Source: Candidatus Magasanikiibacteriota bacterium (GTDB lineage Bacteria > Patescibacteriota > Patescibacteriia > Magasanikbacterales > 2-02-FULL-50-9b). Taken from it: DNA of 42,163 bases. Position 1 is the first letter of the stretch; each line of letters opens with the position of its first letter. The notes below the pieces were generated by a model. That model saw only the letters and a program-made list of their open reading frames with translations. It was not told where the DNA came from and did not search any database. Positions 1-42,163 of the stretch are shown one piece after another. The stretch is from positions 1 through 42,163 of the forward strand of contig JAHFHU010000007.1 of the NCBI GenBank assembly GCA_023246755.1, read 5' to 3'. The translations under genes and the position numbers were made by a program.

Positions 1-1050
1 AGATGGTGACGCGCCGTGACGCATGCTGTAGAACGCGAGCATACAAAAAAGTGACGCGCCAATCGTAAACGCCCCAACGATCGCGATCATGCGGCGATTA
101 AATTTTTGTATGATGATTGCCGTTATTGATGCGATGAAGAGCGGCACGCCGATGAGCGGATGGGTGATGGTGGCAGCGAGCGAAAGAGCGGTGATCGCAG
201 CGCGACCATTTGTCGAACGCAACGCAAGCGGCAGCAGCAACACCCACCACATCGCATACAAAATTGTGAGATTGTGCGGAACCGTGAAGGTGAATTCTGC
301 GGCTGGATACATGAGTAAACACAGCGTCGCGAACATCGCGCGATCGCGTGGAATACGCCAACCGTGTACAAATCCGACGTATCCAAGAATTGGAATCGAA
401 ATGCTGGCGAGGATCGGTACGAGTAATCGGTCAACAAGCCACACCGGCGCACTGGTTACGAAATGGAAAAATGGCACGATCGCATATTGCCCAATGTAAA
501 ACGGCTGGAGCGGCAGAATTTTTCCGTGGAGCGCAACGTAATTTTCTGCAGCTTGGTGAATCACCGGATCATACGCATAGCCAAATCGAAACGCAAGTAG
601 TGCGATAGAGTAAAATAATCCGACGTGAGTGATCAGTGCACCGAGCGCAAGCAGGGAAAGATTTTTTTTCCACACGCCCGCGGCAAGCAGGGCGGTCACG
701 CACGCGTACATGACAAAAAACCATGGATGCACATGTTCCCATGGCGATTGCATGGCCGCGTCAGATCGTGTGAGCCACACGACAAACGCGAGAATAACGT
801 CGCTTGCAATTACGCTACAGAGCAAAATTTTATTTTCTCGTGCGAGCGGGATCGCGGGCAATTGATTCCTCAACATCGCACACGAAATGACAATGGTCGC
901 TATAGCAAGTGCGATCGAATCACCGCGATTAATGCCAACGGTTACATACAGCGCCGACGCCACGCACACGACGCTGCACCACAAAAATACAGCGGTCAGC
1001 GCCCAATGCTTATGGTTTTGGATACACGTCTTTGCAAAGATAGATGGCAT
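1..1050 (-). CDS. Polytopic membrane protein, truncated by left window edge (possible GT-C-like/glycosyltransferase-type membrane protein)
   Basis: Not in the ORF track because it runs off the edge. Reverse-strand frame from ATG at 1050 is open to position 1: MPSIFAKTCIQNHKHWALTAVFLWCSVVCVASALYV...GYAYDPVIHQAAENYVALHGKILPLQPFYIGQYAIVPFFH..., with many hydrophobic segments. Confidence 0.7.
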   Translation of the reverse strand, partial: MPSIFAKTCIQNHKHWALTAVFLWCSVVCVASALYVTVGINRGDSIALAIATIVISCAMLRNQLPAIPLARENKILLCSVIASDVILAFVVWLTRSDAAMQSPWEHVHPWFFVMYACVTALLAAGVWKKNLSLLALGALITHVGLFYSIALLAFRFGYAYDPVIHQAAENYVALHGKILPLQPFYIGQYAIVPFFHFVTSAPVWLVDRLLVPILASISIPILGYVGFVHGWRIPRDRAMFATLCLLMYPAAEFTFTVPHNLTILYAMWWVLLLPLALRSTNGRAAITALSLAATITHPLIGVPLFIASITAIIIQKFNRRMIAIVGAFTIGASLFCMLAFYSMRHGASPS

Positions 1051-1717
1051 CACTTTGTGTTTTCGGTATGTCAGCTTTTGAGACGCCCGCGGTTGTCAAA
1101 TACTTTGAGAGCGGTTGGCATGCTTTCTTTGCTTTTTGTGCTGCCGCGCAATCGTTTTCGTAGAGATAGAATGCGCTACAAACTGTTTGTGAAATTTTTG
1201 CGTTCCACACAGCGGATTTTAAAATCTTCACGCAGGTGACATATTGCTCTTTTGATTCTGCAGGCAGCGGATTGCCGTCAAGTTTTTTCTGAAGTGCGGC
1301 TGAACATTTTTTGACAACAAGCGCTTCATTGAAGTTGTATCCGGTTGGGCACGGCGGCAACAATTTTTGCCAATCTGGATTGAATGCGGTGCTTTGTAAA
1401 TTTGGTTGAGGAAATCGGTCAATGCTCCCAACGCTGTTTGCGGGTTGATATCCCGATCTCGTTGGTTGTTGGTATCCTGCATTTGACGGAGGAACTCCAT
1501 TGTTATATCCGGCTGCGCCATCCACACCCGACGCTTTCACGACTGCTTTTGCCGAAACGCAATACCACGGCGCGGTGTTGACGGGAACGAGCGTAAACGC
1601 CGCGCGGATTGGTTGCGCGGCGTTGAAAGAATCTTGCGCGAGCGAATAGCCGATCGCGCTCGTGCCGGTTGCGAACATGATGAGGGTCGCAATAAAAATA
1701 CCTGTTGGTTTGTGCAT
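1010..1717 (-). CDS. Secreted hypothetical protein with N-terminal signal/anchor
   Basis: Part of ORF 1010..1747; internal ATG at 1717 gives MHKPTGIFIATLIMFATGTSAIGYSLAQ, a signal-like N-terminus, followed by a hydrophilic Cys-containing body. Confidence 0.6.
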   Translation of the reverse strand: MHKPTGIFIATLIMFATGTSAIGYSLAQDSFNAAQPIRAAFTLVPVNTAPWYCVSAKAVVKASGVDGAAGYNNGVPPSNAGYQQPTRSGYQPANSVGSIDRFPQPNLQSTAFNPDWQKLLPPCPTGYNFNEALVVKKCSAALQKKLDGNPLPAESKEQYVTCVKILKSAVWNAKISQTVCSAFYLYENDCAAAQKAKKACQPLSKYLTTAGVSKADIPKTQSDAIYLCKDVYPKP

Positions 1718-1753
1718 ACAATAAAGTGCGTTTGCATAATTATGCACGTGATT

Positions 1754-1782
1754 TTGTCAAAACACAATAAACATGCTACAAC
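1754..1782 (+). promoter_or_regulatory. Sigma70-like promoter for nth (TTGTCA-N17-TACAAC)
   Basis: -35 at 1754-1759, 17-nt spacer, -10 at 1777-1782, start ATG at 1797. Confidence 0.5.
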
Positions 1783-1796
1783 ACCTGTGCATAAAT

Positions 1797-2426
1797 ATGA
1801 TTGAAGCGCAGCGTGAACGGGCGAAAAAAATTTTGGCAGAGCTCGAACGGCTGTTTCCGGACGCGGGGATGATGCTGCGATTTTCGAATCATTGGGAATT
1901 AGTCGTCGCTGTTTCGTTGTCAGCACAATGCACGGATAAAAAAGTTAATGAGGTGACGGAAAAACTTTTTAAAAAATATCCAACGCTCGACGATTATCTG
2001 CGTGCGACGTTGCAAGAATTTGAACGCGACATTTTTCAGACCGGATTTTATCATCAGAAGGCGCGTAACACGTTGGCCGCAGCGCGCGTGCTGAGCGATC
2101 GGTTTGGGGGCGTCGTGCCGCGAACGATGGAAGAGTTGATGTCGTTGCCGGGCGTCGGGCGCAAAACTGCAAATGTTGTTTTGGGGAATGCGTTTGGCAT
2201 CGCCGTTGGAATTGCGGTCGACACGCACGTGCGGCGACTCGCGCGTGTTTTCGAACTGACGAATTTCGATGATCCAGAAAAAATCGAGCAGGATTTAATG
2301 AAAATAATTCCGCCGTCGCAGTGGTTTCGCGCGACATATTTATTTATCGAATACGGCCGCCGGTTTTGCACCGCACGGCCGCATGATCACGAAAATTGTC
2401 CCGTGACAAAACTATTTTACCATTGA
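1797..2426 (+). CDS. nth: Endonuclease III-like HhH-GPD DNA glycosylase/AP lyase
   Basis: LPGVGRKTANVVLGNAFGIAVGIAVDTHVRRLARV (HhH, catalytic Lys and Asp). Start at 1797 preferred because ATG 1773 lies upstream of the putative -10. Confidence 0.93.
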   Translation: MIEAQRERAKKILAELERLFPDAGMMLRFSNHWELVVAVSLSAQCTDKKVNEVTEKLFKKYPTLDDYLRATLQEFERDIFQTGFYHQKARNTLAAARVLSDRFGGVVPRTMEELMSLPGVGRKTANVVLGNAFGIAVGIAVDTHVRRLARVFELTNFDDPEKIEQDLMKIIPPSQWFRATYLFIEYGRRFCTARPHDHENCPVTKLFYH

Positions 2427-2725
2427 TATCCCGCGCTGGTGTCCTGTGTCGCGTCGGCTGAAGGCGCTGGTTTTGGTGGTGGAGTTGGGGTGGGCAGTTT
2501 TTGTTTTATTACAGGTTTTTTTGGTGGTGGTACAATCTTTTTCGGAGGAACTATTTTTTTGACCACGGGCTTGGTCACAACTGGTTTTTTTGCGGGAACT
2601 ACTTTTGCGGGAACTATTTTTTTGACGACCGGTTTTTTCACAGGAGTTGCAGCAAATGCAACCTGTGTTGATAAAAATGATGCGGCGATCGAGAGCGTGA
2701 CGAATGCGTTTGTTAATTTTTTCAT
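2417..2725 (-). CDS. Secreted low-complexity Lys/Pro/Val-rich protein
   Basis: MKKLTNAFVTLSIAASFLSTQVAFA signal peptide, then KKPVVKKIVPAKVVPAKKPVV... repeats. Confidence 0.6.
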   Translation of the reverse strand: MKKLTNAFVTLSIAASFLSTQVAFAATPVKKPVVKKIVPAKVVPAKKPVVTKPVVKKIVPPKKIVPPPKKPVIKQKLPTPTPPPKPAPSADATQDTSAGYQW

Positions 2726-2786
2726 AGAAGTGGTAAAAGTATAACATGGTTGTAAAATTCTGCATATTCCGCTACAATCCTGCAAT

Positions 2787-3932
2787 ATGATCGACGCGGG
2801 AAAACGGCTTGTCGAGCTGCTCGGGCAAATTCACGAGGCGCGAAAATTACTTGACCACGACCGCAAGGCCGTGGATGTTCGTGCGCTTGAGGTTGAGATG
2901 TCAAATTCGGATTTTTGGAAAGATCAAGAGACGGCGGCGCGCGTCTCAAAAAAACATGATGAGCTTGGCCGCGAGTTGGAATTGTGGGCGGCGATCCAAA
3001 CAGAAGTCGAGGGTCTCATCGCGCTCTGCGAAATGCCGGACGCTGAACACGATCTCGATGTGCGCGCCGAAGTTGAAACACGCGCGACGGAATTGCACGA
3101 AAAATATCAGAAGCTCGAGTTTTATTTGTTGTTCAGCGAACGTCACGATGAAAATTCGATTATCATGGCGATTCATGCGGGGACGGGCGGTGTTGAGGCG
3201 ATGGATTGGGCTGCGATGTTGCAACGTATGTACATTCGATATGCGGAGCGCAAAGGGTGGCGCGTGACGATCGACGATTATTCGCCGGGCGCGGAAGCGG
3301 GGCTCAAAAGTGTGGTGATGGAAATCGACGGGCGATTTGCGTATGGACATTTGAAAGGCGAGCACGGAACGCATCGGTTGGTGCGGATGTCGCCGTTTAA
3401 CGCGGATGGTTTGCGCCAAACATCGTTTGCGCTCGTTGAAATCATGCCGCAGATTGAACAGGATTCGGATTTGGTGATTGATCCGAAAGATGTGCGCATC
3501 GACACGATGACGTCGCAAGGTGCGGGTGGGCAATCGGTTAATACAACGTATAGTGCGATTCGTCTCGTGCACATTCCGACCGGAATTATTGTCAGCGTTC
3601 AAAATGAGCGCTCGCAATTGCAGAACAAAGAAACGGCGTTTAAAATTTTGAAAGCGCGGTTGCTGGCGATTCAATTGCAAGAGCAGAAAAAAGAACGCGA
3701 ACAATTGCGCGGTGAACACAAAAGCGCGGAGTGGGGAAATCAAATTCGGTCATACGTGTTGGCGCCGTATCGGATGGTGAAGGATATTCGAACGCGTTTT
3801 GAGACGAGCGACACGGGTGGTGTTTTGGATGGCGACCTCGATTCATTTGTCGAGGCATATCTGCGCTGGATAAAAATTAAAGGCAACGAAGCGCGGGCAG
3901 CGAGTGATGAACCGGATTATGAAGATGAGTAA
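2787..3932 (+). CDS. prfB: Peptide chain release factor 2
   Basis: SPF tripeptide in RMSPFNADGLRQTSFALVEIMPQ and GAGGQ motif; full-length in a single frame. Confidence 0.95.
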   Translation: MIDAGKRLVELLGQIHEARKLLDHDRKAVDVRALEVEMSNSDFWKDQETAARVSKKHDELGRELELWAAIQTEVEGLIALCEMPDAEHDLDVRAEVETRATELHEKYQKLEFYLLFSERHDENSIIMAIHAGTGGVEAMDWAAMLQRMYIRYAERKGWRVTIDDYSPGAEAGLKSVVMEIDGRFAYGHLKGEHGTHRLVRMSPFNADGLRQTSFALVEIMPQIEQDSDLVIDPKDVRIDTMTSQGAGGQSVNTTYSAIRLVHIPTGIIVSVQNERSQLQNKETAFKILKARLLAIQLQEQKKEREQLRGEHKSAEWGNQIRSYVLAPYRMVKDIRTRFETSDTGGVLDGDLDSFVEAYLRWIKIKGNEARAASDEPDYEDE

Positions 3933-5124
3933 TCGCGCTGCAGAGCTCGAGAAAAATTTTTCGCGCATGTTTTGGATTCAGGCGCTCATGAGTACGAAAA
4001 TTTTGAATGTAGTAATTTCGATTTTTTATGTGCATCGTGGGCTGACGTTCAAGGAAATATTTTTGCTCGGTGTTGTGTTTGCGGTAACAAATTTGGTCTG
4101 TGAAATTCCGTCGAGCTACATGGCTGACAAGTGGGGGCGCAAAAAAACAGTGGCACTTGCGGTTGTTTTTCTTGCTATCAGCAGCATATTTGATTTTTTT
4201 AGTCACAATTTTTTTCTATTTATTATCGATATTGTTTTTTTGGGTGCCTCGTATGCGTTCATGACCGGAACGGACGATGCAGTCATTTATGACACGGCGC
4301 GAGAATTGGGTCGAGACAAAGACTCTCTGAAAAAACTCGGCAATTATTATGCCGCGCAGCGCGTGGTAAAAATTGTGACACCACTAATTGCGGTGCTCAT
4401 TGCGAAAGATTTGTTGGACTGGCAGTTTAGGGCGATTGTTAGTCTTGAATTTATAACAACGATATTTGCGTTGCCGCTCGTGTGGAAGCTTATCGAGCCA
4501 GCTCATAAAGTGGATGTTGAAAAGATTGAGGCAGGAATTTTGCTTGACGCGGGCAATTTAATCAAGCGTAATCCGGAGCTCATTAGAATGATTCTAAATC
4601 GCACGATAGTTTTTGTTGGAGCTTTTATCGTGTGGCGAGTACATCAGCAATATTTTTTGGAAAATAATATTTCATTATTTGCGATCGGTGCAATGTGGAC
4701 ATTAGTTAATTTATTTGGATATCTTGCAATTAATCGTATCGGCAGTATTTTTCCGCAACTTAGCGCTGCAGCGAAAATTAATTGGCTTAATTTTTTGATG
4801 ATTTTGAGTTTGATAGTATTCACGAGTAGTTCATACTTCAATCTTCCGTACACGCTACTGATTTCTTTTGGGTTACTCTGCATGTTCGAGAATATTCGAT
4901 GGCCGATTTTTTCTGATGTTATGAATAAACACAGCAAGTCGTTTAATCGAGCGACTACTTTATCGCTATCAAATCTTATTAAAAGCGTGGTCGATATTCC
5001 GCTCATGTTTATTGCGGCAATTATGGTAACGCATGATTTGCAATACGTATTTATATTTGGAACTGTACTTGCGATAACGGGGAGCGCACTATTTTATATG
5101 CGTACACGTGAGCGCTTGATGTAA
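3925..5124 (+). CDS. MFS-type multi-pass transporter
   Basis: Many TM segments; MADKWGRKKTVALAVVFL resembles the MFS loop 2-3 motif. Start overlaps the prfB stop. Confidence 0.75.
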   Translation: MSNRAAELEKNFSRMFWIQALMSTKILNVVISIFYVHRGLTFKEIFLLGVVFAVTNLVCEIPSSYMADKWGRKKTVALAVVFLAISSIFDFFSHNFFLFIIDIVFLGASYAFMTGTDDAVIYDTARELGRDKDSLKKLGNYYAAQRVVKIVTPLIAVLIAKDLLDWQFRAIVSLEFITTIFALPLVWKLIEPAHKVDVEKIEAGILLDAGNLIKRNPELIRMILNRTIVFVGAFIVWRVHQQYFLENNISLFAIGAMWTLVNLFGYLAINRIGSIFPQLSAAAKINWLNFLMILSLIVFTSSSYFNLPYTLLISFGLLCMFENIRWPIFSDVMNKHSKSFNRATTLSLSNLIKSVVDIPLMFIAAIMVTHDLQYVFIFGTVLAITGSALFYMRTRERLM

Positions 5125-5153
5125 ACGGAATTATCTGGTATGTTTTAGGTACT

Positions 5154-5342
5154 ATGAACGTAACATATCGAGCAATAATTGAGCCAGACGAAAAGGGATT
5201 CCATGGGTATGTACCTGCCTTGAAAGGGTGTCACACGTGGGGGCGCTCGCTTGCGGGAACTCGTAAAAATTTACAGGAGGCGATTCAGCTTTATTTGTCA
5301 GTTCTCGTTGAAGATGGCGGTTGTTACGGCTCATACAGGTGA
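5154..5342 (+). pseudogene. hicB: HicB-like antitoxin, C-terminally truncated
   Basis: MNVTYRAIIEPDEKGFHGYVPALKGCHTWGRSLAGTRKNLQEAIQLYLSVLVEDG matches the HicB pattern, then an abrupt out-of-family tail. Confidence 0.65.
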
Positions 5343-5418
5343 TTTGAAAATTGATACGCTCAAAGGAATTTTGGAAGATGCAAAAATTACGGATGAGCAG
5401 TTGAGAAAAATGTTGTGA
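5314..5418 (+). pseudogene. HicA-like C-terminal remnant in +1 frame
   Basis: MAVVTAHTGDLKIDTLKGILEDAKITDEQLRKML resembles the C-terminal half of HicA (TVP-H-x-DLKxGTLRxILxxAGIS); the N-terminal catalytic His region is missing. Confidence 0.5.
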
Positions 5419-5472
5419 AAAGAGCAGAAGAGCTTGATTTTTGCGTGTTGAAATGGTAGGGTGAGGGTACGT

Positions 5473-5778
5473 ATGAGTTCAAAACAAACACTTTCAATCG
5501 CTGCGCTTCGTCGTGCCGTGCGTCCGATATTGAAGAAATATCCGGTGCGCCGGACTTTTGTGTTTGGTTCGATGAGCCGCGGGGACGCGAACGCGAAAAG
5601 CGACGTTGATTTGCTGGTAGAATTTTCAAAAACAGTTTCATTGTTGACGCTCGTTGGTCTGCAAGATCAGCTGTGTCAAAAGTTACATCGACCGGTTGAT
5701 GTGGTGAGTCACCGAGGACTGCGGCCACGATTTAAAAAATATATTGCAGATGATTTGAAGTTGGTTTATGAAAGTTGA
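5473..5778 (+). CDS. mntA: MNT-type nucleotidyltransferase antitoxin (MntA-like)
   Basis: GSMSRGDANAKSDVDLLVEF = GSX10DXD minimal nucleotidyltransferase motif, adjacent to a HEPN partner. Confidence 0.85.
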   Translation: MSSKQTLSIAALRRAVRPILKKYPVRRTFVFGSMSRGDANAKSDVDLLVEFSKTVSLLTLVGLQDQLCQKLHRPVDVVSHRGLRPRFKKYIADDLKLVYES

Positions 5779-6115
5779 TGATCGTGCACACCTCGATGAT
5801 ATTTTAACAAGCATTGAGGCGATTGAAACATACACGCGAGGTAAAAGTTTCGTACAATTTTCAAAAGATCAAAAAGATCAGGACGCAGTTTTACGGCGAT
5901 TTGGAATTATTGGCGAGGCAGCACATCGATTGTCGCGCGCACGGATGGCACAGATGACGGAAATTCGATGGAAAGAAATTGTGGGGATGCGTAATAAAAT
6001 TATTCATGATTATGGTGACGTTGATTTAAAAATGGTTTGGAAAACTATTCGCGAGGATTTGAAAGAGCTTAAAAAAGCGATTGAGCAGTCGTTAGTTAAA
6101 GATTGTGAAAAATAA
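5768..6115 (+). CDS. hepT: HEPN-domain toxin (HepT-like)
   Basis: RNKIIHDY = RX4HXY HEPN motif; 11-nt overlap with the upstream mntA-like gene. Confidence 0.85.
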   Translation: MKVDDRAHLDDILTSIEAIETYTRGKSFVQFSKDQKDQDAVLRRFGIIGEAAHRLSRARMAQMTEIRWKEIVGMRNKIIHDYGDVDLKMVWKTIREDLKELKKAIEQSLVKDCEK

Positions 6116-6671
6116 AGTTTTCGTCTATCCAACCGAAACGTCATACGCGATCGGCTGCGACGCACGCGATGCGGCTGCGGTTGCGCGAGTTTTTAAAATT
6201 AAGGGGCGCGATGCGAAAAAAACCGTGACGCTCATTGCGGCGAATAAAAAAATGGTGGAAAAATTTGTTGATGCCCGCACAGCACGAAGTCGAGAAGTCG
6301 CACGCGTGATGGCGGGGCTGTGGCCCGGGCCGCTTACGCTCGTGTTGCCGGCGAATGCACACGCGCGAAAAAAATTAGTGCCGCAAATTATTGCGCGAAA
6401 CGGCACAATCGCAATTCGCGTTTCTGAAAATAAAATTGCGCGCGAGATGAGTGAGCATCTGGGCGCGCCGATTGTTGCAACGTCGGCAAACAAATCCGGC
6501 GAGCCCGCATGTTATTCGGCAGCAGCTGTGCGGCGCATGTTTAAAAATAGCACAGAAAAACCGGACATCGTCATCGACGAGGGCGCACTTCCAAAACGCG
6601 CCGCATCAACAATTGCAGAATTTAAAAAAGGGAAGTGGATAATTCATCGGGTCGGACCGATCACGATATGA
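6105..6671 (+). CDS. tsaC: YrdC/Sua5 family threonylcarbamoyl-AMP synthase
   Basis: VYPTETSYAIGCDA...FKIKGRDAKK...LWPGPLTLVLPA...VATSANKSGEP; GTG start overlapping the hepT stop. Confidence 0.92.
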   Translation: MKNKVFVYPTETSYAIGCDARDAAAVARVFKIKGRDAKKTVTLIAANKKMVEKFVDARTARSREVARVMAGLWPGPLTLVLPANAHARKKLVPQIIARNGTIAIRVSENKIAREMSEHLGAPIVATSANKSGEPACYSAAAVRRMFKNSTEKPDIVIDEGALPKRAASTIAEFKKGKWIIHRVGPITI

Positions 6672-7474
6672 TCAACAAATCATGGGTACAGGAAAAAATT
6701 AAAGCGCTCAAACTCGCGCCATCGCGTGGCAACGGTCAAAATTTTTTGATCAGCCCCGATCCGATCATCGCAATCATCAAAGCGGGTGAAATAACGGCGG
6801 GCGATCGCGTGCTCGAAATTGGACCCGGACTTGGCGCGCTCACCGAAGCGTTACTCGCGACGGGTGCAGACGTCACCGCAATCGAATTCGATAAAAAACT
6901 CGCCGAGTATCTCGAAAAAAATCTATCAAAAAAACTGCCGCACAAAATCATCCACGGTGATGTGCTTGAAATCGCAACCGAAAATTTTCTTGCTGACCTG
7001 CACCCATACAAACTCATCGCAAATATTCCGTATCATCTCACGAGTGATATCATCCGGCGCTTTACCGAAACAAAATTTAAACCGCAAACAATTTGTCTAC
7101 TCGTACAAAAAGAAGTTGCGGAGCGCATCACCGCTGAGCCGCCGCGCACCAACCAACTCGCACTCTTCACGCAATGGTTCGCGCGCGTCGAATACATCAC
7201 AACAATTCCGCGCACACTTTTTTCTCCAGCGCCCGAAGTCGATTCCGCAATTATTCGGATCGTGCCGCGCACACCCGATGAACAAGCGCGTGGCCTCTCG
7301 CCAAACGAACAAAAACAACTTTTTTCATTCATCAAACGCGGTTACGCACATCCACGCAAACAGCTTGCGAATAATCTCGGCGTAAAAATAACGGACGCAC
7401 CGCTCAATTTAACACGCCGTGCCGAAACACTTTCGCACGAAGAGTGGATAACATTGTTCAAAGCCTTGTCGTAA
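6668..7474 (+). CDS. rsmA: 16S rRNA (adenine(1518)-N6/adenine(1519)-N6) dimethyltransferase
   Basis: GQNFLI..., VLEIGPGLGALTEALL, LIANIPYHLTSDIIRRF; ATGA overlap with the tsaC stop. Confidence 0.95.
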   Translation: MINKSWVQEKIKALKLAPSRGNGQNFLISPDPIIAIIKAGEITAGDRVLEIGPGLGALTEALLATGADVTAIEFDKKLAEYLEKNLSKKLPHKIIHGDVLEIATENFLADLHPYKLIANIPYHLTSDIIRRFTETKFKPQTICLLVQKEVAERITAEPPRTNQLALFTQWFARVEYITTIPRTLFSPAPEVDSAIIRIVPRTPDEQARGLSPNEQKQLFSFIKRGYAHPRKQLANNLGVKITDAPLNLTRRAETLSHEEWITLFKALS

Positions 7475-7495
7475 CAAGTCGACAACCTGTATAAT
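7466..7495 (+). promoter_or_regulatory. Sigma70-like promoter (TTGTCG-N18-TATAAT)
   Basis: -10 TATAAT at 7490-7495, about 30 nt upstream of ATG 7525. Confidence 0.4.
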
Positions 7496-7524
7496 ACATC
7501 TCGATCATTATATTTGTGATTGTG

Positions 7525-8175
7525 ATGGAACAACCGGAGCTCCACCCACACAGCAAACTCGACACGGGCCAACGAATCGGAGTTGCCCTGCTTATTTGTA
7601 TAACGGCTCTCGTGATTCTGGTGACATTCCTTCAATTCAAATCGCACCTGTTTTCCTATGGCGTTCGGGGGAAATCTGATCCGCTTGCCGCGCTTGATCC
7701 AAGCGCAAAAGCAGAGAAACAGGAAGATGCGCTCAAGCACGTTGATACGGATGGCGACGGACTCACCGATTACGATGAGCTGTTTGTATATCACAGCAGT
7801 CCCTATTTGCGTGACACGGATTCAGACGGCGTCGCAGATGGTGACGAAGTGCGGCGCGGTTCAAGCCCGACCTGTCCTGAAGGAAAAGACTGTCTGTTCA
7901 ATCCGATCGTTGCGCAAGCAAATGCATCGTCAACGCCCGCAACCCTCACCACAAAGCCGACAAATTCAGGATCAAAACCATCGATGGACCTGAGCAAACT
8001 TTCACCGGAAGATCTGCGGACGGCACTCATCGAGAGCGGCGTGCCGGAAGCGCAGTTGGTAGGTGTCAGCAACGAGGATTTGATAAAAATAATTTTGCAG
8101 GCGCAGCAAGAGCAGCAAGTTCCGGCGGCGGCGACATCGCCAAATCCAGCGCAACCCGCATCTCCCACTCCTTAA
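7525..8175 (+). CDS. Single-TM protein with thrombospondin type-3/EF-hand-like Ca-binding repeats
   Basis: N-terminal TM, then DTDGDGLTDYDELFVYHSSPYLRDTDSDGVADGDEV. Confidence 0.7.
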   Translation: MEQPELHPHSKLDTGQRIGVALLICITALVILVTFLQFKSHLFSYGVRGKSDPLAALDPSAKAEKQEDALKHVDTDGDGLTDYDELFVYHSSPYLRDTDSDGVADGDEVRRGSSPTCPEGKDCLFNPIVAQANASSTPATLTTKPTNSGSKPSMDLSKLSPEDLRTALIESGVPEAQLVGVSNEDLIKIILQAQQEQQVPAAATSPNPAQPASPTP

Positions 8176-8183
8176 CGTAACGT

Positions 8184-11100
8184 ATGCATAAGTTCGTTCA
8201 ACAATTCAGTCGCCAGATTGTCGCGGGCACGCTGATTTTTTCGTTGATCGTTCCAAATATCGCCAGTGCACAGTTGGCCGTGACCGCGCCGATCCTCGAA
8301 GGACAAACAATTCTCGATTATATTCAGCGCGCGCTCAAAGTTGTTTTTCGTAATGTTGTCGTGGTCGGCGCCGTGCAGGTGAGTCAGAAAGTTGCCAAAG
8401 AAGCAGCAGAAGGCGTTGCGAATTGGGTATGGGAAGGCGGAAGTGGGAAAAGCCCGCTTGCGTTTCTCGCAAACACGGGCGATTACGTCAAAGCGCAATC
8501 AGAAAAAGCACTCGGCGACACGCTCGACCAGATGTCAGAAGATTTTAAAAATGCGGACCTTCTTTGTATCGCAGATCCCGCGGCAGCGCTCGGTGTGCTC
8601 GGTGGTTTGTATGGAGCGCTTAATAAAGTTGCGAACACCCCGCCGTTTAAAAATGGAAGTTCCGCATACAAAAATGGTCAGAACGGTGAATTTTTGGCAA
8701 CGGGCTCGCTCGGAAAATGTGATGCGGGTTCTGTTATCGTTAATTACAAAAATTTAACCAACGATTTGTCGCCGGATCAATTGCTCAAGCGATTTAGTAC
8801 AGCGGCAACGAGCGGTGGCTCCGAAATTGATCAAATTGTTGCGTCGCAAATGCAGGCGATGTCAGCGCTCGTGCGTGAACAAAAAGCCGCGGAGCTCGAA
8901 CGACTCGCATCAAAATCATATAAAAATCAGACCGCGCCGATTTCGGGCGCTGTCACACAACCGAGCGAAGCAGTTGCTGAAGACGCAAAACTGAACACCG
9001 CGAAATTTCAAGCCGAACAAGAGCAGCGCCAGCTTTCTGGAATTTTAGCGTCCGGTGCCGAGGCAATTCCGGCGATTTTTGCAACGACGTTTGCAAATGC
9101 GTTGTCGAAAAAACTGATTGATAAGTTGAAGCGCGGGCAAGGAACGTTGCCATCAAACAAAACGGGTAATGGAAGCGGCGTTAACCTCGCAAATGTGTTT
9201 GGCGCGGGTAAAACCAATGGCAATTCAGCGGCGACATCATTATACTCAGACGTGAAAACCGTAACAATTTCCGAGGGTGGGCTTGATTTGCTCACCAGTT
9301 TTGTTGCATGCCCCGACAAATTTGCGGCGCCGGACAATTGTGTGATGGATGAGGCGTTTGCGTCTGCGGTTCGGGCGGCTGACTCGGGCAAAGGAATGAC
9401 GGTCAAAGAGGCGATTGAACAGGGGAAATTGGATCCAAAAAAAGAAATGGTTCCGCCGTCGCAAACTGCAAAAAATGAAGACCGTCTTTGCGCAAAAACC
9501 GCATATTGCACCAGCAATTTGAGTAAATTGCGCAAAGCGCGCGTGATTCCCATTGGATGGGAAATTGCAGCGGCGAGCGCAGACGGAACGGGAAAAACAA
9601 CGCTCGGCGACGTGGTCAAGGGGTTTAATGATTGTAAGTACAATGAAAAGACAGGAGTTGCCGAACGCGACGCGACGCATCCCTTTTGCCACTTGATCGA
9701 TCCAAATTGGGTTTTGAAAATGCCACAACATATTTGTAAGGCAAAAGTTTTCGGCCCACAATTACAAAGCGAGCTCGGGCCAAATCGTCAAGAAGTTTGT
9801 TCGGATCAGGTGTCTTGTTTGCAAGAAGACGCGAATGGACAATGCACCGGCGCGTTCGGGTATTGCTTGCGTGAGAAAAATACGTTTCGTTTTGACGCAG
9901 AGGAATGCCCCGCGCAATTTGCCGGTTGCCGAAATTATCAAAACACAACGTACGGCGCGATCAGTTTAGTTGACGCGACGATTGATGCAGGAACGTGCAC
10001 CGACAAAAACACCGGCTGTCGAGGATATTTCGTCGATTTTCTTCCGACCGGAGTTTTTGACACAAGTGCAAACGCGCAAAAAGTTTATCTTAACGCAAAA
10101 GCCGCAAGTTGTTCGGCGCAAAACATCGGATGTACGCAAGTGCAAGATCTTGCGGGTCAATCGAAATTTTTACGTTTGCCGCCTGCGGGGCTTGGGTGTA
10201 AAGGTCTTGATTCCGACCCGACTGCGTGTAATCAATATGCGAAAGCGTGTGGCGTTGAAGAAGTTGGCTGCGATTTATATCAACCGATCGGCAGCAGCGA
10301 TGACGCGGTTCCGGGCGTTGCGACCATGGCAACACGCGATGTAAACGGTGCGGTTGTTGCGTGGAATGACGAGTGTGCGAAAGAATGCGTTGGGTATACC
10401 TCGTTTTATCAGGCCCCGACCCAAACCGAACCGATCGCAGCCGCGGCAGCAGCGTTTATTCCGGCATCTGCAAAATCGTGTACGCAAGAAGTTGTTGGAT
10501 GTGAGGCATATCAAAATATTGATTCTGCGGCAAAGGGCGGCGGCACGGTTGGTTATTTTGCGAACGTACAAAAATGTAGCGACCCCGCGGTTGAAAAAAA
10601 CCACGCGGTGTTTTATTCGTGGGAAGGGTCGGATCAGTCCGGCTATCAATTACATCAACACGATTTGGTTACGACGGCAAATGACGGCGCGCCAAAATAT
10701 GATATCGCAAATCCGGCATTGCTCGCGGTTGCGATCGCCGAATGTACGCCGGAAAAATACAAAGCACGCATCGTCAACGGCAAACCGGATCCGTTTTTTA
10801 ACGTTGACTGTCGCGAGCTGTTTGATCAAAGTGGTAAGCCGTTTTATCGTTTGATTTCGAAAACAATTGTTTCGACGCCGGCGTGTGTCGCGTTTCGAAA
10901 AGATTCGTCTGACGCCGCGAATTGCGCGGGCAGCAATGGGAAATTCGATGCAACAAATGGTTCGTGTGAGTATGGATTTTTGCCATCGGGCTCAACGCAA
11001 TGTAAACCGCAAGAAGTTGGTTGTCGCGCGTACAACGGATCCGCGGCGTTAAGTCCAAAAATTATTTTGAACGAATCGTTTGATGCGCTTGGGACGTGGG

Positions 11101-14100
11101 CGGGCGGACAAATTTCAAAAGAAGGTATCACGGTCGGCGACACGGTTTTGAAATTAACGGACGCGACCGCCGATCATCAGATCAGCCTCGTGCAAAATAA
11201 AACGTACAACGTTGTGTTTTGGGCAAAAGGGCAGGGGACGTTTAATTTGAAATTCGCGAGCGCGACATACGTGCCGTCAGAACTCATGCTCAACAAAGAT
11301 CCGCTCGTCGCGGGTCCGGAATGGCGTCGATATGAAGTTTCGTCGCCGCCAACGCCGTGGGCCGACACCGCGGCAAAATTAGTGTTCCAAAAAGTGGCAA
11401 GCGCGGGGCTGTATATCGAAAATATCAAAGTTAAGGAGCAAGTTGCGGTCGTGACGGTTCTGCGCAATTCATGGACGACGCCGTTATCGTGTGATCCGGT
11501 TTTGGGAGATGGAATCGCGGGGCCGGCGCTCAATTGTCAGGCGTATAAACCAAAAAATAACAGCGCACTTCCCGCCGCATACCTTACCGGCTTTACCAGC
11601 TTGTGTCGCGCGCCAGCAGCCGGATGTCAGAAATTTGTAAACACGCAAAACACGCCGGAAATTACGGAAAAAGAATTTAAATTTGGCACGGCGACGCGAA
11701 CAGTTCCGGGTGACGAGTTTACGTATGTCATCGCAAATGCAGGCGCATCGTGTCCGGCGGATGCGCAAGGGTGCAGCGCGCTCGGTCTTGTCGTGTCGGC
11801 AGGCAAAACCGAGACAGTGACGAAAATTAATAATCCGGGCAATTATCAAGCGACGGCATGCGAAGTGAAAGATGAGTGGTGCTCGACGTTTCCGGGTTCC
11901 GGCGGCACACAGCGCTATTTCAAATATCCGGATGCGTCAAAACAGTGCGAATATCGCGAAAATGTTGAGGTCAAAGGCGCGCCGCGCTCGGGCTGGTTCA
12001 AGTCGGGCAGCGACGAGCCGTGCTACGACAGTTTTGTTGCGGGCGGAAATTTTTACGGCATCTACAAAAACAAGGACAAAAATTTTACGGGCATGGCCGG
12101 CATGTGCGAGCCAGAATTTGGCCAATGCACCGAATTTATCGACCATGCAGACGTTTCGTTCGATCATCCGGCCGGCCGTTCGTACTTTTTCATGGACGAC
12201 ACACACGTCGATGCGTCTTCGTGTAACGGAAAAGTTAGTTTGAAGGAAGGGTGTGTTGCGCTCGATAACACGACACTCGGAAATAAAACAATCGCGACGC
12301 TCGCGACGTATTGCAAATCGGATGCGACGACGAATAGTTTATGTGCAGCGATTTTATCGGCGCAATATGCGAATGTTTCTGCGGGCGACCAGCAAAAAGA
12401 TGGTGCGCTTGTTACACCGGCCGTTGGCCCAACAAGTTTAACGCAAAATCCAGACACAATAAAAATGTGTAGTCGGGCGAACACAAACGGATTATTTGTT
12501 GCAACGGATTGTGACGCGCAATTGACGAAACTCAAGGATGCTTTGGGTGCTGATCCAGCAGCGCAAGCGGCTGCCGCTTCGTTGAAATGTGATGTGCAAA
12601 TAAATCAACAGCTGGTTGCGGCATTTGTGGCGTTGGCACACGCAGGTTGCGGAATTTTGCCCGACGCGAACACGATCGTAAAAGTTCGTCGCGATCGAAC
12701 ATGTGGCGAGTGGCTTGCCTGTCAGGGTGCGGTTTCGGTTTACGACAAAGCGACGCAGAAGTTTAAACAGGTTTGTACGGATTTGGGCGTGTGCAACAAG
12801 CTGTCGAGCGATTCGGGCGCGGTCGGGCAGTGCGCGAATTGGGTGACGCCGCAACAATTATCGAGCGAAGAAAATCTCCAGCGCTCGCTTCCGCTCACAA
12901 CCGCGCGCTACGTTTCCCGCAACGTCGGCTGGTACGGACGCGAATTCAGCGGCTATTCATTGTGGCACAAATTTCAACCAGACACGATCGGGCGATTCAG
13001 CGAAACGCCAAATGGAGAGCTGAAGATTGGGGTTGGGTTTGCAAATAAAAATGAATGTGTAAAAAATGGTCAAAACGTGATCGGTGACAAATGTACGGCT
13101 GCTGTATTTTTACCAGACGCTGTTCAAAAGTCAATCACAGCAGAATTCGACGATGTCAGCTTCGAAGGAAAATGTTTTGAGCAAAAATGTTGGTATCCGA
13201 TTGAGGGATTTGTACCAAAGAAAAATGCCAACGCGTTTGCGTACACGGAATCGTCGTGTCGCGGTTATCCGGAGCAGGATGCGCCATTTCCACAGAGCGT
13301 TGTGCAAGACGCAAACATGTTTGGTGTGGTCACGGACAAAGTGAGCGGGTTTGACAACGCGAATGTGTGCGAGCGATTTCGTCTTGAAAAGCCGACGCGT
13401 TCGGCGGAGTCATGGAGCAGCTTTGAAGTTTACAAGGGCATCAAAGGGGGCGACGCACCATCCGTCTTCGTGATCAAGAATAGTTCGTGTGATTGCTCGT
13501 ATAAAAAAGTTGAGTATGGTTCGATGAACGAAAAACACTACTTTGGATTGGGCGAGTATGCGGGCACAAACCCGGTTGGAAAATCAGTTCTGGCGTTATT
13601 TAACGTCAAAGGTGGTGGATTTCGTTGGTACGATGCAACTGTTACTGGTTTTCATGACGGTGTCTACGATGTTAAATATGGTTCTGATAATGACAATAAA
13701 ATAGACAATGGCGTCTCACCGCAGTATGTAGTCTTCAAGGATCAAACAGACGCCGCGCCACTTCAAATTGGAGACAAGGTGATTGCTGATTTTGAAGCAT
13801 ACAATGCAAATGCAGGTGATAAAAAGTGGTACTACGAAGGAGCGGTGACGGGAACGGGTGACAGCTATTCGGTCATGTTTGATGCGGCATTTCCGTTTCA
13901 GGTTAATGGCGCGCCCGCAGGGATACCGAAGAAACATTTTTTAAAGTTTCAAAAAGATCAATTATTCGCAAAAAAGACGCTCACGAGCGCAGTGACGGCG
14001 GGCGTTCCAAAGGGTTTATGTGGTGGCGGTTGGTTTGTGATCGGCTCTAAACTTCCATTCAACGGAGAAGCAGTTGTTGAATCAAAGAAAGGGTTGAGTT

Positions 14101-16901
14101 GCTCGACTGATTTTGATTGTATCGATGAACGTGTAGTGAAACTTAAAAATCCAATATCAATCAGTCAAGACGGAATTGATGGAAAAAAAGATATCGAAGG
14201 ATACTCATATCAATATTCAAGCGACGACGGCAAATGTGAGTTTAAGAAAAAAGAAACCACCGTTTATGGTTGGAAAGGATATTGTCTTGAAAAAGATTTT
14301 AGCGCCCACCTCAACAACACGCTCGACGACTATCCTTGTTTGACATGGCTCCCCATCGACGTTGCAGGACTTGATGTGTACAACCAATTTTTTAGCGCGG
14401 GTTACTCGGTTGATCCGAGTGGTGCGGGGCAATTCTATTGCGTGCAAGCGCAAGGACGAGCGCATGACGACAATGTGATTGGCAAAATGTCGTATGCGTA
14501 CTATGCGAACGAACCTGACGGCACAGGGCTAAATTATTTAAATGTATCTGCAAGTGACTATGCAAACAGCAAAATCACAAAATCTCAAGCGGCTGGATGG
14601 GCGTACGCGGGCGGTGCAACAGCCGGAACGAATGGGGTTGGAGACAACGATCAACTAACAAATGATTGGGCGGGATTTAAAGATTATAAACAGGCTGGCT
14701 TGGGAGATTTTAATTCTAAAGAAATCGACTATATTGATGTTATTGCAAAAGAAGGAAATAAATTTTTTCCCAAGGACTACGCGATGAAAATAACTAACGA
14801 CGGTAAGGTTCGTGTCTACTACAATGCAGGATTAACATCGGCAGATGGTGTGGGCTCCGAAGGAATCAAATGTCCGGCGCGTGCCCCGATGGCAGGGAGC
14901 AAGATGGGCTTGTATAATTTCTTGGATCCAAATGTGTTGAATCAGAAGTTTGTGCTTTCAACGTTAAGTCAACAAGTTCGTTGTGGCTCAAACGCTGGTG
15001 GCTCGGAGACGTGCGATCACTATTCGGGATCAGGCAGTGTTGATCCCTACTTCGTGTGTTCTGCTGGAGAAACATCGGTTAAATCTGAAATACAGCCTTT
15101 TAACACTGATGATCAGGCAATTGCAATTACCGGTGTCGCTCGAACAGGTTCAATAAATGGAACGGAATATTCTGAACAGCTTGCGAATGGTTCACTTTCT
15201 CAAATTTGGTTTGTACGTGTTGACAACCAGGCGCACTATCCAGCAAGTGGCAACTCAGGAGGTAAAGATACGACATACTACGGAGAGTTTGGGGACGAAT
15301 TTAAACTACACGATATTGTTCGTGGTTATAACAAGGTTGGTCCAGCGAAATCACATACGGACAGTATCGGATATAATGCCTGTCCTAGTTTGGAAGATTA
15401 TGTAGATGCGGGCGATAACGATTATCGAATTTTTGAGTCAAACACACAAAAAGCGTATCAAGTTGGTTACGAGTTGCGGTTTGTATTTGGAGATAATGGA
15501 AAGTTTTTAGGAATTGATGCAGCCCATTGTACAAACGCAGGGAAACATACGATCGAAGCGGATTGGATTGTCAAAGTCCACATGCGCAACGCGTGTTTGA
15601 AAGTCGCACAAACGACGCAGGGCTTACAAAACGCTGCGGCAACGAATCGGTTATGGAGTACATATCCGGCCGGATTTAAAAAAGCGACCGATGATCTGAC
15701 AATCACGGACAAAGGTGCGCTTAAAGTTGGTGCGTCCGGCGTCGTTGCTCCAGGCCAGCGGTTCGGTTCGCTCGCGCTAAATGAAACAGGACTTGACCAG
15801 CATGCCCTTGTGTATTCCTACCTTGAGATGACGGATGGAACAAGTGATGGATTTAAGACGGCGTTCAGCACGGGCGCGCAGGCATACAGCTGCGAAAACG
15901 GTTCGTGTTTGGGCAAGGCAGACGGCAAGGCTTTCAAGCCGAGTTTATTCGACGGTGTTACGGCGCTGCAAAACTTGTTTGGACGAATTTACAATGTATA
16001 CAAAACTAACGTTGGATATCTTGCGAAGTATGCGGTGGGTACAGAGTCTGACTTGGGACCGGGAAATAAACTTGATGTGACGGCGAAGGGTGCTCAGCAG
16101 TGGCCCGTCGTATTCGCGTTCGACCCGACGACCTGCACGGGCGCGCGCGGCGGCTCATGCACGCTCGCGCGCAAGTACGGGATGACGATCAATGGCGCGT
16201 TTGCGGACGGTGCGGTTGTGTTTGGTAAGGGATCGGTCGCGGCGACGATGCAGTTTTATGGGTATGCGGACCAGAATCAGATGCCGCTCAAACGCGTTAA
16301 AGTTGAATGGGGTGATGGCTCAAATGTCAAAAAAGAAGGTACGTATCGTAACCATAAACCCGTGTGTTCAGATCAGAAGGCGCCGGTTGCCGTTTGTAAA
16401 TTTGGAGATGCGGTCGACTACAACCATGTGTGCGTGTCCAACAAAGATTGTGTCGATGCAAAAGGTGTTGTTGCGGGAACGTGCGAGACGGATCCGGGTG
16501 GTTTGAAATGGTCGTTCGGTTCGTGGGGCGGGAATGGAAGCACGGACGAAGGCGCGTGTGAGCCAAACTTCTTCCAGTTCACGCACGCATACGTGTTCAC
16601 CCCAAACTGTGCGTTGAACGTAGGCGATTCGGGTAAAGCCGTTGTCGCTGATGCTGCATCAATCACGCAATACAAACTCGAAGGCAAGGTTGGTATCGGC
16701 GAGCGATTCTGTGTGTTCAAGCCGCGGGTGCAGTTGCTCGATAATTGGGGGGCGTGTAATGGTGTCGTGAGCAAGACGGATAGCGCGGCGACAGGGTATG
16801 GTGGTGTTTCAAAGAATTATGATTTTTGTGATTTGACTAGTGATCCATTTGATCACACCTTGTTCACCCCATACCAAGGCTACATCATCGTTAAGGAATA
16901 A
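8184..16901 (+). CDS. Giant (2905 aa) secreted Cys-rich protein, multi-domain
   Basis: Signal peptide MHKFVQQFSRQIVAGTLIFSLIVPNIASAQ; recurrent C-x5-GC-xx-[YF] modules; jelly-roll/CBM-like segment; PKD-like WGDG...HAY segment near the C-terminus. Confidence 0.85.
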   Translation: MHKFVQQFSRQIVAGTLIFSLIVPNIASAQLAVTAPILEGQTILDYIQRALKVVFRNVVVVGAVQVSQKVAKEAAEGVANWVWEGGSGKSPLAFLANTGDYVKAQSEKALGDTLDQMSEDFKNADLLCIADPAAALGVLGGLYGALNKVANTPPFKNGSSAYKNGQNGEFLATGSLGKCDAGSVIVNYKNLTNDLSPDQLLKRFSTAATSGGSEIDQIVASQMQAMSALVREQKAAELERLASKSYKNQTAPISGAVTQPSEAVAEDAKLNTAKFQAEQEQRQLSGILASGAEAIPAIFATTFANALSKKLIDKLKRGQGTLPSNKTGNGSGVNLANVFGAGKTNGNSAATSLYSDVKTVTISEGGLDLLTSFVACPDKFAAPDNCVMDEAFASAVRAADSGKGMTVKEAIEQGKLDPKKEMVPPSQTAKNEDRLCAKTAYCTSNLSKLRKARVIPIGWEIAAASADGTGKTTLGDVVKGFNDCKYNEKTGVAERDATHPFCHLIDPNWVLKMPQHICKAKVFGPQLQSELGPNRQEVCSDQVSCLQEDANGQCTGAFGYCLREKNTFRFDAEECPAQFAGCRNYQNTTYGAISLVDATIDAGTCTDKNTGCRGYFVDFLPTGVFDTSANAQKVYLNAKAASCSAQNIGCTQVQDLAGQSKFLRLPPAGLGCKGLDSDPTACNQYAKACGVEEVGCDLYQPIGSSDDAVPGVATMATRDVNGAVVAWNDECAKECVGYTSFYQAPTQTEPIAAAAAAFIPASAKSCTQEVVGCEAYQNIDSAAKGGGTVGYFANVQKCSDPAVEKNHAVFYSWEGSDQSGYQLHQHDLVTTANDGAPKYDIANPALLAVAIAECTPEKYKARIVNGKPDPFFNVDCRELFDQSGKPFYRLISKTIVSTPACVAFRKDSSDAANCAGSNGKFDATNGSCEYGFLPSGSTQCKPQEVGCRAYNGSAALSPKIILNESFDALGTWAGGQISKEGITVGDTVLKLTDATADHQISLVQNKTYNVVFWAKGQGTFNLKFASATYVPSELMLNKDPLVAGPEWRRYEVSSPPTPWADTAAKLVFQKVASAGLYIENIKVKEQVAVVTVLRNSWTTPLSCDPVLGDGIAGPALNCQAYKPKNNSALPAAYLTGFTSLCRAPAAGCQKFVNTQNTPEITEKEFKFGTATRTVPGDEFTYVIANAGASCPADAQGCSALGLVVSAGKTETVTKINNPGNYQATACEVKDEWCSTFPGSGGTQRYFKYPDASKQCEYRENVEVKGAPRSGWFKSGSDEPCYDSFVAGGNFYGIYKNKDKNFTGMAGMCEPEFGQCTEFIDHADVSFDHPAGRSYFFMDDTHVDASSCNGKVSLKEGCVALDNTTLGNKTIATLATYCKSDATTNSLCAAILSAQYANVSAGDQQKDGALVTPAVGPTSLTQNPDTIKMCSRANTNGLFVATDCDAQLTKLKDALGADPAAQAAAASLKCDVQINQQLVAAFVALAHAGCGILPDANTIVKVRRDRTCGEWLACQGAVSVYDKATQKFKQVCTDLGVCNKLSSDSGAVGQCANWVTPQQLSSEENLQRSLPLTTARYVSRNVGWYGREFSGYSLWHKFQPDTIGRFSETPNGELKIGVGFANKNECVKNGQNVIGDKCTAAVFLPDAVQKSITAEFDDVSFEGKCFEQKCWYPIEGFVPKKNANAFAYTESSCRGYPEQDAPFPQSVVQDANMFGVVTDKVSGFDNANVCERFRLEKPTRSAESWSSFEVYKGIKGGDAPSVFVIKNSSCDCSYKKVEYGSMNEKHYFGLGEYAGTNPVGKSVLALFNVKGGGFRWYDATVTGFHDGVYDVKYGSDNDNKIDNGVSPQYVVFKDQTDAAPLQIGDKVIADFEAYNANAGDKKWYYEGAVTGTGDSYSVMFDAAFPFQVNGAPAGIPKKHFLKFQKDQLFAKKTLTSAVTAGVPKGLCGGGWFVIGSKLPFNGEAVVESKKGLSCSTDFDCIDERVVKLKNPISISQDGIDGKKDIEGYSYQYSSDDGKCEFKKKETTVYGWKGYCLEKDFSAHLNNTLDDYPCLTWLPIDVAGLDVYNQFFSAGYSVDPSGAGQFYCVQAQGRAHDDNVIGKMSYAYYANEPDGTGLNYLNVSASDYANSKITKSQAAGWAYAGGATAGTNGVGDNDQLTNDWAGFKDYKQAGLGDFNSKEIDYIDVIAKEGNKFFPKDYAMKITNDGKVRVYYNAGLTSADGVGSEGIKCPARAPMAGSKMGLYNFLDPNVLNQKFVLSTLSQQVRCGSNAGGSETCDHYSGSGSVDPYFVCSAGETSVKSEIQPFNTDDQAIAITGVARTGSINGTEYSEQLANGSLSQIWFVRVDNQAHYPASGNSGGKDTTYYGEFGDEFKLHDIVRGYNKVGPAKSHTDSIGYNACPSLEDYVDAGDNDYRIFESNTQKAYQVGYELRFVFGDNGKFLGIDAAHCTNAGKHTIEADWIVKVHMRNACLKVAQTTQGLQNAAATNRLWSTYPAGFKKATDDLTITDKGALKVGASGVVAPGQRFGSLALNETGLDQHALVYSYLEMTDGTSDGFKTAFSTGAQAYSCENGSCLGKADGKAFKPSLFDGVTALQNLFGRIYNVYKTNVGYLAKYAVGTESDLGPGNKLDVTAKGAQQWPVVFAFDPTTCTGARGGSCTLARKYGMTINGAFADGAVVFGKGSVAATMQFYGYADQNQMPLKRVKVEWGDGSNVKKEGTYRNHKPVCSDQKAPVAVCKFGDAVDYNHVCVSNKDCVDAKGVVAGTCETDPGGLKWSFGSWGGNGSTDEGACEPNFFQFTHAYVFTPNCALNVGDSGKAVVADAASITQYKLEGKVGIGERFCVFKPRVQLLDNWGACNGVVSKTDSAATGYGGVSKNYDFCDLTSDPFDHTLFTPYQGYIIVKE

Positions 16902-16992
16902 AAAAACCGGACAGTGTTAATGTCGCGGCCTCTTGCAGGTTGGTTTCCCATGATTCTTCAACTACCTGTGTGAGTGAAGTGGGTGCGTTTGA

Positions 16993-17733
16993 CTACAAAT
17001 CAAGCTTGTACTTATCTCCCTTGCCGCCTGATCCCTTGTACATGAGTACAACGGTGACCTCTTTAGTTTTGACAGTGTAGGTCACCTTGAATTGGAACAT
17101 CTCGGCGTCAATGACGTCTTCGAATTGACAGACGCCGTTTGCGCACTCTTTGAATGCGACTTCAGCGGCACTATCCGGTTTTGAAGAATCCGGAAACTTT
17201 ATCACCAAGTACATTTTAACCTTGAACGGGACGGTTTGTTCGCCCCAGAACTTCGGCTTGTACCATGGTCCGTATGGCAGCGCAACGGGGAAACAATAAT
17301 CCGAGTCGTGGATCGTGTCGCATCCGCCCTCGCCCTTACTGTCGAGAGGCGCGGCCGGCATCATGTTCGCTTTCGGATGGCCGTAGCCACCCGGATCGAA
17401 CTTCGCGGCCAGGAAATCCTTGGCCATCTGAACCTCATCACCTTTTTTCAGGCACGCGGGGCCGTCGGTCAACGTGACCAACTCCTCGTCGCTCGCGCAC
17501 GTCGGAGCGGCGTCAACTTTTGCCGTCTCCGCGCTCGAGCTATCGGCAGCGTCACCCTGCGCCTCGGCCGATTGGTCCGCCGAGCCTGTGTCGGCGCCAT
17601 CTTTCCCCGACAGCGATCCGGAATCGTCCGCGCCGGACTGGGCGTCAACTGCGCTGGAACTGTTGGTGTTACCAGCGTCCGCCGCGCAGCCGCCGAGAAT
17701 CGCCAACGTGGCGATCAAAAACAACTTTTCCAT
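16993..17733 (-). CDS. Putative lipoprotein with Ser/Asp/Ala-rich linker
   Basis: MEKLFLIATLAILGGCAAD lipobox; preceded by GAGGAGG Shine-Dalgarno, 6 nt from the ATG at 17733. Confidence 0.75.
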   Translation of the reverse strand: MEKLFLIATLAILGGCAADAGNTNSSSAVDAQSGADDSGSLSGKDGADTGSADQSAEAQGDAADSSSAETAKVDAAPTCASDEELVTLTDGPACLKKGDEVQMAKDFLAAKFDPGGYGHPKANMMPAAPLDSKGEGGCDTIHDSDYCFPVALPYGPWYKPKFWGEQTVPFKVKMYLVIKFPDSSKPDSAAEVAFKECANGVCQFEDVIDAEMFQFKVTYTVKTKEVTVVLMYKGSGGKGDKYKLDL

Positions 17734-17817
17734 TTCGATCCTCCTCGCGGAAACCCGCGATTTATCTGGTTGTAATGGCATTTTTCGGCTCACTCGAGAC
17801 GATGCGCCACTAAAACA

Positions 17818-17846
17818 ACCATAGCAGAAAAATCACGACTTGTCAA
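17818..17846 (-). promoter_or_regulatory. Sigma70-like promoter for the lipoprotein (TTGACA-N17-TATGGT)
   Basis: Reverse strand: TTGACA (17841-17846), 17-nt spacer, TATGGT (17818-17823). Confidence 0.55.
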
Positions 17847-17939
17847 CCCCCTGTACAGCGACCGGCCTTGTGGGTAAGAGAGAAAAACACGTTAATGACC
17901 CGTGAGATTGCGATAGTTTATGCACCGGTTATTAACAGG

Positions 17940-17968
17940 TTGACAGATTCTATTCATGCGTGTTACTA
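17940..17968 (+). promoter_or_regulatory. Sigma70-like promoter (TTGACA-N17-TTACTA)
   Basis: Upstream of CDS 18003, which also has an AAGGA SD-like sequence. Confidence 0.35.
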
Positions 17969-18002
17969 ATTAAAGTATAAATTATTTAATTCAAGGAAAT
18001 CT

Positions 18003-18437
18003 ATGGGGGGTAAAATTTTTACGCCAGAGGAAACGACGGAAATTTTGACGCACATCGCGCACAACATGATCACGAGGGACGATTTGGTTGGATTTGCGAC
18101 CAAGCAAGACTTGGAACGATTCGCAACCAAAGAGGATCTTAATGAAATCAAAATGGAAATGGGTACCATGCGAGAAGATCTGAATACGATGAGAGCTGAC
18201 GTGAACACCGTGCGAGAAGATATGAAGGGTTTCGCCACCAAAGAAGACATGGCGAAGATGAAATATGATATTTTGGATCATGTGGATCGAAAAAATCATG
18301 AATATCGGGGTGATATTGTGCTGATGATTCAAAATCTTGGCCGAAAGATTGACGCGCTTATCGAAATTTTAGTTGAAAAAAGAGTGATCAGTGTTCGGTC
18401 GGGAACAATGCTTGGCGCGATCGGGAGAGGGCTCTAA
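18003..18437 (+). CDS. Coiled-coil protein with FATKxDL repeats
   Basis: GFATKQDLERFATKEDLNEIK...KGFATKEDMAKMK heptad-like repeats. Confidence 0.65.
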   Translation: MGGKIFTPEETTEILTHIAHNMITRDDLVGFATKQDLERFATKEDLNEIKMEMGTMREDLNTMRADVNTVREDMKGFATKEDMAKMKYDILDHVDRKNHEYRGDIVLMIQNLGRKIDALIEILVEKRVISVRSGTMLGAIGRGL

Positions 18438-18439
18438 GG

Positions 18440-19447
18440 TCAGATTTTTTTCAGCGCATCGCGGTATAGTGCGATTTGTCCTCGGGCGCGCGCGAGATTT
18501 GCGGCGCGGCGTGTTGGATATTTTTTGGTATTCCAGCCAAAATAATTATCCTCGAAATAGTCGCGCAAAAAACGCGATGCCAAATTGAGCACGATCAGTT
18601 TTACGGCGCGGGGCAATATTTTTTTTTCGCGTGCGCTCAAAAACTTCGGCGCAGCATCAATGTAACCGGCGACTGCCGCGCGATAGAGTGCTGCGTTAAA
18701 TTTGTTGCGTGGGTCGTCTTCCGCACGCCCGCACCACGACCGAAGCGCATCGCCTAGTTCGAGTAACACCGAAAATCGCGCGCAGGTGTCCATATCAATA
18801 ATCCCACGCACATCGCGGCCCCGCTCGTCAAAAACAAAATTCGTGATTTTCAAATCGCCGTGAACAACGCGCGCGGGCAATCCGTCGGGCAGTAATAATT
18901 TTGGAAGCTCGGCCAACAAAAAATCAACGTCGCCCCGCACGGGAGCCATCAACGGATCATCCTTAAATTTTTTCGTGGTCGCCACAAACGCACGATAAAA
19001 TTTTGACACGTCATACGGATGAATGGGTAAGTGCGCGGCAAATCGATATTTTGAATCCGCGAGCGCTGCGTGAAATTTTGCAACGGCGGCCCCACACCCG
19101 CGCGCCTGCGACGCACGCGACAGTGTTTCGTGAACCACGCCCGGAATAAACGTCAGCAACCGCCAGACACGATCCGGAAATTCGTCATCAGCAACGGTAA
19201 GTTTACCACGCGTGTCGCGCACAACTTTCTGCGCGAGAATTTCGTGCGCCGCTAATTCCCGACACACCGCAGCATAATCCGCAGTGAACGCGGCGCCTGA
19301 CATGAGCGGATGCAACCGTTGCAACACGAATTCCGCGCCATCCGCGGCGTCAATTTTGAATGTTGCGTGCATGAGGCCAATCGAAATTGGTTTCACACGG
19401 CGCGGCGCACGGATTCCGTAGTGGATAAGTACCTGTTTTGGTGTCAT
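18440..19447 (-). CDS. APH-family phosphotransferase (possible sugar/small-molecule kinase)
   Basis: ARVVHGDLKITNFVFD catalytic loop and GIIDMDT metal-binding motif; RFLRDYFEDNYFGW C-terminal motif. Confidence 0.8.
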   Translation of the reverse strand: MTPKQVLIHYGIRAPRRVKPISIGLMHATFKIDAADGAEFVLQRLHPLMSGAAFTADYAAVCRELAAHEILAQKVVRDTRGKLTVADDEFPDRVWRLLTFIPGVVHETLSRASQARGCGAAVAKFHAALADSKYRFAAHLPIHPYDVSKFYRAFVATTKKFKDDPLMAPVRGDVDFLLAELPKLLLPDGLPARVVHGDLKITNFVFDERGRDVRGIIDMDTCARFSVLLELGDALRSWCGRAEDDPRNKFNAALYRAAVAGYIDAAPKFLSAREKKILPRAVKLIVLNLASRFLRDYFEDNYFGWNTKKYPTRRAANLARARGQIALYRDALKKI

Positions 19448-19506
19448 AGATGTACATACGATCGCATAAATTGTGTTATACTGTCAACGTAATTGTTCGC
19501 TTTCAC

Positions 19507-22470
19507 ATGCGAGGATTCTTGAATAAATTTAAAACGGTACATTTCGATGCAAAAAGTCGCGTGGCAACTCTGATTGCTCGGTGGCGTTTTTTGTTTTATT
19601 CCGCGCCGGTGCTCGCGTTGTTTTTTCCGAACATCGCGCATGCGGGTATCGGTGCTACGGCTGGAAAATTTGCGGGCAAGGCCGGCAGCGCTATCACGGG
19701 TGCTGTTGGTAACATCATCGGAACCGGTGTGGAAACCGCGGGTTCACTCATGGTTTGGCTGTTTGTCGTCTATCAGCTCTCAAAAATTTTCGCTGATTTA
19801 TTTAGTGGAATCTTTTTATTTCTCATCAATTTTCTCATCGGCGTCAGTCAATACAACAGTTTTCTTGGCTCTCAAATTGTTACGATCGGCTGGACGGTAA
19901 CGCGCGACATCGCAAACATGTTTTTGGTTGTCGCTCTTCTTGTCATCGCATTCGCCACCATTCTTAACATCAACAGCTATCAGGCAAGCGCGCTTCTCAA
20001 AGATTTTTTCTTTGCGGCAATTCTGGTGAACTTTAGCAAAATGATTTGCGGCGTGTTGATTGACGCGGCGCAAGTGGTGATGATGACGTTTGTGAGCGGG
20101 TATTCCGAAACGGCTGCGGGAAATTTTGTTAAACTTTTTAAAATTGATCAGTGGTTGCAGCTGGCGCTTGGAACTGCGAGCTCACAGTTGGCAGGGGCGG
20201 GAATTCAAACGGAGACTGCGGGGGCAGGTGCGATTAAGCTCGCAGCAGGGGCTGCGGCTGCAATCGGATCGTCCGCGGCGAATTTTTTTTCAGGCATCGC
20301 AACGAATATTTTTACCTCGATAATTGGATTCATCGGAATACTTGCCGTATTGTCACTCGACATCATTCTCGTTGTTCGTATCGTGACACTCTGGTTTTTG
20401 ATCGTCGCGTCGCCGATCGCGTTCGTTGCAAAAGTTTTGCCGGTTACAAAAGGTTTTTCAAGTCAGTGGTGGAGCGCGTTCAACAAACAGTTAATCGCAG
20501 GTCCACTCGTCGCGTTTATCGTTTGGATTTCACTCGCGAGCATTGCAGTGAGCGACAACGCGTTTGATCTGACGAAAGAGGCGCAGCAAGGAAACAAGCT
20601 TTTTGCGGAAAGTAATGCGGCAACGCAAGAACAGGGTCAGGTTGCGGCAACAAAAATTTCACAATGGGAAAATCTCGCGCTCTACTTTATTCCAATTGTG
20701 ATTTTTATCATGGGTGCCAAGTGGGCGGTTGGCGTTGCGGGAGGTGCGGCAAAATCGATCACCGGATTTGCAAGTGGAAAATTAAGCGGGCTAGCGCGCA
20801 GCGGCTTGTCTACGCTCAAAAATCAAGCTGTCGGTAAAGGCCAGTTCTCGGTGTTGACACAAGCAAAAAAGGGATTTAGCGGTCAAGGCGGATTCACTTC
20901 GGGGCTTTTGGGTGGAACAGTTGGTGCGCTTGGAACGGCAGGTATGGCGAATCTTGGAAATAGATTTGGCGCTCTTAAAGAAGGAACGAAATTGGGCGAT
21001 GGAATTCGGACAGCGGGTAGTGCGCTGATCGGCGGAGCCGAGAGTCGCGCGCGTACGCGTGAGTTGCAGAAAGATGTTAAAAATGCGGCTTCTCATCTTG
21101 GAGTTGGTGAGTTGGGTAAAAAACGCGTAGACGTTGTGAATGCAGGTGCTGAAGCGGATATGTATCGTAAGCGAGCGTCAAAAGAGCGGGCAGCTGATAT
21201 GGCTGCTGCGAGGAGTATTGCTGATCCAGCAACGCGTGAGAAAGCTGAAAACGAGGCACAATCAAATTATGCAACTTTGCAAAAGAAAGCTGATGAAGCG
21301 ATTCATCACGCAGAAGAAGCACAGAAAGACATATTTAAGGCCGATGGCCGGATTGATGATGGTGTGCTGTTGGCGGACATGAAGAAGAAGGTTGAAAACG
21401 GAACGGTCAATGAGGTAGAGCTTGCAGCGGCGAAAAAGATGATTGGTGAATCAGTTGATAAGAAGGTTACCGATGAAATTGCAAAGAAGCGTCAGGCGTG
21501 GGCGAAAGATCGCAAGGCGCATGTTGATGCGGGCGGTGATCCAGAAGATTTTCGCAAGTTTGATGAGGCTGCGGTACGGGGTGAAGCAGAAAATGAGTTT
21601 GGCATCAAGAAAAAGAACGAAGGCGATCCAACAAATCCAGGCATCGAAGATTTATATAAAAGTTACAAACAGGCTCCACCGCGTAATATTACGGATGATA
21701 AAAGCAAAACTCCGACCAAGGTTGCGGCTGAAGCGGCAAAAACTGCGACAACTGCCGCGGGTAGTATTTTGGCAGCCGCAAATGTTTCGGTTGCGAATGG
21801 ATATGCTCGCGACATGGCAACGCCGGGTAATGCGGATGTTGCCCGAAATAACTTGGCCGCAAGCACGGGCGCAGCGCTGCAAGCCGCAAAAACAGGTGGT
21901 GCTTCGGACGCTGATCTGAAAGCTGCAGTTGGTCGGGCGATTAACATGGTTCCGTCTGCGGGCCGCGCTGCGTTCACGAATGATCTTACATCTGCTGCAG
22001 GCAGTTCGGCGGTTGGCGCAATTGTTGCCGCTGTACGCAGCGAATTGAGTTCAATCAGTCCAGCGACTGCGACCAATGAAATTTTGGATCGGTTGGGCAA
22101 GCGCGTTGAAGGTAAGCCGAGTGAAACAACGCAAATTACACTTAAAGATTTGGGGTCACGAACAAGTTCAGATGGTCGACAAACACTTTCACCTGATGCA
22201 GTTGGTAAGTTGGCAGCGGCAATTGCTGCGGATCCGAAGTTTGTCGCGCGGTTGAGTCCGCAAGCGCTCATGCATCCGGACATACAGCGCACAGTTGGAC
22301 ACAGTGTTCAGTCATCGGGCGATGCGCTTGATATCATGATGGAGATTGGAAGTACGCTTGAGAAGAGTGTTGGAAAAACGCTCGCACGAAATCTTGCTAC
22401 GGCGATCAAGAATTATCATCCAGACCCCGTGATGAAAGCGCAGGCAGACTCATTGCCTGGGCTGATTTAA
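19507..22470 (+). CDS. TrbL/VirB6-like polytopic membrane protein with long hydrophilic C-terminal region
   Basis: N-terminal half has multiple TMs (WTVTRDIANMFLVVALLVIAFATILNINSYQ, GILAVLSLDIILVVRIVTLWFLIVASPIAFVAKVLP); about 540-aa Ala/Lys-rich C-terminus; synteny with PrgI/VirB4 homologs. Confidence 0.75.
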   Translation: MRGFLNKFKTVHFDAKSRVATLIARWRFLFYSAPVLALFFPNIAHAGIGATAGKFAGKAGSAITGAVGNIIGTGVETAGSLMVWLFVVYQLSKIFADLFSGIFLFLINFLIGVSQYNSFLGSQIVTIGWTVTRDIANMFLVVALLVIAFATILNINSYQASALLKDFFFAAILVNFSKMICGVLIDAAQVVMMTFVSGYSETAAGNFVKLFKIDQWLQLALGTASSQLAGAGIQTETAGAGAIKLAAGAAAAIGSSAANFFSGIATNIFTSIIGFIGILAVLSLDIILVVRIVTLWFLIVASPIAFVAKVLPVTKGFSSQWWSAFNKQLIAGPLVAFIVWISLASIAVSDNAFDLTKEAQQGNKLFAESNAATQEQGQVAATKISQWENLALYFIPIVIFIMGAKWAVGVAGGAAKSITGFASGKLSGLARSGLSTLKNQAVGKGQFSVLTQAKKGFSGQGGFTSGLLGGTVGALGTAGMANLGNRFGALKEGTKLGDGIRTAGSALIGGAESRARTRELQKDVKNAASHLGVGELGKKRVDVVNAGAEADMYRKRASKERAADMAAARSIADPATREKAENEAQSNYATLQKKADEAIHHAEEAQKDIFKADGRIDDGVLLADMKKKVENGTVNEVELAAAKKMIGESVDKKVTDEIAKKRQAWAKDRKAHVDAGGDPEDFRKFDEAAVRGEAENEFGIKKKNEGDPTNPGIEDLYKSYKQAPPRNITDDKSKTPTKVAAEAAKTATTAAGSILAAANVSVANGYARDMATPGNADVARNNLAASTGAALQAAKTGGASDADLKAAVGRAINMVPSAGRAAFTNDLTSAAGSSAVGAIVAAVRSELSSISPATATNEILDRLGKRVEGKPSETTQITLKDLGSRTSSDGRQTLSPDAVGKLAAAIAADPKFVARLSPQALMHPDIQRTVGHSVQSSGDALDIMMEIGSTLEKSVGKTLARNLATAIKNYHPDPVMKAQADSLPGLI

Positions 22471-22473
22471 TCT

Positions 22474-24321
22474 ATGAATACGGCTTTGAAATTTTCTTCA
22501 ATTCTCGATCTACCACGACTGCTGGTTGATTATTTATTGAGCAATCCGCTTGTTGCATTTAACAGTGGTCTGCTCGTGAATTATGGATTTGATGCGGACA
22601 AACGCGAGACGATTGTACGTATGCAGGGCGAGTTGGTTTTTCGTACGTTGCAGGTTGAGGATTTGCCGACCGCGATTCGTGAGCGGCTTGGTGTTGCGGA
22701 TGATCAAAAAATTCACAACATGGCACAGGATATTTTTAATGAATTTTGTGGGCCGATTCGATGGTATTTTCCGCAGTTGCGTGAGCGACTCGAAAAAATG
22801 GGTTTTGTGTTGAATGCGACGGATTTGTTTCCGATCCTGCAACCAAAAACGTCGCTTGCAGAAGCGATTGCGGCGGTGATGACGAAAATGGGTGATTTGC
22901 CGCGGTCGATAAAAGATCGGGTCGCTTCACTTGTCGAATTGACGTTACGTGCACAGGTGTACGATGAGGGTGGGTTGCGTGCGCAACTTTCGAAGTCAAT
23001 GAGCGACGGTGGTTTTGGATTGGGTGAAACAAATGTGCGCACGTTTATTTCGCAAATCAAGGAATATGTGACGTTGTATGCATTCAGCGATATACCGGAT
23101 GTAAACAGCGATGCGGCCGCGCCAGTTTTTTCAGAAGTAAAATTGACATCGTCGCCGCCGCCATCGACGATTGATCCGGCGACAATTCCACGTGACATGC
23201 TCGCGGCGCATGAAGCTTCTGAGGTGGATGATGCGGCTGCTGCGGCGCAAACGGTTGCATCATCAACGCCCTCGTCGCAACATCAGTCACTCGTTGAAGC
23301 GGTTCTCGCGGTTGATGCGCTGCATGATCGTTCCGAAGAAATTCAAAAACGGTGGCGCACGATTGTTGAGATGCGCGTTGGGGGCGCGCGCGATGCGACG
23401 AAGACGCGCGCGATGCTTGAAACACCGGAGGCGAACGGAGGTTTGGGTTTGAGCGCGGCAGAAGCGACGCGACTTGCAACGATGCTTGAACAAACAGCCG
23501 GAGGTTTTGAAAAGCGCGGCGAAGAGTTTTCAGTCATGGAAAAAATTGCGAGCGTGCAACAAGCGGCTGCGGGAATTATGGCAGGTCCAGAAGCGACAGC
23601 ACGCGAAACTCAGAAAAAATTGAACGAACGATTTATTTCGATGTTTGGTAAGGGCGCGGTTGAAGAGATGCGCCGCGAGACGCATCGAGAATTGCAAACT
23701 GCTGAAGCCGCACATCCGGGCGAAGAAGCGCGATCTCACATGGCACCGATCGCGATGGCTACCGCCGCCGCGACAGTTCAGCCAGCTGCAAAAACCGAGC
23801 TCCCGCCGCCGCCACCGTCGGCAGCACCACTGCAAGAGCCGAAATACATTCCACGCGTTCCGGAAAAATTGAAACAATTGATCGACACGGAAAGTTCGGC
23901 GTATTCTTTGAGCTCATTGAAACAAAAAAGTGGTCCGCCATCAGCGCCACCGCAGAAAAAAACAAGCGATATTCGTCCGAGCACGCGGTTAGTTGGTCCG
24001 ATGGACGAGCTGCAAACCATGTCACTCGTTGATTTTCGGCGTTTGTCGCCCGACGTGTCCGTGCGCATTCAGAAAATTCGGAGTAAAATTGAAGTAATCG
24101 GACAAGATGGTCCACACGAAAAAATTCGTGCGATCGCCGCGTTTGAGCAGAGTGATCCGGTGCGCGTGTATCGTGGGCTGCTCAAACGAAGTTTGATTGA
24201 AGGGCGCACGATCGACGAGCTTTCGGGCGAACTCAAAAAATCAGGTGGCGAATATCTTGACGCAGACGAGATCGCGGCGCTCCGACAATTTTTGTCACAA
24301 ATTCGTTATTCGAGCTTGTAA
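22474..24321 (+). CDS. Hypothetical protein of T4SS-like operon with internal repeats
   Basis: Long ORF between VirB6-like and PrgI-like genes; Pro-rich linkers (PPPPPSAAP). Confidence 0.75.
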   Translation: MNTALKFSSILDLPRLLVDYLLSNPLVAFNSGLLVNYGFDADKRETIVRMQGELVFRTLQVEDLPTAIRERLGVADDQKIHNMAQDIFNEFCGPIRWYFPQLRERLEKMGFVLNATDLFPILQPKTSLAEAIAAVMTKMGDLPRSIKDRVASLVELTLRAQVYDEGGLRAQLSKSMSDGGFGLGETNVRTFISQIKEYVTLYAFSDIPDVNSDAAAPVFSEVKLTSSPPPSTIDPATIPRDMLAAHEASEVDDAAAAAQTVASSTPSSQHQSLVEAVLAVDALHDRSEEIQKRWRTIVEMRVGGARDATKTRAMLETPEANGGLGLSAAEATRLATMLEQTAGGFEKRGEEFSVMEKIASVQQAAAGIMAGPEATARETQKKLNERFISMFGKGAVEEMRRETHRELQTAEAAHPGEEARSHMAPIAMATAAATVQPAAKTELPPPPPSAAPLQEPKYIPRVPEKLKQLIDTESSAYSLSSLKQKSGPPSAPPQKKTSDIRPSTRLVGPMDELQTMSLVDFRRLSPDVSVRIQKIRSKIEVIGQDGPHEKIRAIAAFEQSDPVRVYRGLLKRSLIEGRTIDELSGELKKSGGEYLDADEIAALRQFLSQIRYSSL

Positions 24322-24323
24322 TT

Positions 24324-24770
24324 ATGTCCCAACAATTTGTTGTTCCACAATTCATCGACGCGGAACCAAAATTATTGGGACCGATCACGCCGCGACAATT
24401 CGCAATTTTATTTGTGACCATCATGCTCGGCGCTGTTCTTAAGTTGCTCGTGCCCTTTGGTTTTTTTATCGCGGGCTGCATTCCGCTTGCGGGCGTGGGG
24501 CTGACGGTCGCATTTGTAAAAATCAACGGACAAGCATTCCACTATTTTTTGTTGAACGTCATTCAAACAATGCGCAAAGCGAAGGTTCGTGTGTGGCAAA
24601 AAAAATTGACGGATGATTATCTTCGCCAGTTTGTTCATCGCGAAGAAAAAAAAGTAGAAGTGAAAATTGCGCATAAAGCATTTATCCAATCAAGTCGGCT
24701 CAATGAACTTTCGCTCATCGTCAACACCGGCGGCGCATATCGACCCGAAGCCGACGATGATAACGCATAA
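24324..24770 (+). CDS. PrgI-family T4SS membrane protein
   Basis: FVVPQFIDAEPKLLGPITPRQFAILFVTIMLGAVLKLLVPFGFFIAGCIPLAGVGLTVAFVKINGQAFHYFLLN; two TMs; directly upstream of the VirB4-like genes. Confidence 0.75.
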   Translation: MSQQFVVPQFIDAEPKLLGPITPRQFAILFVTIMLGAVLKLLVPFGFFIAGCIPLAGVGLTVAFVKINGQAFHYFLLNVIQTMRKAKVRVWQKKLTDDYLRQFVHREEKKVEVKIAHKAFIQSSRLNELSLIVNTGGAYRPEADDDNA

Positions 24771-24775
24771 TTTTT

Positions 24776-25483
24776 ATGGCAACTCCACACGTCGAAACCA
24801 TGCAAAGTAAAAAACTCGCGGGCGCAAAACCAGCGGCATCGACCGAGCAATATTTGGATATCGCTGAAATTCGCGACAACGTCGTGATCATGAAAGATGG
24901 AACACTGCGGGGCGTCGTCCTCGTATCATCGATAAATTTTGCGTTGAAATCGGATGATGAACAGACGGGCGTGATTCAGTCGTATGTTTCTTTTTTAAAT
25001 TCGATTGATTTTCCCGTGCAAGTTGTCATTCAATCACGCAAATTAAATGTTGATGCATATCTTGATCGCCTTAAAGAAGCAGAAAGAACACAGCGCAACG
25101 AATTATTGCGCGCGCAGATTGCGGACTATCGACAGTTTATTCGCGAGCTGATTGAGCTCGGGCAAATCATGAGCAAACGTTTTTTTGTTGTCGTTCCGTA
25201 TAATCCGGGGTCAAACAAAGCGAAGAGTTGGTGGGAACGCGCACAGGAAGTTTTGTCGCCGATCAAATCTGTGCGCGCAAAGGAAGCACAATTTTTGGAT
25301 CGCAAACGCGCGCTCGATTTACGCATGTCGCTCGTGCTTGGCGGGCTCGGTGGAATGAGTTTGCAGGTGACGCAACTCGACACGCAAGGGTTGGTTGAAC
25401 TTTATTACACCGTTTACAATCCGGACATCTTCTTAACTGAAAAACTTGCGTCAATTGATCAGATACAAGTTGAGCGCGAATAA
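24776..25483 (+). CDS. VirB4/TraC N-terminal-domain-like protein (separate gene)
   Basis: IAEIRDNVVIMKDGTLRGVVLVSSINFALKSDDEQTGVIQSYVSFLNSIDFPVQVVIQSRKLNVDAYLDRL; no Walker motifs. Confidence 0.65.
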   Translation: MATPHVETMQSKKLAGAKPAASTEQYLDIAEIRDNVVIMKDGTLRGVVLVSSINFALKSDDEQTGVIQSYVSFLNSIDFPVQVVIQSRKLNVDAYLDRLKEAERTQRNELLRAQIADYRQFIRELIELGQIMSKRFFVVVPYNPGSNKAKSWWERAQEVLSPIKSVRAKEAQFLDRKRALDLRMSLVLGGLGGMSLQVTQLDTQGLVELYYTVYNPDIFLTEKLASIDQIQVERE

Positions 25484-25494
25484 TTGAGTTTTTT

Positions 25495-27507
25495 ATGGCA
25501 TTTCAACCAATTTCACCACCAACCGCGCGGCCCATCGGATCGCCGTCATCGTCGTCAAAAAAGCCGAGCAAACAAGATGAGCTCAAGCGCGCCGCCGAAG
25601 AAGAGCGACAGGCACTTGAATCAGAACGCATTTATCGCAGCGGTGTCATCAACATCCGCGACATCATCGCGCCGGCCGCATTTAAAGTTGAGTCTGCGTA
25701 TGTTTTGATTGGCGAAGTTTATGCACGCACATTGTTTGTCGTAACGTATCCGCGCTACATCGGCGTTGGTTGGTTTTCTCCGATCATTAATTTGCCGCTC
25801 ACGCTCGACATCGCCATGTTTTTTTATCCGGTTCCAAGCGAAATTATTTTGAAGCAACTCAAAGAGCGTGTGGGTTTCATGGAAGCGCAAATTGTTTCTG
25901 ATGCGGAAAAAGGCGCGCCACGTGATCCGATTTCAGAAACTGCACTCCGCGATATCGAAGCGTTGCGCGATTCACTTTCGCAAGGCACGGAAAAGTTTTT
26001 TCAATTTGCGTTGTACGTGACGATTTACACAAAAACAAAAGAAGAGCTCGACAAAACGACGGCGGATATCGAAGGCATGTTTGGGTCAAAATTAATTTAC
26101 ACCAAAAAAGTTTTGTATCAGGCCGAACAAGGTTTTAACTCAACCATTCCACTCGGCAACGATGAACTCATGATCACGGCGAACATGAATTCGTCGCCAA
26201 TCGCTGCGTCATTTCCATTTATGTCCGCGGAACTCACGAGTGACAATGGAATTTTGTATGGTATCAATCGCCACAACAATAGTTTGATTTTGTTTGATCG
26301 ATTTTCCATGCAAAACGCGAATTCAGTTGTGTTCGCAACATCGGGTGCGGGAAAATCATACGCGGTCAAACTTGAAATTCTTCGTTTGCTGATGGTGGGT
26401 GTGAGTGTGATCGTTATCGATCCGGAGTTTGAATACAAACAATTATCTGACGCGGTTGGCGGAACGTTCATCAATATTTCGCTGGCGTCGGAAGCAAAAG
26501 TTAATCCGTTCGATTTGCCGCGTCCCGTTGGTGAACAAATTTCAACGGAAGATATAATTCGGAGTGCGGTGATCACGCTTAAAGGATTGTTTCGCATCAT
26601 GTTTGGCACGATCTCAAATGAGGAAGATTCGGTTTTGGACCGTGCGCTTCTTGAAACATTTGCGAAAAAAGATATCACACCGGATTCGGATTTGACGAAA
26701 GTTGAAACGCCGGTGATGGCTGATTTTCAGTCCGTGCTTGAAGGCATGACGGGTGCGGAAAATATGCTCGTCAAGGTTAAAAAATTTACCGAAGGAACTT
26801 TTGCGGGGTTGCTTAACCAACCGACGAATGTTGATATGAATGGGCAGCTTGTCGTGTATTGCGTGCGTGATCTTGAAGATGAGTTGCGTCCAACTGCGAT
26901 TTATACTATCGTCAATTACATTTGGAATGTCGTTCGTTCGTCGAGAAAAAAACGTGCGTTGATTATTGATGAGGCGTGGTGGCTGATGCAGCACGAAGAT
27001 TCCGCGCGATTTATTTTTGCGCTCGTTAAGCGCGCACGTAAATATTTTCTTGGTGTGACAACAATTACGCAAGATGTGAATGACTTTTTGGGTTCACAAT
27101 ATGGACAAGCGATTGTGACGAATTCATCGATTCAGTTGCTGCTTAAACAATCGCCGGCATCCGTTAATAATTTGGTTAAGACATTCATGTTGACGGAAGG
27201 TGAAAAGTTTTTGCTGCTTGAGAGTGCGGTTGGTGAGGGGATTTTCTTTGCGGGGCAAAAGCATGCGGCAATCAAAATCGTTGCGTCGTATAACGAAGAT
27301 CAGATTGTAACAACGAACCCGCAACAGCTGCTCAAACTTGAAGAGGAGCGACGAAAAATGCGTGAGGAGCAAGAAAAACTTGATACCGAGCGAAATGAAA
27401 AAGATGGTGGAGCACAGGCGGCGCTTGACAGCGTTGTTCCGTTCGAGTTTAATCCAGATACGGAGGCTGATGCGGCTGCTGCCGTCGCTCCGGGAGGATC
27501 TGCATAA
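25495..27507 (+). CDS. VirB4/TraC-family T4SS ATPase
   Basis: Walker A ATSGAGKSYAVKLEILRL; IDPEFEYKQL; Walker B KRALIIDEAWWLMQ. Confidence 0.9.
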   Translation: MAFQPISPPTARPIGSPSSSSKKPSKQDELKRAAEEERQALESERIYRSGVINIRDIIAPAAFKVESAYVLIGEVYARTLFVVTYPRYIGVGWFSPIINLPLTLDIAMFFYPVPSEIILKQLKERVGFMEAQIVSDAEKGAPRDPISETALRDIEALRDSLSQGTEKFFQFALYVTIYTKTKEELDKTTADIEGMFGSKLIYTKKVLYQAEQGFNSTIPLGNDELMITANMNSSPIAASFPFMSAELTSDNGILYGINRHNNSLILFDRFSMQNANSVVFATSGAGKSYAVKLEILRLLMVGVSVIVIDPEFEYKQLSDAVGGTFINISLASEAKVNPFDLPRPVGEQISTEDIIRSAVITLKGLFRIMFGTISNEEDSVLDRALLETFAKKDITPDSDLTKVETPVMADFQSVLEGMTGAENMLVKVKKFTEGTFAGLLNQPTNVDMNGQLVVYCVRDLEDELRPTAIYTIVNYIWNVVRSSRKKRALIIDEAWWLMQHEDSARFIFALVKRARKYFLGVTTITQDVNDFLGSQYGQAIVTNSSIQLLLKQSPASVNNLVKTFMLTEGEKFLLLESAVGEGIFFAGQKHAAIKIVASYNEDQIVTTNPQQLLKLEEERRKMREEQEKLDTERNEKDGGAQAALDSVVPFEFNPDTEADAAAAVAPGGSA

Positions 27508-27518
27508 TTTTTATTTCT

Positions 27519-28118
27519 ATGGAAGAACAAACAAAACGCACAACGATTCTGGTTTTGGCTGCGCTCGGAGTAGTGATTGTGATTTTCGTTGGAATTTTTT
27601 ATTGGCTCAATAAACAAAAATCAGCGAGCTCGGTCGTGGTGACACCCGCGCAACCTGCTGCACAGATTGTTGCTGAGCGCGCAGAAGCGTTGCCCGAGAC
27701 GACAAAAACCGAAGTTGATCATTCGCGGGACCAGCAGCCACCCGACTCAAAAGATGCGCAACTGCGACGGTTTTGCGGCGATTTTATTGCGCGTTTCGGC
27801 ACGTATTCAACGGATGGTGGCGGATTAAATTTACAGCAAGTTTTGCCACTCATGACCGGAGATCTTAAAGCGTGGGCCGAAGGGCAGGCGGCGGTCAGCG
27901 CGCGCGTCGAGAAATTTTCTGGCGTTGTTACGAAAGCTTTGGCCGTTAAGATAATTTCGCAAACCGCGACCGATGCGATTGTCAAAGTTGGAACACAGCG
28001 AATTTATACAGAAGGCGATGGTCTGCACACTAAACTTGAGGACGCGACGATGAAGCTTGTGCATGATGCGACGGGCTGGCGCGTGAGCGGTGTGACGTGG
28101 GAAGTTCGGCCGAATTAA
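27519..28118 (+). CDS. VirB8/NTF2-like single-TM protein (putative T4SS component)
   Basis: N-terminal TM, then a 130-aa alpha+beta domain (FCGDFIARFGTYSTDGGGLNLQQVLPLMTGDLKAWAEG...); position in the operon. Confidence 0.5.
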   Translation: MEEQTKRTTILVLAALGVVIVIFVGIFYWLNKQKSASSVVVTPAQPAAQIVAERAEALPETTKTEVDHSRDQQPPDSKDAQLRRFCGDFIARFGTYSTDGGGLNLQQVLPLMTGDLKAWAEGQAAVSARVEKFSGVVTKALAVKIISQTATDAIVKVGTQRIYTEGDGLHTKLEDATMKLVHDATGWRVSGVTWEVRPN

Positions 28119-28150
28119 TTTTTTAACGTATGCAAGGAGGAGGGTCGTTT

Positions 28151-28801
28151 TTGAATTTTTTATATCCAGCCCGATGCGTTGGCTGCGATTTGTGGTATGA
28201 CTATGGATCGCGATTGATGTGGTGTTCGGTTTGCGAAGTGCAGAGTTCGTCAAAGTCTGGTCGGATTCGATTGGTCGATGGTGTTAAGATTTTTTCGGCA
28301 CGCTGTTTTGACGTTCCTGTTGTTGCACGTTTCGTGCATGCGCTTAAATATGAGAGCATCGTCGATGTTGCGCTGATCGGAGCGCGTTGGATGCAATTGA
28401 ATTTTGAAACGATAACGCAACAAGCGAAATTTAAAAAAATAATTCTGATTCCCGTGCCGCTTCATAAACGCCGTTTGAATCATCGCGGATTTAATCAAGC
28501 AGAACTTATTGCGCACGCGTTGTGTGTCGCGCAGTCAGCATCCGAAATTTTTGTTGAGACGGATGTGCTTCTACGCACACGAAACACGGCGCCGCAAGCG
28601 GGAGCAACTGAAAAACAACGCACAAAACAGTTGAAAGGCGCGTTTCAAGTGGTGCGGAACGTTGATCCTGATGCAGTGTACGTTATTATCGATGACGTCA
28701 TCACCACGGGCAGCACCGTGGGCGAATGTGTTCGAGCGATGCGTCAAGCCGGAGCTCGAAATTTATGCGCGCTCACGATTGCGTCGACATCTGAAAACTA
28801 A
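28151..28801 (+). CDS. comF: ComF-family phosphoribosyltransferase
   Basis: LNFLYPARCVGC zinc-ribbon start, VIIDDVITTGSTV PRPP motif. TTG at 28151 is preceded by AGGAGGAGG and is a better start than ATG 28130. Confidence 0.88.
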   Translation: MNFLYPARCVGCDLWYDYGSRLMWCSVCEVQSSSKSGRIRLVDGVKIFSARCFDVPVVARFVHALKYESIVDVALIGARWMQLNFETITQQAKFKKIILIPVPLHKRRLNHRGFNQAELIAHALCVAQSASEIFVETDVLLRTRNTAPQAGATEKQRTKQLKGAFQVVRNVDPDAVYVIIDDVITTGSTVGECVRAMRQAGARNLCALTIASTSEN

Positions 28802-28831
28802 AAACCTAATCCGGAGATCAGGTTTTTAGTT
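28796..28831 (+). terminator. Hairpin terminator after comF
   Basis: AACTAAAAACCT-a-ATC-CGGA-GAT-c-AGGTTTTTAGTT; perfect 12-bp outer stem. Confidence 0.7.
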
Positions 28832-28852
28832 TGGCGAAGAGGGAGGGATTCG
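28831..28852. repeat. Direct repeat copy 1: duplicated 3' end of tRNA-Ser
   Basis: TTGGCGAAGAGGGAGGGATTCG, identical to 28997-29018. Confidence 0.9.
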
Positions 28853-28941
28853 CCCGCAGCGCAAAGCGCCTCGCGCTGCGGGCCTGCTCGCGCACTGCGC
28901 AACCTGCACACACTCGGTTGTGTGCGCTCGCTTCGAATCCC
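28845..28941 (-). other. tRNA-associated structured element A (97 nt)
   Basis: Ends are inverted repeats GGGATTCG/CGAATCCC; inner hairpins GCACACA-ACCGAG-TGTGTGC and CCCGCAGCGC...GCGCTGCGGG; resembles element B at 30608. Confidence 0.6.
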
Positions 28942-28957
28942 TGCACCCACCACACCA

Positions 28958-28998
28958 TCAAAACTTTAAACCCCACGAAATGTGGGGTGTAAAGTTTT
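28958..28998 (-). terminator. Hairpin downstream of tRNA-Ser
   Basis: Plus strand AAAACTTTA-aa-CCCCAC-gaaat-GTGGGG-tg-TAAAGTTTT. Confidence 0.6.
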
Positions 28999-29018
28999 GG
29001 CGAAGAGGGAGGGATTCG
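28997..29018. repeat. Direct repeat copy 2: 3' end of tRNA-Ser itself plus TTGG
   Basis: 22-nt identity with 28831-28852. Confidence 0.9.
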
Positions 29019-29085
29019 AACCCTCGAGGGGTTTCCCCCTGCCACGTTAGCAGTGTGGTGCCTTCGACCACTCGGCCACCTCTTC
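29001..29085 (-). tRNA. tRNA-Ser (anticodon GCT)
   Basis: GAAGAGG acceptor / CCTCTTC-G; T-arm GAGGGTTCGAATCCCTC; long variable arm; anticodon GCT at 29049-29051 (reverse strand); CCA not encoded. Confidence 0.93.
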
Positions 29086-29105
29086 ATGTAATTTTGAATG
29101 CACCG

Positions 29106-29134
29106 ATTATATCCAAATGCTGTTTTTCTGTCAA
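29106..29134 (-). promoter_or_regulatory. Consensus sigma70 promoter of tRNA-Ser (TTGACA-N17-TATAAT)
   Basis: Reverse strand TTGACA-GAAAAACAGCATTTGGA-TATAAT, about 20 nt from the tRNA 5' end. Confidence 0.85.
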
Positions 29135-29193
29135 TCGTTTTTCGTATAAGTTGCAGGTCTGCGCACATTAAAAAGTTATCCACACATAACCAT

Positions 29194-29222
29194 TTGACAC
29201 GAATTTTTGATGCATGTATCAT
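29194..29222 (+). promoter_or_regulatory. Sigma70-like promoter (TTGACA-N17-TATCAT) firing into an ORF-poor region
   Basis: TTGACA 29194-29199, 17-nt spacer, TATCAT 29217-29222. Confidence 0.6.
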
Positions 29223-29228
29223 TGTTAG

Positions 29229-29920
29229 CACGCTCGCAGAATAAGTTCGCAGTGAATACACAGACCTTAGGGAATGTGCTCAAGGCGAACGAATGTGAAC
29301 GGTTAACCATAAGAAGCAGCCAGCTCCGTAAGAAGAGCGTTGCGATGATGAATCGCGAGGACTTGATTGTCTTGGATGCAACAAAGTGGTGTATGTGCGG
29401 TGGATGAAACTTGTGGGCTTCGGCTTGCATGGATGAGTTCACGGGAACGAAACTTCAAACAGCTGCTCGAAAGGGTGGTGGAAAATTTCTGGAGAGATTC
29501 GACACTCGAATTTAATCAGGATGGTGAGAAGTTTAGGCAAAAATGATTGTTGGTAAGCAAATAAGCCACAATCAAACAGGTCCATCGTCTGGACTTGGCC
29601 TACAGGTCTAAAAGAGCTTGGTATAGGGTAACCTATCGGCCGAAAGCGATTAGAGCTGAAAATGTTCAAGAGGTCTCATTGCCATGAGAGACCAAAACAC
29701 ATATGCGGGGCAAACATCATTCAAACGTGGATGTAAGCCAATAAAACCGCTAACGGCATGGATGAAAATCCATGTGACACCTATGCCAAGTATTGCGCGC
29801 CAACCAGCGAGCAAAAAAAGCAAACGCAGCTGTACCAAAACAGCAGCGGCAATTAATGGAAGTGATGCGCCTTCGGGAACATCATAACTAAAAGTTGCGG
29901 TACACGTTCTTTTTTTTATA
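29229..29920 (+). ncRNA. Candidate large structured non-coding RNA
   Basis: Follows the promoter at 29194; no convincing CDS; many hairpins (GCGATgatgaATCGC, GATTGTTGG...CCACAATC, GTCCATCGTCTGGAC, TATAGGgtaaCCTAT, CATGGATgaaaATCCATG, UUCG loops). No recognised rnpB/tmRNA signature; 3' end uncertain. Confidence 0.4.
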
Positions 29921-29954
29921 AAATTTGGTATACTGCTTCTGCTCTTTATTTTTT

Positions 29955-30452
29955 ATGTCACAGCGCATCACCACCGAATACGGACAAACGATTTATCACA
30001 TTTGGGACGTCCCGGAATACACAAAATATCCGCATTCGCGCACATGGTACATCGTTGCGGGGGTTTTATTAGTCGCGTGCATCGCATACTCAATTTTTTT
30101 TGAGGATAATTATTTATTTGCGTTCATTCTGCTTTTGGTTACCGTGATTTTTGCATTTCACGAAATGCGTGAGCCGAGTATTACCCAATTTGGTATCACT
30201 GAGCGGGGAGTGGTTTGGCGCGGTTTTCTGTTCTCATACAAAGAAATGCGAGCATTTTGGATAATTTATGAATCTGATGTAAAAAATCTGTACATCACGT
30301 TTAAGAATTCAATGACGCCGCGTTTGACCATTCCGCTTGATAGCATGAATCCGGTTGAGGTGCGCGACACATTGAAAAGATACGTTTTTGAAGATTTGTC
30401 GCACGACGAAGAGCCGTTGTCAGACACGTTTGGGCGGGTCTTGAAGTTTTGA
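29955..30452 (+). CDS. Two-TM hypothetical membrane protein
   Basis: MSQRITTEYGQTIYHIWDVPEYTKY..., TM pair WYIVAGVLLVACIAYSIFF / YLFAFILLLVTVIFAF. Confidence 0.7.
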   Translation: MSQRITTEYGQTIYHIWDVPEYTKYPHSRTWYIVAGVLLVACIAYSIFFEDNYLFAFILLLVTVIFAFHEMREPSITQFGITERGVVWRGFLFSYKEMRAFWIIYESDVKNLYITFKNSMTPRLTIPLDSMNPVEVRDTLKRYVFEDLSHDEEPLSDTFGRVLKF

Positions 30453-30469
30453 CGCATGTTTGTTATCAT
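30441..30469 (+). promoter_or_regulatory. Sigma70-like promoter of tRNA-Arg (TTGAAG-N17-TATCAT)
   Basis: Overlaps the 3' end of CDS 29955; -10 is 14 nt from the tRNA 5' end. Confidence 0.6.
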
Positions 30470-30483
30470 ATCTCCACCAGCAC

Positions 30484-30557
30484 GCACTCGTAGCTCAGCT
30501 GGATAGAGCATCAGCTTGCGGAGCTGAGGGTCAGAGGTTCAAATCCTCTCGAGTGCA
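30484..30557 (+). tRNA. tRNA-Arg (anticodon GCG)
   Basis: GCACTCG/CGAGTGC acceptor, D-arm GCTC..GAGC, anticodon arm TCAGC-TTGCGGA-GCTGA, T-arm AGAGG-TTCAAAT-CCTCT. Confidence 0.93.
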
Positions 30558-30597
30558 AATTTAAAATCCTCACCCGTGTGGTGGGGATTTTAAATTT
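30557..30597 (+). terminator. Hairpin downstream of tRNA-Arg
   Basis: AAATTTAAAATCC-t-CACC-cgtgt-GGTG-g-GGATTTTAAATTT. Confidence 0.7.
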
Positions 30598-30607
30598 ATA
30601 TTTGGAA

Positions 30608-30705
30608 GGATTTGAAGAGCGAGCGTGCATCCGAGCATGCGTAGGATGCGGTCGCGCGAAGCTCCGGTCCTGAAGCGGCACATGGTTGCCGCCGAAGGCA
30701 AATCC
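30608..30705 (+). other. tRNA-associated structured element B (98 nt)
   Basis: Inverted-repeat ends GGATTTG/CAAATCC; inner hairpins GTGCAT-CCGAGC-ATGCGT and CCT-gaa-GCGGCA-catggt-TGCCGC-cga-AGG; resembles element A. Confidence 0.6.
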
Positions 30706-30720
30706 GAGTAACATTGTTGT

Positions 30721-32754
30721 ATGCGCGCGGTTTTATCACACGAATTTTTGCGGGAGCCGGTTTTTAAGTTACCTCGTTGCGGGCCAGCAATTGCAGCGCG
30801 ACTCAAAAAAATTGGCATCGTGACCATCGATGATTTGCTGCATCATTTTCCGTCGCGCTACGAGGATCATTCGGTCGTGAGCGATGTATCAGCCGTGCAT
30901 GAGGGCGAGTACCCAACCGTGCGTGTGCGGGTTGCGCAGTTGCGTGCGCGACACGCGTTCCGGCGTGGGCGGGTGCATGTGACCGAGGGGCTTGTTGCTG
31001 ACGAAACGGGCTCGATGCGTGTCGTGTGGTTTCAGCAGCCGTACGTTGCAAAAACACTTGAGGTGGGCGATGAAATTTTTTTGACCGGAAAAATTAAGCG
31101 CGATGGATTTGGTTTACAATTTTCAGCGCCATCATTTGAAAAAACGTCGAAGAACGAAACGTTGCACACCGCATGCGTCGTTCCTATTTATGGATTGACC
31201 GAAGGTGTTGCGCAAAAACAGTATCGCACACTGGTCAAAGCCGCGATCGATCAGATGCGCGGTGTCGACGATTGGATTTCAACAGAAATTTGTTGTGAGT
31301 TTGGTTTGTTGTCGTACGATCGTGCGCTCCATGCAATTCATTTTCCTGAAGATCCAAGCGAAGCCGATGAAGCGCGGCGCCGATTTCAATTTGATCACGC
31401 ATTTTTGTATCAATTAAATCAGTCTGTTGTAAAAAAATATACCGCGTCGGTGCAGGGGTGTTCCTTGCCACTCGATGTGGCGGTTGTAAAAGATTTCATC
31501 AACGCGCTGCCATTTACGCTCACCGAGGATCAAAAAAAAACGGCGTACGCAATTTTAAAAGATATGGAGTCGGCACACCCGATGAATCGATTGGTTCAAG
31601 GAGATGTAGGATCCGGGAAAACGGTGGTTGCCGCGATTGCGATGCGCCACGCGGCTGCGCATGGGTGCACCTCAATCTTGCTCGCGCCCACGCAGATTTT
31701 GGCCGAACAGCACGCCAGAACACTTGAAAAAGTTTTGGCGCACGCAGAAATTCCTGTTGTGCTGATGACCGCGACAACTAAAACAAAATTACCGAAAGGC
31801 CCGTGCGTTGTTGTTGGAACCCACGCACTTTTGTATACACCCATTAAATTTCCGCAACTCGGACTTGTCGTCGTGGACGAGCAGCATCGATTTGGCGTTG
31901 CACAACGCAAAGCAATTAAAGAAAAAAACAAAGCAGGTTACACACCGCATTTTTTGTCCATGAGCGCAACGCCGATACCACGCTCGCTCGCACTTATTGT
32001 TTTTGGGTCGCTCGCGGTTTCTTCCATCAAGCAGATGCCGATTGGACGCAAACCAATTATCACTCGTGTCGTCGAGGCGAAACATCGTGAGCGCGCGGCG
32101 CAATTTGTGCGTGAACACGTTGCGCGCGGCGAGCAAGTTTTTGTGGTGACGTCGCTCATCGATCCGTCGGACATGCTGGGCGTCGAATCAGCGACGGAAA
32201 TTTTTGAACAGATGAAAAATGACACATTCAAAAATCTTCGTGTCGCACTCGTGCATGGTCGGCTTAAGCCAAAAGAGCGCGCGGCGGTGATGGACGCGAT
32301 GCGGCGAGGCGAAATCGATGTGCTCGTTGCGACCGCGGTGATTGAAGTTGGTGTTGATATTCCAAATGCGACGGTGATGTGGATTGAAGGCGCGGAACGA
32401 TTTGGACTTGCGCAACTGCATCAATTCCGTGGGCGTGTTGGGCGTGGTGTGACGCAATCATTCTGTTTTTTATTTTCAAATGCGCACGGCGAAAATGCAA
32501 AAAAGCGGCTACAACTCATGACGCAAACAACGGACGGGTTTGTTCTCGCGGAAAAAGATTTGGAAATGCGTGGGGGCGGCGAGATGTGGGGGAGGGTGCA
32601 GTCAGGTTTTTCCGATCTCGAATTTTTGCGTGAGATCTCGCTCGATGTTTGGGAGATGGCGAAAAAATCCGCGGAAAAAATAATGTCCGCGCCGCCTGAT
32701 CCCGCAATCAAATTACAGCTCGACCGATTTGAGCAAGAGTTGCATCGGGAATAA
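30721..32754 (+). CDS. recG: ATP-dependent DNA helicase RecG
   Basis: RLVQGDVGSGKTVVAAIA, VVVDEQHRFGVAQR, SATPIPRSL, ATAVIEVGVDIPNATVMWIEGAERFGLAQLHQFRGRVGRG. Confidence 0.96.
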   Translation: MRAVLSHEFLREPVFKLPRCGPAIAARLKKIGIVTIDDLLHHFPSRYEDHSVVSDVSAVHEGEYPTVRVRVAQLRARHAFRRGRVHVTEGLVADETGSMRVVWFQQPYVAKTLEVGDEIFLTGKIKRDGFGLQFSAPSFEKTSKNETLHTACVVPIYGLTEGVAQKQYRTLVKAAIDQMRGVDDWISTEICCEFGLLSYDRALHAIHFPEDPSEADEARRRFQFDHAFLYQLNQSVVKKYTASVQGCSLPLDVAVVKDFINALPFTLTEDQKKTAYAILKDMESAHPMNRLVQGDVGSGKTVVAAIAMRHAAAHGCTSILLAPTQILAEQHARTLEKVLAHAEIPVVLMTATTKTKLPKGPCVVVGTHALLYTPIKFPQLGLVVVDEQHRFGVAQRKAIKEKNKAGYTPHFLSMSATPIPRSLALIVFGSLAVSSIKQMPIGRKPIITRVVEAKHRERAAQFVREHVARGEQVFVVTSLIDPSDMLGVESATEIFEQMKNDTFKNLRVALVHGRLKPKERAAVMDAMRRGEIDVLVATAVIEVGVDIPNATVMWIEGAERFGLAQLHQFRGRVGRGVTQSFCFLFSNAHGENAKKRLQLMTQTTDGFVLAEKDLEMRGGGEMWGRVQSGFSDLEFLREISLDVWEMAKKSAEKIMSAPPDPAIKLQLDRFEQELHRE

Positions 32755-34104
32755 TTATTTTTCAATTTTCTCAAGCACGGATTTAATATCTGAAATCGCA
32801 ACGACTTTCAAATTTTTCATCGCGGGTGCGTTTTTGACCGCAGGCACCAGCGCGAATTTAAAACCTTGCCGCTCCGCTTCTTTTAAGCGTTTGTCGGAAT
32901 TTTTTACGCGCCGAATTTCGCCACTCAACCCAACTTCGCCAAAGGCAAGAACTGTTTGTGGAATTGTTTTTTCAGCGATCGACGATGCAATCGCCATGCA
33001 GATTGCGAGATCAGCCGCGGGTTCGTTAGCCGAAATACCGCCAACCACATTTACAAACACGTCGTATTGATCAACGGGTAAACCCATGCGCCGACCCAAA
33101 ACAGCGAGTAAAATTTGCAGCCGCGCGTTGTCGACACCTTGTGCGCGGCGCTGAGGGAAACCGAACGTTGTTTTGGTGGTGAGCGCTTGAATTTCAACGA
33201 GCAACGGACGGTTGCCATCCATCAAACAAGTCACGACCGTTCCGGGAACAGGGAGTGAGCGTTCCTCGAGTAACAAACCGGATGGATCCGCAACCGGCTG
33301 TAAACCATTTTCGAGCATTTCTAAAACCGCAACTTCGTCGGTCGGGCCGAATCGATTTTTGAAACAACGCAAAAACCGCAAACGATCCGTGCGTTCACCT
33401 TCAAGCGACAACACCACGTCGACCAAATGTTCCAAAGTTTTCGGCCCCGCAACGGATCCGTCTTTGGTTACATGGCCGATTAAAATCACGGGCACGCCCG
33501 TTTGATTGGCGAGTTCCATCAATGCATTTGCAATCGCACGCACCTGCGCAACGCCGCCCGGTTCGCCCGCGACGTCGGGGTGGCGCATTGTTTGCACCGA
33601 GTCAATGATGGCAAGGCTCGGATGCTGCGCGTGAATCGCGTTGTGTACCACTTCATAATCTGTCGTGCCAACAAAAGCAACATTAGATTTTTTTGCGGTA
33701 TCGAGTCGCTGCAATCGAAGACCGACTTGCTCAGCAGATTCTTCGCCAGAAATGTATAAAACGCCGCGCGCTGCAACTGCGATTTGCATCACGATCGTCG
33801 ATTTGCCGATGCCCGGCTCGCCGGCGAGGAGGAGCAGCGATCCCGCGACGATGCCGCCACCCAAAATTTCGTTGACGTCGGCCATACCGACATCGAGACG
33901 CGGCGCGATTTTTGCACCACCGCCTGAATCAAGTCCGAGAGCATGCAACGCGATGGGTTCTGTTGTTGCTGAATTATTGCCCGTTGCACGCCGCCCCTTT
34001 TTTGGTTCGTCGGGTGCCTCAACAAGTGTGCTCCACGCACCACATTTTAAACATCGACCCGACCATTTTTGCGAAGTCGTCTCACACGAACTGCATCGAA
34101 ACAT
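32755..34104 (-). CDS. radA: DNA repair protein RadA
   Basis: N-terminal CxxC..CxxC zinc finger, GEPGIGKSTIVMQIA Walker A, FKNRFGPTDEVAVLEM (KNRFG motif). Confidence 0.96.
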   Translation of the reverse strand: MFRCSSCETTSQKWSGRCLKCGAWSTLVEAPDEPKKGRRATGNNSATTEPIALHALGLDSGGGAKIAPRLDVGMADVNEILGGGIVAGSLLLLAGEPGIGKSTIVMQIAVAARGVLYISGEESAEQVGLRLQRLDTAKKSNVAFVGTTDYEVVHNAIHAQHPSLAIIDSVQTMRHPDVAGEPGGVAQVRAIANALMELANQTGVPVILIGHVTKDGSVAGPKTLEHLVDVVLSLEGERTDRLRFLRCFKNRFGPTDEVAVLEMLENGLQPVADPSGLLLEERSLPVPGTVVTCLMDGNRPLLVEIQALTTKTTFGFPQRRAQGVDNARLQILLAVLGRRMGLPVDQYDVFVNVVGGISANEPAADLAICMAIASSIAEKTIPQTVLAFGEVGLSGEIRRVKNSDKRLKEAERQGFKFALVPAVKNAPAMKNLKVVAISDIKSVLEKIEK

Positions 34105-34107
34105 ACA

Positions 34108-36342
34108 TCATTGTTTTTCAATCGTATACACGTTACCCATCTTTGCGTGGGTGATTTCTGTTGCGGGCAATTTTACCATACCATTGGTGCTTCCCACATC
34201 AAAAACGTCAAGCATCGATCCGTCAGCGCTGATTCCCGTAAAAATCATGAAGTGCGATTTGTATGTTTTTTCAGATCCGTCTTTTTTGAGTCCGACACAG
34301 CTATGGCACGAAAAAATTACGGGTTTTCCCTCTCGGATAATTTTGCTGAGCGAAGCGACGTTATCTCCCGGCAAGCTTTTACACGATATGCCGGGAAATT
34401 TTTTTCCAATATTATTACACAAAATTTGTGCATTCGTTCCTGCGCAACTTTCGTGTGCGCCAACACTCGCGCTCGCAATCGCAACCTCTTTTGGAGTCAC
34501 TTGTACTCCGTTGTACGCGAGAACATTTGCGAGTGCGGTGATGCCGCATCCACTTTTACAAACAGTGTCTGTTGAGAGTGATCCGTCAGGTACATTATGT
34601 TTGCTCGTACATTGCATGTCACCGGATTTATTTTGATAGGGTGCGTCGCGCCATTGCGAATCACATTGAACATATTTTGGCAATTGTCCCGGAACAATAT
34701 TAACCGCAGCGCCCGGAACGGTGATGCCGTCGCTGCCATCCGAATTTCCATCTTCCGGTGCCCAAAACGCTTCTTGTTTCGGTGCGAGAATATGCAACGC
34801 TTTAAGTTTGGGGAGATCTGGATTGATTACATATAAAACTGTGTATGCAGAAAAAAGTAGAAACAAACCGAGCGCTGAACTATAAACCGAAGTTTTTGCT
34901 GTTTCGATTGCTTTTGTATTTCCAAAGGAGGTCATCCAGCGAATGCCCGCATACATTAAAACAACGATCGCGATTATGACACCAAGACCAATTGCGTATT
35001 TGTAAACAGCCTCGATATATGTCGCAAGATAGGGAATAGAGAAGAATTTTGTTCCACCCGGACCATCTTGCGCAGATATTTCTTGAATAAAATTTAGATT
35101 GGGGATGTCAATTTGAAGTTTCGGTGCGTATTGTTTATACGTTTGTGCGGCGATTTCGGCTTTTATGTAGTCTGGTTTTTCGGCTGCTTGTGTGAGGCCT
35201 GAACTGAGCGCTTCGCCATTTCCAACAAAATTGATGCACACAGCTTTGGTTGGCTGATCAACATATTGAACACAAATGGATTCTTTACCACTCGGATCGC
35301 ATGCTTTTGTGCCGGGGAGCGCGCAGGGACATGGTTTGCCTCCGGCGCAAATTTCTTTGGGCAATTGGGACATGTCGGTAAAAATTGTTTGTTGCGAAAA
35401 GCATTGATTTTTTTTGGTGACAGGATTCGCGAGACAAAATTTTGCACCTGCCTGCGCTTTACAGTCGCTGTCACTTTTACATATTTGAGTTGAGGGTGCG
35501 TTAGCCCCACCGACCATGTAAATTGGATCAATACATCGTTTCGCGATTGCGCCGATACTCGTTAGCGTGTTCATGCATACACCTGGCGCACCATTTATCG
35601 TGCAGGGTCCGGCAACGGCAGGGCAGGCGTCAGTTGAAACAAGTGCTTTGTTGTAACACACATATGAGCTCAGTCCGCTGGGTTCATATGCATTTTGCAC
35701 ACACGTTTTATCGCTCGAACAATTTCCGTTGGTTCCACAACTTGCGGCGTTTGGGTCAAGGACGCTCGCCGGGAGTTTTTCAACGTCGATGCAGCGTTTT
35801 GCCGAGACGAATTCTCCTGTTGTGTTCGCGAGGTCATTTTTAAGCACATCATATCGGGTAACGCGCACGCATTGTCGGGTGCCAGTGCCAACGGTGCAGT
35901 CGGCATTTGTTGTACACCCATCGGCTGAACCTGACTTGCTCGGCAAGTCGCTGATGTTTAAACATGCGGGGCCAAATTTTTTTGAATCCGTCAGTGAATT
36001 AACGGTGGCGCAATTTTCATTTCCGCCTTTTTTTATCGCGCAATTACCTGCAGATCCACACGGAGAAAAATTGGTATGCGGAAGACATGCTTTTTCAAGT
36101 ATCGGCGAGCTGCCGATTGCGATACCGAATTTTTGAACCTCTGCACAATGAAGATTATCCACACATTTGTAACTCGTCGGATTTGCATTTCCAATTAAAC
36201 CAAATGATATGGCATCTGCAGCGCCGCTTAATGAAGAACCGAGTGATCCTCCGACGCCACAATCTTGAAATATGCCCGCGGCGCTCACCGCGGTTGGCGC
36301 AGCGAATAAAATTTGGAAAATGATCAAAAAAAATGTAATCAT
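34108..36342 (-). CDS. Cys-rich secreted/membrane protein with VirB2/pilin-like TM core and C39-like cysteine peptidase domain
   Basis: Signal peptide MITFFLIIFQILFAAPTAVSA; TM core YIEAVYKYAIGLGVIIAIVVLMYAGIRWMTSFGN...VLYVINPDLPKLKALHILAPKQE; C-term KSGCGITALANVLAYNG...KSHFMIFTGI. Confidence 0.75.
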   Translation of the reverse strand: MITFFLIIFQILFAAPTAVSAAGIFQDCGVGGSLGSSLSGAADAISFGLIGNANPTSYKCVDNLHCAEVQKFGIAIGSSPILEKACLPHTNFSPCGSAGNCAIKKGGNENCATVNSLTDSKKFGPACLNISDLPSKSGSADGCTTNADCTVGTGTRQCVRVTRYDVLKNDLANTTGEFVSAKRCIDVEKLPASVLDPNAASCGTNGNCSSDKTCVQNAYEPSGLSSYVCYNKALVSTDACPAVAGPCTINGAPGVCMNTLTSIGAIAKRCIDPIYMVGGANAPSTQICKSDSDCKAQAGAKFCLANPVTKKNQCFSQQTIFTDMSQLPKEICAGGKPCPCALPGTKACDPSGKESICVQYVDQPTKAVCINFVGNGEALSSGLTQAAEKPDYIKAEIAAQTYKQYAPKLQIDIPNLNFIQEISAQDGPGGTKFFSIPYLATYIEAVYKYAIGLGVIIAIVVLMYAGIRWMTSFGNTKAIETAKTSVYSSALGLFLLFSAYTVLYVINPDLPKLKALHILAPKQEAFWAPEDGNSDGSDGITVPGAAVNIVPGQLPKYVQCDSQWRDAPYQNKSGDMQCTSKHNVPDGSLSTDTVCKSGCGITALANVLAYNGVQVTPKEVAIASASVGAHESCAGTNAQILCNNIGKKFPGISCKSLPGDNVASLSKIIREGKPVIFSCHSCVGLKKDGSEKTYKSHFMIFTGISADGSMLDVFDVGSTNGMVKLPATEITHAKMGNVYTIEKQ

Positions 36343-36350
36343 AGTTGTGT

Positions 36351-38639
36351 TTATGGTTGCACATTGCGCACACGATACCACCATCTGCCGGTTTTGCTTG
36401 AGCCGGGCATACCTTTGGTCATGTTTGCTTTGCTAAAATCCATTACCATTGCATTGAGTCCGGGTAAGTAACCATTCTGACCTTTCCAACGACCGGTGGA
36501 TTGGACAATTTGATTGTGTTTTCCATTTAAATCGCCAACAAATACGAGCACGTGTCCTTGTATTTCTTTGTCACTATCACCCAGCGGTAGATAGATCTTT
36601 GAATCGCTTGTTTGCCACCCAAAGATATCACCGGGCTGTAATTTGTATCCATCAACAATTGCGTTTTCATAGTCAATAGGATTAGCGCGTGTATTTTTTA
36701 ATGGCGATCCAGTTATTTCAGCAGAACCACCAAACGCATTAATTCCTGCGCAACCCATAATATAGGACGCGAGTCCCGAGCAGTCAAAACACATGAATCC
36801 CGATGGACATGAGGTGAGAATGTCCTTGTAACTTGGATTTTCAGCGATGAGCGCTTTATTTGCATCACTTCCGATGGAGTATTTAATATTTTGACTCTGA
36901 ATTTTTCCTCCCCAACGATAGACAACCTTGCCTTGAAGACTGCTGACTATTTTTGATATCGCGTCGCGGCCTCCTGATTTTGGACAATAAACATCCCCTG
37001 ATGGTTTATAGTCGGCCGGTAGAGCTCCGCCTGCAGCCGGTCCGCCATTTTTTGCTGCGTTTTCATCGTCACCACCAAAATCTTTTTCTATAAAAACTTC
37101 TTGTTTTGGAGCCAAGATATTGATTGCTTGTAGTTTTGGCAAATCAGGATTGATGACGTATAAAATGGTGAACACACCAAAAAGCAATGCGAGACCAAAT
37201 ACGGCGTTGCCGATCATATCACGTGCGCCGCCGATTGATTTTGCATTTCCAAACGAGGTCATCCAGCGAAATCCGGCGAACATGATAATGACAACGGCGA
37301 TGAGCACGCCGAGGCCAAGCGCGTATTTGTAAACCGCTTGGATGTATGTTGCAAGATAGGGAATTGAGAATTTTTTTAATCCATTCGCGCTGTCTTCGGC
37401 CGTGATGCTTCCGTCAAACGTAAGCCCCGGAATATCAACTTGCAGTTTTGGCGCGTACGCTTTGTATGTTTGTGCGGCAACATCAGGTTTAATATTTGCG
37501 GTTACGGTCGCGCCGCCCGTTCCGAGGTTGGTGTTATTGATGCATACGAGCGTCGTTTTTGTTCCATCTCCGATGTATGTTGTACAGATCGAATTTTCTC
37601 CGGCGCAGTTCGGGATCTCTGCGTGCGGGCATTCACACGATTGCGCTCCGGGGACACATTTTTTTGGATCCGTGAGGATCGATTTCATGTCATTAAAAAT
37701 CGCGGCTTGATTAAAACACTGATTTTTTTTTGTAACTGGACTCAAGATGCAAAAAGGATTTTGTGGATTTTTTATAGCGCAGTCCGCGTCATTTTTGCAG
37801 ACCTCGACGGACGGTGAAAATTTTCCGCCCGCAATTTTTGTCGTGTCAACACAGCGATAGCCGAATTTAAAATTTTTTGGCCCCTTGTAGCCTTTGATGG
37901 CGTACATGCACAAACTATCCGTTCCACTTTCTGAACAGGATATACCAACTTTAACTGAGGCGAGTTCGTTTTTGCCTGCAACGGGACATTTTGCTGACTC
38001 ACTGATTGCAGAATTTTTGACGCAACTAAACCCGAGTTTTTGCGGTTCATACGAATTCAGAATGCATGTTTCGTCGGCGGTGCAGGCAGCATTTGTTTGG
38101 CAGGTGCCGTCTTCGTCAATGACACTCGGAGGGAGCGCGTCTTTGTAGATACACCGTTTACGAGGCCACACATCGGTATTGTTGACGAGCACGAATACGC
38201 ACTGTTGATAGATTCCACACGTTGAACAATCCATGTCGACCGAGGTTTTTTCTTGTGGAACGAGATTTTTTGACAAACAAGCCATTCCAAAAAGCGATGG
38301 ATTTTTTACCGAGCTGACCACGACACATTGATCTGTGCCACCAGAATTTTCGCACACACCATCATCAAATTTTGAGCAGTTTGGGTAGGCGAGTCGCGGA
38401 AGACACATGTTGTCGGCGGGTGAACTCAAAATTTTGTAGGTCGCGCTTTTGAAATTTTTTATGTCCCAACAGTCAGCTTCGCCGGGACACGCGATCGTGA
38501 GCGCACCTGATTTACACGGACCCGTTGGCTGGCCGGGTGCGGGCGCGGCGTGAACAAAAGAGGGTTGTAAAAAAAACAACAAGAGTAGGATGGAAAAAGT
38601 TGTGATTTTTTTCTTTTGAAAAAAAGAAAATTTAAACAT
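36351..38639 (-). CDS. Paralog: Cys-rich protein with VirB2/pilin-like TM core and NlpC/P60-like domain
   Basis: TM core YIQAVYKYALGLGVLIAVVIIMFAGFRWMTSFGNAKS...LYVINPDLPKLQAINILAPKQE; C-term FDCSGLASYIMG...QGHVLVFVGD. Confidence 0.78.
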   Translation of the reverse strand: MFKFSFFQKKKITTFSILLLLFFLQPSFVHAAPAPGQPTGPCKSGALTIACPGEADCWDIKNFKSATYKILSSPADNMCLPRLAYPNCSKFDDGVCENSGGTDQCVVVSSVKNPSLFGMACLSKNLVPQEKTSVDMDCSTCGIYQQCVFVLVNNTDVWPRKRCIYKDALPPSVIDEDGTCQTNAACTADETCILNSYEPQKLGFSCVKNSAISESAKCPVAGKNELASVKVGISCSESGTDSLCMYAIKGYKGPKNFKFGYRCVDTTKIAGGKFSPSVEVCKNDADCAIKNPQNPFCILSPVTKKNQCFNQAAIFNDMKSILTDPKKCVPGAQSCECPHAEIPNCAGENSICTTYIGDGTKTTLVCINNTNLGTGGATVTANIKPDVAAQTYKAYAPKLQVDIPGLTFDGSITAEDSANGLKKFSIPYLATYIQAVYKYALGLGVLIAVVIIMFAGFRWMTSFGNAKSIGGARDMIGNAVFGLALLFGVFTILYVINPDLPKLQAINILAPKQEVFIEKDFGGDDENAAKNGGPAAGGALPADYKPSGDVYCPKSGGRDAISKIVSSLQGKVVYRWGGKIQSQNIKYSIGSDANKALIAENPSYKDILTSCPSGFMCFDCSGLASYIMGCAGINAFGGSAEITGSPLKNTRANPIDYENAIVDGYKLQPGDIFGWQTSDSKIYLPLGDSDKEIQGHVLVFVGDLNGKHNQIVQSTGRWKGQNGYLPGLNAMVMDFSKANMTKGMPGSSKTGRWWYRVRNVQP

Positions 38640-38641
38640 AC

Positions 38642-39319
38642 TTATTTTTTCGCTTCGATTCGCGCAAGTTCACTACGAATTGTTCCTGCAAATTCATAAT
38701 AGGGAAGTATACCTTCGATGCGCTGTGTTCCAAAGAAAAAAGTTGGCGTTGCGGTAACGTCGAGCGCGCGCGCTTCCTGTTCGTTTGCCTCGAGAGCTGA
38801 AATAATTCCATCGGAACGCATACAATTTTCGATCGTCGCGAGATCGAGTCCTGTTTCGGTAATTATTTTTTCGATCACCGGAAGTTTGACGTGTATTTCT
38901 TGAATGTGGGTGAAAGCGACGTGTTCAAAGTCCCAAAAATGTCCGGCAGCCGCCGCACATCGCCCGGCCTTGTGTAACTCAAAGCTGTCAGGAAAAATAT
39001 TTTTATGCGCGGGAAAATCTTTCCAAACAAATCGAATTTTTCCCGCGAGTTGTGGATCTTTGAGCAGCGCATCAATTTCGGGTGAGGCATTTGCGCAACT
39101 ATCACAACCAAAGTCAGAAAAATAAATAATGGAAAGTGGTGCGTCGGGTGATCCGCGTTGCGGGTCGGTAATTTTGATCGTCGGTTCGGTTATTTTTTTT
39201 TCGCGCGTGATCGGCGCGGGCGCGTTCGATGGAATTTTGATTTTAAGAATCAGCCCGATACAAATGAGCAGTGTGAGCGATCCGATAAATCCGATAATCC
39301 ACCGTCGCTGATCCAGCAT
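38642..39319 (-). CDS. DsbA-family thioredoxin-fold protein, membrane-anchored
   Basis: N-terminal TM; SDFGCDSCANASPEIDALL (CxxC), ATPTFFFG cis-Pro motif. Confidence 0.9.
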   Translation of the reverse strand: MLDQRRWIIGFIGSLTLLICIGLILKIKIPSNAPAPITREKKITEPTIKITDPQRGSPDAPLSIIYFSDFGCDSCANASPEIDALLKDPQLAGKIRFVWKDFPAHKNIFPDSFELHKAGRCAAAAGHFWDFEHVAFTHIQEIHVKLPVIEKIITETGLDLATIENCMRSDGIISALEANEQEARALDVTATPTFFFGTQRIEGILPYYEFAGTIRSELARIEAKK

Positions 39320-39320
39320 A

Positions 39321-40583
39321 TTACTTAAGTTGCATCTTGATGATTTGTCCGGTCGCGTGTTCTTTCATAAAAAGATTATTTCCATTTTTTGAAATGGAGA
39401 GCGAGTCAATCGTGTGTTCGCCGTCTGGTTTTCCAACGAGCGTTTGTAAACCACTGCGGATGTTGATTTTATAGATCGCATCATTCGTGTCAGTTGCAAG
39501 TTGTGGGGCAAAACCAATTCCGGGAATCAAACGATCAGGGTCAGGCACCGCGCATAAAACCTCATCATTGTTCATGAACGAGCACTTGCTTGCCCACGTG
39601 TTGACGTTGAGAAAATTTTTCGCTGCACCAACCGATGCGTCGTCACCACCATCGACCCACAATGATGGCTCAAGATTCGACGCGCCATTGTGTGCACTAT
39701 AGAGCACCCGATCGCCTTGCGGAGACCACGTCGGCTGAAAACCAAGACCTTCAACGGTCATCTGGCGAAAATTCTCACCATTTTTTCCGATGAGTAAAAC
39801 GCCTTGTCGATCTGCGCCGCCGCCGAGCCCCGGCGCTGTGCGAGAAAAGGCAATCACTTGATTATTCGGCGACCAGCTGACGATAACTTTGTTGCCATTT
39901 TCGCCGAGCGGCTCAATCGGCACCGCGTTTGTTCCATCGATATTTGACGTGAATAAAAAGCGCAAACTTGGATCAGGACTTTGTGTCATGCCCGCAACCT
40001 GTTTTGAGTCGGGAGAAAAATCGATGTCGGTCCAATGCGAAGGAATCGTGTACTGTTTTTTTGCGCTGAAATCATAAATAGCTTTCGTTCCATCCGGAAA
40101 ATCCATCACGGCAACATCTTTATTCGGTGCCCACTTTACATTTTGTACCGCGGGAAACGCATCAGTTGACATGAGAATTTTGTTGCCATCCTCATCAGCG
40201 CGATAAAATTTTCCATCGAGCCTGTCGTAATATTGGATCGTTCCACCATCGGGAGATAGCGTGAGTGCAGCCGTTGGATTGCTGATGACCGTCGTGACCG
40301 CAACATTGATTTGTCCGCCTGCGCTCGGCTGAACTTGGGCCGCTGTTTTGAGCGCGGGAGTTGGAAGTGCATTTTGACGATTTGCATTTGCATCATCTTC
40401 TGAACGATCGCGCGCGCCTGACGTCGTGAGTTGGTTTGCGGCAACGGACTGCTCGCTGTTCGTTTGAGCAGTTGAAGTTGTTTCTGAGGGAGCAAAATAA
40501 ACTTTGTAAACGATGTATCCAAAAAGCGTGGCGCAGAGGAGAATTCCGATTGCCGCGAGCATTTTCTTTTTTTCAAGTTCCAT
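39321..40583 (-). CDS. TolB/PD40-like beta-propeller protein with N-terminal TM
   Basis: LTLSPDGGTIQYYD, VKWAPNKDVAVMDF, IDFSPDSKQVAGM, VSWSPNNQVIAFSR, PTWSPQGDRVLYS repeats. Confidence 0.75.
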   Translation of the reverse strand: MELEKKKMLAAIGILLCATLFGYIVYKVYFAPSETTSTAQTNSEQSVAANQLTTSGARDRSEDDANANRQNALPTPALKTAAQVQPSAGGQINVAVTTVISNPTAALTLSPDGGTIQYYDRLDGKFYRADEDGNKILMSTDAFPAVQNVKWAPNKDVAVMDFPDGTKAIYDFSAKKQYTIPSHWTDIDFSPDSKQVAGMTQSPDPSLRFLFTSNIDGTNAVPIEPLGENGNKVIVSWSPNNQVIAFSRTAPGLGGGADRQGVLLIGKNGENFRQMTVEGLGFQPTWSPQGDRVLYSAHNGASNLEPSLWVDGGDDASVGAAKNFLNVNTWASKCSFMNNDEVLCAVPDPDRLIPGIGFAPQLATDTNDAIYKINIRSGLQTLVGKPDGEHTIDSLSISKNGNNLFMKEHATGQIIKMQLK

Positions 40584-40607
40584 AGAAGGTACAACTAAAA
40601 CGCGTTT

Positions 40608-40976
40608 TTATGATTCGATGTCATCGCGAAAAATCCATTGCATAAGTCCGGCTCCCGCACCGATTCCAACGCCAGTTCCGGGTGGTGAAAAAAAACCAAT
40701 CAGCGTGCTGATGATGCGTTCGCGAACAAAAGTTTTCACACCTCCCGTCGCGCTGTCGTATCCCTGTGCAAAATCAGAAGGGGAATCGTCGGAATCCTGC
40801 TCAGGTTCAGGAAAAGATGACGTGGTTGCATAATCATCACCGCTCGGCTGATAAGAACTTTCTGCACTGGCAGCTTCAACTTCAGCCTCGTGTCGCGCGG
40901 CTTGCCAATCGAGATTTGGCGGTGGCGACGGTGCGTAATTTCTTTGCGGTAAGGGTTTTCCCACGTCGGTTTCCAT
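40608..40976 (-). CDS. Small hypothetical protein with Gly-rich C-terminal hydrophobic segment
   Basis: METDVGKPLPQRNYAPSP...IISTLIGFFSPPGTGVGIGAGAGLMQWIF; overlaps the Clp 3' end by 95 nt. Confidence 0.5.
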   Translation of the reverse strand: METDVGKPLPQRNYAPSPPPNLDWQAARHEAEVEAASAESSYQPSGDDYATTSSFPEPEQDSDDSPSDFAQGYDSATGGVKTFVRERIISTLIGFFSPPGTGVGIGAGAGLMQWIFRDDIES

Positions 40977-42163
40977 AGGTTGGTTCGACGGTGATTATAC
41001 CATTTTTTATCGCAAGATGATATTCGCGTGTTTCAGTATTTTCCGAAAGATGCGCAACGAGCGGATGTTCAATCTGATTTTCGATGAGATGGCGAACTTT
41101 GCGAGCGCCCTGCTTGGCGTCCGCCGCATTTTGAGCAATGGTATGCGCGATATCTTCGCTCCAGTTTAAGAGAATCGATCGTTTGAGTAAGCGACCGGTA
41201 AAATCTGCAAGTTGTCGCGTCGTGATGCGAAGCAAGCTTTCGTTTTCAAGTGGACGAAACACGCAAATCGAGTCGATGCGATTTAACAATTCCGGTTTTA
41301 TGAGATTGAAAAGCGTTGCGCGAACCGCGTCGCTCGTGCGGGCGGGCGCGGCGTTGCTCGAGCCAAATCCAAAATTCGAGCCCGTGATTTCTTCCGGCGC
41401 GATTTGGTAGGTGAGGATGATAACCGCTTGTTTAACCGATGCCTCTTTGCCGCTTGCGTCGGTGATGCGGCCATCCTCGAGCATTTGAAGCAAAACGTTC
41501 AAAACATCGGGGTGCGCTTTGTCGATTTCATCGAATAACACGACACTCATCGGTTGGCGACGGAGACGATCAACGAGCGTCGTGCTTTCGCGATAGCCAA
41601 CGTATCCTGCGGGCGCGCCCATAATTTTTGACACACTAAAGCCTTCTGAAAATTCCGTCATGTCCAAACGGATCAGCGATTTTGCGTCGTCATACACACC
41701 GAGCGCAATCAATTTTGCGAGTTCGGTTTTGCCAACTCCAGATGGACCCGCGAACAAAAAAGATGCAAGCGGTCGATTTTCTTCGTGCAAACCAAGTTGC
41801 GCTTTGGTGATTGCGTGTGTGACCGCACTGATCGTTTCATTTTGTCCGAATACGCGCGATGATAAAAATTCGTGGAGCGAAGCGCGTGGCGCGTTGGTGA
41901 TCTGCTCGCTAATCGGTCGACGGAGCATGCGTTCGACAACGGCATAGATGTCGCGCGACGAAACAGTCCCGCGCGGTTCGGCAGTTCGTTGCGCGTTTGT
42001 AATTGCGGTGAGGCGCGCGCAAATTTTTTGCTCGCCGACTTTGATTCGTCCCGCTTCGTCGTAGTCCTCTTTGAGAACTGCCTTTTGTTTTTTTTGTTCA
42101 AGCTCGCGTAGTGTTTGACGCAATTCATTTTGTAATTCCGCAAGTGTTATATCCGCGGACGCA
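40882..42163 (-). CDS. ClpB/ClpC-type AAA+ ATPase C-terminal half (truncated at right edge)
   Basis: UVR-like EDYDEAGRIK; FAGPSGVGKTELAKLIA; VVLFDEIDKAHPDVLNVLLQMLEDGRITDASG; frame stays open (ASADITLAELQNE) to 42163, so the TTG start at 42123 in the track is an edge artefact. Confidence 0.92.
   Translation of the reverse strand, partial: ASADITLAELQNELRQTLRELEQKKQKAVLKEDYDEAGRIKVGEQKICARLTAITNAQRTAEPRGTVSSRDIYAVVERMLRRPISEQITNAPRASLHEFLSSRVFGQNETISAVTHAITKAQLGLHEENRPLASFLFAGPSGVGKTELAKLIALGVYDDAKSLIRLDMTEFSEGFSVSKIMGAPAGYVGYRESTTLVDRLRRQPMSVVLFDEIDKAHPDVLNVLLQMLEDGRITDASGKEASVKQAVIILTYQIAPEEITGSNFGFGSSNAAPARTSDAVRATLFNLIKPELLNRIDSICVFRPLENESLLRITTRQLADFTGRLLKRSILLNWSEDIAHTIAQNAADAKQGARKVRHLIENQIEHPLVAHLSENTETREYHLAIKNGIITVEPTYGNRRGKTLTAKKLRTVATAKSRLASRATRG

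Follow-up and report, generated by a model that had tools for sequence, protein, structure and literature searches.

Patescibacteria carry arrays of VirB2-like pilins (PF18895), which are essential in Southlakia epibionticum (PMC12102498, PMC10633639), and their type IV secretion system (T4SS), tested in a single species, proved essential there (PMC10633639, PMC11665869). A phylum-wide T4SS survey showed that VirB2-like pilins are found almost everywhere and that VirB1 homologues are missing in most VirB2-bearing Patescibacteria; its authors concluded that the pilus may do without VirB1 (PMC12102498). In Gram-positive bacteria, the VirB1 proteins PrgK (pCF10), TraG (pIP501) and Orf14 (Tn916) are membrane-anchored, multi-domain wall hydrolases (PMC12857230). 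No description of a fusion between a pilin core and a wall hydrolase was found in the literature.

Two tandem fusions of a pilin-type core to different predicted peptidases

The window analysed here is a whole stretch of 42,163 nucleotides from a Candidatus Magasanikiibacteriota genome (contig JAHFHU010000007.1). Two adjacent genes, P0001 and P0002, encode proteins with the following parts:

34108..36384, minus strand: P0001, pilin-core/C39 peptidase fusion of 758 aa (open reading frame; Pfam C39_2 and T4SS_pilin above cut-off)
36277..36342, minus strand: predicted signal peptide of P0001, residues 15-36, MITFFLIIFQILFAAPTAVSAAG (hydrophobic stretch 15-33)
35230..36165, minus strand: Cys-rich ectodomain of P0001, residues ~74-385 (41% identity with P0002; AlphaFold)
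34789..35127, minus strand: pilin core of P0001 including the IPxLxF segment, residues 420-532 (core HMM, Pfam PF18895, AlphaFold hairpin)
34219..34620, minus strand: Peptidase_C39-like domain of P0001, residues 589-722 (Pfam, triad, Foldseek)
36351..38639, minus strand: P0002, pilin-core/NlpC-P60 fusion of 762 aa (open reading frame)
38547..38639, minus strand: predicted signal peptide of P0002, residues 1-31 (hydrophobic stretch 12-30)
37530..38516, minus strand: Cys-rich ectodomain of P0002, residues ~42-370 (homology with P0001; AlphaFold)
37116..37454, minus strand: pilin core of P0002, residues 396-508 (Pfam, core HMM, AlphaFold)
36495..36923, minus strand: NlpC/P60-like domain of P0002, residues 573-715 (Pfam below cut-off; motif order)

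Residues 74-549 of P0001 align with residues 51-525 of P0002 at 41% identity (E 2e-103), and pairwise alignment found no real similarity outside these ranges. The initial annotation had described a shared Cys-rich ectodomain and core followed by differing C-termini, and both the open reading frames and the point where similarity ends, before the C-termini, agree with it. In the AlphaFold models, the ectodomain of P0001 is beta-rich (pLDDT ~70-88 over much of it, with weaker stretches), and that of P0002 has a pLDDT mostly of 60-88 from residue 81 onward. Met15 (position 36342) is the likelier true start of P0001, being directly followed by a clean predicted signal peptide, so the apparent 34-nt overlap between the two genes may be absent. 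An assembly or frameshift artefact was ruled out by the intact open reading frames and by the presence of the same operon in dozens of genomes.

The core of P0001 matches PF18895 (T4SS_pilin) at residues 454-520 (E 7.5e-7, 29.6 bits versus a curated cut-off of 26.6), and that of P0002 at residues 430-496 (E 0.0016, 18.9 bits, below this cut-off); the two cores are 63% identical. AlphaFold places two adjacent transmembrane helices joined by a short polar loop at residues 452-485/490-520 of P0001 and 427-461/466-496 of P0002. Profile comparison with the small pilins of the same genome gave 98% probability (E 1.8e-13). A PDB sequence search with the core returned nothing meaningful. The proposal of a VirB2/TrbC-like pilin core, which an unrelated core would have overturned, is thus supported by both the Pfam match and the profile match. 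A type IV (PilA-like) pilin identity was rejected, since it gave no match and T4SS_pilin fits. Mature pilins are small subunits that polymerise into a pilus; P0001 (758 aa) and P0002 (762 aa), whose core is flanked on either side by large domains, are not classed as structural pilins.

The C-terminus of P0001 matches Peptidase_C39_2 (PF13529) at residues 589-722 above cut-off (E 6.4e-10). Its triad is intact (Cys613, His711 and Asp729, the last just past the domain boundary) and invariant in all six members of its C39 cluster, and Foldseek matches are papain/C39-fold peptidases, as expected of a C39-like peptidase. In P0002, NLPC_P60 (PF00877) scores below the Pfam cut-off both with the whole protein (E 0.035) and with the C-terminus alone (E 0.0035), and the NlpC/P60 assignment is made mostly because the layout DCSGL...GDIFGW...GHVLVFVG, with Cys620, His696 and then His708/Asn709, is canonical. 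The AlphaFold model is unusable over this C-terminus (pLDDT below 50) and gave no Foldseek matches; no homologue of the domain was detected in 94 other genomes searched, and PDB sequence searches with either C-terminus returned nothing meaningful. The two peptidase types that had been read from the sequence, and that missing catalytic residues would have contradicted, are consistent with the C39 triad in P0001 and the NlpC Cys/His in P0002. Chance resemblance was rejected on the catalytic residues, the Pfam E-values and a control family with a related pilin core lacking the N-flanking IPxL segment, in which 0 of 23 proteins carry hydrolases. Phages were also rejected as the source of either enzyme domain, as tblastn found no match in 50,697 phage records. 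C39 domains classically cleave leader peptides; murein is the putative substrate here because enzyme types are interchangeable on the common core.

Enzyme repertoire and replacement across relatives

In some 70 homologues, drawn from both the order and the class, the core is followed by C-termini that span nearly every class of peptidoglycan hydrolase: SLT, Amidase_2, VanY/M15, C39, NlpC/CHAP-like, M23, glucosaminidase and GH18. Among the 53 homologues of the same order, C-terminal matches comprise SLT (12), Amidase_2 (11), VanY (9, overlapping with 7 M15 and 4 M15_4) and C39_2 (6), as well as glucosaminidase, M23, GH18 and NlpC. Class-level relatives carry the same enzyme types, and the catalytic residues are conserved. 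The suggested survey of core-bearing proteins by C-terminal type yielded dozens of homologues, and nearly all of the domains exchanged among them are predicted to be peptidoglycan hydrolases. In an unbiased whole-genome check of 57 genomes, 12 of 17 Amidase_2 domains and 12 of 31 SLT domains lie inside pilin-core fusions; the genome carrying P0001 and P0002 has no Amidase_2 and no SLT domain at E<=1e-4.

Duplication with domain replacement, as initially postulated, is illustrated by two comparisons. Over the N-terminus and core, P0002 shares 60% identity with L048_4604, its orthologue from the same genus, but the two end in NlpC/P60 and VanY domains, respectively; the P0001 core is sister to that of L048_2418 (95% SH-aLRT), with C39 and Amidase_2 C-termini. 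The comparisons show directly that the enzyme module is replaced between close relatives on a kept core. Enzyme-type changes on the core tree, which is poorly resolved with ~112 alignment columns, number 38, nearly as many as the 41.4 +/- 2.1 obtained with shuffled labels. Fifteen tandem loci were compared: 14 combine different enzymes, an excess not clearly above chance given class frequencies, and 11 bring together one glycan-cutting and one peptide-cutting enzyme (permutation P 0.036). P0001 and P0002 are instead a pair of predicted peptidases.

This variation bears on whether the fusions only do housekeeping, cutting the producer's own wall for T4SS assembly, with the enzyme varying because any local murein cut suffices. 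VirB1 does this in known T4SSs (PMC12857230); the fusions are predicted to be anchored in the membrane of the cell that makes them, and their operon is conserved. However, own-wall chemistry should stay constant in a genus, yet same-genus orthologues end in NlpC, VanY, C39, Amidase_2, SLT or CHAP-like domains; the large Cys-rich, GDSL- or metallophosphatase-type N-terminal ectodomains of the family suggest distant or partner-directed action. We consider a purely housekeeping role unlikely.

Polymorphic host-directed effectors would also combine a constant N-terminal/core module, here serving trafficking, with exchangeable C-terminal enzymes, acting as toxins delivered to or presented at the host cell, and the T4SS linkage would suit them. 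A Hint module, typically found in polymorphic toxins, forms the C-terminus of L099, a different pilin-core protein, and adds to this reading. On the other hand, a transmembrane core would be unusual in a delivered toxin, and the only candidates for non-wall toxin domains among the 53 order-level C-termini are one GH18 and two GDSL matches. In synteny comparisons, the gene next to a fusion is RadA or a further fusion, with no pattern of immunity genes. An effector role therefore appears improbable.

Operon, T4SS linkage and topology

The neighbourhood of the pair contains the following genes:

38642..39319, minus strand: DsbA/thioredoxin_4-like oxidoreductase with an N-terminal TM, directly upstream of P0002 (Pfam E 1.9e-21 and 1e-9)
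39321..40583, minus strand: TolB-like beta-propeller with an N-terminal TM (PD40 repeat; synteny)
32755..34104, minus strand: RadA, conserved downstream gene (sequence; synteny)
19450..22470, plus strand: putative VirB6-like multi-TM protein of the T4SS (eight hydrophobic segments, adjoins PrgI/VirB4; no Pfam match)
24324..24770, plus strand: PrgI/VirB3-like T4SS protein (Pfam PF12666)
25495..27507, plus strand: VirB4/TraG P-loop ATPase of the T4SS (Pfam PF19044, E 1.3e-25)
27519..28118, plus strand: single-TM protein in a VirB8-like position, of putative function (directly after VirB4 in class relatives)

The order TolB-like, DsbA-like, one to four pilin-hydrolases and RadA is kept across relatives, with DsbA upstream of the core genes at 36 of 40 order-level loci. 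VirB4 lies 6.6 kb from P0001 on the same contig (7.3 kb from core to virB4), with RecG/RadA/ComF genes between them. Among 54 class genomes, a long core gene is found within 3 kb of virB4 in 15 and within 15 kb in 30, and L188, L190 and L200 show a contiguous arrangement of VirB4 with TolB, DsbA and the core-hydrolase fusion. Within the order, the gap is often tens of kb; several genomes have the locus and virB4 25-93 kb apart or on different contigs. Such distances, together with PF18895 being a short two-helix module, would fit a core that is a mere membrane anchor with no T4SS role, holding surface hydrolases that scavenge wall fragments or remodel the wall. The strong class-level linkage, the specific Pro/Gly positions invariant within the core, and the presence of the core in all 57 relatives, 52 of which have virB4, make this reading very improbable.

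The number of cysteines in the C-terminal part is odd in 17 of 17 thiol enzymes and even in 49 of 51 others (P 4e-14). Seven of the 17 thiol labels were motifs read by eye, and without them the result holds (10/10 odd versus 2/51 odd, P 7e-10). Taken by itself, the N-terminal part shows no significant parity (even in 28 of the 43 that contain Cys, P 0.066). The loop has, on average, a weak charge bias (+1.6 versus 0.0 and +0.8). The C-terminal parity suggests that the enzyme domains are probably disulfide-bonded and extracytoplasmic.

A candidate VirB1-equivalent compared with known systems

We favour, with moderate confidence, the reading that the fusions serve the Patescibacterial T4SS in place of VirB1, anchored in the membrane or a pilus and with a modularly swapped enzyme. 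The signal peptide would export P0001 and P0002, and the two-helix core would sit in the membrane with its short loop in the cytoplasm, a hairpin that would leave the parts on either side of it, Cys-rich ectodomain and enzyme, outside. Disulfide formation by the DsbA-like neighbour would leave the catalytic cysteine as the sole free thiol. The core may dock the enzyme at the linked T4SS (VirB4/PrgI/VirB6-like), where local murein cutting would open the way for the channel or pilus. A VirB2-VirB1-type fusion would then take on the task that VirB1 performs in other T4SSs. Tandem copies would usually combine different specificities, often a glycan-cutter with a peptide-cutter, and recombination at the same locus would exchange the enzyme module between close relatives. 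On balance, the wall of the host cell is probably at least part of the target. More tentatively, the enzymes could stand at the tip or base of a T4SS pilus as a drill against the peptidoglycan of particular hosts, in which case domain swapping at one locus would re-tool the enzyme set as hosts change.

Fusion of a putative wall hydrolase to the pilin-type core, with a DsbA-like protein encoded in the same operon, offers in this class a direct alternative to a pilus that needs no VirB1. Such fusions may explain how parasite-like ultra-small bacteria open a wall, their own or that of a host. Host specificity can be approached experimentally through the enzyme types that close relatives swap, and assays of the soluble domains, once expressed, would not require the organism to be cultured.

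Like PilB of Streptococcus sanguinis (PMC8179133), the fusions join a pilin module to an extra functional domain; in PilB, however, the pilin is of type IV, an unrelated fold and machine, and the added module is an adhesin, not an enzyme. Polymorphic toxin systems (PMC3482391) likewise keep a constant N-terminal part and swap C-terminal enzymes at one locus. They pair an immunity gene with diverse toxin domains, whereas the pilin-core family has nearly exclusively predicted wall hydrolases, no immunity genes and a transmembrane pilin core. With the VirB2-like pilins of Patescibacteria, P0001 and P0002 share the two-helix core, tandem paralogues and virB4 linkage. In contrast to these short proteins, they carry the core in mid-sequence, flanked by a large ectodomain and an enzyme, and an extra conserved IPxLxF segment precedes TM1. 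Like the Gram-positive VirB1-like hydrolases, the fusions are T4SS-linked and, by prediction, membrane-anchored, murein-cutting and extracellular. P0001 and P0002 lack the SLT domain present in other family members, and for this reason they are said to work like VirB1 by analogy and are not classed as VirB1. The Gram-positive enzymes carry one or more of SLT, CHAP, LytM and muramidase domains per protein (PMC12857230), whereas here the anchor is a pilin core, each protein has one enzyme, activities are split between tandem paralogues, and the enzyme repertoire of the family is far wider and exchangeable.

Two neighbouring paralogues and their predicted C-terminal enzymes

Two genes had been proposed in the initial annotation to encode tandem paralogues, alike in a Cys-rich part and a pilin-like two-helix core and unlike in their C-terminal peptidases:

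34108-36384, minus strand, P0001, adjoining P0002
36351-38639, minus strand, P0002, adjoining P0001

The two proteins are indeed 41% identical over the Cys-rich part and the core, and unrelated past it. The pilin-like nature of the core also held. Pfam matched T4SS_pilin in both proteins (above cut-off in P0001), a core profile of 49 relatives matched the genome's own set of seven small pilins with 98% probability (E 1.8e-13), and AlphaFold modelled both cores as helical hairpins. The proposed C39-like end is that of P0001, which contains Peptidase_C39_2 (Pfam, E 6.4e-10) with the catalytic residues Cys613, His711 and Asp729; its C-terminus gave a confident AlphaFold model resembling papain/C39-fold cysteine peptidases. 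The proposed NlpC/P60-like end of P0002 stood only in part: Cys620 and His696 are present and the DCSGL and GD-I-F motifs occur in canonical order, but the Pfam NLPC_P60 match is sub-threshold. The AlphaFold model of this C-terminus was too poor for use, and a search of 94 further genomes from the order and class detected no homologue of the domain.

Domain replacement, also suggested initially, was seen in relatives. P0002 and L048_4604, a protein of the same genus, are 60% identical over the N-terminus and core and end in NlpC/P60 and VanY, respectively. The core of P0001 is sister to that of L048_2418 (71% identical, 95% SH-aLRT), yet the two proteins end in C39 and Amidase_2, respectively. 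In a single genome, the pair at locus L055 has cores 94% identical, one followed by C39 and the other by SLT. The core alone hardly predicts the enzyme, because 38 enzyme-type changes were counted on the short and poorly resolved core tree, close to the 41.4 +/- 2.1 obtained with shuffled labels (22 of 200 shuffles reached as low a count). More than one enzyme class was present in 14 of 15 tandem loci, and a glycan-cutter was paired with a peptide-cutter in 11 of them (permutation P 0.036); the window pair is among the four without such pairing.

Predicted wall hydrolases in the pilin-core family

Full proteins from 60 same-order regions and 40 class and phylum regions were tabulated by C-terminal type, which revealed predicted wall hydrolases of many classes. 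In 53 order-level proteins the core is complete, with the conserved IPxLxF segment N-terminal of the first helix as part of it. Their C-termini matched SLT (12), Amidase_2 (11), VanY (9, with M15 in 7 and M15_4 in 4), C39_2 (6) and one each of glucosaminidase, M23, GH18 and NlpC. Clustering placed 47/53 in these classes. Of the other six, two have CHAP-like motifs and most of those left are M15-like or lysozyme-like. Class relatives provided additional examples of every hydrolase type. Active-site residues were invariant inside clusters (Glu of SLT in 13/13, His of the amidases in 11/11, VanY HxxGxxxD...WH 10/10, C39 triad 6/6). An unbiased search of 57 genomes, with positions matched by eye, located 12/17 Amidase_2 and 12/31 SLT domains in pilin-core fusions; neither domain was found in the window's genome at E<=1e-4.

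Other domains were also observed. Some members at L057, L059, L061, L070, L074 and L154 carry a GDSL/SGNH hydrolase-like part N- or C-terminal of the core, L139 and L191 have an alpha/beta-hydrolase-like C-terminus by motif, and one N-terminus contains a metallophosphatase domain. At L191 (11139-16396, G376), a locus next to virB4, five pilin-core proteins are encoded in tandem; their C-termini are C39, lysozyme-like, M15-like and esterase-like.

None of 23 C-termini in the core family lacking the IPxL segment was a hydrolase. One such protein (L099, 2414-3874) ends in a Hint/intein-like module, Hint being typical of polymorphic toxins. At L015 (7880-15605, G000:C23), two other pilin-core proteins have an N-terminal core followed by 494 and >1800 residues, as giant pilin-anchored surface proteins; a Big_5 Ig-like match among hydrolase-free C-termini probably belongs to the first. 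A second conserved unit (type-B loci, e.g. L017 5902-9314), present about once per genome in the same order, joins a DsbA-like gene to a Cys-rich pilin-core protein with an uncharacterised C-terminal fold; its C-terminal cysteine counts are even in 21 cases and odd in 1.

Genomic environment and linkage to virB4

The window's closest named relatives are Candidatus Magasanikbacteria, followed more distantly by Falkowbacteria, Uhrbacteria, Kerfeldbacteria and Parcubacteria. At E<=1, its genome (0.92 Mb, 98.8% complete) gives 14 T4SS_pilin matches, among them the array of seven small pilins (PF18895; L016 6764-10927, G000:C17), two with Cys-rich tails. The following features were noted in the window:

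5768-6115, plus strand, HepT-like ribonuclease
8184-16901, plus strand, 2905-aa ORF with a signal-peptide-like start, directly upstream of the T4SS block; no Pfam match; candidate giant surface protein
19.4-28.1 kb, T4SS block: VirB6-like protein, PrgI, TraC N-terminal-like protein, VirB4, VirB8-position protein
22474-24321, plus strand, uncharacterised protein of 615 aa, encoded between the VirB6-like gene and PrgI and without a Pfam match

After the block come ComF and RecG, and beyond them, encoded on the opposite strand, RadA, P0001, P0002, a DsbA-like and a TolB-like gene. Proximity of comF, recG and radA to T4SS genes was already remarked for class ABY1 (PMC12102498). This arrangement, from TolB-like through DsbA-like and one to four fusions to RadA, is conserved across the order and class. 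The gene immediately upstream is DsbA-like at 36/40 order-level loci of this type, and also at 21/21 DsbA-type loci retrieved for the hydrolase-free family. Of only three DsbA-like genes in the window's genome, two adjoin a core gene.

Of 54 virB4-bearing genomes of the class, 15 have the gene for a long core protein no more than 3 kb from virB4, and 30 have one within 15 kb, against 2.4% and 11.5% per genome expected from simple random placement. Relatedness among the genomes makes the P values optimistic. Often the core gene nearest virB4 is not one of the hydrolase fusions, so the linkage is seen most directly at L188, L190 and L200, where VirB4 is contiguous with a TolB-DsbA-core::hydrolase unit.

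Topology and possible role of the fusions

All 17 thiol enzymes have an odd number of C-terminal cysteines, whereas the number is even in 49/51 other C-termini (Fisher 4e-14); without motif-only labels, 10/10 thiol enzymes were odd, versus 2/51 others (7e-10). This parity is as expected from full disulfide pairing plus one free catalytic thiol and, together with the adjacent DsbA, would probably place the enzyme domain outside. In VirB2 the two termini lie outside and a short loop lies inside, a topology predicted to be common to the fusions; on average the core loop is more positive than its flanks, a weak effect.

The core could sit at the channel base or be borne on the pilus, and the murein cut could be the cell's own or that of a host. 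Rapid enzyme replacement among closely related genomes speaks for a variable target and hence for the host; the same pattern would, however, also arise if the choice of enzyme were relaxed.

In a survey of Patescibacteria VirB1 was mostly missing, and its authors concluded that the pilus may do without it (PMC12102498). The simplest reading is that enzymes tethered through a VirB2-type core would do the work of VirB1 in this class. No description of pilin-core/hydrolase fusions was found in the full-text literature searched, which covered main texts and few subscription journals or preprints. The Gram-positive VirB1 proteins PrgK, TraG and Orf14 are membrane-anchored and combine wall-cutting domains (PMC12857230). 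The component families of the fusions are already known; their combination, their exchangeability and the DsbA operon appear to be new.
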